The notes beneath the pieces were generated by a model that made no database searches, was not told where the DNA came from, and saw only the letters and a list, made by a program, of their open reading frames with translations. Of a stretch of 64,000 nucleotides of DNA, positions 1 to 64,000 are shown piece by piece (position 1 is the stretch's first letter; each line of letters begins with the position of its first letter). Position numbers and translations under genes: made by a program. The DNA lies in NCBI GenBank assembly GCA_963969395.1, contig OZ017802.1, positions 20,739,410 through 20,803,409 of the forward strand. The letters run 5' to 3'. Source of the stretch: Pseudoscleropodium purum (lineage: Eukaryota; Streptophyta; Bryopsida; Hypnales; Brachytheciaceae).

Positions 1-915
1 TGATTTCAACTTTGAAAAATAAATATTATTATTTTCATTCATTATCTAGTTGCAAAATGGCAACAATTAGAGTGATGATTAATATGGCTTGAAATCAAAT
101 GCTCATAGGCTCAGAGGTCCTATTTTGTAAGCATGTGAACATAAACTTATGAGCAATGACCAAAGATCATATGAGTGGTGAGCTTAGGAATATGAAAAAG
201 TAGAGGAAAATTCAAGAATATTTAGAATTTCAAATATTATCTTAAAGTTGGATTCAAAATTTTAGATTTTTGGTAAATTTAAGGACCTTTTAACTTAGAG
301 TTATTGCCATGGATATGTACTATGTGTATTAGAGTTATTATTTATAGTATTGGAAATATACATTGTTAGTAAAAGAACACAATGAAGAAGAAAGATGAAC
401 AATGATGGAAATAGGTTGTATAAAATATTCTATCAAATTATAGTAGTTGTCCAGAGAAAAATTACTACTATTGTAGTTGTATGTGTAACTTCAGATTCTT
501 TGGCTTGAGGGATTTTGAAGACCCTCGTCTAGAACTTTCATGATACCAGCCCTAATGAAGAGGCGCTATATTTCATTATAGCTAAAACTTAGAGAATGAT
601 TGAACTTGTCTTATACGAGATTCATTTTGTACAAATAATGAAACAAGTAATAGAAATGCTTGCAATCAACATATTGATGGTGTCCACAATTGCTAAGACA
701 ATCATGTTCACAAAATCGGGACAAGTACACTCCAAATACATTCCCAATGTAATTTGATAAACTTAGTGCTTAAGTTTTGTTCTAGATTGGAGGGAGATTA
801 TGGCTCCAAGTCCTAGGATAGGGAGCATGATAACTTCAAAATTGTTCCTTTGATGTTTCTAGCACTCTTCCACTCATTGCAATGCTTTATATTAGGAGCA
901 TTTGCAATTCATCTA
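1..915. other. AT-rich sequence without recognised gene
   Basis: No reading frame with recognisable protein similarity, no tandem repeat and no clear terminal repeats. Its position just before a leader block of the dispersed LTR-like family suggests the tail of another copy of that family, but I could not align it convincingly. Confidence 0.4.
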
Positions 916-919
916 TTGG

Positions 920-2570
920 GCTTCAGTGGGCGCGTTATTCCCACCTTCGGAATAAAGTGTACACAACCAGATTCTAGTTGCTTTGTCATAGTAAAATCCT
1001 AATGGGTGTCTAACAATGTGTAATTTAGTTACACCTTCCAAGCAATGGATCTTTTATTGTTTGTTTTACCTATACTTTCCTCAAGTAATTGCTAACCAAA
1101 TTCAAAGAGTTAGTTAAAAGGGGCCGATTTTGGCTACGACAACCAAAATTGAGAATCAATGGGAGTTAGTCAAGGGGAAAGATTAAGTAGCCTAAGTTGT
1201 AGGGCTAAATTTTTCCTTTCTGAAATGATAAAGAAAGTCAATTTTGACCTAATTCTCTAGGAGATATTTGTGGATGAAGTTTGATACTAAAACTACCTCC
1301 TAAAACTTCATCCGTTGCTTCCTAACAATCTAACTACTAAAATTCACTATCGATTTTTGGTTTATCTTCTATTTTGTAATTCCTACCTAGGTTCTGAATT
1401 TAGTTTGATTTGGTCAACTTTGGATGATTTTTATCCAATTCTACTCTAATTTGGTTTAAAATTTCATCCTATTCTAACTTCTACGTTTTTAGCCCAATTT
1501 GTGAGGTTTAGGTAGTTTTGGAATTCCAAAAATATTCTTTGTGAGATTCTACCTTTAATTGATCCTTTAGTTATTCTTTTTGCCTAGTTAATAAATTCTT
1601 AATTGTTCTTACTACTTTGGATAATTTTGGATTTTAGGTTACTCCTATTGTTAATTGGTTTTGTCTTTTTAGGTTCTACTTCTATTTTCTTTAAAAAGAT
1701 AAAAAAAAACTTCTTATTTTTTAACCTCTTTAGTAAATTTTATTTACAGATGAATTTTGACTATAAACTAGTTCATTAAAATTCTTCTATAATTCTTTTT
1801 TACTATGGAATTTCAAAATTACTCTTACTTTCACTTTTTGATGCCTATCTTAATTTTAGATTCTAATATTTCTAAAATATTCCTTAAGAGATTCTTTTGA
1901 AAGATTCTCTAATATTTCATCCACTTTTAACTATCTTTCATTCGAGGATAAACTTTGGTAATTGTTTTTTAACTATTGTGGTAAAAAAATCCTTTAAATA
2001 GTACTATAGTAATTTTCCAACTACTTAAAAACCTACTAATTGATTTTCCAATCTACTATGGTTTATTCTAATCGTAATTTGAAATTCAAAAGTCAAACTC
2101 TAATCTAATGGTTTGAGTGAAAAAACAAGATTTGTGGTAAAAGTTTAGTTACTAACCCACATTCTGTGGTGTTTGTGATTTCATCCGAATTGATGATAAT
2201 TCGCCTTTCGATGTATGCTCCAACAATCTCCAGGTCGGGTTCTTAGTGTTACGATGTTGTATTATGCGTTCCTATGATGATAGGAATACATCCCAAGACT
2301 CTGTCTTTCAACTAATCTTCCTTTCCTTTTCTTTCCAATGTTCTCTTTTTCTTTTGTAGATATTTTGATGGAACAAAATCCTACCAAATCTAATCTCTAA
2401 ATGCCTTGCATATTTGATTTAGGAATCAAACAAAGATTTAAGATAAGCTTCTCTAACTTCTTTCAACTAATATCTAAATTCTAGAATATCCTTGAAGTCC
2501 AATATTCCATTCTTTTGTCTTCTCTTTTTGTCCTACATCCCAAAATCAACCTTTAACAATTGTCAAATTA
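920..2570 (+). repeat. Leader block (P1) of a non-coding LTR-like family
   Basis: This stretch aligns by eye, in the same direction, with 14785-16490. Both begin with an 'accttcggaataaa'-like phrase, then 'cctaatgggtgtctaacaa', then 'ccttccaagcaa', and continue through matching T-rich sequence describing the same order of short words. It also matches 6186-7310 (plus) and, inverted, the 26.7-27.1 kb and 55 kb regions. No open frame of note occurs in any copy, so it looks like the untranslated internal part of a non-autonomous retroelement. Ends are approximate. Confidence 0.6.
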
Positions 2571-2789
2571 TTCCTAATGAATGGCTAAGCTTCTCTTAGC
2601 CTCACTTCTTCTCCTTAATTCTTTAATTTGCAATTTTGAAGCGTGCTCTACTTCCACAACATTGACGATGGAGTTTAGAGAAACATTTGAGTTGGGGAAA
2701 CCAAGTGTGACTTGTACTCTGGAGAATGATGGGAGTTGTGTATGATGCCAAAACTTGGAATACAAGCTTGAGGTTAATTTTCCTAATTT

Positions 2790-3370
2790 AGCCCTTGATT
2801 GGTATTAATGTGTTGAACCTTCTGACTGGCCTTAAACTGAATTTGAATGTGTTGGGACCTTCCCTATTCACTTGAGTTGAATTTAAGAGTGCGGAGCCCT
2901 ATTTGGCCTTGAGTTGAATTTGAATGGATTGGACCTTCCGGCTTCGTTGAATTTGAAAGTGTTAGATCCTTGGCTAGCCTTAAGCTGAATTTAAATGGGT
3001 TGGACCTTTTGGCTTGAGCTGAATTTGAGAGTGTTGAACCCCAACTGGACTTTAAGTTGAATTTTAATGTATTGGGCCTCTGGCTAGGCTGAATTTGAAA
3101 ATGTTGGACCCCTGGCTAGCCTTGAATTGAATTTGAATGAATTGGACCTTCAACTTGAATTGAATTTGAGAAAGTTGGACCTTTGTTGGGCTTGAATTGA
3201 ATTTGAATGAGCTGGATTCTTGGCTGGGCCTTGAGCTCAATTTGAGAGTGCTTGCCTCCTAGCTTGAGCTCAATTTGAATGAGCTTGGCCCTTGGCTAGG
3301 CCGTAAACTAAATTTGAATGTATTGGGCCTCTAGCTTGGCCTTGAGCTGAATTTCATTTCACAATTATTG
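2790..3370. repeat. Tandem repeat, ~45-50 bp unit, about 12 copies
   Basis: Repeated phrases of the form 'cttgagttgaatttgaatg' followed by 'ttggacc' and 'ttggctagcc' recur about every 45-50 bases with many substitutions. The array lies between leader block P1 and LTR-like block Q1. The other copies of the family carry a different tandem array at the same place. Confidence 0.8.
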
Positions 3371-3399
3371 GCCATTGCTTGCCAAATTAAATTCCAACT

Positions 3400-6185
3400 T
3401 TTGGAATTAAAACCAAAACTTTGGGTCTCCTTTGGGGATTCTTTTTTATGAAATCAACGTTGAAATTCAAATTACAAACAAAGCTTCGCCGTCGAGGGGC
3501 TTAATCCCCAAATGCTAACACTAAACGTTAGTGCTAAGTGGATAGCTCCACCATATGGGGTTGTTTGGGTTTGAAACTAACACGAAAGGACACAACAATG
3601 CTTTGAAAATTTGTTCTAGGGCGATAACTTTGCCATTTAGTGGCTTAGCACCACTTTTTTAGACAAAACACAAGGGGTTATTGGAAACTTAGAGTTTCTA
3701 GTTAAGAAAGAACAAAGAGCAATTAACAACACAATTTGCAAGACTTTGGAGGATTGCAACAAACATCACCTTCCAAATGACTTGATGACTCACAATGGAC
3801 CAGGAATTCCAATGTAAGATTTCAAGGGGAGATTTGCAACAACAAAGTTGTAAAATCTTTCTCCAAAGAAACCACAAGTAGAATTGGTTAGTAGACTTGA
3901 CACAACGAATAACAATTCAAGGGACTAAACCACTCAAAAGCTTGAACAAAAATTAGCACTACTCAAATAGACCTCAACATCCTTTGAAGTAAGTGGAAAC
4001 ACACAAGAACTCTTAAAAACGACGAGCAAATGCTCAGAATGCACAAAAAAGTAAGAGTTTTTTGGTAAATGCCAAAAATTCCAACAACGTGGTCACGTGT
4101 GGCTAAATACAAAAATAAAAAGGGGTCCAAAGAGAGAAGAGGTGAGATCCTTTTATACTTTTTCAAGGCCCCCAATCCCTCTCAATTACCTACATCTACT
4201 CCTATGTAAAGCCAAATTAACGTCAAATCAAATTCTACACTACTGTTATGATCGTTCTAACTTTTGGAGAAATCCTACAAAATGAAAAATCAATTGCACC
4301 ATGGCCTTCAAAATTCCTAAAATAGCTTGAGCAATTCCCTACCCTCCTACTTTCCAAACTATTTTGTAAGCAAAAGCCAATGAATCGCAGGCCAATGAAA
4401 AAGTAGAAAATTCAAATATTGGAGTTTGCTTTTTATCAAGGTTTTGACTAGCTTAGGTTGTCTGTAAGGTCTAAGATAGTAAGAAAAGAGTCTAAATTTA
4501 CTTTGTTTGGATACCATATGTGCTTGGTACACCAATCAACCCATCGAAGGTTTTTGAAAATTGTTGAACTCTAGTGTTGTCGCCAATTCTTGCACTTGTC
4601 AGTGTCAGAATGTCTTGAAATTTGGCCGGGCGGTTATTTAGGCTAAAACACTATTCTGATTTTTAATGGGATTTTACTGCTATCTAAGTAATTCTATGAA
4701 TTTCCAATTGCTAATAAATATGGTTAACTTCCCATGGAGTCATTTTCTACAATCCGGAAAATTAGGAAATTGTTTGGGCAACCTATAGGAAGTCTCCAAA
4801 TGCTAATTGCAAGTTTACATGTCTATTTGCATCAAATGTAGAGAGGCCTAAATTATATGTTTCCAAGATGTTTCTATTTATTCTAAAGCTACCTACATAA
4901 CTAAAAAAATCACGAAAATTAACTATTACTACGCCTATTTCTACCGTATTGTTGATCCTTCTATTATTTTTGGAGAGAAGCTCCAAATGAAAAACAAGCT
5001 ATGTCGTTGGCTCCAAAACACCCCAATTAATCTATAGGCCCCCTTAAGCCTCTTCTTTCCAATCAAAAGTCCTTATAAAAGACAATGTTTTCATCCTAGT
5101 GGAAAAGGTGAAAAACCTAAGTTTTGGACTTTGTATTTTTTTGTTAGTTTTGACTTAATGGCTAGCTAGGGTTGTTTGGAAGGTCTAAAAATGTAAAAAA
5201 AGAGTCCAAGATGACATAATTTGGCCTTCGCATGCTTGTAATTTGATGGTCAATTTACAAAATATTTTGAAATTCCATTAAAATTTGTTGGTGCCATCAG
5301 TTCGGGTAGTTATCGTTTGTCGGAATGTAATAAAACTTAATTAGGTGCTTATTTAGATTTTAACACACTATTTTAATTTTTAGTGGGATTTTACCATTAC
5401 TAGATGAAGTTCTATGAATTTTTCCATCTCTAGTAACATTGGTTGGCTTCCATGGAGTCATGTTTTGTAATTTGAAAAATTATAAGACTTTTTGAGTAAC
5501 TTCTAGGAAGTCTCTAAATCCTCTAATCCTCTAAGCCAAGTTTCAACTCCCACTTGTATTTTTTGAATGAGGAATAATTTTACGTTTTTGAATTTTAATT
5601 CCTTAGAAAGGAATCATTTCCGTACAAGGGAATCTTGGTAGTTTAGCTTCATTGTTATGCTCCTGACAAGTTCTTATGTTAAAAACACCTTTCTATTTAT
5701 AGCGACTACCTTCATATAATATTTGTAGATTTTGCTTGCAAGTTACATGTGATGGAGAATTTTAACTTTTGCCTTTGAATTGCAGTTTTCACCTAATCTT
5801 TTGCTATAAAACTCTATAACGCTCAAAAAATTAGATTGATCTCAATTTTGGTAAATTTAGCCAATATTTCCGCATGCACTTAAATAGGCAAAATTCTACT
5901 TGAAATCTAATGAAGTGTTTTTATCATGTTTGATCTTAGGGCCAAAACTACTTTCAAACCTTAGAATCAACGCTCAAACACCTAATTTGATTCTAAAAGT
6001 AAAAAAATGATGTGTTTATGGAACTTCTAGAGTCTTTGATACATTAATTTATAAGTGTAGAAGATTCCTTCCAATTATCCTCTATACCCACTTTTTTGGT
6101 CCTTTTGACTACAACTACCCTAAAAAATGAGCAAAAGTTTAAAAAAGAAAATCACGAGACTTTAGTCACATTCACGGGGCTCACA
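3400..6185 (+). repeat. LTR-like block (Q1) of the dispersed family
   Basis: Aligns in the same direction with 18900-20760 (shared 'gaggattgcaacaaacatca' and 'aaatgacttgatgactcac') and less strongly with 9246-11365, and in inverse with 12600-14050 and 52178-54050. Each copy has a TATA-like box in a conserved setting: here 'ccttttatactttttcaagg' near 4149-4168. A promoter inside a long repeat is what an LTR should hold. It ends near a 'ggggctcacac' phrase around 6177 that also marks the end of the 9.2-11.4 kb copy. No coding sequence is visible. Confidence 0.6.
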
Positions 6186-7310
6186 CTTAGGAATGAAGTT
6201 CTATTGGAGCGGAATCCACCTAAGCAAAATTTACAAGAATCTTGGTCACCCAAGTGTAGCCGCTTGATTACCCACCTTTGGTAAAGAAGCAAACACGACC
6301 AGATTTTAAAATTTTATCCACTTTTGACTTAAGGGGTGGTTGTGAGCATGGTCCATTATGCCTTTCAAGCAATGGATCTTGCTGATGTTTCCTAAATTTT
6401 GTGGATGGACAAAAAAAATGCCTAGAGATGCAAGTGATGCAAATTTCAAACTAACTATCGATTATCAGATTCATGATGAGCTAAAGGTGAAATTTTATAG
6501 TACTAATTATCTATCCTATGTCATAGGTAGTTGGTGCCATGTCTAACAATCCTTACTAACTTGAAATGGGATCCCCTAGGTACCTTCCATGAATCCTTAA
6601 GACCACCTCCTACCCTTTGACTTCTAGTACTACTCTAGGTTTTTGCCTCTAAATTCAATTCTATGTTTTACTACTAACTCTAAGATTTAACTTCTAATTC
6701 TACCTCTAAGTTCCACCCAAAAATCTAATTCTACATTATGTTTCTTAAAGTAACTCTAACTTTTACATGGTCAAATTAAAACCAATTCGTAAATATCGTA
6801 TGTTTTGGAGAACCTCTCTTTCTAATCTATGAACTTTCTGAATCTAAATTTCCAGTTTTCATTAATCTCTACTTGCTAATTGTGGATTAAAGCTAATTAA
6901 AAAAAATCAAAGCTAATTAGGAAAAAACACCAAGGGCTAGTATAATGACTCACCTCATCACTACCGGTATTAGAAATGACCTTGTCCATATCCGCATCCT
7001 CAAGTTTCATTGTAGTCTTTCACTTGGGGTTGGCTTCTCATAAGTTCATTCCTTAATTTCTGAAAAGATTATATACTTTATGACTTAACTTCCTTCATTT
7101 TTTTCTCTTTCTCCTTCTACTTTAATACTATTCCACCAATGTATTGATGGTATCTTACAAATATAAATTCGAATTCCAAGGCTCCTTAATGGGGCCCTTC
7201 CCCTTCTTACACATCCTTCTTTTGAGTCATTCAATTTTCCTCCTAACAATCACAATGGATTCTTCTAGATCTCCCCTAGAACCTACCTAATCTAATTGCT
7301 AGTGCACTAT
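6186..7310 (+). repeat. Leader block (P2) following Q1
   Basis: A weaker copy of the P block: after the end of Q1 come 'gcaaacacgaccag' and 'cctttcaagcaatggatct', in the order seen at 920-1080. With Q1 before it and Q2 after the next tandem array, this gives the order LTR-leader-tandem repeat-LTR expected of one non-coding LTR element of about 8 kb (3.4-11.4 kb). Confidence 0.5.
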
Positions 7311-8845
7311 CTATCTACTTCATCTTGTAGATTTTTTTTTTTTTTCATGAATTCATATCCAAGTACCAAACATTTTGCAATTTTTATCTAAATATGATTT
7401 TGCAATGGTTATCAAAATATGATTGTAATATAATTTATTTGGGTTTACTATACTTCTAAATTAACATACCTATAAATGCTATAACATTTATTTATGTTGT
7501 CTAATACTCTACAATCAAATCTACCACTTAGGAGATTGATATTTTCAGTATATTGGTTGTTCTAGCCTCAATTCGATGGTCCATTTATAACCCGTCCATA
7601 CTATTTTAAAGTTTGATACCTTGTACATGCTTCTAAAATTAGTTGGACACCTAAGCATTATTTAACTTCCTAACAACTATGTTAGTAAGTTGAGTAATTA
7701 CAATATCAACAGTAAAGATTTCGGAACGCCATACGTCCATATACTTTAAATTCCAACACTTATTGGACCTTGTCCTAGTTAATATGATGACTATTGCTAA
7801 GATCCCGTTAACTACTAATTCCACACAGCCGACATGTCAAAAACTGAACCACCCATTCAAATGCGGTGATAGCACTATATGAGTTCAGATTGCTTCTTAT
7901 ATCCACGGGTTTGGGGTAGTTGGTATCTCTTGTCAAGCTTATCGGATTGGCTCTATGCTCCCCGGTTTTAGTAACGTTAGTCACAAATAGGACATACTTG
8001 CCTTGGTGGAGTGATAGTTTTGTAATTTTTTACTAGAGTTTTGTTGCTTGGTTTACTGATCGTATGATGGCTTCCTCACATCGTCCTAGTTGCACTTAGG
8101 TTATTTTTTGGATATGATTCATGCTTTTAGCATGTTTCCTTGTCAAAAATATATGATTATATGTGTTTTTTTTGTTTTCTTACTCCTTGTGATGGTGATA
8201 ACAAGCGTATGAGGGTTGTAGACACTTAGTGTATCCTCACTAATAATACATATTTGTCTTATTTTGGGATGGGCACAAGTAAAGCCCTCTACTTCTTGGA
8301 GTGTTTTGACCAAAAAAACGACCTATGGCTCTTTCTTAATCTACAAACTTTGTTACTTGGGATAGTTATTCTTAGGATATTTCTTACTCTAAGCACTACT
8401 TGTATTCTTACATATACCTACATTGGCAAAACACTTTTTCTATAGAAACTTTGTTTCTTTGATATTATGAGTTTATTATATGCTCTTCTTTCTCTTATGA
8501 TGAAGCATAAGAAACTTGTATATGGATACATGACTCTAGGGAAAAAAAATATAGTGCAATAAAAATCTTTCCCTTTGTTGAGAATTTATTCATAAAAGAA
8601 GTCACAAGCTTAAACAATTCCAGACATATTACTATAAGCATTGGAACTAGACAAGATACAATAGGATGGAAAATGAGTAGATTGGTGCCCTAAAAGGAGA
8701 TGTTCTAGAAAAAACTTTTTTTGGTGAGAGCATTGGAGTGGGGAGATGTTGTGCAGGTGTGGCGTGTGGAGGGCTATACTTTTACTTTTCTTCTCGTAGA
8801 TCTCTATTTCCCTCTAACCCTTAGACTAAGTAGTTCCTTCATCCC
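7311..8845. other. Internal AT-rich sequence, no gene seen
   Basis: Contains a poly-T run near 7330-7344 and no credible coding frame or terminal repeats. By position it would be the internal region of the 3.4-11.4 kb non-coding element. Confidence 0.4.
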
Positions 8846-8849
8846 ATTT

Positions 8850-9245
8850 TTTTCTTAGGAAGGAGGCAAAGAATGAGACCGACTAGCCCTTGCTTCCAAT
8901 GACCACTAGACTTTGACCTCAATCTTGCTCCCAATGATTACTAGACTTCTGACTGAGCCCTTGCTTTCAATGACTTCTAGACTCTGACCCAGCCCTTGCT
9001 TCTAATGATTACTAGACTTCCGACCCAATCCTTTGCTCTAATGAATGTTGGATTTCCAACCCAACCTTTGCTTCAATGACTTCTAGACTCCGACCTAGCC
9101 CTTGTTTCTAATGATTACTAGACTTCCGACCCAATCCTTTGCTCTAATGAATGTTGGATTTTCAACCCAACCTTTGCTTCAATGACTAGTAGACTCCCAA
9201 CCTAGCCTTATTGCCAATGACTTGCTGGACTAAGCTTGGAGACTT
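8850..9245. repeat. Tandem repeat, ~55-60 bp unit
   Basis: Repeated phrases such as 'cccttgcttc' then 'aatgattactagacttc' then 'gacccaatcctttgctc' occur about seven times. The unit is unlike the arrays at 2.8 kb, 24.3 kb or 54.6 kb although it sits in the same place, between a leader and an LTR-like block. Confidence 0.8.
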
Positions 9246-11365
9246 AATTTTGGTTAGTCGGATTTTTTACCTTATCTGAATTGATTCTCATTCTTGGGAG
9301 ACTATGAATATTTGGAAACTAACAAAAATACCCTCACATGTATATTTGGAATCTAAGGTAGGGAAATATCTGGAATTTCACAAAAAAATACCAAACTTTT
9401 CTAGACTTTAGAATCAAAGCTTTGCCATAATGGAGATATTTGAGGAAAATGTCAACCCTTGCTTAAGCTCTAAAGTCAAGGCTTTGCTTTCACGAGGATA
9501 ATTGAAAAAAAATGTCAAACTTTCTAGACAATCTAATCAAAAGCTTTGCCTTCACGGGGATATTGTAAAAAATGCCAAAGTTATTCCTAACCATCTAGAG
9601 TTAGAACTTCACCATCTTGAAAAGGGGAAGATTCACCTAACAAGGGAACATTAGACAAAAGGAAGAATGTACTTAGCAAGACAATACCAAGAGAAAAAAT
9701 GTAATATTACCAAACTTACGCACTAAAGGCCCTCCAAAGCAACATCGCCAAGGTACAATGGAAGATTACTCTAGGACTAGTACAAGACACATAAAGGCTT
9801 TTAGATCACAAAAGTTAGCTCACAAGATTACACAAAGGATGGAAAAGACTCCTAACTTCACTACATAATACACAAGAATACGCAAAGATAAGATAGAAGG
9901 ACCCTCAAGGACCTTCAAAAGCTCAAAATAGAATGACAAATAGAGTCAAAAGTGCTCTATAAACACCGTAGAGGTTTTTGGCTTCAAATGCCCAAATATC
10001 CAAAATAACTTGGATCCATGGACCCAAACAAGTATGGGGGTGATTTTAGAGAGGGAAATGGGGTCCTTATATAGATTTCCAAGGGCCCATTTCCCCCCCT
10101 AAATTCCTACTAGTAACCTTATCAATTTGGATTTTCATCCTCATTCTCAAAGATTTTCATCCTAATCCCTAAATTTTAACTATCTACCATCTATACTGGA
10201 CCTACATCCTAAATTTGGGAGATCAACTCCAAATGCCAAATGAATTGTGCCATTGGCTCTAAATCGCCGGTTTTCGTTCAAGATGTTCATACCCTCGGAC
10301 CAGAACCAAAAATCCATCATAGGCTAGTGTAGATTAAAAACCAAGTCATGGTAAATCTCTAACTCTTGGTGGCTTCCTATTTTGAAGAAAGTAACTAGCT
10401 TGGCTTCTTGGGTCTCTAATAGGTGCAAGAGAGTAGGAAAAGACTCTTTGTTGACTTTGTTTTACCATCCTGTGCCCCCGAAATGCCGATCAATGTCGCG
10501 GGGACCTTACCATGTGATTAATTCACGAGGAATCTAGCCGGTTCTAGTACTTGCCATTATCAAAATGTCATGAGGTTATTTGGAGCCCATTATTATTGTA
10601 AAACAAGCTAGTCTAATTTTTAGTGAGATTTTACCACAACCTAGGTAAATTCCAAGAAATTCCCATTGGAGGTTAGAACGGTTGACCACCCGGAAGAGGT
10701 TTTCTATAAGTTAGAAGGTGCCCGAAATTTCCATGGGACCTTTCAAGGAGCCCCACAAAAAACATGCAAGTCTAGTTTGTACCTAGCACAATTGATTAGC
10801 GGAGATCCAAATTGGCCATTTTCTTAAATTGTTGATGGTGCGGAAATCTTTTGCAGGTGAGGGAATCTTGGCAAATCAATTTTGTCGGTGGATTCTTGGC
10901 ATGGAATTTTTCCTAGGACACCATTCTTAGGCCGTAGATTCCTCCACGGGCTCGTCTTGCGTTTATGACTCCTACATGCTAACAATCGGGATTTGGGAGA
11001 ATTTATCAATTTAATAGGGAATTCAAAACCTAATTGTAGAACCTGATGTGCTGGACTCTCTATGAATCCTTCAAACCAAATAAGCCAAGAATTGCCATAT
11101 TCATAGTGGGATTTAGCCCTTTTTTGGCTATGTGACTCAAAACTGACAAAACCCACTATCTTGTGGTTTCTACTCCATTTCTAGGAGGGGTTTTGAGGAG
11201 TTCTATGTATAAAATCAAAACTAGACCAAATACTATAATAGATATGATATAACCCTATTTTGGTCTATACTCTTTTTATGGCTTTTTGTATACTTTTATC
11301 AACTTTAAATTGCAAAATTAAACAAAAGAAAATTTTTGAGTCCCAAGTGACAAATTAGGGGCTCA
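9246..11365 (+). repeat. LTR-like block (Q2) of the dispersed family
   Basis: Related to Q1 and Q4: it carries 'ggggtccttatatagatttccaaggg' style promoter sequence, with the TATA box at about 10068-10074, then matching text about cattaaaaattag-like and 'gattttacc' phrases, and ends near 'ggggctcacac' at about 11358. The 110-codon minus-strand frame inside it (10824-11156) has no recognisable similarity and is treated as chance. Confidence 0.55.
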
Positions 11366-11369
11366 CACT

Positions 11370-11640
11370 AGGGCCATGTCACTATTGATTTATTTGAAAA
11401 ACTACCACATTTTGCAACTCGACCAAGACTTAGTGTTGGAGGGTCAATTTGCAAATCTGGCAGAGATGGTGAAGATTACATACTAATCCACAGCCACCAA
11501 GTAAACCTTCGTGGTGGAAGGACCATCATAGTTCTTTTGTTGTAAAGGATGACTAATTTATGTGCTAGAGGTGTTGGGGCACCTCACTACATTCTTTGGA
11601 TTGTAAGAGTCCCTTGTTCCCTTGATTTAAAAATAAAATA
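11370..11640 (+). pseudogene. Degenerate Gag fragment with a CCHC-type zinc knuckle
   Basis: Read with one or more frame changes, the stretch gives LEGQFANLAEMVKI, then KPSWWKDHHSS, then a cysteine/histidine cluster C-x2-C-x5-H-x4-C at about 11563-11606 with a stop between the first two cysteines. This is the layout of a retrotransposon Gag C-terminus with its nucleocapsid zinc knuckle, which binds the element's RNA. It follows directly on the end of the Q2 LTR-like block, where gag would lie in an LTR element. It is broken by stops and cannot be functional. The family (gypsy or copia) cannot be told from this fragment. Confidence 0.4.
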
Positions 11641-11724
11641 AAATAAAAATATTCTAATAGTTCAATAAGGTACTAGCAGTATTTATAACCTTGGAACAAT
11701 ACAAATAACGTCTCCAACTACCAA

Positions 11725-11800
11725 GACTTAGTAGCACAACAGTTATTGGTCCCCCGATTAGGATGTTGGCAACGAGGATTCGAGCTTTGGACTATTGCTA
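11725..11800 (+). repeat. tRNA-like (SINE-type) promoter fragment
   Basis: 'tagcacaacagtta' (about 11731-11744) resembles an internal A box and 'ggattcgagct' (11776-11786) resembles a B box, about 40 bases apart as in tRNA-derived SINEs. There is no acceptor stem, so this is not a working tRNA. Confidence 0.35.
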
Positions 11801-12590
11801 GAGTGCCACCTTCTAAACTAGTGACAAGGTAGGATGCTATCGATGATTGCGGCAAGACACTTTTCTAAGTGAGCTCTTAATCATTGAGATCTTAGACCAC
11901 TTACCTCCCTTTTTTCTTTTATATTTCTTCTCGTTTTCTTTCTTTAGTCCAAACTCACATTGTTGAGAGAGGAAGGCAAGTTTAAAATCTTTTTTATCGA
12001 TCTATGATAGGTTCAAGTTTTCAAAGTTAAACGCGGACATGGGGTTTTAATATCTCCTTTTCTATCTCCCTTAGTAGTCCAAGTTAGCTTCAATTGAGGC
12101 AGAAGGATAGATTTGATGATCTTATTTTCTATAGATCCAAATCAACTCCAACTGGGGTAGATAGGGATATCACAAGAAAATTATAAAGATTTAATGAATG
12201 AGCTAGATGTTTTTCTTTTTATGTCAATGATCAAAGATGTCTTTGATCAAAAACTCTTATTGTTGAGCAAACAAAGCCATCAATTGTATACCCAAGATTA
12301 GCAATAGCAAGAGTTAGGGTCGTCATGATTTATAATCATACCTTAGATGGCTGCCATATGTAAGCCTAGTAGTTGTCACCTAGGCCTCGAGATTTTCTTT
12401 TTTCACTTTAGCTCATTCTTTAAAGCCTTTTTTAGTTCAAAAGACCTAAAAAATGTGATAGCATTGTATTAGTGGAAGTTCCTACAATTATGGTGTGTTA
12501 TTTTCCAAAAGTGTGGAAGTGCTCTAAACACTTCCATTTACCATTATTAGTGTCTAAATAGGTGTCTAGTATGTTGATTAGGAGTTTGAG
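11801..12590. other. No gene or clear repeat seen
   Basis: Mixed AT-rich sequence without credible coding frames. Some phrases recall transposon internal sequence but no family could be assigned. Confidence 0.35.
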
Positions 12591-12599
12591 ATAGAGTTG

Positions 12600-14050
12600 A
12601 GCCTTAGTAGACAAAGTCATAAAAGATACTTATTTTAGGCAATTACTAGATTTACTCAAAGCCACCGATTCACAAAGATGCGCACTAGAGATTTAAAGAA
12701 GGTGTTTTTAACATAAAACATGATAGGAGCTCAATGGTGAAGGCAATTTGTGAAGATTCTCTCGTATAGGAATGATTCTTCCCTGAAGAAATTAAATACA
12801 AGAAGTAAAGAATTTAGACCTCTTCACATTTGATGCAAGTAGATATGTAAACTTTCAATTAGCATTTGGAGACTTCCTAGAGGTTGCCCAAATAGTTTCG
12901 TAATTTTTCGGATTGCAGAAGATGACTCCATCAAAAGTCAACCACATTTATCAACGACTAGAAATTCATACAAATTACTTGGATAGCAGTAAATTCTCAC
13001 TAAAAATTAGGGTATTATGTTTTAGCCTAAATAATTTCTTGGCCAAATTTCAAGACATTCCAACACCAATAAGCGCAAGAATTAGTGGCGGTACCAGATT
13101 TTAACGGTTTTCAAAAACCTTTGATGAGTTGACAAGCGTGCCAAACGCATACGATGTCCAAAAGAAGTAAACTTGGACTCTTTTCTTACTATCTTGAACC
13201 TTCCAGACAACCTTAGCTAGTCAAAACCTTGACAAATGGCAAATTCCAATATTTGAATTTTCTATGTTTTCGTTGGTTTGCAATTCGTTGGCTTTTGCTT
13301 GTAAAATAGTTTTAAAGTAGGAGGGTAGGAGGTTCAATATATTCATTTAAGACTTTTGAAGACCATGGCACAATTGATTTTGCATTTGGAGCATTTCCCC
13401 AAAAGTCAGAATGATCACAATAATACTATAGAATTTGATTTGACATTAATTTAGATTTACGTAGGAGTAGGTGTTTTGAAAGGGGTTGGAGACTTGGAAA
13501 AGAATAAAAGGCCCTCAATTCTTCTCTCTCTCTCTTTGAACCCTTTTTTGTTTTTCATTTGGCCAGACCACTGCCACATTGTTAGAATTTTGGCGGTTTG
13601 CCATTTATCTTGTTTGAATTGCAATTTGGAGTCATTTTGCTTCTTAATTTCTATACCATCTTTCATACTTAAGCCCATTTCAATGGACGATGGGGGCCCT
13701 TTGGAGAGCTTATTTACCATTGTATTTGGAGTTATTTTTGAAGTAATTTGATGGTTTTGGATGTTTATTGTATTAACACCAAGGATGTTTGAGCCAAATT
13801 CTAGCAATACCGTTAGTTTGAATACCTTGGAGCTTGTCTTATTGTATTTCAAGTGTCTTTAATTACTAACTTTGTTCCTATTTAAGTTCTTGTGAAGGAT
13901 TTACAACCATTGGTGTGTGAACATCCTTTTAAAGCTTGAATCAGAATACGTGGTTCAAAAAGTATTGTTTGAAGTTACTTGGAGAAATCTTGGATTGGAT
14001 CCAAGACTCTCAAACATCCCCATATAATGGAATTTTTGCAGAAGTAATCT
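12600..14050 (-). repeat. Inverted LTR-like block (Q3)
   Basis: Reverse complement of the Q block: 'agacttcctagaggttgcccaaa' (near 12870) mirrors 'ttgggcaacctataggaagtct' near 4774, and 'gaaaagaataaaaggccctc' near 13496 mirrors the conserved promoter of the other copies. There is no adjacent inverted leader, so it may be a solo LTR or the remnant of a deleted element. Frames inside (for example 13457-13852 minus) show no recognisable protein. Confidence 0.55.
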
Positions 14051-14324
14051 AGAATTTGAGGTTAACTCCTCTAATATGGTGTCAGATAGAAAGGAGTTGC
14101 CTTGGGAAAATATTAGACTTTTAGCTGCAACTAGATTCGGCCTAGAACATAAAAGACTCCATAATAAAGTATATCCATGTATATATCCATGCTCAAATAC
14201 CTCCTACTATGTTGTAGAAGCCAAAAAGAATAGCACAAGTTGATATAAAAAGGTAGAATACAAACCATATAAAAAACTTTGAAGAAAGTCTCTAATGCTT
14301 TGATGAGTGTCATAGCTACTTCCA

Positions 14325-14770
14325 AGCTCCAAATTGTATGTGTGATATCAATATGAAAAGCTTATCAAGATATCTACAATCCATCTAAGATTCAATTTAA
14401 AATATCGTATTGTCCAACTTTTATAACCGCTCAAAATTCTCTCTCTTCAACTCAAAGGTAGCTCACTGTTACTACACTTCAAGTCCATATATATCAATTT
14501 ATAACTCCAAACTGATTGTGTGATGATTTTTTGGAAAGCGAGCTCTAGTATCTACAATCCCTCCAAATTTCAATGCAAAATATCATATTGTCTAGCTTTT
14601 ATAGCCACTCAAAGTTTTCCCCTCTTCAATTTGAAGGCAGCTCATCATTACTACACTTCATAGCCCTTAACTTTCACTCCCTAACACCAAACTAAGAATA
14701 TGATAGCTTTTTAAAAAGAAAAGAATTTAATGCACATGTCTACCAAATTTCAAATTCAAAAATTACATCA
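14325..14770. repeat. Tandem duplication, ~185-190 bp, about 2.4 copies
   Basis: Copy 1 (about 14325-14512) and copy 2 (about 14513-14700) share 'tatctacaatcc', 'aaaatatc.tattgtc', 'cttttata.c..ctcaaa' and 'actacacttca' in the same order; a third partial copy follows. No coding content. Confidence 0.65.
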
Positions 14771-14784
14771 CCAAACATTTATGG

Positions 14785-16490
14785 GCATGTAGGTGCTTTA
14801 TTTCCACCCTTGGAATAAAATATGCACAACCAGGTTCTAGTGGTTGTTGTCGTAGTAAAATCCTAATGGGTGTCTAACAACCTGTAATCCAATTGTGCCT
14901 TCCAAGCAACAAATCTTTTGTTGTTTGTTCTACCTAAACTTTCCTTTAGACAATTGCTAACCAAATTCAAAAGTTAATGAAAGAGGCTCGTTTTGGCTAT
15001 GACAACCAAAACTAAAGACACTAAGGGTTAGTCAAGTGGAAAGATTCAAGTAATCCAAGTTGTAAAGCTGAGTTTGCCCTTTCCAAAATGATAAAGTAAT
15101 CTCAATTTGGCCTAATTCCCTAGGAGATAATTGCGGATGAAGTTTGATTCTAGACCCACTTACTAAAACTTCTTCCATCAATTGCTAGCAATCTAACTAT
15201 TGAAATTCAATGCTGATTCTTGGTTTATTTTCTATTTTTTAATTTCCTAACTGACTTTTGAGTTTGGAATGGTTTGATCAACTCTAGTTGACTTTCATCA
15301 CATCCTAGCCCAATTCAATTCAAAATTTCATCCTACTCTAACTTCTACATTTCTAAATTGATTTGTGAATTCTTAGTGATTTTGGAATCCCAAAAATATT
15401 CTCTTCAAGATTCCACCTCTAATTTGTTCTTTGAGTATCTTTTGACCTAGCTAGTAAAAACCTTTAAGATTTTTACTTTTACTTGAATTTTTGGGTTTTC
15501 TTCTGATTGGTAAAACTAAGTAATTTATTTTTGATGGTCTGATTTTACCTTTCTATCAAGATAAAAAAAACCTTTCTTATTTTTTATCCTCGCAATAAAG
15601 ATATTTCAATGGTAAATTTTGACCATTAATTGGTTCATTAAAATTTACCTTTTTACTTTTATTTTGGATGGTAAATCACTTTGCCTTTCACCTTTGGCTT
15701 TTACTTTTGTCCTAGATGCTAAATTCTTATAGGATTCCTTTTAATGACTTTCTAAATTTTCATCCAATTTTACCATGAATTTTCATCTATGGTAAATTTG
15801 GATAAATTCTAACTAATTGTAATGGGTAAATATTTCTAAGGGGCTACGGTAATTTTCTAACTACTTTTAAGTTATTTTTGAATGTCTTTTAACTCCTATA
15901 ATGTAACTCTATGTTTTGACTTTTAATTCAACCAGAAATTCCTATGCTAATATTTTTGATGGAAATATGAGAAAATAAGGATAAGAAAGTTAATAACTAA
16001 CCTTGGATTCCATGGTGTCAAAAATTCCATCAATGTTAATGATAACTTGGCGTTTGTGATGCACTTCCTCCACTTCCATTTTGATTCTTGGTATTTGTGT
16101 TTTGGATTTTTTAGAGCTCTATGATCGTGGAAATACGCCAACTCCTTTCTTTCCAATACCTTCTTCTTTCTCTTCCAATCTATTTCTTTTTCATGTCTTC
16201 CTTTTCCTTTGAGATATTTGAAAGAAATCAAATCAAATCAAATCTATTGCTAAATCCTTTGCTAATTTGGTTTGGAATCAAATGAACCTTAAGCCAAGGC
16301 TTCTTTGACTTCTACTAACTACTAACTAATCTTAGAATCTTCCCAAAGGTCAACTATTCTTTTATTTGTTTTTTCTTCTTGTCTTCTTAGCAAAATTCAA
16401 CTTGCCCAATTATCCTTCAATGGATGGCACACATGCAAACTAAATCCTCCTTCCCTTCCAAATACAAAGTCTAACTCCCACTTAAGTACT
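14785..16490 (+). repeat. Leader block (P3) of the non-coding LTR-like family
   Basis: Direct copy of 920-2570, with the shared phrases 'gtagtaaaatcctaatgggt' and 'caattgctaaccaaattcaa'. It is followed by unrelated sequence with GC-rich islands and then by LTR-like block Q4 (18900-20760), so the leader-variable-LTR order is kept. The 94-codon minus-strand frame at 15947-16231 lies in the repeat and has no recognisable function. Confidence 0.6.
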
Positions 16491-17039
16491 GTGTATCAAA
16501 TTCTTGAGTCGTACACGCGTTGGGAGCTTGAGCATGTAATTAATCTCTAGATTGGGAGCAAAGAGCCGCTGGATCACAGCCTGGATGGAGGCTCGAAAGA
16601 GGTGGGAGCTGCTTAACTAGTCGGTAGGTATGATCTCCTTGCTGGTTGACTTCTGCTTGATTTTTGTTCGAACTGGCAGCCTCTGGATGTGGAGCTGGAC
16701 CCTTTCCAACTGAATTTAAAGAAATCAGCCTTCAAGGCTTGGCTACCCTTCCTTCAATCTGATGTGATGGAACCAACCCAAGTCTTTGGAATTGTTGGCC
16801 AATTTCCAGACATTCAACTACTAATCTCACCTACCCTTCCTTGAGTGAGTTGACACTAATTTCTGACGTTTTTAAATTAGCATCAAGGATTTCCTATCAA
16901 GGCTCACTAGCTGAAAAACTAAGCTTGGTGTTCAAAAATACAAAAGAAAACCAAAAGGGGGCTCTGAGGCATCATCCCCAGTTTTGGTCTTTTGAATTGG
17001 TATGTATGTGACCAATTTTGGTCGTCCAAGGCCTGTCAG
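16491..17039. other. Spacer before the first GC-rich island, no gene seen
   Basis: Moderately AT-rich sequence with no credible frame. By position it belongs to the variable middle of the P3-Q4 copy. Confidence 0.35.
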
Positions 17040-17345
17040 TACTATCAAGCAAGCCAGCTCGTAAGAGGCCTTGAGCCCACGCACATGCTGGCATTCCTGG
17101 CGGGTGCCGGCGGTGCTTGGCGGGTTCCGTCAGGCGGGGTGGCGGAACTCGCCCTGGCGGAAATTTGACCCGCCAGCGCCAGCGTCAACCGTGCCATCCG
17201 CCACAGGTGGGGCCCCGGCAATTTTTTTCCCATAAAAGTTATCTTTTCTTTATCTTTTGCCTGGCTCTTTCGAGGCAGCTCCAACTTCGTCTCTCTCCCA
17301 AGGCGTTCCTCCCAAGGGCAGTACAGCACAGGGCGTGGTTTTCAT
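17040..17345. repeat. GC-rich island, left arm of an inverted pair
   Basis: A sudden GC-rich stretch full of 'ggcgggt' and 'cgccagcg' words. 'cgcacatgctggc' near 17080 is found inverted at 18659-18671 ('gccagcatgtgcg'), and both islands go on, in opposite directions, through GGCGGG-rich sequence to a T-rich stretch and CT-rich text. Overlapping frames on both strands encode only low-complexity Ala/Pro/Arg-rich peptides, typical of chance frames in GC-rich DNA. Confidence 0.5.
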
Positions 17346-18422
17346 ATTTTTGAGTGTACTTGCTTGTGTATGCTTGTGTTTAATCTTGCTTAGGGTAATC
17401 TTATTTCAAGTCATGTTCATGTGTTTGTCATTTGTTCAATTTATGCAATTTATTTGGTTATTTATGTTGTTTTTGTTGTTAAGTGATTTTAAGTAGACTT
17501 TGAGCATAAATTAGTCATGTTTCATTGTTTGGGTTCTTTGCTCTTTTATGTACTTGGAGCATAAACAAAATATTTTTTCACACTACCATATTGCATTCTA
17601 AATGACCCAAAATCTTTCAAACAATTTCTAATAAACTATTGAGGAAATAGAAGAAGGGTGTGGTTCACCATTTCTACAAAGTGTTAGATACAATGTCAAG
17701 TACTCTTTGAAAAATAAAAATAAAAAAGGAAAGAGGTGCAATCTCTTTGCAACAATCACCTTAAACTCACAACAAGAACATTAACTCCTAAATGCCCAAG
17801 GCCTGTTTCAAGCCTCTAGAAATTTGTTCTAAATTGAACAAAAAACTAACATTTTGATAAGTTGTATCAACTTTTTTTGAATTGTAATTGTACAAATTCA
17901 AACTAGACATGTTAGAGATCACATAGGAAGAAAAAACACAACAATATTACTTATAAGTTTGGAAGATTATAACATTTGACCATTAGGGTGTTAAAACTAT
18001 GAAAAATTTTCAATTCACTTTTCACAAGTCGAACCTAAGAAGCCGTTGACCCCAAAACTATGAGAATTAAGGGCCTAACATGAATAACCCCAATCAATTT
18101 ATGGCTTCTCAAAATCTACTCTACAATTTTTTTAAATGAGTTTTGAATGTGATTTTTTCTTCAAGTCCTAGTGTATTTGAGATTCATTTACAAGAGCTCT
18201 CAACATTATGGGAAGTCAAGATTGCAAAGGATATCCTTGCACAAAACCTTGAATAGAAAAATCACTATCATTTATTTTCAAGATCGAACTTTTGATGCTT
18301 AAACTAGACTTCAAAAAGAATCTTTCAAAAATATATATTACTAAAAGTAGAAATTTTTAAAGGTTTTATTTAACTTCAAAGTTTTGCAAAAAACAGATTT
18401 TGGTGCCTCGGGCATTCAGGGG
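17346..18422. other. AT-rich spacer between the inverted GC-rich islands
   Basis: No coding frame with recognisable similarity. If the flanking islands are termini of one element, this is its internal sequence. Confidence 0.35.
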
Positions 18423-18725
18423 TTAAAAATGTTCAAGAGAAGCTAAACCCCGGGAGAACAAAGAACAAAATCGAGGGGGGAAAAAGATGGATCTCTCAGC
18501 TCTGGCGGACCCTGGCGGGGCAGGGCGTGGCGGAAGCTGCATCTGCGCAGCAGCTCCGCCACACCCCGCACAGCCCAATCCCCCCCAAACCGCAGCCAGT
18601 GGCGCCCTGCCACGTGTCCAGGCGGGTGGCGGGTGGCGGGTGGCGGGGGGGATGGCCAGCATGTGCGTCGGCCCCTTGTCTGCAGTCTGCTCGTGGAAGG
18701 CTCTGTTCAATAGTCAGCTCGTCGG
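18423..18725. repeat. GC-rich island, right arm, with G-quadruplex-like run
   Basis: Inverted partner of 17040-17345. Near 18622-18651 four or more runs of three or more Gs are separated by TGGC loops (GGGTGGC repeated, ending in a G7 run), which fits an intramolecular G-quadruplex on the plus strand. The predicted peptides on both strands are compositionally biased and not credible. Confidence 0.5.
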
Positions 18726-18899
18726 GGGACCTTACCGGTAGCCGGAGCGCCGGTTCTCAACCCTGCCGGGGTCCTTGGGTCCCTGTCGGGGTTCTTTAGG
18801 AGTCCAGAGACTGATCGTAATCTTGGCTGCCCTCTAGGGTGGCCCGATGGATACTATATTCTGTTTTTTTCCCAAAACCACACAAACATAAAATATTAT

Positions 18900-20760
18900 G
18901 GCCGTCGCTCGCCACTATGGGTCTCTGTATGGGGACCCTTTCAAGTAAATCTAAATAGGAAAATTATAAAGGGGATGATAGCTTCGCACCCTGGGAGGTT
19001 AATCCCAAATTTCTAACAATAGTTCAACAAAGATTTTGTTGAAGGAATTTGGAGGCTTGGATCTAACCCAAATACTCCTAAATAAGTACCAAACGTTCAA
19101 GCAAGAAAAGTGTTAGTTGGAAACTCACAATTTCCGGTTAGGATGGAACAATAATACTTTAAACTCACAAATTGCGGAACTTTGGAGGATTGCAACAAAC
19201 ATCACCTCCCAAATGACTTGATGACTCACTTTTGAACCACAAATTCGTACACAAGACTCTAAGGGGAGATTTGCAACAACCAAGTTGTGAAATCTCTCTC
19301 CAACAAGGCCTTAAGTAGAATTGGTTAGTAGACCAAACACCACACTAAAAATGGTTAGTTTTGAACACAGAAAAAAACACAACAATGGTCAATCTTTTCT
19401 AAGGGGACCCCAACGTCCTTTGGAATGGACTTAAGGAAAACACAAAAGAAGACCAAGAGAGCAATTGGAAGCAAGGCTTCCGCACAAGAATTGAAAGCAA
19501 GAGTTTTTGGCCAAATGAACAAAATTCCAACAATGTGGCTACATTTGGCCAAAGTTTAACAAAATGAAAAGGGGTGCAAAGTGAGGGGAGGAGGAGGCCT
19601 TCTATACTTTTCCAAGGCCCCCTTCCCCCCTCAAGCTACCTAAGTCTACTCCTAAGTAAATCCAATTTAACGAAAATCCAAATTCTACACTACTGCTATG
19701 TGCGCTTTAACTTTTGGAGAAATGCTCCAAATGCTAAACCAATTGTGCCATTGTCTTTAGAAGGCCCAAATTAGCTTGAAGGACTTCCTAACCCTAATTT
19801 CCAAACTATTTTGCAAACAAAAAGCCAACAAATTGCCAGCCAGTGAAAAGATAGAAAATCCAAATATTGGAGTTTGTCTTTTCTTATGGTTTTGACTAGC
19901 CTAGGTTGTCTAGAAGGTCTAAGATAGTAAGAAAAAAAAATCCAATTTTACTTCATTCGGACACCGTATGCACTTGGTACACTAGTCAACTTGTTGAATG
20001 TTCTTGAAAACCATTAAAATTCGGTGCCGCCACCAATTCTTGTACTTGTCGGTGTCATAAATGTCTTGAAATTTGGCCAGGTGTTTATTTAAGCTAAAAC
20101 AAACTATCCTAATTTTTAGTGTGATTTTACAGCTACTTAGATAATTTCTATGACTTTTCAATTATCGATAAACACGGTTGACTTCCCATGGAGTCATCTT
20201 TTGCAATCTAGAAAATTACTAAATTTTTTGGACAACGTCTAGGAAGTTTCCAAATGCTAATTGAAAGCTTACATATTTACTTGAATAAAATGTGGGGAGG
20301 TCTAAATTCTTTACCTCTTGATTTAATTCCTCTAGGCAGGAATCATTCCTATACAAAGGGAATCTTCATGAACCAACTTCGCCATTGATTTCCTGGCATG
20401 TTTTTATGATAAAAACGCCTTCCTTTATCCTTCGGTGTATGTCTTTGAGAATCGGTGGAATAGGATAAAATCTTGTAATAATCTAAAATAAGGGTCTTTT
20501 GTAACTGTGTCTCCTAGGACTCAAATCTATCTCAAACTCCTAATTGACATACTAAACACTTATCTAGACTTTGGAAATGGTAAATGAAAGTGCTTGAAGC
20601 ACTTGTAGATTCTTGAGACTTAATACACCGCAATCGTAGGGACTTCTATCAATTACAATGTTAATACACTTTTCAGGCCTTTTGGACCCCAAAAGGCTAT
20701 AAGAAATGAGCAGAAGCAAAAAAAAAAATTTCCAAGGCTGAGGTGACAACTACTGGGCTC
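18900..20760 (+). repeat. LTR-like block (Q4)
   Basis: Closest in text to Q1: 'gaggattgcaacaaacatca' near 19182, 'aaatgacttgatgactcac' near 19210, and the promoter phrase 'ccttctatacttttccaagg' near 19598-19617. Q1 and Q4 have drifted clearly apart, so the insertions are old. No coding sequence. Confidence 0.6.
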
Positions 20761-20765
20761 AAAGG

Positions 20766-21320
20766 GTGCTCAAAATTTTTGCCTTCAAACTTAAAGACAA
20801 TTTACCCCTTTTCACTCCATCAAGCATAACTTTTGCATGCAAACTTCAAATTAAAAAGAGTGATAGATTTTTAGAATTACACAAAAAAGAAGAACATCCT
20901 CTCCAAATTTCATTGCAAAATTCTCAAAATACAAAATGCTATGGCCTCCAAACTCTTGGCTCCCCCTCAAATTAACAACTAGAAGGAAGAAGAAGGGTCT
21001 CCACCTCATCCTCCACCTCATCTTTCACCTAATCCACCTAAATAAGAGGATTTTAGCCCCTAAATGCCACATGGGCCACAATTCATCCATTGGTCATCCC
21101 TTTTTGCCCCATAACTCTATTTCTATCCCCTACATGGCATTTAAAACCATTAAATATGCAAAAGAAAGGCAAAACAAGCTTCTCCTTTCATCCTAACAAA
21201 CTCAAATAAATAAAACAAAGCTTTCAAATACCTTTAGGTATTAAAAAAAAAAAAAAAAGATAATATAATTGTCTAGCAGAGGTAAAAAAAGAGTCTCAAG
21301 AAAATATACATCTCGAGACT
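20766..21320. other. No gene seen; poly-A run
   Basis: AT-rich with an A tract near 21243-21258. Two overlapping plus-strand frames (20766-20975 and 20936-21196) show no recognisable domain. The right part may belong to the LTR downstream of the gypsy relic. Confidence 0.35.
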
Positions 21321-21325
21321 CTAAA

Positions 21326-21338
21326 CCCCCCCCCCCCC
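21326..21338. repeat. Poly(C) tract, 13 bases
   Basis: Uninterrupted run of 13 C; one of three long C/G homopolymers in the window (also 49589-49608 and 59781-59802). Confidence 0.9.
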
Positions 21339-21393
21339 TCTGATTTAACATTTACACAAATTTTCATATAGTGCATGTATTTGCAATGCGACA

Positions 21394-21410
21394 TTCACCC
21401 CCATCTTCTG
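21394..21410 (-). other. Polypurine tract and 3' LTR boundary of the gypsy relic
   Basis: On the minus strand the pol frame ends near 21430 and is followed by AGAAGATGGGGGTGAA and then TGTCGC at 21393-21388. A purine-rich tract directly before a TG dinucleotide is the usual second-strand primer site and start of a 3' LTR. The far end of the LTR was not found. Confidence 0.5.
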
Positions 21411-21549
21411 GTATGTGCCAAATTCAATCCTCTTCATCTTGAAATTTAGCTCTCATTAGGTTCTCATCATTTCCTTGATCTTGTGGTGAAGACAAGAATG
21501 CCTTGATATCTTCAGTATAGACATTAGGAGAAATTTCAGCCTTCAAAAG

Positions 21550-21805
21550 TGCTACAAATTTTGACCCTCTTTGGTGTAATTAGAGAGGAATTCCACTATT
21601 TTTTTATTTCTTAATGAACGCTTGTGATGTGGCACTACTTGTGCCACATCAGCACCACATAATATTTTTATGATTTTTTATGATTTTTTATTTTTAAAAA
21701 AAATATTTTTAAAATTAAAAAAAAAAATTAATTTTTAATTGCATTGTGGGGTGCCGAAAAAGGAATCCTTAACGGCCCTCTATAGAGTTTAGAATTTTTG
21801 TAATG
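21550..21805. mobile_element. MITE with CACTA-like ends, inserted near the pol 3' end
   Basis: Ends read TGCTACAAATTTTGACCCTC and, inverted, CATTACAAAAATTCTAAAC, so both resemble CACTACAA-type termini. The inside holds 'gtggcactacttgtgccac', a small palindrome also present in the MITE at 60064-60313. Pol-like frame resumes on the far side (about 21548-21430), showing that it inserted into the gypsy element. No clear target duplication remains. Confidence 0.55.
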
Positions 21806-22903
21806 ATCTGGCCATCTCTTCTCCAAAATGCCTTGATTCTTTTACCAACCATTGGAATTTTCAAAGGAGTCCCATCTAACTCTTGAAGTAAGTGCCATTT
21901 TGATGCACTTCTACCATTGCATAGGGCCCAAACCATCTTCATGTAAATTTTTTGATAGTGTTGTATTGATGCTCTAAGTTGCTATCAAAGACAATCACCC
22001 AGTCTCCAATATGAATATGTTTGGTCTTTAGTTAATGAGTTTTATCAAATTTCTCTTTGTTTTCTAATCTAGCTACCTTCAACTTTTCCAATGCTACCTT
22101 TTGGTCTTGAGGCAATCTCTCAAGTTGTTTTATTCGAAGCTCTAGTAACCTCTCTCTTGCGATTCCATCTTCCCAATCCAAAACCACCCACATAGACATT
22201 AAATCCTTTGCATGTATAATAGGTTTTGGACCAATCATAAGCTCAATTGGCATATAACTAGTTGTAATGTTGTGTGTGGTTCTAGCTTAAGCCATTGCTT
22301 TGGTTTTCCTTCACATGCTCTAACCAAGGCATTGACGATGGGAGGATGATTCTTTTTACTCTTGCCATTTGCCTCGAAATTGTAGGCAGTTGTAAGCTTC
22401 AATTTCACCCTATATCCATCAAAAAATTCTCTTGCTTTTGTTGCATCCAACTCTCCACAATCTGCTCTCATCCTACCGATGTTGCCATATCTATTGAAAA
22501 TATCCTCCAATATGAATTTGCAAACTCCGTTTGTAGGCTTGGTTCTTAAAACTCGACCTTTAACAAAATTAGAAAGCTCTTTTTTCGCCAAAACAAGGTA
22601 TTTCATACCCTACAATTCTAATGGCATTGTAACCAAGTCAATCACCCACTGAAAATGCATAGCAAGTGGATATGTAGGATGTAATTCATCTCTATGTCTC
22701 ACTTTGGATTGCAATTGACATTTAATGCATGGAGCTACAAAATCTTCTACATCTTTATACAAACCCTTCTACCAATATCTTTTTTAGATTTTATAGTAGG
22801 TAGTCCAAATCCCTTTGTGCCTTGTCCAAAAAGTATCATGAGACTCTTTGAGAACTTGACTCTTGGTTTATAAATCATCAACCATCCTCAATGGCACTCC
22901 ATC

Positions 22904-23053
22904 CACTACAAGGGAATGCTACCAATTTCTGTCATTTTAAACATATTTTTTTGTCAATTTTTTGTCAATTCGGACATCTTTTCAGTCAAGTGATAGAAAA
23001 TTGATAGAAAACATGTCCGAAATGACAGAAATTGGTAGCATTCCCTTGTAGTG
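22904..23053. mobile_element. 150-bp CACTA-type MITE with perfect termini
   Basis: Both ends read CACTACAAGGGAATGCTACC inward and the identity continues for about 34 bases. It is flanked by the 3-bp direct repeat ATC (22901-22903 and 23054-23056). CACTACAA termini and a 3-bp target duplication are the hallmarks of CACTA (En/Spm) transposons; at 150 bp it is a non-autonomous miniature. It lies inside the integrase/linker part of the gypsy relic. The perfect ends point to a more recent insertion than the host element. Confidence 0.9.
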
Positions 23054-24244
23054 ATCCTTCCTCTTTAGCCTCTTCTATAGAAAACTATCCCTTAAAAGAT
23101 ATGCATAACATTGGTGTGATGGTGTTTGATATCCTTGAAGGTCTTATCTAACCAACCTTCTTGCTTCTTTAGAGTGCTCAAATAAATGTCAATGTCCCTT
23201 AACTTTCTTTGATATAGTTCCTCTTTGAAAAGTAAGTCATCACCGCTTGAACTTGCTCCATCTAATGCCAAAACATAACCATAGTCTTTTTCTTCATATT
23301 CATCACTAATTTCATGTGCCTCCATCTTGTCTACAGTTTAAAATAGTTTATGTCTGCTTTCAGTGCACCTAAAAGCTCCTTCACTTGTGGATATGCTCTT
23401 TGATGCTTAGTGGAAATTCTTGCCCCAAATCTTATAGCAAACAACTTGCCTTCTTCATCATCTTGACTAATAGTCCAACCTATAGCAATTGGACTTGTAT
23501 CAACTATAATAATGATTGGCTTACTACAATTACGATCAACTTATCTTAAGATTGGCGGAGATTTTAAAATTTCTTTTAGTCCTTCCATGGCCAAGTTGTT
23601 GTCCCCACAAGAATTTGGTTTCCTTCTTCAAAAGCTTATACAATGGATTGGCTATGTGAGCAAAATGAGAAATCTAAATTTGATATAAGACACAAGCTTC
23701 CAAAATCTTCCTTTCTTTGATAATACTACTACATGCTTTCATTTTAAAGCTAGCATCTACTTTTTCAGGGTTAGGTTTCCTGCCATATCTTCCACATAAG
23801 TATCCCACTACCACAATCTCATCAACACCAAACTTGAACTTATCGATAGACAATGTCAAATTCACATCCTCAAGCCTCTTCAAAATCTTTTCCACGTCTT
23901 CAATATGATTTTTCACAAATACTCTGCAACCATCATCATCTATTGTCAAGTCATTGACTCCTTCGCAATCCTTGATAGGTATATCATTTACAAAAGGTAT
24001 AGTTTTCTCAGATACAAAATCTTTTAGAATTTGATTCATGGCATTTTGTATATGTGCCACCAAGTTAGTGGTTCCTTGAAGCAATGTGCACATCCTAACA
24101 AGTCCTAATGAAGTCTTCATGGTTGTCAGATCCTTGCTTTTTTTGCAAGTTGAAACTGATCATAACTAGAATATAAATCTCCTATAGAATAGATGGCATG
24201 CCTTGCAAATACTTCAACAACTTCATCCACAATTGGCTACCAAG

Positions 24245-25230
24245 CCCTTATTTTTGATAGCTAGAGAGTGATTATAAAAATTTCAATTGATTTTCCAAAG
24301 CCTGAGTGGGTTACCATTTAGACAAGGAGGAATTGAGAACTAAATGAGAGTTCATTATAAAATTTCAGTTGATTTCCAAAGCTTAAGTGGGGTTACTGTC
24401 TAGATAGGAAGGATTGAGAGCTAAAGAGAGTCATTATAAAAAAACTCAGTTGATTTCCATAGTCAAGTGGATTTAAAAGAAGGGTTGAGAGCTAAGAGTC
24501 ATTATAAAATTCGATTGATTTCCAAAGCGTGAGTAGGATTACCATCTAGACGAGGAGGACTAAGAGCTAAAAAGAGTCATTATAAAAAATTCAATTGATT
24601 TTCCAAAGTCGAGTGGATTTAAAAGACGGACTAAGAGTTAGAGAGTCACTATAAAATTCAGTTGTTTTCTAAGCTTGAGTGGACTTAAGGGAAAGACTGA
24701 GAGCAAAGAGAGTTATTATAAAAAATTTAGTTGATTTCCAAAGCCTGAGTGGTAGAGTGGGTTACCAATCTAGACAAAGAGTAGTTGAGAGCTAAGATCC
24801 ACTTCACACATGGGCTAAAGGTTGTAAGTCTGTCAGCTTCCACCAATTAGATTTCGGGAACCCTGGACTTTGGCCTCTCGACCCTTCACACAAGGTGGCA
24901 CAATCCAGAGTCCATTGCTCTTCAAATTGCCTACATGACAACCTAGCTCCTACGTAGCAATGGCCTCGCCACAGACTCTAGACCAAAGTTTGGGTTGCTA
25001 CTTTGTGGTGACTCAAACTCTAGTCAAGAGTCTATCGAATTTTACCATTTATTATCATTTATTGCCCATTTTTTTGGACTCTCGTCCAAAGTTTGGCCAT
25101 GAACTCCCATGGCTTCTTGACTTAGTCGGCCCATGTGTGAAGCACCCCTAAGTGAGTCATTATAAAAAATTTAGTTGATCTCTAAAGCCTCTGGGGATTA
25201 TCAATCCAAACAAAGAGTGAGTGAGAGAAG
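24245..25230. repeat. Tandem repeat, ~75-95 bp unit, split by a MITE-like insert
   Basis: Units of the form 'gagtcattataaaaaattcagttgatttccaaagc..gagtgg' recur from 24260 to 24800 and once more at 25150-25230 after an insert. It lies beside an inverted leader block, so this is the variable array of an inverted copy of the LTR-like family. Confidence 0.8.
24802..25142. mobile_element. MITE-like insert with ~14-bp inverted ends
   Basis: CTTCACACATGGGC at 24802-24815 is repeated inverted at the right end (GCCCATGTGTGAAG, ending 25142). It splits the tandem array, whose units continue on both sides. No clear target duplication was found, so the superfamily is unknown. Confidence 0.55.
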
Positions 25231-27130
25231 TGAGGTATGATCAAATTTTTTTTAAAGTAGTCACAAGCTAAAAGACACCCTGCCTATGCTGAATTGAGTA
25301 AATTAGATATTGAAGAGTCAAGGGGCATAGGTGGGGTTTGAAGGACAGGTTGGTCATCCTTGAAATTCAAACTACAAAAAAAGAAACAAGTTAGAATAGG
25401 GAAAGAAGCCAAGAGCACAAGTTAAACTTAGCCACTCTATATTCAAGCTTGCACATGAATACTCCAAGTTGTTGAAGAAGAAAGAGAAGGCAAGAGGTTG
25501 GAAGTGACTCGATTGCCAAGGAAATAATTGACTTTCCCACCACCTTTTGGAAGTCAAATACTAAACAACAAAAGAGTGGAAATGTGGAATCAAAGGGCTT
25601 GGGAAACATTCTAAGGCTAGCTATATTAGAAAAAAATAGAAAAGGATTAGTGAGATTATTTAGGCTTACCAATTGGTTAGCTAGTGTCCCCAAAGGGGAT
25701 TTTCTCGAAAAATTTGGATCTAAGAAAATCATTAAAAATCAAAGAAAATTAGAAATGAAAAAATAGAAATTAGCAAAGGAAGTTGAAAGGAGATAGGAGT
25801 CGTTGGAATGCATATTCAAGATCATCTTTCAAAAAATAAAAATAAAAAAAAATAAAAAAATAAAAAAATATGGGAAGTGATGGAGGAGACTTACAACAAA
25901 GCAATGGAATTGGATGTGCAAGCTGTTCACAAGGAATAGTACAATGTAGAGGTAAGAGCTTAAACATAACTTTTTAAGTAAGTTTAATATTTTAATTTAG
26001 TATTAATTACCCTTAGGAAATCAAGATCATAGTTAGGAATTAGTTCATAGTAATTAAGTGAATTAGAAAGTATAATCCAAAATAATAATCAAATAGAAAA
26101 TTTCTATAGCTTTCAAATAAGACATTAAAAGTAAAAATCCTATAAAAATTGATTAAACTACAAGTAGTTGAAGTTAGTTTAAATAGTAGATGAAAGTATA
26201 GAAATTCATCCAAAGAAATTTTAAAATCATTTTAGAATTTACATTAGAGTAAAAAATCCAAAGTAAAAGAAAAACAAAAGAAACTAGAAGTGTAAATAAT
26301 TTTCAAATTTTCAAAGTAAAAAAGACTTACATAAGAATTTTGATGAACCGGACAATGGTCAAAATCCTCTCATAAATAAATTTACCTTGGTGTCAAAAAT
26401 AATTTATGCTTTAAATGTTCTAAATTAAACCGTTACTAAGAAAAAATATTAAAAAAAATTAAGAATATAAAGACAAGAAGATAAATGAATAACAATTTAG
26501 TAGAAAATCCAATAGAAAGTCTTGAAGGAAAATTTTGAATTCAAATAGAAAGAATCTTTAAGAAATAATTTTTTAAGATTTTTAAAAAGTACTTTTAATT
26601 GGGAATTTAGACAACTATTGTAGAAATTGGATTAGGACAAAATTTCAATTAGAAGAATTTAAAAAAATCAACCAAGGTTGACCAAACCTTGTCAAGTCCA
26701 AAACTTATCTAGAAAATAGAAAGTAAAATTTTATCCAACAAATAGAATCCAATTTTGATAGTTAGATAATACGAAACTATTAGATGAAGTTTTGGATGGT
26801 AAAAGTGTCCAAACTTCATCTTCAAATTTTTTTTAGGAATCATAGTAGAATTTTAGGATCCTTATCATTATGAAAGAAGCAAAATAAAACACTACAAATA
26901 AGCTTTGGTCCATTTTAATTCTTCAAAAAACCTCTTAATCTTCAATTAGGCTAATTTATCTAAATATATTTGCATTCATTACCAATTTACAACTTTAACT
27001 TAGTAAAAAGCTTCATTGCTTGGAAGGCAGCTTGTTGCTATAGACCATCTCACCTATAGGTATTAGATTGATAGAATTTGGTTGTGCATGTTTGGTTTCA
27101 AGGGTGAAAATCAAAACACTCACAAATCTT
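25231..27130 (-). repeat. Inverted leader-type block (P4)
   Basis: The right part (about 26760-27120) is the reverse complement of the leader blocks: 'cattgcttggaagg' near 27014 mirrors 'ccttccaagcaatgg' near 1037, and 'gttgtgcatg..tt' with 'caagggtgaaaatc' follows. The left part is A-rich and poor in recognisable words. No gene seen; the frames at 25372-25967 have biased composition. Confidence 0.5.
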
Positions 27131-27199
27131 AGGTGACAAAATTGGGATTCACAACGAGCGTTTGGCTATGGATTCTAGGACTAAAATCTGATTTCAAAG

Positions 27200-27565
27200 C
27201 CGCGGTGACATTTTTAACCTATGATCTCCCTAAATACGACTGCTTGCAATCCTTGTACATTCCATGTTAAGTAGAGCGGCTTGATAATGTTTCTAGCTGG
27301 CTCAAAAGCACCCCTCATATGTGTCTTCTTTTCCTCTTTAAGAAAGGAGACTATTTTGTAGGTGTTGTCCGCAATAGAATGAAGGCAGAATATCACGTTG
27401 CCAAAGTTTGGTACTACCAAGATCCCAGATACAACAACGAAGCGAATTCTAGGATGATGCCACTAAGCCTCAAATGGAGTTCTACTTGGAGATCCTGTAG
27501 TGCTTTGCAATGCCAAAAGAGAACATCTTCAAGATCAATGTGGAGGTGAAGTTTGCCATGGCGGC
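27200..27565 (+). pseudogene. Exon-like relic of unknown gene
   Basis: A 76-codon plus-strand frame (27319-27549) contains NRMKAEYHVAKVWYYQDP, and a second frame gives PKENIFKINVEVKFAMAAK up to about 27569, where a donor-like 'gtatgt' follows. The amino-acid mix looks like coding sequence, unlike its neighbours, but I do not recognise a family. The downstream sequence shares hairpin words with 47.7-48.2 kb, so it may be part of a repeated gene-bearing element. Confidence 0.3.
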
Positions 27566-27850
27566 CAAGGTATGTTTATCCTTGAGTTGAGGATAAATTC
27601 TGCACCTTTTTATTCTCGCTTGTATTTTCAACTTTAGTGTCTCAATTTTAGATAGACAAAAAGTTATCTATGATTCAAGAATAACTTCTCTCTAATGTTG
27701 TTTGTGAGTATAGTATGTGCCTTCATTTTGGTGATAGTTGTAGAAGCTCTATTCTAGTTATCTTTGAGTCAAGGATAACCTTTCTCTCTTGCTTGATCCT
27801 CTAATACTTGTTGTTTTTTACTATTCATTGCAGTTGTTTGGAGTTTACTA
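27566..27850. repeat. Repeated hairpin-forming words (TTATCYT..GAGGATAA)
   Basis: Three imperfect palindromes of about 20 bases, built like 'ttatccttgagttgaggataa', occur near 27567, 27664 and 27757. The same palindrome recurs near 47699, 47775 and 48166. Function unknown. Confidence 0.55.
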
Positions 27851-27897
27851 CTATAGCCTCATAGAGAAACATATGGTATCAAAGTACTAGGCAAAGG

Positions 27898-28085
27898 CAT
27901 GTACTACAAGAGAAATTATGTCCAAATAGACAAGAAAATGACACAACTTTGTCAATTGTGGTGTCAATTTGGGTGTGTTGATTTAGACGTGTAGTTGACA
28001 AAATTGTGTTAATTTTTTGTCTAATCAAACAAAATTTCTGTCAATTCTCATTGTTTTGTTGACAAAAATCTTGTTGATTGTGTCC
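27898..28085. mobile_element. CACTA-like terminal fragment
   Basis: Starts TACTACAAGAGAAATTATGT and continues with many copies of 'ttgtcaatt' and 'gacaa' words in both orientations, as in subterminal repeats of CACTA elements. No matching right end was found, so it is truncated or decayed. Confidence 0.35.
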
Positions 28086-29425
28086 TCCATTTAAGTACAG
28101 AGAATATGATAATTCATTTTCAATTTTGCTCAATAAATGACCGCCATATGGCAAGCCAAAAAACTAACTTGGTTGAGACTACCACATAACAAATCTAATA
28201 TACGAGCTTGAAGTGTAGAGCGTGGAACTTGAGCGTGGAATAGGAATATAGGGCCCCTTTTTAGAAATCTTTGTGCAAATTTCTGTGATTTTAAGGGGCA
28301 ATTTTTTTAATTTTATTTAAGGGGGATTGGATAATTGCCTTGAGAAGTTGGCTTCCCTTTTCAACATACTCTTCATAAATTGGTATACTTAAGGTTTAGT
28401 AAAATATTTACATGAATTTGTAAATAAACAATTGACCTTCTAAAGTAAAGGATTAATTTTCATCAAAATTTGAAGATGTTGTTTTTGGGGTGGGACATTA
28501 TGGGATTGCATTGTAGCAATTGAATGGAAATCTCTTATTTTTAGTTTTCAAAATTTTTTTCTCCACAAAAGTGGATGAAGTGGACAACTGTGGATGAAGT
28601 GGACAACTGTGGATGTGAAAAAATTTAGCTGGCCAACAAACAAATGACTAGTGAAGTACAATTCTTCACCAAATTCTCAACCATTGCCATTATGGCATGT
28701 ACTCAAAAAATTTTAAAACAGCACTTTTGGAAAGTATAATTGTAGCATTCTATATTACAGTACCTATGACCATTTGGGGGGATCTATCGCCGTAGATTTA
28801 AGACAATAGTTTAGGGGTTTTAGGAAGTATAATTCCTAAGGCCCATAGTAAGGTACCTTTAATTGTCGCAGCGGACCCGTCACTGTGGATCCAAGAGCAA
28901 GGGTTTAGGACTTCTATGAAATCAGAGCATGCAAATGTAAACCTATGACCGTGGTTTAGGGGTTTGGAAACATGCTCTTTCTCCGTGAATTTGAGGAACT
29001 TCTTCGATACTTATAACCGCAATATAACAATGAAACTAGCATTGGCTACTAAAAGGAACCATTTCAGATCCAATTAAGGGTTTAAGTTTAGACATTGTCC
29101 TACTATTTGCATTATAGAATTCCAAAATGGGCAAGGTCAAGGCATTGGATCTGGTTTTAGGTAGGCTCTCAATTTAGGATGGTATTTGGTTATTAGCAAT
29201 ATCACCATCTTACTGTGATCAATAAATCATGACAAATGTACATGATTCATAATACAAAATAGAAGAAAAGCAATTATGCATGGTAGTACAACATACATGG
29301 GACAAATGAGAACTCAAATCCAATAGTGGCTCTTTAGTTTCACTACAATTCTTAAATGAATAGCCATTAAAAACCACCACCCAATGGTATTAAGCACAAT
29401 TTCAACCCCACTTCAGTGGACTAAT
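28086..29425. other. No gene seen
   Basis: AT-rich sequence. A 19-20 bp word ('tggatgaagtggacaactg') is duplicated in tandem at about 28572-28612. It probably includes the 3' part of the Mutator-like element that follows, but no terminal repeat was identified. Confidence 0.35.
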
Positions 29426-29429
29426 GATT

Positions 29430-32400
29430 TATGGCAAATTGAATTTCAGCTTCAAGATACCACCCTCAAGAAGACACTTGACTTCATTAAAGCTAAAACT
29501 TAGGGCATGAATAAAAAGATCAACTCTTGCATCTAATTGGCAGACTCCAACAAATAGAAAGTACAAGTGCTTGTAATTTGCCCATTGCCCTCTTTTGCCT
29601 AGAGCTTTTAGTGACATCTCTTTAAAATATGGGCAAGTACATTTAGGAAATGCACCTATTGTGACCATATATTGTTCAGTATTTGAGGTTGAACTTGAAT
29701 CCAGGGTGATAATGCAGCCTAAGCCAAGGTGTGGTACCATGGTTATCTTACAAACAGTTGCCTTCAACGTCAAGGATGAAGCACAATTGTTAGCTTGCTT
29801 TGTTGTAGGTGATTTAGGATTTCGTTGAACCTTCTTGCCTGACCATGTACCCGTGTATTCTACAATAGAGTGTGGAATTTCAACACCTAAAACATCAGCT
29901 AATGCATTATGGTTTCCAAATAACCTGCGCGGGAACATTTCAATACGTAGTGGAAGATGAAAGTCTGAGTTCTGAAGATTAGAAATTTCTTTTGGAATAA
30001 GACAAGTTCCAACTTTGATTGGCAAAATCTCAAGAATGATGGATTTAGAAAGAACCCATTTACGTCTAAATCCGTGCATGCAGCGCAAAATGTCGTCATT
30101 GTAGAAGAAAAATTACATTGTCTCAATTTTGTTCTTCCTATAATTATCCATGTTGCTAGTGTATGTAGGTGTAGCGGTTACTTTACCTCCTTGCACTATC
30201 TTTGCAACACATTTTTTTCGAGTGATAGCCTACAATGCAAAACACACCTTCGAAGGCATCTTACTCAAGTAGGCAATATGCCACTAAGTTTCATTACAAA
30301 CTATTTCTTGAATGCTTCTCACTTGAGAAGGTGGCACTTTTGGAACAACTAATATTGGGTTCAATGATTCCAGCAACCCCATGGTGTCTTCTTGTGCAGA
30401 AGGTGACGTTTCTTCAACTATTCTGTCTAAATAAATAATAGGTGTAGGTGCTCGATTGGCCCTTATTCCTATACGAGGCTTGGAGAAATTCACTTTGTCA
30501 GAGCAATGTGAATCAAGTTCTGAACTAGGCGGAAGATTTGGCATTCACTTTTTAGATCCAAAAACTTCTTCACCTTCCAAATGAAGTTCCCTAGTACAAT
30601 ACTCTTGAAGACCCAGTACTAATGCCATGGCATTGTTCAATCCTTTCGGATTACCAATATGTTGGATATATCTTTGTGCTATTCAAAGGAGTAGTTTTTC
30701 CTTCCTTGGACCATTCCTTGGATTCTCACCTTTTAGAAACTAGTGATATTTTACCATTTGCATGAACGCTCAAACGTAGTCATCCATTGTGGCCACATAT
30801 AGATTGTTTCCTTGTTTTCTAGATTGTTGCATCCATTTGTTATGGACTGTCTCAACAAGTAGGAATGTGCACAAGTTCATTTGCAGATAGTCCCTATACA
30901 TCATAGCTTGTGTCAAGCTTGATTACACATACGAGAAAGAAAAGATTGGTAATTTAGGCATGAATTCTCAACTTTGTACAAGAGGTATACATCAAATGAA
31001 AGAACAAATCCTTCTTTTCATAAAAAAGATGATTCACAATGCACAAGTAAAGCACAGAAGTAATATATGAACTTTCAAAAGAAGAAGTAAACAACTACAT
31101 TTAGAATGTTCAAGAACCTCACCGTGTCCATGAATGCTCCCCATTGTCTGTAGTGAAAGTGCCAAAATGCTAACTACAATTCTAGATGACAAAGACCCTC
31201 CTAAGTTGCGGCTCTCAAAGAATGCCACCATGTTCGAATTGCATGGTACCTACTCTCAAACTCTTGCAAAGAATTAGCATTTTTGTACTACTTACACAAC
31301 TTTCTATGTTGCTCTTGAAGGTCACTATGGATGTCTACTTTTGTATTCTTCTCCAATGATTGAGTCCTGTGAAACAAATAGGTGTGTTCTTGATTAAGTA
31401 CGGGGTCTATTGGATTACCACTTCCATAAACAATTCGCACCACATTCCAGTTTGCTTGAGCCAAATCAACCATGAAACCCTTAAAGTAAAGCAAGTCAAT
31501 GCCATGTCTACTCATGACAGAGTTTAGATTCTTCCAGAAGTCCCACTGGGCAACAACATCCTTTGATTGCATATCCCATACTGCAATAGTCATAACATGG
31601 CAATACGTTGGATCATAAACATGACACGCAATTGTGGTCCACTACTTCACTCACCCGACATGATCAAATATGATCCAAGTGTCTTCAAGGTCAAAAACAG
31701 GTTGCATTCGCGTCACCAAATCCACGCCACTCCCCAAACCCACTTTTGACATTTTGAAGATGAATACCTTGTCAGAATTTGACCCTTATCTAGGAAATTT
31801 GTTCTCGTGAACAAATGTCTAATTGCTACAACCCCACAACTAGGTGATGCTATCCATAACTCCAAAACACCGGAAATACTTGAACAATGTGGCTTCATTC
31901 TGAATACTCAGGGAACTTATGAATTTTCATTTTTTCAAAATAGGCATAAGTTCTTGTATTCCCAAATGGGTAGGTGTGGATCCTTCTGGTCAAAGAAACA
32001 TATCTCCAAAGAACTCCTTGCTTGCTTCCAAAATGATAGTAGAGTTAGTTCCAGATGGATTTTGCTCAACATGGTCTAAGATGAATGACCGACTTTTCTC
32101 TTGTGAGTCCCAACAGTCCCCATCTTTCACTAGGTGACCGTGAGTACCAAAATGAAAACAAGCTCGACTCATGTCCTTCTACCCAACTACATAGTGTATT
32201 TTGGTAGGGCATTGGCTAATGTAAGTTGGTACAATCGAGTACATCTTACACATGATAGTAGAGCCCAGTAGGAGGATAGCACCAACCTTGAAAGGAACGA
32301 GAGAACAACCATTCTACTTAGTCTCGTTCACAATGGCTACATGGTACTCTTGAGCAAGGTAGTCACAGACTTGGTTCTCACAACGAAAATGCCCGCCGCA

Positions 32401-33115
32401 GGATGCCAATCGAAATGTCAGACCATCTACATTCTTGATGTTCATTGTATGAAGATTGGACCAAATGTGACTGTTGTAGCGCCTCTCCATTCCATTGAGC
32501 AACTTAGCTTGATAGTAAGTAATCAAGTGATCTCCGAGAGCAGGAAGCTTAAAGATTACATCACCATTAAACAAAGAAAGAACAAACTTGACTACAAAAA
32601 TCTTAATAGAGTTCTAGTCTACCTTTTTAAACAGGTTCTGGAAGCCTTTGGTATGGCAAAGCTTCCTCAAACATGGAACTATAGATGATGCAGAAGAAGA
32701 TGAGGTGGGTGTCTTCAACGTTGCAGATGGCATGAAGGACATGGTAATCCCATGACTAGAAGGAGAGGACATATGCTTCAAGATCTTGTATGGTGGTGAT
32801 GAAGCGTCAAAATTGTCACTTTCAATAGAAATTACCTTGACACCAGGTTTGATTTTGATAGGATTAGGCAACAGTGTCTACAAGGTGCTTGTGCTAGATA
32901 CTCTAGTAGTAACTTCTTGAGTGAAAGCTCTTGTATTAGATTGAGGTAAGCCATATACTAAATATCTATTGGAAGGCAAATGCCATTGCTTGCTAGAGCC
33001 AAAGACAACAAGTTCTTGATGTATTGTATGTGTAAGATCACTAGTTGACGTGTCAAAAACTTCTTCATCAATATTTAAAGAGTTCTCGGCAAGCTGAAAA
33101 CGAGCACTTAGTCAA
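29430..33115 (-). pseudogene. Degenerate Mutator-like transposase with SWIM-type zinc finger
   Basis: Fragments in minus-strand order: low-complexity N-terminus (33115-32614); zinc-binding-like region with CGGHFRCENQVCDYL (32574-32314); MSRACFHFGTHGHLVKDGDC (32172-31990); a transposase core segment (31593-31288) with FWKNLNSVMSRHGID, then GFMVDLAQANWN carrying a candidate catalytic D, then YLFHRTQSLEK; a C-terminal segment with CTCPYF followed by GKRGQWANYKH (30088-29429). A DDE core followed by a CxC...CxH (SWIM) finger is the layout of MULE transposases, which cut and paste DNA. The third zinc ligand C is Y here, and several stops and frameshifts separate the fragments, so it is inactive. 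The 219-codon frame at 29429-30088 is the longest intact piece. Assignment to MULE rests on domain order; terminal repeats were not found. Confidence 0.6.
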
Positions 33116-33660
33116 CAAGCATTGACGACAACATATTCTAAGTTGCCTATTGGAAAAGAATTGGTATGTGCTCTCCGCTTGCCCTAACAATTGCCATCAA
33201 TTTGATGGTCAATTCAAAGTTCAAATAAAACCGCAACAATGTCTCCTAAATTGTGCAGTACTAAACATTTGTAGGTAGAACAATTTCATAGTATAAAAAA
33301 AGATAAAAAAATAACATAGCACTAGACACCTAGTACGATTGGTATAATCAATAATCTCAAACCCAAAATTGTATACCTAGAATCAAACAATCACCAATGA
33401 ACATATATATGGTCTAATCCCCCAAAGACATTGTGGTAAGAATTGGTGAGAGAACAAAGTAGCTAATACTTACTGCGCTCATCAAACATAGGCAATGGCA
33501 CTCTATGGAGTAAAGGCAATGGGAAGTATGTTTATATTGATGAATAATTCATACACCTTTGGTTAGTACATGTAAGATTGGCATTGTATTTGAACCATCA
33601 GTTTAATAAGTATGCCAATTCGTCATGTGGAATCCAAGGAATGCTAAAACCAAGATGTAA
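33116..33660. other. No gene seen
   Basis: AT-rich sequence between the transposase relic and the next MITE; may hold its 5' untranslated or terminal region. Confidence 0.35.
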
Positions 33661-34321
33661 GAGCATCGCCATCCATTCCCCTTAAACAAGGCCGGGGAAA
33701 TAGGTGTGCCGGAGCCCTTTCCTTCCCGGCTTCCTTCTGGCCAAGTGGATACCCAACCATCCCCACCCAATTCCTTGACAAAACAAGTCAAACACACACG
33801 TGTAATAATTTGGTACAATTAACACACTCGAACTGCATGTTGTTACAGTCATTGGAATATGGAATAAAGATGAAAATGGAAGAAAGACCAAAGGAATGGA
33901 AGATGAAGAAGTTGTGAGCTTCACTTCAACTAGGAGTTGTGACACAAAATCTACAAGAAATGGGCCTAGGTTGCGGTTTAGAGTTTGAAGAATGATTTCA
34001 TATGTTAAAAAATAAAAAAGCAAAAGTGTATTGAGGTGTGCTTGAGGTGACCTCAAGCACACCTCAACATACATTTACTTTTTTCATTCAATTAGAATTA
34101 AAGAAAGAATCAATACGGAAAATGACAAAACGCCTATTGACAAAATCCGTGCCTTACAGTCAATACACCTAGCTTGGCAAGGATGGGGTCCTAGAGTATG
34201 GTGGGGCAAATTGGCTGTGGGTGGGCTCAAAGCATCCATGGTTGGGTACCTAGTGGGATTCTAAAACCCTCCAAGCCACGCCCAAGCCCAGGCCAAGCCG
34301 CTTCCCAATGAATGGATGCTC
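33661..34321. mobile_element. 661-bp MITE flanked by TAA (PIF/Harbinger-like)
   Basis: Both ends start GAGCATC inward, and the similarity continues imperfectly (GCCATCCATTC against CATTCATTG). The flanks are the 3-bp direct repeat TAA (33658-33660 and 34322-34324). A TAA/TTA target duplication fits PIF/Harbinger (Tourist-like) MITEs, though the end sequence is not the textbook one. The GC-rich end regions contrast with an AT-rich centre. The 130-codon minus frame inside it (33682-34074) is taken as chance. Confidence 0.6.
34031..34067. repeat. Palindrome with 18-bp perfect arms
   Basis: Arms begin TTGAGGTGTGCTTGAGGT and meet at one central base, with no loop. It lies inside the MITE at 33661-34321 and may be the joined ends of a decayed nested element. 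Confidence 0.85.
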
Positions 34322-34324
34322 TAA

Positions 34325-35065
34325 TAAGAATACAGTCTTTATTATTGTTTAAACATTGATTGTGAAGGTCAAAATTTAATAATCACTAACTAACAAAATA
34401 TTAGCCTAGTAAAGGAATGTATCTTGACTAAATCATATGAATACCTCCCTTTGATATGTGGCGGTGAGCATCCTATTACACCAACATTCAATGCATATGA
34501 ATGATATTTACCTCAAACCTGACACCACGACAACGGATAATAGTGACCTAAAGAAACATTTCCTCACATGATTACATCCAAGACAAATCCGAACCTGGAT
34601 CACAAGGTGGATTACAAAAAACAATTCCTTGATAGTAGATTTGGTTCTACAAACTAGAGAGCCATTGATCTTCTTAAATTTTATGAGGATAAAAGACCAA
34701 TCTTCTGATTGCATACGCAACCTGAGCCTGAAGAGGAGGAAAAATCAAAGCAAGCCACGATTAGAGACCCAAACCTCAGATGTTCCCCTTGAGTCACCAA
34801 AGATGTCCCCCACAACTACCTTGCCACCTCCATGTTTTGACCTACTAGAATAGGACACGAAGTTCGAACAAGCATGAAGATGGATTTTGGAACCTCAAAA
34901 CCCTCATAAAGTTGCTAGAACCCCCTTGGCCACGTCCAACTCATTCAAACTCCTTCCCTCTCTTCCCTGCAAAGCTTTGTTTAGGTCTGCACAATGCATC
35001 CTCCAAACTTTGATCTTTGCTTCAAAGTGATCATCATCTCCAGAAACTAATACTTGTATGATTTC
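34325..35065. other. No recognised gene
   Basis: A 74-codon plus-strand frame (34629-34853) rich in K, R, P, S and T lies here, but no family is recognised. The sequence leads into the tandem array upstream of the methyltransferase-like gene. Confidence 0.3.
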
Positions 35066-35070
35066 CTCCC

Positions 35071-35640
35071 ATTTCTTAGCATTCTGTCCACCCTGAACCC
35101 TTCCCTCTTGTTTGGTTTTGAATTAGAAAGGGGACCGTGAGGTCCCTAAGTGTATGAATGTGTTATATAATTGGAGTTCTTGACCTCGAGAGGGGAGGGA
35201 GAGTGACTGCCCTCTCTTAGCATTTTGCCCACCTCAAACCCTTCCCTCCTATTTGGTTTTGAATTTGAAAGGGGACCGCAAGGTCCCCAAATGTATGAAT
35301 GTGTTTGATAATCAGAGCTCTCGGCTTCAAGAAGGGGTGCTTGACCTCCCCCCTCTTAGCATTCTGCTCACCCCGAACCCTTCCCTTGTGTTTGGTTTTG
35401 TATTAAAGAGGGGATTGTGAGGTCCCTAACAATATGAATGTGTTATGTAATAGAAGCTTTTGGCTCTGAGAAGGGGGGATTGACCTCCCCTCTTAGCTTT
35501 CTACCCACCTCCAATCTCTTCCCTCCTGTTTGGTTTTGAATTCAAAAAGGGACCATGAGGTCTCCGAGGGTAGGTATAAGTTTGTAAGATGTGAGCTCTT
35601 GGTACTGAGAGGAGGGATCAACCTCACTGTCCTTGAGTCG
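35071..35640. repeat. Four ~140-bp tandem repeats
   Basis: The phrase 'ttagcattctg.ccacc' starts units near 35076, 35217, 35358 and 35495. Each then has 'cccttccct', 'gtttggttttgaatt', 'gggaccg.gaggtccc' and 'gtatgaatgtgtt'. The array ends about 140 bp before the first ATG of the degenerate gene at 35778, where it could once have been promoter or 5' sequence. Confidence 0.8.
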
Positions 35641-37689
35641 TGGTCATCCAAAGTGAAAATTTATCTAGTTTTGTTTTGGGTTTATAGGAATTTGTAAGGT
35701 TCTGGACTATATGCATCACTTCCAACCTTGTCTGCTCGTGATATCGAAAGGGCGGCATTTACCTCCCATCTTATAACATGATGTCGAATATCAATTTTAA
35801 AAAGTTGTGTGGTAATAGACTTCAGGGTGTTGCTTGCGAAGAAGCAAGTGAAGAAATTGCCCCTGAACCTAACCTGATAAGTCCACCAATGGAGCCTGGA
35901 TAAGTTGATAATTGGTCCATTTCTCCTGAGATGCCTAGTGATGGTGATCTCGACAACCGGCTAGTTCTGACACCAGGAGGGTCAATAAACGCGATAATTC
36001 CAAACCTAATCCTAGAGGATGATAGGTTGTCTAGTGGAGGGCTCACCTCTCTTCCACAGTCTACCTATTCTTTTGTTGGTTCTCTTCAAGTAATTGAGGA
36101 TGGGCCCTTGTTACCAATTTTGGAGGAGTATTGCACCTATAACCACAAGGACGTAGTGATAGCGTTGATACCACACAAAGATGATGACATTCTTATTTAC
36201 TTTTGTGGACACTATCATGCAATCACGAAGGCTTGTGTTTGTGCTCTTTAGGATTGTTTATATATCCTTGGAATTGCTTGTACTGAATTGGCAATTTATA
36301 ATGAGATATAATTTCTTACACACTTCTAAGCTCTTCATGCTATTTCTTGGAAATTTTATGAATGTCTTTTCGATATTGTTGTAGATTACTGAGGTTGTTA
36401 ATGATGAAGTCTTGCCACAAGGGACTTTTGATTGTCATGAGCAACCAAAGATAGGCACTAACGAGACTGAGAATGACGTTCAAGAGGTTCAACTTACTCT
36501 AGTAGATCCAGCCTTATTCAAAGATGACATCTGGAAATCTCAAAAAATGAACACACTGTCCACTATATTGAGTTTGAGGTTAACTACCAATGATCTTTCT
36601 AGGATGAAGATTCCTTTGTATAGATTGGTTCCCATGCCTATGGTATGTCCGACACTCTCATGCGACCTGAAGTTGCTTGAGAACTAATTCAGTAATAGAT
36701 ATGAGAAGGGGGCTAGAGTTTTCTACGTCTTCATTTCAGATGAAGAAGGCCAGAGCGGTATCTTTTTAAATGCAAAGAAGGAGGAATGGAGACTACTTTG
36801 GAATAATGTGAATGATCAATTCAATTTGTATCTCAAGTCGAAGGTTGTGTTGAAGCACCTAGTTGACTACAAATTCTTTGTGTGTGACGGTAACCATAGG
36901 TAGATTGCATGGATGAATTATATCCAAAACAAGCATTCAATTGAGAGAGATTGGCATATTTGTGTGGACTCCATTGTACTGGACCGCAGGAAGTGTATTA
37001 GTGTCGCAATGTAGGCCATGCATGATATTAATAAATGAGACTACCTTTCTTTTCATTTGTTGTTTTTATAATCATATACTTCTAGGATTTCAAATATTTG
37101 TTCCTAACCTTTCTAAATTTTAAGGATTCTTATCTCAGTTTGCTTTAGTAATAGGCACACAAAGAACTCTCATGTGAAGACGAACCTTGTCCACACTTTA
37201 TTTTGTGTTTAGCAGCACAATTAGATGGAGCTGGACAATTTCCACAAGCTCCTTAGTAATGACAAAATTAAGCTATGTCAGAGAAACCCTTGCACGAAGT
37301 AGTACACCATGCCTGTTGAGGTCTTCACCTATTTTATTTTTAAAGTATGTTATTTCACTGAATGCAATATCTTCCTTCATAGACTTCTGCTTTATACTAA
37401 TTGTTTTGGCAACATTTGCTAACTTCACTTTTAAATTTTTCAGCAAGACATTGCAACTGCAGCCAACTTTACTATGTGCAAATACAATGAAGACACTTCT
37501 AGCTACAAGGCAACTCTAGAAGGAGTGGCAGTAGCAATGTGGGTGGCAATTAAAGATTCCACACATACTTGTGGACAAAAGATATCCAAGATTGTCTCCA
37601 TTGCTTTTTTGTAGTTGGGAGCTGTAGTACAATTTTTATAAGACAAAACCAAGGCAATTCCAATTAGGTTCGTTCAGGGAGAACTCAAG

Positions 37690-39420
37690 TTAGCTTAGTG
37701 TTTTAATTAGCTAATGTCACTTTGTAGGTAAATTATATCTTTAATCTTAATATATTAGGGTATTTTGTATCTTTCATATTCTATTTAGGAATGGGAAGAA
37801 ATTCTCTCTCTAGTTTCTGTCCAATTATAAATACAAATTTCTAACCACTAAATCTGTCTTGGTCTTATCTTAAGATAAAATATAAATTTAAAAAGTGTAA
37901 GTTAAGGGCACCGGCATCCACAAATCTCATACTTTGAATTCATTGAAATATATTACAAATATATTCATTTGCAACCTGTATCACACAATACATATTTGAA
38001 CTTTGAAAATTCGGTTTAACCGAAAACTCATGAATCGTTTTGCACAAATATCATTTTGCTTCGAAATCGCTTTAGGCGCTAATGTCTTAATTACTTAAAG
38101 TAAATGTACCATATATCCTTTCTAGGAATTGAAAACAACCAAGGACATTGATTAAACAATTCTAAAATTTTCCTTAAGGAATCTATAATATGCTTTGTTA
38201 AATTATTTTAAAGTATTTTGAATTCTTCCCTTATCAAGGCTCCGGTCTTTATTTGAAAATATTCTTTCATCATTTAGCATCTCCAATTGATCTTTCTTTG
38301 CTGCAAATCTTTTCTAACTTGTCTTCTATTGATTCTTTGCTCTTATCCTCTATCTTAATGTTTTCCTTTTTAGTCTCACATTCTACTTTTGCGTAATTCA
38401 ATTGGTTACAAAATTTACATTGCTTCAATTTTAATTTAATAGGTTCTTTATCCATTTTACATCATTTGTATTCTCATCATATTAACTCTATAGTCAAGCA
38501 ATTGATTTCTCTCAATAAAATATTGCTACAACATAGAAATTCTCTCAACTTGCACTTTAGATAAACAATTTCACACACCAATATCACATAAGAATTTAAA
38601 TACACATTCAAACATTAATCCATGTATACATAACTTCAATTGGAATACCATTTATTAATCATATGGATAATCATTCCATAATTAAAATGTACATCAATTA
38701 TTTACAATTGTTCAATAATTTTTATTCGTTAGAATTCTAAACTCATTTCCCAACTTCAAATAAATCTCAATTCTTAATTTTATTTCCAACATATATATCC
38801 ACTTGTGACACAAAGATATTCCAATCTTTTAAATAAAAATAATTTTCAATCACTGGAATTAACAAATTAATTACTAATTCAATATTTTGCTCCACTTTTC
38901 TTCCCCTCTCACTTTAAAAATTGACACAAAGAATTTTCTTAAGAGACGAAACACAATTGATAGACAAAATTCTACTCAAAAGATAATAAAAATTCTCTTA
39001 AAGAGATTCTCCTTCATAAAAAATTGCTCACGGCAATGTAACACCAAAATGAAATGTAATGCTTAAAGCAATAAAACTAACACTTAAGTGAAATAAAAAA
39101 AATCACAACTCAAGGTGACAATAAAAAAACATAACTTCACCACACAAAATTGTAAGAGAAAATTAAAAAGAAAAAGAGAGAAGAATGGGAGAAAAACCAC
39201 TATTTATCACCCTCCATTCTCAAAAACACCCTTTCAAATCTCTTGATAAAAAACTGTCACAATTCACAACCGTTCAAACTAAAGAGACTTTTCACATTTA
39301 AACATCAACTATCACCACATTCACACTTTATTGCTCAAAATTTTGAACATAAAACCCATTTTATACTAAAAAAAATAGAATTTTACTATAAAATAAAATT
39401 GTCTTGATTACAGAAGCAAA
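37690..39420 (-). mobile_element. AT-rich insertion with zinc-knuckle relic
   Basis: This stretch separates coding-like blocks of the ParB/methyltransferase gene and carries none of its sequence. On the minus strand a 61-codon frame (38455-38270) contains CKFCNQLNYAKVEC, a retroviral-type C-x2-C-x4-H-x4-C knuckle with Y for H, followed by K/E-rich sequence. A TATA-like 'gataaatag' on the minus strand near 39205 could be its promoter. The simplest reading is a decayed, non-autonomous retroelement in an intron. Matching LTRs were not found. Confidence 0.35.
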
Positions 39421-40674
39421 CTTCTTACAGGAGGTACTCATTATGGTTTTGTAATTTCTACTTAGTATTTGTCAATTGAAATTCAATGAAAGTGTTGTTT
39501 ATGTTAAACAAAAAAACTTTTGACCTTGATCTCAACTCTTTGCAAGTTGAGAAACATTGGAGCAAATTTGCCGTTTCTGAGTTAATTCTTGACAAGCTGT
39601 AGATGATCTCTAGTGCCATTGCGAGTCGAGCTCACAAGGTGAAGTGGCTCAAGTAGATGAATGCCTCAGGATATACTCAAGAGACTCGACATTTTATAGA
39701 CCATCTAGTGAATGAAGATCCACTAGCCACGTTTCTCACAAAAGCATGCTTTTATATCCAAGTAAGAAAACTTGGTTCCTGCATCCAAACAATTCATGTG
39801 TTACATTATAGTCTTGGAACTTACCTTTCTTTTGAATTAAAAGTGCATCATTTCCTTTCTTCTTTTTCATCCTTTTCATTTTATGTTTTTTTTGTAGTTG
39901 AAGGAGGCAGTCACAAAGATGCTCGACTCCATCATTTGATCGAATGACATTCCAATCAACATGTCAGTTCCAAAGGAGCTACAAACACTTGAAGAATATG
40001 TGGAATCGTGGAAGATGAAGTTATGGGACATTGCATATACATGGGCCTTCAAGGGAACCGTCCTTTTCAAGAAGTTGGACTCTTTCAAGGACTTTAGAGG
40101 GTCCGCACTAGTAGTGAAGTGGTTTTATATAGATGAATGATCTCGCCTACAATCCCATTTTAATTATTCTGAGCTCATGTGCACTACATGGATGATTACC
40201 ATTATATATTTTTGCATTTCATGTTCACAATATGTCTTATAGAATTCCACTTACAAGAGTAATTTTTGTTCAAACATGGCACGTCTCTCTGTTCCATCTT
40301 TGCATTCATCTTCCATTCTCATTTTTGAAATTCTTTTTTGTAATCTCTTTAGGTACATCAAATTCAAATTGTATGGCAAGAACACCATTAAGAAAACTAA
40401 CTTGCTACTGTTCCTTACCACGTGGTTGGACAAGTCTTCACCGGATTGCATGTTCACATTGGGCAGTTGAAGAACTAGATGAGTTTTCATCTTCAAGCTT
40501 GCCCGTGGTATCTAGAGTGCAACTTCGGAACCATGCTAGCAAAAGAGGAGTTTCTCTTTCAAACATTGAAGGAATCCATTGTGGTGGAGACAGAATTCGA
40601 TGAATTTGCAAGACTAGATCTTGAAGCAAAAGCCAAAGCCATCTTGAGAAGGGAGGCAACCGATAAGGAGAATC

Positions 40675-40915
40675 CCACATTTAACTACTTTTGGACTATT
40701 CAATGAATTGTAGACTATACATCAACAAATCTCTTGATGTTAACATCAAGAGATCTCTCAATGATTGTATAGATCTCTTGATATTTGTATAGATCTCTGA
40801 ATGTTTTGGACTGATCTTCCAATGTATTGGATTATCTCCTGATGAACATTTTTTTTCCTTGTGGTTACTATTATTAATTTTGGACTTTCAAAAGTCCAAA
40901 AGTAGTTAAATGTGG
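40675..40915. mobile_element. 241-bp MITE inside the methyltransferase gene
   Basis: Ends match inversely over about 23 bases, starting CCACATTTAACTACTTTTGG on the left. A perfect 26-bp palindrome lies inside at 40729-40754, and the right end has a further small hairpin. The coding-like frame (REATDKEN before, KEERWEEAKKK after) resumes directly beyond it, so it inserted into an exon. No obvious target duplication. Confidence 0.7.
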
Positions 40916-42565
40916 CATGAGAAGGAAGAGAGGTGGGAGGAGGCAAAGAAAAAGACAGAGGAAAACTAGAAGAAGAAAGAAGCTACCAAGGTTGAGAAGG
41001 AGCAAGAGAAAGCTAAGAAGGTCACAAAGAGGAAGGCCAAGACACCAGTGCAAGACTAGGCAACCAATGGAGTGGACACAAAGGTCACATCGTCAAGATT
41101 TTCACTCACTCAAAAGCGCTTGGTGCATAGGCTAACCCCAACAACAGTCAACTTGGATCCCATTCTTGACATAGATGAGTGCATTTTCAACTTGTCCTTG
41201 GCTAATCTCCTGACCAATAAGAAGGCCTTTGATAAAGTCCTTGGTTTTTTGACATGGTACTCTTTTCATGCTATGATGTTTCACTTACTTCTCTTTTAAT
41301 TTAGGTTACATGTTTGTAATGAAATCATGTATTCACCATTGGCTAATATCATTAATTATACAATCTTGTTAACTACATTATTTTTTACTTGTCCTTCCAA
41401 ATTTACAACCTTTTCTCAAAATTAAATTTTGTCTAATTGTTACTTCATTCAATTGCCCTATAGCATTTTGGTGATAAGGATCGGTACTTCGACAAGGTCT
41501 TGAGTACACAGCATACAATGGACTTGATTATTGTGGATGTTCCCGAAGGCCTCCACATGCCTATTGTCTTGGCACCACCTGCACCTATTTCAAAATGGAA
41601 TGAGTTCTCATCTAATTAGTTGGTTCCATAGGGGTATCTACATGACAAGGTTGGCCTGTTGGTCATTTATCCTACCCCATTTAGACCCCACCAAAGTCAA
41701 CTACTTAGATGTTATAAGTCTTATGGCTTTCACATACTTCTTACCTGGCTTGGCATGAATTATCTTCATCATTTTGCCAGTTGATCCAACAAAGACGGTA
41801 ATATACATATTAACCACTAGTCCAATTTTTCATCTGTTTCAATTTCCTTTCAAAGCAGTTCTGAATATTGTGTCCTACAAACTATGCATTTTGTCATATC
41901 CTCGGTGATCAAAGGATGAAGATCAAAGATGGACTTGGAATTCTGATTTTAGTACATTCCGTCACATACTACCATGGGTGTCAATGTTGGTTGAGATGAT
42001 ATCCTTCAGAACTTATGTAACAAGGATGACCTCTCCATGAATGGTAACATTCCATGGTGGGGTCCTTGGAAGAAGGCAAGGCAGTTTATACAGATGCTCG
42101 TGGAAGGACTATCTGAACCAAGAGACATAGTGGTTGACTGCATTGTAGCTATAAGTTTGTCTATCGGAATCTTTTTTGGAGATTCACTAATACTTGCAAT
42201 GACATTCTCCCTCTGGATTATTCATCTAACTTTTATTTTTGATAACTATTGGCTCCACCATTCAAGCTTGTTGTGCAACACGTCGCCACATTCTTGCATT
42301 CAAAGAAGACAAAGCAATTTTTGATACCCTTATTACACCAATTATGCGTTCATATGTGGATCCTCAGCCTCAAGAGCCATGCTCTATTGTTGCTCCTATG
42401 GATTTGGATGAAGAAGATGTACCGATCCAACACATTGTTAAGCAAACTCGATTTAGTAAGTAAGTTCCCCTTTTTGTTTCTTCTTTTCTAATCGATGTGC
42501 CATTCAAATTGATTATGATCTAATACTTCACTTCATTGTGTATGTAGGCAAGCCTAAGAAATGAG

Positions 42566-43720
42566 GAACTTTAAACAAGTTCCATTTTTTGCTAGACTTG
42601 AGTTCTACCCTAGCCCCTCTAAACCACTCCACCTCCTTATTTATGCTAAGGCCATTTCTAGAGTTTTGGTGACCCTAAATCTAAGACCAACATCTAGGGC
42701 ACGATTGGTAGATCCTTGCATTCTTTAATTTGTAGATGATTGTGTCGTAGAGTCGGATTCAAAATCATCAAATAGTGAGGCTAGTTCAAGCTCATCACAT
42801 TGTACTTGAGAGATGGACGAACATTACTTTCATTTAATCATTCTTCTCTTCTCTTGTGATATTGTTTGTACTTGACTCCAATTTCTCCGATTTGGCATTT
42901 ACTTGCATTGTTGTATTTTGTAAATCAATAATGCTTTCTATAAGGATCAAAATTGCATGTAGCAAGTATCTTTGTTTTAATAAACTGTACCCTACATTTT
43001 CTAGATACAATATTGCTTCCCCTTTACGATCTAAACCAAAACCACTAAAATCTCATCTTCCAAAAGAAGTGCCAAGTTAATTAGTTAACTTTCAAATTCA
43101 AAGTAGATGTTATTATTTTGTACCTTGACAGCAAGAGCCTAGTAGTTGCAATAGGTATGAGTTCCATAGACATCTTTTGGTACCGAGAATGGTTATAAGA
43201 AATGAATTCTTCTTACAAGATTGTGGCAATTAGTTTTCTAAATTTTCAATATCTTATTTTAAAATACAATGTATATACCTAATAAATAATTTGAGGATAG
43301 GAGACCATATACATGGCTGAAAACTAAAAATAGGCAAGAATGTATTCTATTCTTTAGATTATGTATCCAATTTTTTTTAATTATTTTTTATCCATGTTTT
43401 TAACAATAGGTTGAGCCTAGAAGTCATAAAACAGCTAGACGCATAAAGAAGGCTTGGTATTGAGAGAAATCACTTGCAGGTGTTGTTCTTACAAATATAT
43501 ATTTAATATTTTTAAGATATTTGTTGTTTTTGTAATCCAGACCGTTATAGGGCAGATCATCCACGATTATAGATCCAACTCATAGGGATCACCAAATTCA
43601 TAAGCCTTACTTTCACCATCTTGGGTCCCCCTAAACTTTCTCCTATTTTTTAATGAAACTTTTTTCCAACTTTTCATCAACTTTTCATCCAACTTTTCAT
43701 CACTATTAGGATTTGAGTGT
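42566..43720. other. No gene seen; 3' flank of the degenerate gene
   Basis: AT-rich. The first part may be its 3' untranslated region. Near 43660-43705 the word 'caacttttcat' is repeated in tandem beside the next transposon. Confidence 0.35.
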
Positions 43721-44214
43721 TTTATGACTACAAAAATATGACTAAGTATGACTAGCGACTACTCATAGTCATATTTTTGAATTCCAAAATGTTTGGAAAA
43801 AATATGATTGCAAATATGATTGTTAGTCATATTTTGCCTTTGTACTTCATGGGTGTATAATATACATGCATGGAGAACGGCAAAACATTTCTTAAAGAAC
43901 CAGAGAGAACATATTATGGGAACACTAGTCATATTTGTCAATTATGTTTTTGCATATATCACTACATGTAGTCATATTCTATAATCACATTTTTGTAGGT
44001 TCACATTCTTTTTGAAGTTTTTTTTAGGGCAATCTCCTAAAAATTTGGATAACCTAAAAAAAATGTAAATAAATTATTGCTCAAAATTATAAAATCCTAG
44101 CCATTGTCTTTTGGGGATCTTGAAATCCTAGTTGTCATTTTTTAGGGTTTTGAAATCCTAGCCACTACTACATATGCTTCATCTTCTTTGTTTTTTGTTG
44201 CTTTTTAACTCTTG

Positions 44215-44760
44215 TTTTTTCTTCCTCCTTTGGTTTTTTGAAGTTCTAATTGTTGTGTTGTTGTATTTTTGTTGTTGTTGTTTAGTTGTTGCTTTCTAAC
44301 TCTTGTTTCTTCTTGTTTCTTTTGTTTTTTGAAGTTTTAATCGCTGTGTTGTTGTGTTTTTGTTGTTGTTTAGTTATTGAGTTTCTAGTTGTTGTTTCTT
44401 AGTTGTTACTAATATGTTGTTACTTCTTACATCTTAGTTGTTAGTTTGTTGTTGTTTCATAGTTGTTGCTTTATAGTTGTTGCTAATTAGTTGTTGCTAA
44501 GTAATTTGTTGTTGTTTCTTAATTGATGTTAGTTTATTGTTGTTAGTTAGTTGTTGCTTCTTTGTTATTGTTTCTTACTTTTTTATTTTTAAATGTTGTT
44601 GGTTTGTTGTTGCTTCTTAGTTGTTGTTAGTTTGTTGTTACTTCAAAATTGTTGCTAGTTTGTTATTGTTTTTTAGTTGTTGTCTCTTAATTATTGCTTC
44701 AAAATTATTACTTCAAGGTTGTTGTTTCAAGATTGTTGCCTCAAGTTGGATCTTAACTCT
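44215..44760. repeat. TTG-rich low-complexity sequence
   Basis: Dominated by 'ttgttg', 'tagttgttgct' and 'gttgtttctta' words. It is not a strict microsatellite, and the frames through it encode only biased peptides. Confidence 0.8.
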
Positions 44761-44949
44761 TGCTTAATTGTTGTTTTTTAGACATTATTTCCTATTGTTT
44801 GTTATTTCTTGCTTCTTATTATCTTTTATTGTATCTTAACTTGTCTTATTTTTGCTTCTTATCGGTTTTTAGTTTTTGTTTTTGTTGCCTCTTGTTATAT
44901 CTTAACTTTTACTTCTTACTATCTTTTAGTACTAATTTGAATAAAAAAT

Positions 44950-45365
44950 GACTCACTATATTTATATACTACGTCAATCAAAATATGACTCACTATAGTC
45001 ATATCCCATATCACTCAAAATATGACTTGCCATAGTCATGTTTCATATTACTTAAAATATGACTCAAAATATGACTCACGGCAATCATATTCCAAATCAC
45101 TTAAAATATGATTCAAAATGTGACTCACTATAGTCATATTTCAAATCATTGAAAATATGACTCACTACAATTATATTCTATATTACTCAAAATATGACTC
45201 ATTATAATCATATTTCAAATCATTGAAAATATGACTCACTACAATCATATTCCATATTACTCAAAATATGACTCATTGCAGTTATATTCTATATTACTCA
45301 AAATATGACTCATTGCAATCATATTCCACGTTAGCCAAAATATAACTGTAGTGAGTTATATTCCA
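44950..45365. repeat. Tandem subterminal repeat, ~38-60 bp unit
   Basis: About ten units built on 'aaaatatgactcactatagtc' fragments followed by 'atattccatattactc'. Each unit is itself partly self-complementary (tatgact/agtcata). It forms the right subterminal region of the CACTA-like element. Confidence 0.8.
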
Positions 45366-45942
45366 CATAGGATTTTTTTATTTTGCCTAGGTAGCTCATG
45401 AAAAAGTCAAGCCTTCAAAGATAGTCAACATATATACTATATTAGCAAAATACATCTAAAAATGGTTTATTATACTCCCAAATCTATATGACTACAAATA
45501 TGACTCATCAGTCATATGACTGAAAGTGAATGATTCAACCCAAATATATCACAATCATCTATAGTGATTTTTACTTGAGTCACATTTTTTTATTTTGTAA
45601 TTCACTAGAGTCATATTTTGCAATCATAAAACAATCATTTTCTTGTAGTACATCCAACCTTCAAATCCATCAACTTTTTAGCAATTTTTCATTCAATTTT
45701 CCATTCTACTTTTCATTCAAAATTTCACCTTAAATTTCATCAATTATTCTAACAATAAAATTTGCACTCCTTTTTTTTAATCCTAGATCCCCACTTACCA
45801 CTTGTATACAAACATTCCCCAACTACCATACAAATAGTATTATGAAATTAGTTTTAAAAATTGAACTAAATTCAAGATAGAAAATAAACTTTACATACCT
45901 TGATTATGAAAGAGAAAGAACTTGGGTAATAATGGAGAGGAG

Positions 45943-46084
45943 AAGATAAGATCCTTATACCAATGGGGTGGTAGAAGGTTGAACAAATCATATGGGATAT
46001 GTGAACCATTTATAATCTTGATTCACATATCCCACATGGACTGTTGTACCTTCTACCACTCCATTTGTATAAAGATCTTGTCTT
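45943..46084. repeat. Imperfect hairpin, ~65-bp arms
   Basis: The left arm (45943-46015) and the right arm (46021-46084) pair through 'gtggtagaaggt', 'gggatatgtgaa' and flanking sequence around a very short loop. A transcript would fold into a long stem. It may be the core of a small foldback element. Confidence 0.75.
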
Positions 46085-46374
46085 CCACTCTTTAGTATCG
46101 CCGAAATCACCTTCCTTCTATTTAGAGCCTTTGTTGGAAACAATGTCTTTGTTGGCTTTACTCTAGAGGCCAATTTTTGGAGGGATGAAGTGAAACAAGT
46201 CAGTTTTTTGACAGTCCAGTGAAATTATGCCAAAATTGAAAGCCTTGCTTCTATTACCAAGATGTAGAAAGCATGCTTTCTTTCTAGTACTCAATTTGTT
46301 TTAGATATAGAATTTCATATATTTGTGGTGATTCAAACATTGCCCACATAATGAAAACTTAAATGAAACTTTTG

Positions 46375-46513
46375 GAATTCAAAATGAATAAATGACAGAA
46401 AATATAACTAAAGTACAAATTAACAGTATTATGAGCAGAATTGACAGCCTTTGTCATTTTAGACAAACTTGTGCCAAATATTTGTCAATTTGGATATTGT
46501 TCACTCGTAGTGA
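46375..46513. mobile_element. CACTA-type terminal fragment
   Basis: The right end, read inward, is CACTACGAGTGAACAATATC, followed by 'gacaaa' and 'tgtcaatt' words in both orientations, as at 27898-28085. The left end is missing or decayed. Confidence 0.35.
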
Positions 46514-46629
46514 AGGGATACGATCTATATGGATATGAATGATTTTTTGCATTCAAATTCACTGTATTTTGTGAAGTACTTGCAACCTTTATATGTTGAA
46601 GTACCGCTCATGACTTTCGTGTCCATAGT

Positions 46630-47385
46630 TGAAAGAAAACTTGCACTCCCTTGTTGCCTCTGAATTAAGAACAAAGGAAGATGAATCTAGCAATCAAAAG
46701 GATCGTCAAAACTCTAGTAGTGGAGACGAAGGCGATAAATCCAACAATGATGACCCACCTAGAGATGATGATGATCCACCTATTGGAGAATGAAGGGTTT
46801 CAAATGTTGGGCTCTCAAAGATTGATGAGTATAGCACTAACTCTAGTACCATTGAGAATTGGGAGGCTTGTCCTCGAGAGGCTTTGAAGACATTGAACAA
46901 GTTTGACAAGGAAATGAAAACCAATTTCAAGTTCATAAAGTAGCAACAACATGCGCGTATAAAGAAAAAGCACAAATCCCATCCCAAGCCCGCTCTAAAA
47001 GCCTTGGAAAGTAGAGAAGGCCATTGGGGCAAAGATTAGAGAAAGTCCACGGTTGTTGAGAAAAAAAATTATTACAATCTTAGTAAAGAAGACTCTAACA
47101 ACTTCCTATACTCTTTAGACTTTGACAGTACTACTTCTTTCGAGGAAAAAAAGTCCAATGTTCTTGCCATTCCAATCTCAAGAAAGATTTAGATAGGGTG
47201 GTAGGAGGCAAAGAGAGAGAGAGAGAGAGCAAGGCCAAGAAGGAGCACAAAGATGAAGTTGCTTTAAAAGACAAGTTTCTTGCAAAAACCTTTGAGATAG
47301 GGAAGAAATTAGAGGCAAACACTAAAGCCACGCAAGATCTGATTATTAGCTTGCAATTACAAATGCAAGAAATGAAAGCTACCTA
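46630..47385 (+). pseudogene. Degenerate Gag-like/ORF1-like coiled-coil protein
   Basis: In one frame: ASELRTKEDESSNQKDRQNS, an acidic stretch ending DDPPRDDDDPP, then IENWEACPREALKTLNKFD, with stops at several places. A different frame (47198-47385) gives a K/E-rich segment with a heptad-like end (LEANTKATQDLIISLQLQMQ), predicted to be coiled coil. Charged and coiled-coil regions are common in Gag or ORF1 proteins of retroelements, but no zinc knuckle or protease follows, so the assignment is weak. A (GA)n microsatellite lies at about 47214-47230. Confidence 0.35.
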
Positions 47386-47389
47386 AAAG

Positions 47390-48250
47390 GCCATGGCCGC
47401 TTCTACTTCCCAAACTATCTTTGTCTAAAGCGATGTCGTCCTTTCCAACGCCCCAACCACCTCATCATCTACTCCTTAGCTGTTGCAAAAATAGTGTGGT
47501 GTAGTCATTGGGCTATTAAATCTTCATCCAAAAGTATGACCATTGATGTTCTTCCTCATGTCGAGGACATCATGGCTTGCACTTCAGCATCTTAGTTGTT
47601 GGAAGCAAGGCCTACTATTAAAACAACATCGGATGTAATTCATCCAATGAATTGCCTCGTGGCTCCTCCATCAGAACCCAATTGAGTTGTTTGACATTAT
47701 CTTCGAATTGAGAATAAATTTGAAGTAGGTCCTTATATCTCGAAATTCTCGAGACCCTCAGCCTTGAATCAACAAGATTATCTTTAAATCGAGGATAAAT
47801 CCTAAAGTGGTGCTTTGGTCACCAAGACTCTAATCATAGAAGGGATAGATGCTACGATTGTAGATGTTTGTCTATCCATGATGTCTACATAAGAGATTTG
47901 AAGACATATTTTCTATAGGATCGTTGAACCAGAAGTAGGTCGACTATAGAAATGACAATGATATCCTCTTCGACAATGTTCTCGAGATGAATGATTTTCT
48001 TGCAAAGGAACAAACAGTTGATGGATTAGATTAACAGTTGAACAATTCCTCTTAGGTACACTTACCTTATCTGTATGACTTTCTCTAATATGATAGATTA
48101 TTTTATGATGGATGTTTGCTTCTTTTTGTCTAATTATTTGAACTTTATAAGTTATATCTTAGTTATCCTCGACTTGAAGATAATCTCAGTCAATGGTACC
48201 TCTTCCTAATATAGTAGCTACTTTTTTCTGATGACTATCATTTATATTCA
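47390..48250. other. Decayed element sequence with hairpin words
   Basis: Broken coding-like text with palindromic words near 47699 ('ttatcttcgaattgagaataa'-like), 47775 and 48166. These are shared with 27567-27780, which suggests both places derive from one repeat family. Confidence 0.35.
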
Positions 48251-49588
48251 ATATATTGTCTTTGACAAAAGAGCCCTCTTTAATTGTATAGAGTTGTCGT
48301 ATTAAGAAGAGTTTGCTTTGGAAAATCACGGGCATTCTGGTTGTTGCTAGAAATGACTTGAAAGTAGGGATTTTTGCTTAATGTCCCTTCAAACCTTGAA
48401 TCTTCAACAAGATGTCCTCTCAAACCTTGAATCTTTAACAAATCTTGAATTAGCTCCCTGTTGGCCTATCCTGTTATGGCTCTAAGGGTTTAAGAGTCAG
48501 GGAGGGGATAAGAAGCCATAAGATATGAAACAGATAGAACGGACGTTAGACCACGAGCTCAACCGTCCGTGAATATGGCTCCTAAACTTTCAAATTCACG
48601 ATCTATTGGTGATCAATCCAATCTCACCGTGAGAACGACATAAAATTTAACCATGTGAATCATTAACCCCACTTTGTTGTCCACGACACAAAATAAAATA
48701 AGGCCATGTATACAATGTCAGACCAACCCGCAAATAGAATTTACAATGTAAAAATTTGATAAAGCCACATGCTCACAACACGAAATAACAACAAGCCTTT
48801 AAATCTGACTAGAAATAATAAAGCTATAAGCTATAACATAGGCTAGGTCTTTGCAAGATAAATCTTCACTTAAGTCTTCAAGTCTTCATTTGAATCTTTA
48901 AATCTTCACTTGAATCTTTAAATCTTTAAATCTTCACTTGAATCTTTGAATCTTCACTTGAATCTTCGAATCTTCAAGTCTTCAATCTTTCAATCTTCTC
49001 TTCCACCCTCCTCTAAGTTAGCAAGACTATAATGGGTACCAAAAACGTTCTAAATCTCCACTTTAAGTAATTGATAGTTTCTTTGAAAGCTAAGACAATA
49101 AGCTTTGATCCATCAAAATCTCATTAAAAACAAAGCTACTGCCTATAAGTTATATGCTCTCAAAGATTCCCTATAAGAAATTTGAACGACAGTACTCTAC
49201 TTCACTTTTTTATTCATAACTTAAGTTATATGAATGATATTGACAAGTGCGATAACTTAATAGAAAACTGACAACAAGATCTATATTTTCCTCAATTTTC
49301 ACTTTGCTCCAACAAAATTCATAACTCTAAAAGAGATACAAAGTCTTTGCTCCTCTTTTTGGGTAGCAACAGACCACTCTTCATTCAAAGATCCATAAAA
49401 TTCATATACAAGCTTGAAATCAAATGAAATTATTACCAAAACAAGTGCAACATTGCCATGTATAACTCCATCAAATTTTTTATTAAAATCTTTTTCCAAC
49501 AACACATAGCATTCGATCAAACTTTTGGTTTTCTGCACTTCAATATACCACACACACACCAACATCGACGAAAAGAAGGAGGGAATCT
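48251..49588. other. No gene seen; short tandem repeat inside
   Basis: At about 48868-49003 the word 'aatcttcacttgaatcttt' and variants repeat six or more times. Otherwise unremarkable AT-rich sequence; the frame at 49299-49565 minus has no recognised family. Confidence 0.4.
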
Positions 49589-49608
49589 CCCCCCCCCCCC
49601 CCCCCCCC
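49589..49608. repeat. Poly(C) tract, 20 bases
   Basis: Uninterrupted run of 20 C. The true length is likely to vary between reads and individuals. Confidence 0.9.
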
Positions 49609-51798
49609 TTCTCCTTTCACATGGGCCACATCAACCCATATGAACATCTTTCATGCTATAGGCTCCCTAAAATATTATTTTTTCAATATTCTAAATGCTT
49701 CTTTGGATCCATAAACCCCAAAGTCAACTAAAACGAGATAAACAACCTGTAAACTTTCATCCAATCTAAATAAAAACTAAATGGTAGAAGTACAAACTCA
49801 AAACATAAGTAAAAATACTTTATCTTAGTACCAAAAATTCAATTTTGAAACCATTTACTTTACACACTTAGGAACTCCAAAATACATAAAAATATAGCAG
49901 CAATGTAGTTTGCTCTTTGTTCTGTGATCAGTAAATTGAGTGGTCCTTGAAACCAAAAGTGATGGCCTACTTCACTAGAAATACAGCTGACCATTTGTTC
50001 TTCACTATTGTTCTCAAAGCACCTCTCAAACACCATTTGATAATTTTCGAAAAGCGTGGGTTTAGATTCCAAAACGATTACCAAAGCCTTATTTTTCAAT
50101 TGCAAAACTAGTAGTGAAAATTGTTGAGTACCTGATTCAGTTCATGGTTGAACATGATGTTCAAAAGGTCCCACTTCATCTCACATATGTCATCCTGAAA
50201 TAGATGGTTGATTTAGATCAACTGGTAATTGCGATAACGGCAATTGGCAATCATCAGAGTCTTGTGAATTCATCAGTACAAATACTAAAATTCAAACTAG
50301 AATTAACTCAGAGTACATCATAAAAAGCAAAACTACTTAGTTCTTTTTATTCTATATCTAATAGTTTTTTGAGAAACTTGTTTTTTCTTTAAATACTTCA
50401 ATCACATCATATTAGCTATCTTTATAATAAAATCAAAATGTCAACAGTCCACCTACAGTGGTATAAATCCGCCACGAGATCAACAACGGTTGCCAAATTA
50501 CAAACTTGGTTGGTTGAAGAAGTCCTCGGTGAGTTGTTGGCCGATTCTAGGTTCGAATCTTGTCGGATTCGTTGATTCGATGTAAGCAACTACAACTTGA
50601 CACAGCTAGTGAAAGTAGAAAATAAGCAATCAGCCACCATGTCCCCCTAAGCTAAATAACAAGATTCAGTACAACCCAAGACTATGAACTTCTCCACGAC
50701 CCCACCTTTTTTATCTCAACCATTTTCTTGTATTAGAGCTTAAGGTTAATCCTTTGATACTTTTACATAATAAAGTTATTTACAACAGGACAACGTTCAC
50801 GGACACTCCTTTGTCTTCGTTCGCAAATAGAATAAAAAACATAAAATTGATATGTAAATTATCTTAAACATAGATGATTGAAACCGTCAAATGCAAAATG
50901 TATTATGTAATCTTTGTAAATAGAATGTACATGATTCAATTTGAAAACTTAAAGATCTAATTGTAATTTTTTGACTAAGTTTTTTTGCTCAGCCATTAGA
51001 AGAGTTTTGGAGGGTCCAAAAGCCTGTTTCGGACTTATTCCTCCACAGTGACGGTAATGACTCGTTGTCAAAATTTTCTTTTTTATAAAAATAAAAAAAT
51101 AAAAAAAATAAAAAAATTTTAATCTCCAAATGCAAAAAAAAAATGGATCAATGACGTGGCACGGTCTTGGCCCCATCAGACCATTGCGCCGAACTTGTTC
51201 CCTACGCTTATAGGCTGTGATAACTTGCAAGCATCCGAAGGCCCCAAAAATCTTTTAATGCAAAAAATCCTAGAGGTTTGCACCACCCAATGGTAAGAAA
51301 AATACTTTATAAGGGAAGCAAACAATTGATTAGTAGATTTCAATGCTCCTTCTCGTTGTCTATTATAAGTCCTGATTTTGTCACCCAAGACTCAAGATTC
51401 ATTTTTAGGAATTCTTATATGTTTTTAATGTAGTTTTAGGTGTTAAAAGATCTAAAGAGTGTATTAGACCAGAATTAGTATTGCACATGCCAATAGAGGC
51501 CTTGGTCACTTTATACCTAGTTTTCTCTAAATACCCCCCAAACTTGCATGTAAATAGGATAAAAATCCATATATTGTAAACAGTAAGCATGTTAGTAGAA
51601 CTACTTGATTATTTGTACTTATTCGTGCAATGAAACAAATTGACTACAGTGATTTGAAGGAATCTTATGAAAATCCTAATTTAGATTTTCATAATAGGTT
51701 TTAGTTTTCCAATCCATCAACAAAATAGTAGAAATCTTAATTATTAGCTTACAAGTAGAAAAACTCAAATTAGAGCAATGAAAAATATTTATAATATA
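49609..51798. other. No gene seen
   Basis: AT-rich sequence with a purine/AT-rich low-complexity stretch near 51080-51145. The only structured item found is the tRNA-like piece at 50507-50575. Confidence 0.35.
50507..50575 (+). repeat. tRNA-like (SINE-type) fragment
   Basis: A perfect B-box-like 'ggttcgaatct' at 50550-50560, with a weaker A-box-like 'tggttgaagaag' about 40 bases upstream. No acceptor stem can be formed, so it is read as a SINE or tRNA relic rather than a working tRNA gene. Confidence 0.3.
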
Positions 51799-51806
51799 TG
51801 TATGGT

Positions 51807-52169
51807 CAAGATTGACAAGACGATTGGACGTCCGGGACGTCCGACCGCGGACGTTGTGTCCGCAGCGTCTGCTGACATTCGCAAGTCTAACGGATGCAGC
51901 GTCCGCCTGGACCATCTGCCACGCCCGACGTCGCCATCTGCCTCAACCATCCGCCTCGACCGCTTGACTGCTCCGACCGTTGACCATCTCCCTCGTCCGC
52001 TTCCTCGACCACACTATTCTAACCGTCCCGCGGTCGCCCATCTGCCCTACCCGTCTGCCGTGGTTGAGGCGTCCGCTTTCCGATGGCGGAAAGGACGCTG
52101 CGTCCGTGCGGACGGACGTCCGAGTTACAGACGCCTTTTTCAGGTGGACGTAGAGATTCGTCAACCCTG
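51807..52169 (+). mobile_element. GC-rich hAT-type MITE, copy A (363 bp)
   Basis: Left end CAAGATTGACAAGACG, right end inverted CAGGGTTGACGAATC. The flanking 8-bp direct repeat TGTATGGT is perfect (51799-51806 and 52170-52177). CAGGGTTGACA-type ends with an 8-bp target duplication fit the hAT superfamily. The body is unusually GC-rich and packed with GTCCG/CGGAC words, in sharp contrast to its AT-rich surroundings. The 133-codon frame across it (51778-52179) is a by-product of GC-rich sequence; no transposase is encoded. Confidence 0.9.
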
Positions 52170-52615
52170 TGTATGGTGATTTGAAGTGAGATTCATGCTA
52201 AAAGTCTAATGGCACAATCACTGCTCGAAGATTTTTTTTTTTAAGGAAGATTCTCCATTCACTGAAAATTAAAGGAGATAGCAAGATTTATACTCCTTTT
52301 CACATGTTCAAGGTAAGAATGTAAATTGCACATCTTATAAGCAACTCCATGAAAAGTCTTCTTAAAAGTCTTGATTTTTTCTGATCATTTAAAGATCTTT
52401 CCAAGTAGTCAACCGTCAAAATCTAATATGGTAAATTCATGGATATTGCCTTAGATGCGGTAAAATCTCATTAAAAACTAGTTTAGCTTTTTTATATTCA
52501 TTAAACGCTTCAACAAATTTCGTGACATTTCAATAGTGGCAAGTACCAAAATTAGCAACATCCTCCAAAACCGGCAAAATTGAAGATCAAATGTGGAGTT
52601 GGCTAGCGTTTTGGG

Positions 52616-52875
52616 CAGGGCTGACAAATCAATACGTCCGCCCTAAAATAGCGTCCGTAACCTGGACATCCGGACGTCCGTCCTCACGGACGCCAACGGA
52701 CGTAGCGTCCCTCCCACTGTCGGAAGGCGGACGGGCGGGGCGGGGCGGATGGACAGGGCGGATAGGGTGGTCCCGGCGGATGCTGCGTCCGCCGGGACCG
52801 CGAATGTCAGCGAATGCTGCGGACACAGTGTCCGTATCAAGACGTCCCGGATGTCCGACCGTCCTGTCAACCCTG
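52616..52875 (-). mobile_element. GC-rich hAT-type MITE, copy B (260 bp), inverted
   Basis: Ends CAGGGCTGACAAATC and, inverted, CAGGGTTGACAGGACGG. The orientation is opposite to copies A and C. Flanking octamers GTTTTGGG (52608-52615) and GTTTTTGG (52876-52883) differ at one base. It is shorter than A and C through internal loss. No coding function; the overlapping long frames on both strands are compositional. Confidence 0.85.
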
Positions 52876-52936
52876 GTTTTTGGAGCGTATGACAACAAAA
52901 TAAAACATACCGAGGAGCTTTTTTTACTCCTTTAAA

Positions 52937-53281
52937 CAGGGTTGACAGGACGGTCGGACGTCCGGACGCGGACGCTGTGTCCGCAGCGTTCGCTAACATT
53001 CGCGGTCCCGGCGGACACAGCGTCCGCCTGTCCCCCAGTCCGCCCCGATACCCGTTCGCCCCGGTACGGCCATCTGATCGACACGCAGACTGATGTGGTC
53101 CGCATGATTTGGGCATCCGCCTCGAGCCATCCGCCCCGTCCGTCCACCCCGCCTGTTAGCCCTGCCCTGCCCGTTCGCCTTCCGACGGCGGGAGGGACAC
53201 TGCGTCCGCTGGCGTCCGTGAGGACGAACGTTCGGGTTACGAACGCTATTTTGGGGCGAACATACTGATTTGTCAACCCTG
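52937..53281 (+). mobile_element. GC-rich hAT-type MITE, copy C (345 bp)
   Basis: Ends CAGGGTTGACAGGACGG and, inverted, CAGGGTTGACAAATC. The 8-bp direct repeat CCTTTAAA is perfect (52929-52936 and 53282-53289). It lies only 61 bp beyond copy B and in the opposite orientation, so the pair could form a long stem in a read-through transcript. The 157-codon minus-strand frame over this region (52643-53116) is not a gene. Confidence 0.9.
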
Positions 53282-54589
53282 CCTTTAAACCTACTTAGAA
53301 GCTTAAGCTAGTTACTTTTAATTGAAAAGATAAACTCCAAATTTTGGATTTTTACCCCGTTTTGAATCTCTAATTGCCGCTAGGATTTGTTGAGATTTTG
53401 GAGTAGGAAAAGGAGATAGGAAGTCTCCTAATTGAAAAATAGTCGTAGAAAGCGCAAAATGTTTGTGATTTAGAGCATTTTTCCAAAAGTTAAAATGTAG
53501 GTTCAACGTAGAAAGTGAAAATGGAGGTTTTAGGATGAAAATCTCAAAATAATAAGGTTACCAAAGTTAAAGAGAAGGAGATGAAGATCCTTGGAAGAAT
53601 ATATAAGGACCCTTTTTTTCTCTCCAAGACACCCTTCTAAGCTCATTTTAGAACCATACCATTTCATTTGGGATTCATTTAATTAAACATTGACCATTTA
53701 GAGACATATTGCCAAAATTGTGTTTTTTGAGCAATTTTGGCTTCATTGTTGTTGTGTTTTAAGCTCTTTTGAAGGGCATTGGGGTCCTTTCAAACTTGCT
53801 TTATATATGCATGTGTTTTTAAGCTTGTACAATTTGTATTTTGTTTTATTGGTGTTTTTTAAGCTTTTTGTACTAATCCTATAACTATCCTCCATCATAT
53901 CTTGGTGATGCCACTTTGAAGGACTTTTAGTTTGTAAACTTACAAAATCTAATCCTCCAAGTGAGAATTTCTTAATTAAAGATTCTCCTAAAATTTTATG
54001 TTTAGTACTAACTTGTTGTGTTTGGTTTCATACAAGTGGTTGTACTAACATTCTATTTTGTTTTGGGTACTTGTGTGAGTATAAACTTTGTTGAAATTGG
54101 CCCATGTTTTAGAAGTTTTGCAAAATAAGGCAAAGCTTTGACTTTGAAATATAGGATTATTAGCAAATTTGTAAAACACAACAAAGTTTTGAACTTAAAA
54201 TTAAAAAAATATTCTTTGATTTTTTAAAAAGAATGTTGAAGAAGTTGACTCAAACATTTTAGCATGAGCTTAGGTTGCAATTTGTTTAAAAAAAACAAAT
54301 ACAAATTGTGACTTCTAGAAGATAGTTGCAAAAACTATGAGAGTTGTTGGAATTGCTAGAAAGGTGCTAAAATTTGATGCAAGATCTTAATAAGGTCCCA
54401 TTTTTAATAGTTTAGAGTGTCAGAAATCACTTAAGCTTTTCAAAAATAGAAAAACTATTAAAAACTAACAAACTATAAAAATATTATGAAGGTTTGAATT
54501 TTTGTATTGAAATAAATTGTGGTTTCATAAGTTATTGTCAATGTTTTCGCAATGTTGATAGAGCTTAACAAAAAGTGAGAAAGAAAGTG

Positions 54590-54780
54590 AGTGAAGAAGT
54601 TTCTTAAGAAGCTTCTAGTATTTAAAAAACTTCTCAAAAGGCTATTTCTATCTAAAAAACTTCTCAAGAAGCTTTTTCTATTTAAAAGATTCTCTCAAAA
54701 GGCTTCTTCTATCTGAAAAGCCTTTCTTACAAGGCTTTTCTTACTTCAAAAGCTTATAGCATTTAAAAATTTCTTAATTA
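54590..54780. repeat. Tandem repeat, ~40-bp unit
   Basis: 'aaaacttctcaaaaggct' followed by 'tttctatct' recurs about five times. It stands between inverted blocks Q5 and P5, where the family has its variable array. Confidence 0.7.
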
Positions 54781-54784
54781 TCAA

Positions 54785-55950
54785 CTATCAGATTAGGACC
54801 AAGAGTTGAAATAGGTAAAATGGTTGGTTAGATTTATTTTGAGTTCATAATCTTATAATAGAAGTTTTGAAGTTTCCAAAAACATAAGTTATATAAAAAT
54901 CATAGTTAAAACGAGAAAAATATGAATAAATTAAGTTTAAAGATCATATTGGAAGAAATTTAGCAAATTTCATGTATAAGGAATAAGAATGGAAACTTAG
55001 ATAGAGTGGAATATTCAAAGGTCAAAAGTGAAATTTGAAAGTTTAATTTTGAATTGTAGATTGATTAAAAATCACAAATGAAATTTGAAGTACCAATTAG
55101 TGGTCAAACTTCATCCACCTATAACTTTCATTAGGATGGTCCAAAGTTAGAGTTCTTTAGCAATCTAGATAGATAATTTTAAATCCTAAGTTCAAAAATC
55201 TAAAAATAATACACTTACAAAAGGAGACTCGTACTTTAGGAATGAAGTAGGAAGTAGATTAGAATCTTTTGAAGACAATCAAATAGAAACTTAAAGTTAA
55301 CATTAGATAAAAAGAATTTAGAAAAGTTCAAAACCACTTCAAACTCTAGAAAATTCTTAAAATTGCAATATTTAGGAAAGAATGAAGTCTAGGATATGAA
55401 GTAGATGAAGTCACTTGGAAGTCGTCCATTGGAGTCTAAACTTATAAAATAAATAAAAGTTAGTGGTATAAGCCAGAGTTTAAAATTCATAAACAATTGA
55501 AATAGGAAAAGGGATAAAAAAAAGGTGGATGAAGTTTAAATGGCCTCTTAAAGGCTCCAACTTCATCTGGCTATAACTTCTTGTAGGAATCTCTAATTCT
55601 TACAAGTTTTATATTTTTGAAAATGACATCAACTGAACTATAATTTAAGCAAGTTAAATGTAGACTATAAATACTTATATTAGAAAACCATAGCGGCTTG
55701 AAACCTTAGTGTTGTTTAGAACTAATCTTTACAATTAGAATAGTCATTAGTGATTTGTTGAACTTTAGAAACTTAAGAAGATCCATTGCTTGAAACGCAC
55801 AATGGATTGATATGAAATACTCATAGATTAAAAATCTATACTAAAACACTAGAACTTGGTTGTACTTGCTTATTTATCAGAGGTGGCATAGGTGGATATA
55901 TAAACGCTTACATCTAGCTCACCTGGTTCTGCATTCAAATAGATAATTCT
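54785..55950 (-). repeat. Inverted leader block (P5)
   Basis: Reverse complement of the leader text: 'caaacttcatccacctataac' near 55110 and 'gatccattgcttgaaacgcac' near 55780, then 'ggttgtacttgc', mirror the P1 order. No coding frame. Confidence 0.5.
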
Positions 55951-55954
55951 ATTT

Positions 55955-56620
55955 CTCTATTGTTTTGCTTTCATCAAATAGAATTGGAGGGAGGCAAAGA
56001 AGTCGTACGTTGGAATGTTTCACCTATAGAATCTAAACCAAGGGACAAGTGGCTTAATATTGTCTTCAACTTAAATAGCATTCTTTGCCGATGCAAGCCA
56101 AAATCTTACACTAGAAATTATAAGCCACATAAGCTCGAAGATAATATTTTGTGCCACTTAATTTCCATTGTCATAGAACCAAAGATGGTGTTCGTGAGGT
56201 CATATTTACGAAAAATTTTACACAAGGTCTTGTAGATTACAGCCAAAGTTGTAGTGTGGTCATCGATAATTCAATCGACGACTAAAATGGTTGTGGAATA
56301 CTTGTTTGGTAGAAACAAAGAGCCCTTCGATGTCTTCAATTAGGACTACTATAGGAAGATTGAGATATCATGGGACAATTCCCTCCATTGCAATAAAAAG
56401 TTGATTTTCTTCAAAGTCCACTCGGAAAAGGTCTTCTCCATCCTTGGTACAAAGGGCTCATTCATCACAAATAACACCCTTCTCATCGACGACTTTTTCA
56501 AAAGAGTGTCTGCAACGAGAAGGGAAATGTCATATTCCTCTATAGTTTGTACCATTAGAAGCAGTAGACAACTCCCTCATGGAGGAGCTTTTGCTCTAGT
56601 TGTAGCGGCTTGACTCAAAA
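55955..56620 (+). pseudogene. FCP1/NIF-type (HAD) phosphatase domain, degenerate
   Basis: One frame, with stops at about 56233 and 56341, gives in order: VFNLNSILC where the HAD motif I is normally DLNGxL/DLDETL; KMVFVRSYLRKILHKVL; TAKVVVWSSI (motif II); VVEYLFG; KVHSEKVF; NTLLIDD (motif III/IV). This order is that of the FCP1-homology (NLI-interacting factor-like) domain, a magnesium-dependent phosphatase of the HAD superfamily, whose best known substrate is the RNA polymerase II tail. The nucleophile Asp of motif I is Asn here and stops interrupt the domain, so it is dead. An acceptor-like 'caaatag' precedes the block, implying introns. It lies among transposons and may be a captured or repeat-borne gene fragment. 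Confidence 0.65.
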
Positions 56621-57016
56621 TGCCAACCTAGACTGCCTCAGGGAATATGTGCAGGTCAACCGGATAGGCAAATGTTCGTTGTCATCTTCGTTGCGGGATA
56701 TGAAGGACATGGTTCATGCCATGATAGATTCTATTCGGAATATAGGTTCTTGGTTTAAGGAACTTAGCGTGAACTTAATGATAGAGCTAAGCGGGAATAA
56801 GATGTTGACTTTCCCAAAGTCCTAAGAGAAGGAAAACATTTAGGATTTTGTATATGCTGTACACTATATTCATTTATAATTAATACACGAAATTCGGAGT
56901 TTGCATTAAAATTGTGTCTAGGTGCCCCGTTCCTTATTTTGGACTTCTATTGCATGTGTTGGCCTTTTGGATGAGGGATAATGTTTGGAAATGTGCTTTA
57001 ATCTCTACATTGTGTA
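56610..57016 (+). pseudogene. Continuation of the FCP1-like relic
   Basis: A frame-shifted 71-codon piece (56610-56825) with LDCLREYVQVNRIGKCSLSS and DMKDMVHAMIDSIRN reads like the helical tail after the phosphatase domain. An intron-like, T-rich stretch follows to 57016. Confidence 0.4.
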
Positions 57017-57764
57017 GGTTGGAGCTTCAAGTGCTCAAACTTCAAATGTTGGAGCTTCACCTAAGAAGCAAAAGTTGAAGACAAGTCTTCTCTCTAGGTC
57101 CGAGAAGTCAGTGTCCGCGTCCTTCGAATCTAAATCCAAATCTACTAGACAGAGTATCAAGCCCCATGTGTTTTTCGACCCATTTTTTATGCGCACTGCC
57201 AAGGATGTTGCGTTCGCAACCATTGACTTTTCTAAAGGGAATGTAGGAGACGGAGCCATCAATAGTCCCCCAAGTTGAGGCCCAATCAAAACCTCAATTT
57301 GTTTCCAAGTTACCCGCTCATCCATTTGTATATATGCAAGAAATGTGGGCATCCTTTGCCTTAGAGGGTGACATGAAGAGTGACCTTATTGGGCTACGGG
57401 CAGCTACTCTTTTACTTCAACTCGAGGATAATTGTCCTTGGCCTTCGCTTTCTATAAGCGATAGACAATCATCCTTAGCCAACTTCCTTTTTTGTCAGAA
57501 GATTATTAGAGACAATCAATGCTCTTCAAACTCCAAATCAATTGGAAGTGGACTTTTGTACATAAATAGTGTCAATACAAAGGTACCCATGCCACCTTGA
57601 GTGTCCAAATCTATTTCTACTTCGAAGCTTCCTTCAAGGAGTCTTAGCACGCATAAGCAAAAACAAAAGCAAAGGGATTCTCGAAGCATAGGCTTCTCTG
57701 GCGCAATTGGCAATGGAAGAAGGCCCCACTATGTTTCTCAATGCAAGGATATCTTTAAGGAGCT
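57017..57764 (+). pseudogene. 3' exon-like blocks of the FCP1-like relic
   Basis: After an acceptor-like 'tgtgtag' at about 57011-57017, coding-like text runs through several frames: SPKKQKLKTSLLSRSEKSV, KPHVFFDPFFMRT, then KLPAHPFVYMQEMWASFALE and LEDNCPWPSLSISDRQ, then a Lys/Gln/Ser-rich end. Stops and frameshifts break it. It is cut at 57764 by the inverted-repeat element. I do not recognise the domain; linkage to the phosphatase fragment is inferred from strand and spacing. Confidence 0.4.
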
Positions 57765-57970
57765 ACTACTAGAAAATTCATGACTAAAATAATAGAAATT
57801 TAACTCGAATTTGTTGAATAATTCAATCATTTTAGAGGTGTTGTTTTGGACAAAATCAAACTAAAATCTGTTGATTATTTTTGTTGTTTTAGACAAGTTA
57901 AATTAAAGTTTAAATTTTAAATTTTTTGTTTTAAATTAAATTTTTTTTGGGTGATGCCCATTTAAAATAA

Positions 57971-58119
57971 TTTTTTTTCTGCCTAGACAACCACTTAGGC
58001 TGGCCGACTACACGAGCAAGGCCATGTAGGCCACTTGCCACGCGGGTAGGTGCTTCCAAGGGGATTTGAACCTTGAACCTCATGTTTGGAGGTTCAAGGT
58101 TCTAACCACTAAACCATCC
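57971..58119 (-). mobile_element. tRNA-derived SINE
   Basis: Read on the minus strand it begins GGATGGTTTAGTGGTTAGAA, with an A box TGGTTTAGTGG (58117-58107) and a B box GGTTCAAATCC (58072-58062). A tRNA-unrelated body of about 70 bp and an A-rich tail (57979-57971) follow. The 3' half does not pair with the 5' end, so no acceptor stem forms and it is not a tRNA gene. It would be copied by RNA polymerase III and moved by LINE enzymes. Confidence 0.65.
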
Positions 58120-58209
58120 AAATATTTAAGTGATCACACAAGAACTAGAATTTTATATAATTTATTTTTTCATTGTTTTTTCATGTTTTTGTGTTTTGTA
58201 TTTTCAGCG

Positions 58210-58548
58210 GACTTTAGAGGTCATTTAGTCATAGTAGAATACATTTTATCAAAAAACTTGGAATTAAGAAAAGTTGTAAATTCAAACTAACTTTCACCTC
58301 TAAAAATCCGTTTGTGATTTTGAGTCTCCAATAAAAAGTTATAGACAAAAATCAGAGAGGATGTTTGAAAATGTCAAAAAAATGTTCCTAACTACCCCTC
58401 TCTGATTTTTGTCTATAACTTTTGATTGAAGAATCTAAATCACAAACGGATTTTTGGAGGTGAAAGTTAGCTTAAATTTACAACTTTTCTTGGTTCTAAG
58501 TTTTTTGAAATTTTTTATTCTACTATGCGAGAATGGACTCCAAAGTCT
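58210..58548. repeat. Long inverted repeat, ~130-150 bp arms
   Basis: The left arm (58210-58360) and right arm (58397-58548) pair through 'ctttcacctc', 'aaaatccgtttgtgattt' and 'ttatagacaaaaatcagaga' around a 36-base loop, with some mismatches. A transcript would form a long stem suited to small-RNA production. Confidence 0.85.
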
Positions 58549-58833
58549 TCTGAATTGAAAAAAGATTGAATTTTACATCATTAATTTTTTTTTTGAATCA
58601 TTATACTTAGATTCTCAAATATTCCAGAAAGATTCCAAAAAGATTCCAAAAGATTTTAAATTCAACAAAAACTTGTTGATTTGGTCATTGCACTATTCAA
58701 ATCAATAGAAAGAAATTACCATTTTGTTAATTTTCACAAAAAGTTACAAAATGGTCATTCTACTATCCCAAAGAACAAAAATCAGTTGAATTTTTGTTGT
58801 TTTTGTTGTGCATTTCTAATAGTGAAAGGAGCT

Positions 58834-59560
58834 TTCCATTCCTCTCTCCAAAGTCTCAAAATAACCATTTTGTCTCAATTTAACAAATAAGGCCTTAATC
58901 AATAATTAATAGAATATCATAAACAAAAAACCTCCAAAATTTGGCCATTTGAGAGGACTTGTTGGTCATCAAAATTCACCAAAAAAATAAAGTTGACATT
59001 ATTTTCAAAAGTGCTCATGGAAGGGAGCCCTATTTGTATGGACCTAAAGGATATAAAATAATGTACTTATAGATGCTCCTATGTAGGCATACCCCCACTT
59101 AGTGTGGAAATAGACCACCCAAATTTGTACCCTAGATAATTCAATTTGGGTACTCCAAATATAGTAAAAAATCCTAAATTTCTACAAGTGACAAAGTAAT
59201 AAAATTGAATTTTAAATATAAAATGATTTTTTCTAATTTCTAAAAAATAAAGGATTTGATTACCATCAAGTTAGATATCTCCAGTAAAAATTTCAAGTTT
59301 TTAGGACTTGGGATTTAAAATTTATATAAAAAGACAACAACATCAATCCAATTGTGACAAAAAATAGTCATGTGCTTCTTGCAATGACCCAACATCCAAG
59401 TGGTATTTGAAAGATCTATAATTAATAGGCTTTAAATAAAAATGTCGACCTATGTTTAAACTCTTCCAATATTCATAGTCAATGGTACATTATACCTACT
59501 TGTAAGTGGATAGTCATGTGCAAGTACCTCCCAAGATAAATAATTTATAGTAGAGCCACA
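58834..59560. other. No gene seen
   Basis: AT-rich sequence without credible frames or clear repeats. Confidence 0.4.
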
Positions 59561-59565
59561 TTATT

Positions 59566-59930
59566 AATTTAGATTAATTAGATGTTGGCATGTTCTTATC
59601 ATCAAAGGAGGGAGAAGATTTGGATAGTGATAACATTGTTGGTTTTGCTTAACATTGTAAGTTTACCAAGTAAGGGAATGTTGAACTTTTTTAGATTCCT
59701 TTCCCATTTAGAATTTTCTTAAAGTATCGATCTTACTATTGATTTAGATCACTTAGATGTTGGCATGTTCTTGTCATTAAGGGGGGGGGGGGGGGGGGGG
59801 GGATTTAGATGATAACAACATCATTGATTTCCCTTAACATTGCACGTTTACAAAGTAAAGGATTATTGAATTTTTATTGGGTTCTTTTCCTTTGTAGAGT
59901 TTTCTTACAATAGTGATCTCATTGTTTTTC
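59566..59930. repeat. Tandem duplication of ~185 bp
   Basis: Copy 1 (59566-59745) and copy 2 (59746-59930) share 'gatttaga..a.ttagatgt', 'tggcatgttctt', 'cttaacattg', 'gtttac.aagta' and 'ttttctta.a.ta.' in the same order. The G22 tract replaces the 'aggagggagaag' of copy 1 in copy 2. Confidence 0.8.
59781..59802. repeat. Poly(G) tract, 22 bases
   Basis: Uninterrupted run of 22 G in the second unit of the tandem duplication; it seems to have grown from the purine-rich stretch seen in the first unit. Confidence 0.9.
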
Positions 59931-60063
59931 ATTATCTCATTAGAAGTGGTAGGCATTGTTACATATATACAAGGTTGTCACTATCTTGACTGAAATGGCA
60001 AGTATTGCCAATACATATATGTTTGATTTTTGGTAACCAATTCTACAAGTTCACGACACACTA

Positions 60064-60313
60064 CTACTATAGGAAATTTGAGGCTAAGAGAGGGTTGTGA
60101 AGTCTAAACCTTTGCAATGCAATGAGGGAAAATAAAATAAAATATATTTTTTATTTCTTAAAATTTGAATTACAGTGTGGCACTATTGGTGCCACGCCAA
60201 CGCAATGTTAGATTGACTACCTTTTAAATACTTTCAATGAGCTTTTTTGCACCACACGAGTGATGAAAATCATAAATTGGCAACCCTCCCTTGGCCTCAA
60301 AATTCTTGTAATG
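60064..60313. mobile_element. 250-bp MITE with CACTA-like ends, upstream of the GIP1-like gene
   Basis: Left end CTACTATAGGAAATTTGAGG, right end inverted CATTACAAGAATTTTGAGG, with the match going on through 'c.aag.gagggttg', giving about 35-bp inverted repeats. A CTA triplet flanks both sides (60061-60063 and 60314-60316), fitting a 3-bp target duplication. The inner 'gtggcactattggtgccac' palindrome is shared with the MITE at 21550-21805. It ends about 700 bp before the start codon of the gene. Confidence 0.75.
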
Positions 60314-60319
60314 CTACAA

Positions 60320-61015
60320 AACTCCCTTCATTATTGGTTTCAAATTGTCCTAAAGTTAGAACATTTAATTATTCATCCCCTTGATTGACTCCCATTGACT
60401 CCAATGTTTTTCCTTTTGGGGAGCGATGACAACACAAATGTCATCAAGGTGACACAGGGCCAGGAAAAAACCTTGTTGTCTCATGAAAATTGTCGAATTT
60501 TCTTAAACTCTTCCCAGTCCCCAATAATACCACATTCTCTGGGCCCTATCTAATGCTAAGCTTAGCCCCTGAAGACAGTTGAGAAACCCCTCCGATTCAA
60601 ACCCCCCATGCAAATGTACATGACAGGAAGTACACGGACCAGTCCAAGAGCGACGAATCAGAACGCAGGGATTCCCCCCAGTGTGAACGCAGCCCAACTG
60701 ACGAAATTAGGGTTTGGGGCCCAAGGCTCCCGCCTTTGCAGCTCTGTCCGACTGTTTCCATTCCCGTGCAGGCGTTGCCTTCCCTCCCTTCCCCTCTCGC
60801 ACCTCATGTTTTTTCGTCGTTACGTTTCTGATCCCTGTCGCAACTCTTTCCCGGAAGCCCTCCAGCCGGCTCGCGGATCCCTTCCCCAATTCAGACCAAC
60901 TCTGCGGTGGTGGTAGCATTGCGAGGCAGGGCGGCCATCGCTGCTGCAGAAGAAGAAGAAGGAGGAGAAAAGGCGCTGCAGAGGAGCCGGCCCAGGGGCG
61001 CTGCTGCTCGGCATC
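60320..61015 (+). promoter_or_regulatory. 5' region of the GIP1-like gene with telo-box
   Basis: Base composition rises to GC-rich from about 60590. A telo-box TAGGGTTT lies at 60708-60715, followed at once by GGGGCCCA, which resembles a site II (TGGGCC) element; this pair is known from promoters of plant genes active in growing tissue. No clear TATA box was found. If transcription starts upstream of 60806, the leader holds a short upstream frame (ATG 60806 to TAG 60916, 36 codons), which could damp translation. The start site is not determined here. Confidence 0.45.
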
Positions 61016-63907
61016 ATGAGTGCCACCGGCGGTAGTCGAGGGGGCGGTGCTGCTGCCGTCGAGATTCCGGCCAGCACGAAGAAAGTGGTGCAGGACCTCA
61101 AGGAAGTTGTCGGGAACAGCGAGGAGGAGATCTATGCCATGCTCAAAGAGTGCAACATGGACCCGAACGAGACCGCACAGCGGCTGCTCAACCAAGGTGC
61201 GCTTTGCCTCCCATCGTGCGCACCATTACGCTGGATCACTTCGGTCTCTGAGTGCACAACCTAATGTTCTGCGCTTGGGCATGAGAGTGGTTGGAGTGGG
61301 GATTTGGAATGGTCGCTCCGTAGGGCGTGGCTGTATGTGGTATCGTCCAAAACGAAACTGCTGCAGCGGTAGAAAAGAGTTCCTGGTTCTGGAGCCCTAT
61401 GTCGAGTGCAAAGTGACGCGGTGTTGAAGTTGATCATAAAATGTGGTCGGTGGAACTTCGTTTCCTTAGTGCGACCTCTCGCGCTTGTTTGTGGGTTCCG
61501 GTCGCAGCTGGGGACGCCGGCACAGCTATCTGGTCTATTGGTTGCATTGATTGGAGCTTTTGAGAAAGTTTTTGGATGGTTCGACTAAGTCACAAGATGA
61601 ATGATTTGCATTGATCCCTGAACCATGGCATGGAAGATGCTGTTGGCAGTCATCGAAACAGATTGATGTCCCTCTTCCATTGTTCGATGGGGCTCTTAGG
61701 TTTTAGTAGTTCATGAGAGTTTGGTCGTCAAAACCCCTGATGGAATTGTTTTCTCATATTTTCTTTCGTCGAGGCTGATTTTTTGTCTGGTGGCGAGGAG
61801 GCTGTGGGTAGAGTCGTTGATATGTGTACTCTCTTTTTGGTTGATTTTTGCAGGAGGTATTGGAGCCGCACCCTTTGTGTCTGCACTGCTATCGTGCTAT
61901 TTTGTGGACCTTTCAGACCTTTTTTCTGAGGTTTCTGCATTAGGACGATCAGTGTTGTGAGCATGAAGCGTTGGGGAATGTTGGGGTGAAGTGAGTGGCG
62001 ATGCTAACGGTTGGTTTCCGTGTGTGGTGTTGCAGATCCCTTTCACGAGGTGAAGAGGAAGCGGGACAAGAAGAAAGATGTGAGTAATTTGAGCATGGAA
62101 TTTGTGTTATGCTGCAGAGTGGAGTGAGATTGAATGGAGAGATTGATTGAAGTGTGAAGGCTTGCTGACTCGTTACTTATACCTGATTTATCTGCAGAGC
62201 GGAGGGTTGAAGGAGGCTACGGATGTGAGGGGGCGACCAGGGAGCGGGGGCAATTTTGGAAGGGGAGGCGGACGCAGTGGTGGTGGACGAGGAAGTTCGT
62301 TGCCTCGTTTCGGTTCGCAAGGTAAGTGTGATGGCCGTCCCAGAGAATTATGTAGTACGTGTGCAATATGCCGGAATGCACACATGGCATATCGATTCCA
62401 TGCGAAATGTTGGGATGAAGATTCCGATACGTGGTGATGGATAGGTTCTCGCTGTTCCTTCGTGACTGTCGGGGAGGATAGCATTGAACAAGACCGATCT
62501 GGAAGGGGTGGTTGATGACTTTCTCTTGGACATACTCTTGCACTGTTACAGTTTTTATCTGTAAGTCAGTTGGTCTAAGCACAGCATGTCGATGGGGCAG
62601 TCCTCGGAAGAATGTTTGTCTTGTCAGGAAACACTGTGGCATGTAATTATGCGTGTGAACTAGTTTTATGTAGCGTATATGGGTTTGAATTTTCATATGC
62701 AATTGCTGAGGCTTTTCTTTGGGGGGTTTGCTTGTGTGTTGTGTGGAATGGTCCAGAGCACGGCGGAGGGCGAGGTCGACCTGATGGAAGGGAGAATGGC
62801 ATGCACCCCAGTTCTCGTGGTTCGAGCGCAGTTTCCAGCTCAAGTCCTGCTCCTGGTCAAGCAAAGCCAACATCGGCAGCGCCGACGTAAGTATAAGATC
62901 ATTCTTGTGACGCTTTCTGAACATCTTGATCGTCAAAGTCTTTGCTGCAGCAACAACTGACTATATTTTGACGTTCCTTTGCTCATTAATTTAGTGTCGA
63001 AGAGGGATGACTTCGCTGAACTGTTACTGCGTTATTTCTTCTTTACCACTGTGGTCTCCATGTTCCTTATTTCCCATTGAGATTCTCAACGAATGGTGCA
63101 CGCTACACGATTTGGGCCTTTCCGTATCGCTCTCGCGTGGCTCCGTGCTATGGATTTTGGAACTGACGTAACATGCTATTTTCAGGGCGGTACCACCCTC
63201 AACAACTTCTCAACCAGCTGCAGCACCACAAGCTCAGGGTGCGAGCTCAGGAAGTGGGAGTTTTTCGGGAGTTCCAAACGGAAGCAGTGGGTATGTGAGG
63301 CCTGCTCCAGCTCCCCAAGGGGCATGGGCGTCTGGGCACGGCACAATGGCTGACATTTTGAAAGCACGGGCTGCCCCTTCCCCCAGCTTCCAGGCGCCGA
63401 GCGCTTCTCCTGCCTTTCCTAGCGCCCAACCCTCATTGAGTCAGTCTTATCCAGCAGCAGCCTCGTCTGTACAATCATCGGAAGCATCCGAGTTTTATTC
63501 GTCCAGTACAGACCCTGTACTTGATTCCTCTGTAGATTCTGGTGGCGGAGGCACCCAAGCGGCAATCGGAACGGTGGGTAACCAGCGACCTATCGGCTCA
63601 GTTACGTCGAGTGTAGAGGCAAGCTTAGAATCAGATGTGGCAGTGGCTCAAGCCGTTGCCTCCGAACCAAGTTCAGTGGTAGGAGCAGCAGACACGAGAG
63701 ATGCGCAGACAGAGGTGGAGGTTGCTGAGGAGGGACCATCTTCTCCTCCGGTATTTTCACCAGCTCCTAGTCCAGATGTGAGCGTGGAAGAAGCTAGCAC
63801 AATCACGGAAGGTCAGCAGTCTGGTGGGCTGAGTGCACTGGGCGGCAGTCACTTTAATGGTCGGCCCCTCTATGCACCCCTGCAACAGCCCGTTGGCACA
63901 CAGAAAG
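61016..63907 (+). CDS. GBF-interacting protein 1-like (GIP1/DUF1296) protein, 3' end outside window
   Basis: Five exons with standard borders: 61016-61196, 62036-62079, 62198-62321, 62757-62886, 63186-63907. Introns start GT and end AG (839, 118, 435 and 299 bp), and codons split across junctions join in frame. Visible product: about 400 residues. Residues ~16-75 form the GIP1 N-terminal domain, with STKKVVQDLKEVVGNSEEE, MLKECNMDPNETAQRLLNQ and, across the first junction, DPFHEVKRKRDKKKD. It is a helical, UBA-like fold. Then come Gly/Arg-rich stretches (GRGGGRSGGGRGS), and a Ser/Pro/Ala/Gln-rich region with SGHGTMADILKAR. GIP1 proteins are nuclear partners of G-box-binding bZIP factors; the RGG-like part may bind RNA. 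The start ATG is the first in frame and gives the family's usual N-terminus. The last exon has a stop at 63925 if unspliced, but AAAG|GTAGCG after PVGTQK is a plausible donor and relatives are longer, so the gene likely continues. Confidence 0.9.
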
Positions 63908-64000
63908 GTAGCGATTTTGAGTGGTGAAAGTCATTATTAGGTGTTTAGATCTGAAATAGCGTCGTAGCGTAGGCGGTTGTGGAGTTAGCATTTTATTGTG

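Follow-up and report, generated by a model that had tools for sequence, protein, structure and literature searches.

Why would a moss genome hold a gene that joins a ParB-like domain to a DNA methyltransferase-like domain of bacterial type, and what might such a gene have done? The locus lies in a stretch of 64 kb from Pseudoscleropodium purum, here called the window, in which a preliminary description had proposed a plant pseudogene of this kind. We read it, with a probability of about 0.68, as a decayed copy of an accessory gene from a large DNA transposon of plants, divergent to a MULE-type transposase, and probably as the land-plant counterpart of an accessory protein of algal transposons. 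That the window is plant DNA, as had been proposed, follows from a GIP1_N domain at 60917–61264 (E 2.6e-21), a family which we take to be plant-specific.

Between 35.8 and 42.6 kb, the + strand carries a run of open blocks with many in-frame stops. Good splice signals border some of them (tttcag, ctatag or atgtag just before a block, gtaagaa just after one) and are absent at other edges, so that the splice-like borders noticed earlier stand only in part. Joined and read through, the blocks found a single outside protein, P0001 (E 6.1e-8; one of 6210 candidates at E ≤ 10), to which a two-row profile added P0002 and P0003. The features are:

35781–36251, + strand: upstream open block with one internal stop, at which the gene had been proposed to start
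36388–37035, + strand: ParB/sulfiredoxin-fold exon (IPLYRLVPMPMVCPT ... VCDGNHR) with three in-frame stops
37156–37338, + strand: exon after the ParB exon (HTKNSHVKTNLVHTL ... YTMPVEVFTYF) with three stops
37444–37700, + strand: possible exon, acceptor tttcag
39507–39761, + strand: possible exon, donor gtaagaa, preceded by about 1.8 kb of A+T-rich sequence
39901–40142, + strand: possible exon with which the C-terminal half would begin, colinear with the N-terminus of the P0001–P0003 profile
40345–40670, + strand: exon with WLDKSSPDCMFT and CPWYLE, frameshifted
40672–40918, no strand: insertion with 32-nt inverted ends that interrupts the gene
40979–41259, + strand: Lys/Glu-rich linker exon, aligning with the linker of P0001–P0003
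41455–41784, + strand: methyltransferase-like motif IV region, with LIIVDVPEG at 41524–41550 (canonical form DPPY)
41935–42141, + strand: motif X followed by the first half of motif I (NIPWWGPWKKARQF ... DIVVDC)
42245–42461, + strand: C-terminus with the second half of motif I and a stretch resembling motif II (GSTIQACCATRRHILAFKED), placed by hhalign to an N6_N4_Mtase profile
42548–42564, + strand: possible terminal exon (KPKK, stop), acceptor atgtag

Three of these blocks (35781–36251, 37444–37700 and 39507–39761) had no relative matches in tblastn and profile searches of the window and are uncorroborated as candidate parts of the gene, which leaves the proposed upstream start with an open frame but no relatives. 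The match of 39901–40095 to the P0001–P0003 profile is not significant (i-E 21), and the block at 40345–40670 is matched by P0001, P0002 and P0003 in tblastn (E 3e-5 to 1e-3). A repeat search found the arms of the insertion at 40672–40918 to be 91% complementary and spaced 183 nt apart, and it may be MITE-like. All six peptides noticed at the outset (VCDGNHR, LIIVDVPEG, QFIQMLVEGL, DIVVDC, IGSTIQACC and HILAFKED) lie on the + strand. LIIVDVPEG sits exactly where it had been placed and HILAFKED ends by 42310 as described; VCDGNHR (36880–36900) had been put one codon late, at 36883, and QFIQMLVEGL begins at 42082. Judged from its reading frames, the window copy is a dead pseudogene, in agreement with the preliminary description.

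The N-terminal domain is the best preserved part. A database search with the ParB exon gave 190 of 211 candidates at E ≤ 1 (best 3.5e-77), and a profile built from 120 outside proteins, with the window left out, had a sole match in the six frames of the whole window, at 36436–37035 (i-E 3.5e-87; a partial match inside this interval was reported separately at the same site). The window exon retains 44 of the 46 columns conserved at ≥ 90%. DGNHR, which we equate with the nucleotide-binding motif of ParB (DG-x-H-R or GERR-type), is present in the window and in 104 of the 120 relatives. The predicted structure of one relative, P0004, is ParB/Noc/Srx-like, which by this model puts the domain in the ParB/sulfiredoxin superfamily fold. 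The likeness to the nucleotide-binding domain of ParB, Noc and KorB thus lies in the predicted fold and in DGNHR at the place of the nucleotide motif, while alignments of ParB, Noc, KorB and PadC with the model show only 7–19% identity. In the Pfam scan of the 120 relatives, PF02195 (ParBc) was absent from the 24 families listed at E ≤ 1, among which were weak rows for DUF1015 (22 of 120, best 0.002), KMP11 (five, best 6.6e-4), DndB (two) and DUF6551 (two). A search of PDB sequences with the ParB profile gave nothing relevant (a lone KMP-11 row, E 0.087). In BFVD, the top row for the model was a giant-virus protein (E 4.9e-4), which alone among 157 rows reached E ≤ 0.001, and row 10 was a phage ‘DNA methylase’ (E 0.022); as matches to a model, these show a fold in common, not an origin.

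The C-terminal half is more difficult. Because the window blocks are too decayed and divergent for Pfam, the analysis was routed via their relatives. P0001, P0002 and P0003 all carry WxDxxSxDC, CPWY and VPEGLPVPG, and the two longer-reaching ones, P0001 and P0002, have IPWRG...DIVxDL in common. A profile built from these three proteins, again without the window, was searched against the six-frame translation of the 64 kb. It matched this gene and strand only, and its matches follow the order of the profile, with i-E 0.0022 at 40345, 2.6e-5 at 41455–41607 and 0.0025 at 41935–42141. These values are modest, unlike that of the ParB profile. P0001 and P0002 terminate at or just past motif I, near the DIVVDC/GSTIQACC break in the window, a pattern that a shared intron would produce. 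None of the family's own relatives extends to 42245–42461.

We aligned this half by hhalign with a template of 27 N6_N4_Mtase-type proteins, made up of E. coli YhdJ and 26 of the 50 viral loci found with it; 20 of the 27 have a DPPY-type motif, and all three members scanned match PF01555. The probability was 94.6 (score 56.2) when only the relatives were aligned and 96.0 (score 63.1) when the window headed the alignment, against scores of at most 20.3 and 17.4 in 60 column shuffles and of 17.9 and 17.2 for reversed templates; control probabilities were at most 1.5 (shuffles), at most 0.7 (reversed) and 0.6 (the ParB alignment). DVPEG is placed on DPPY, the relatives' EKS...DIVVDLSASTG and the window's GSTIQACCATRRHILAF fall on X-I-II, and 42245–42461 aligns with the GTT...GRKFIGIEI stretch of the template profile. 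The order IV ... X, I, II is thus that of the beta class, from which, in our reading of the alignments, the C-terminal region derives.

The catalytic motif IV, (D/N/S)PP(Y/F/W), was not found: all four sequences (window and P0001–P0003) have VPEG, preceded by D in three and by Y in P0003. P0001 and P0002, which extend as far as motif I, have altered forms of it (DLSASTG and DLTTTTG). The Pfam comparison with PF01555 and PF02195 that had been suggested gave no match in P0001–P0003, in the 120 relatives of the ParB exon or in the blocks of the window, and the support for the two domains comes instead from hhalign and from the predicted fold; the single window blocks gave one DUF5914 row (E 0.17), and P0001–P0003 gave weak unrelated rows. 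Given the missing PF01555 match and the altered motif IV, we class the domain as methyltransferase-like or methyltransferase-derived, not as a member of N6_N4_Mtase, and modify the earlier assignment to the beta class in this sense. The other searches of PDB sequences gave nothing relevant either, and an AF2 model of the methyltransferase half from the three-row alignment was unusable (pLDDT 36.9). PHROGs searches with eight relatives returned weak rows, most of them within the charged linker (the best at E 0.0017, function unknown); a ‘ParB-like partition protein’ row for P0001 and P0003 was discounted for its location in the linker, and a second family of that name matched P0007 (E 0.15).

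ParB-methyltransferase fusions occur in phages, and the gene had been thought to be acquired from phage or bacteria. The searches gave no backing to this origin. Pattern scans of viral contigs with P0001, the ParB profile and the C-terminal profile confirmed no relative, nor did a scan of prokaryote genomes with the ParB-family pattern only; in phages, a DNA search with the ParB exon gave three chance-level rows (E 0.7) and tblastn with P0002 gave none. Within these scans, the idea of a phage or giant-virus gene whose sequence can still be recognised was rejected. Two canonical phage DNA methylases considered as ParB fusions were also set aside, with N6_N4_Mtase present and ParBc absent at E ≤ 0.1.

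Upstream, and on the other strand, lies a second decayed gene:

29432–32295, − strand: transposase-like gene with stops, divergent to the ParB gene; DDE-like block at 31123–32295, SWIM-like CTCPYF...YKH at 29432–30901
533–837, − strand: second copy, itself diverged, of the transposase-like protein's C-terminal end (CTCPDF...CKH)

tblastn aligned the second copy in two pieces, with identities of 40.0 and 37.5% (E 8e-12). From its motifs we take the gene at 29432–32295 to be Mutator-like (MULE-type). The motifs expected of a MULE (DDE core, C2H and SWIM zinc finger) were noticed by eye: FMVDLAQANW in the DDE-like block, then a C2H-like place, with CTC...CKH in the 533–837 copy. The joined blocks matched no Pfam family, the DDE piece alone gave weak unrelated rows (Apiosidase E 0.015, MNHE 0.095), and the DDE block had no PDB match. 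About 4.1 kb (32295 to 36388) separates this gene from the corroborated ParB part. A search around the gene pair turned up neither terminal inverted repeats nor target-site duplications, and a joint scan for 22-base terminal repeats (at least 17 matches) with exact 8–10-base target duplications gave none in the real sequence and none in 10 shuffles, a result that says little on weaker or longer-range ends. One candidate pair of long ends (25940–26743 against 45227–44412, inverted, 55%) was rejected: the left member is part of another repeat of about 1.6 kb, which occurs three times in the window, and the right member does not match the other two copies. With no repeats or duplications found, the membership of all parts in one element, which we infer, rests on adjacency at a single locus, and the earlier suggestion of spread with mobile elements gains an adjoining transposase-like gene and a probable element setting but no element ends.

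Could the two halves come from unrelated elements, a ParB-like and a methyltransferase-like fragment lying side by side? We retrieved no single protein with both domains, as this would predict, though the length range of the ParB search could not have returned one. Yet all listed profile matches lie within 6 kb, on the same strand and in the correct order, and confinement of the ParB and C-terminal matches to one gene in this way is more than chance. A single tblastn alignment of P0051 also covers the ParB exon and the next window block (36499–37338, E 1e-60), and the fusion is reported from Ectocarpus (PMC12477816), all of which makes chance adjacency very improbable. Less remote, though still unlikely, is a host gene family, a ParB-methyltransferase-like nuclear protein gained long ago and now a pseudogene near an unrelated transposase-like gene. 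That the ParB exon is strongly conserved in the 120 proteins and that no terminal repeats were found would suit it, but the copies are many and diverse (22 single-linkage groups at 70% identity among the 120), some database matches come in pairs on contigs of equal length, and the same divergent arrangement is described for Ectocarpus Sola1-1 (PMC12477816).

Whether intact copies would write 6mA or 4mC, as had been supposed, is another matter, and the activity of the domain is doubtful on its motifs. An accessory protein that methylates its own element, with DVPEG as a working variant of motif IV, would be compatible with the element setting. In its favour stand the motif order of the beta class, the retained D (in three of four) and second P of motif IV, and VPEGLPVPG, identical in all three relatives and so under constraint; the Ectocarpus protein, moreover, is predicted to make 4mC or 6mA (PMC12477816). 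Against it, the first proline and the aromatic position of motif IV carry other residues in all four sequences, P0003 has Y for D, and the two relatives that extend to motif I show DLSASTG or DLTTTTG there, which leaves active writing a minority possibility. Given these changes to motifs IV and I in the relatives, we lean to a non-catalytic role: binding of DNA or cofactor, perhaps for marking or anti-silencing, without normal 6mA/4mC writing, seems somewhat more likely than catalysis, while the identity of VPEGLPVPG leaves unusual chemistry possible.

Under the preferred reading, that of a transposon accessory gene, an intact protein would have a domain of ParB fold, joined by a charged linker to one derived from a beta-class amino-methyltransferase, and would be encoded divergently to the Mutator-like (MULE-type) transposase. 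By analogy with the algal proteins, the ParB domain might recognise or clamp the element's own DNA, and the methyltransferase-like domain might act on that DNA, leading to escape from silencing or to transposition. On a more far-reaching reading, less likely than not, land-plant transposons would widely carry one protein that combines a ParB-type clamp, possibly nucleotide-switched, with a methyltransferase-derived domain; the latter would retain the motif order and, at its active site, a VPEGLPVP loop that is non-canonical yet strongly conserved. Such a protein would serve element marking or anti-silencing with different or no methyl transfer. If intact copies exist, plant transposons would use a prokaryote-style DNA clamp and methyltransferase-like system, it could be tested whether they mark or protect their own DNA outside 5mC, and mobile elements would be a possible source of reported plant 6mA/4mC signals. 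Should the enzyme be dead, a plant transposon with a conserved ParB clamp would still have a new route of self-recognition.

Among known systems, beta-class N6_N4_Mtase proteins such as E. coli YhdJ agree with the C-terminal region in having IV before X-I-II, and differ in having DPPY for DVPE, an unaltered motif I and a Pfam match. Plant MULE accessory genes (mudrB, VANC) likewise stand as a second gene beside a Mutator-like transposase, with a possible anti-silencing role; to our knowledge their proteins carry no ParB or methyltransferase domain. The window transposase is presumably Mutator-like, not Sola1 as in Ectocarpus. A land-plant case of the pairing was not among the open-literature matches listed, and subscription papers may mention one. 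The closest system is Ectocarpus Sola1-1_Ec32, whose 1104-aa protein has a ParB-like and a 4mC/6mA-type methyltransferase domain; its gene and the transposase lie on opposite strands of the 21.5-kb Sola1 element, and such accessory proteins are reported from green and red algae too (PMC12477816, Genome Biology 2025). The earlier statement that no plant system with this pairing is described thus holds for land plants as far as searched, while the pairing itself is already described for algal transposons. Compared by description with the algal proteins, the moss gene has the same two domain types and, as in Ectocarpus, lies on the strand opposite to a transposase-like gene; it differs in its plant genome and its VPEG motif IV.

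A repeat of about 1.6 kb occurs in three copies in the window, two on the plus strand (910-2564 and 14776-16414) and one in reverse orientation (25563-27143). The two plus-strand copies are 70% identical, lie in the same orientation and are spaced about 12 kb apart, and could be the long terminal repeats of a retroelement. A separate repeat family of about 1.2 kb is found at 3677-4854, 12363-13592 and 19112-20759, its copies being 75-80% identical and present in both orientations.

Two minus-strand segments are probably retrotransposon remnants: 23674-24159, which gave a weak match to RVT_1 in Pfam (E 0.0083, under the gathering score), and 22235-22609, which was judged integrase-like by eye and had no match in the Pfam scan.

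Immediately upstream of the decayed ParB-methyltransferase-like gene, on the side toward the divergent transposase-like gene, lies a tandem repeat (35074-35562; 3.5 copies with a period of 139). At the far end of the window, a gene for a GBF-interacting protein 1-like (GIP1) protein begins on the plus strand (60917-64000), within DNA that is richer in G+C.
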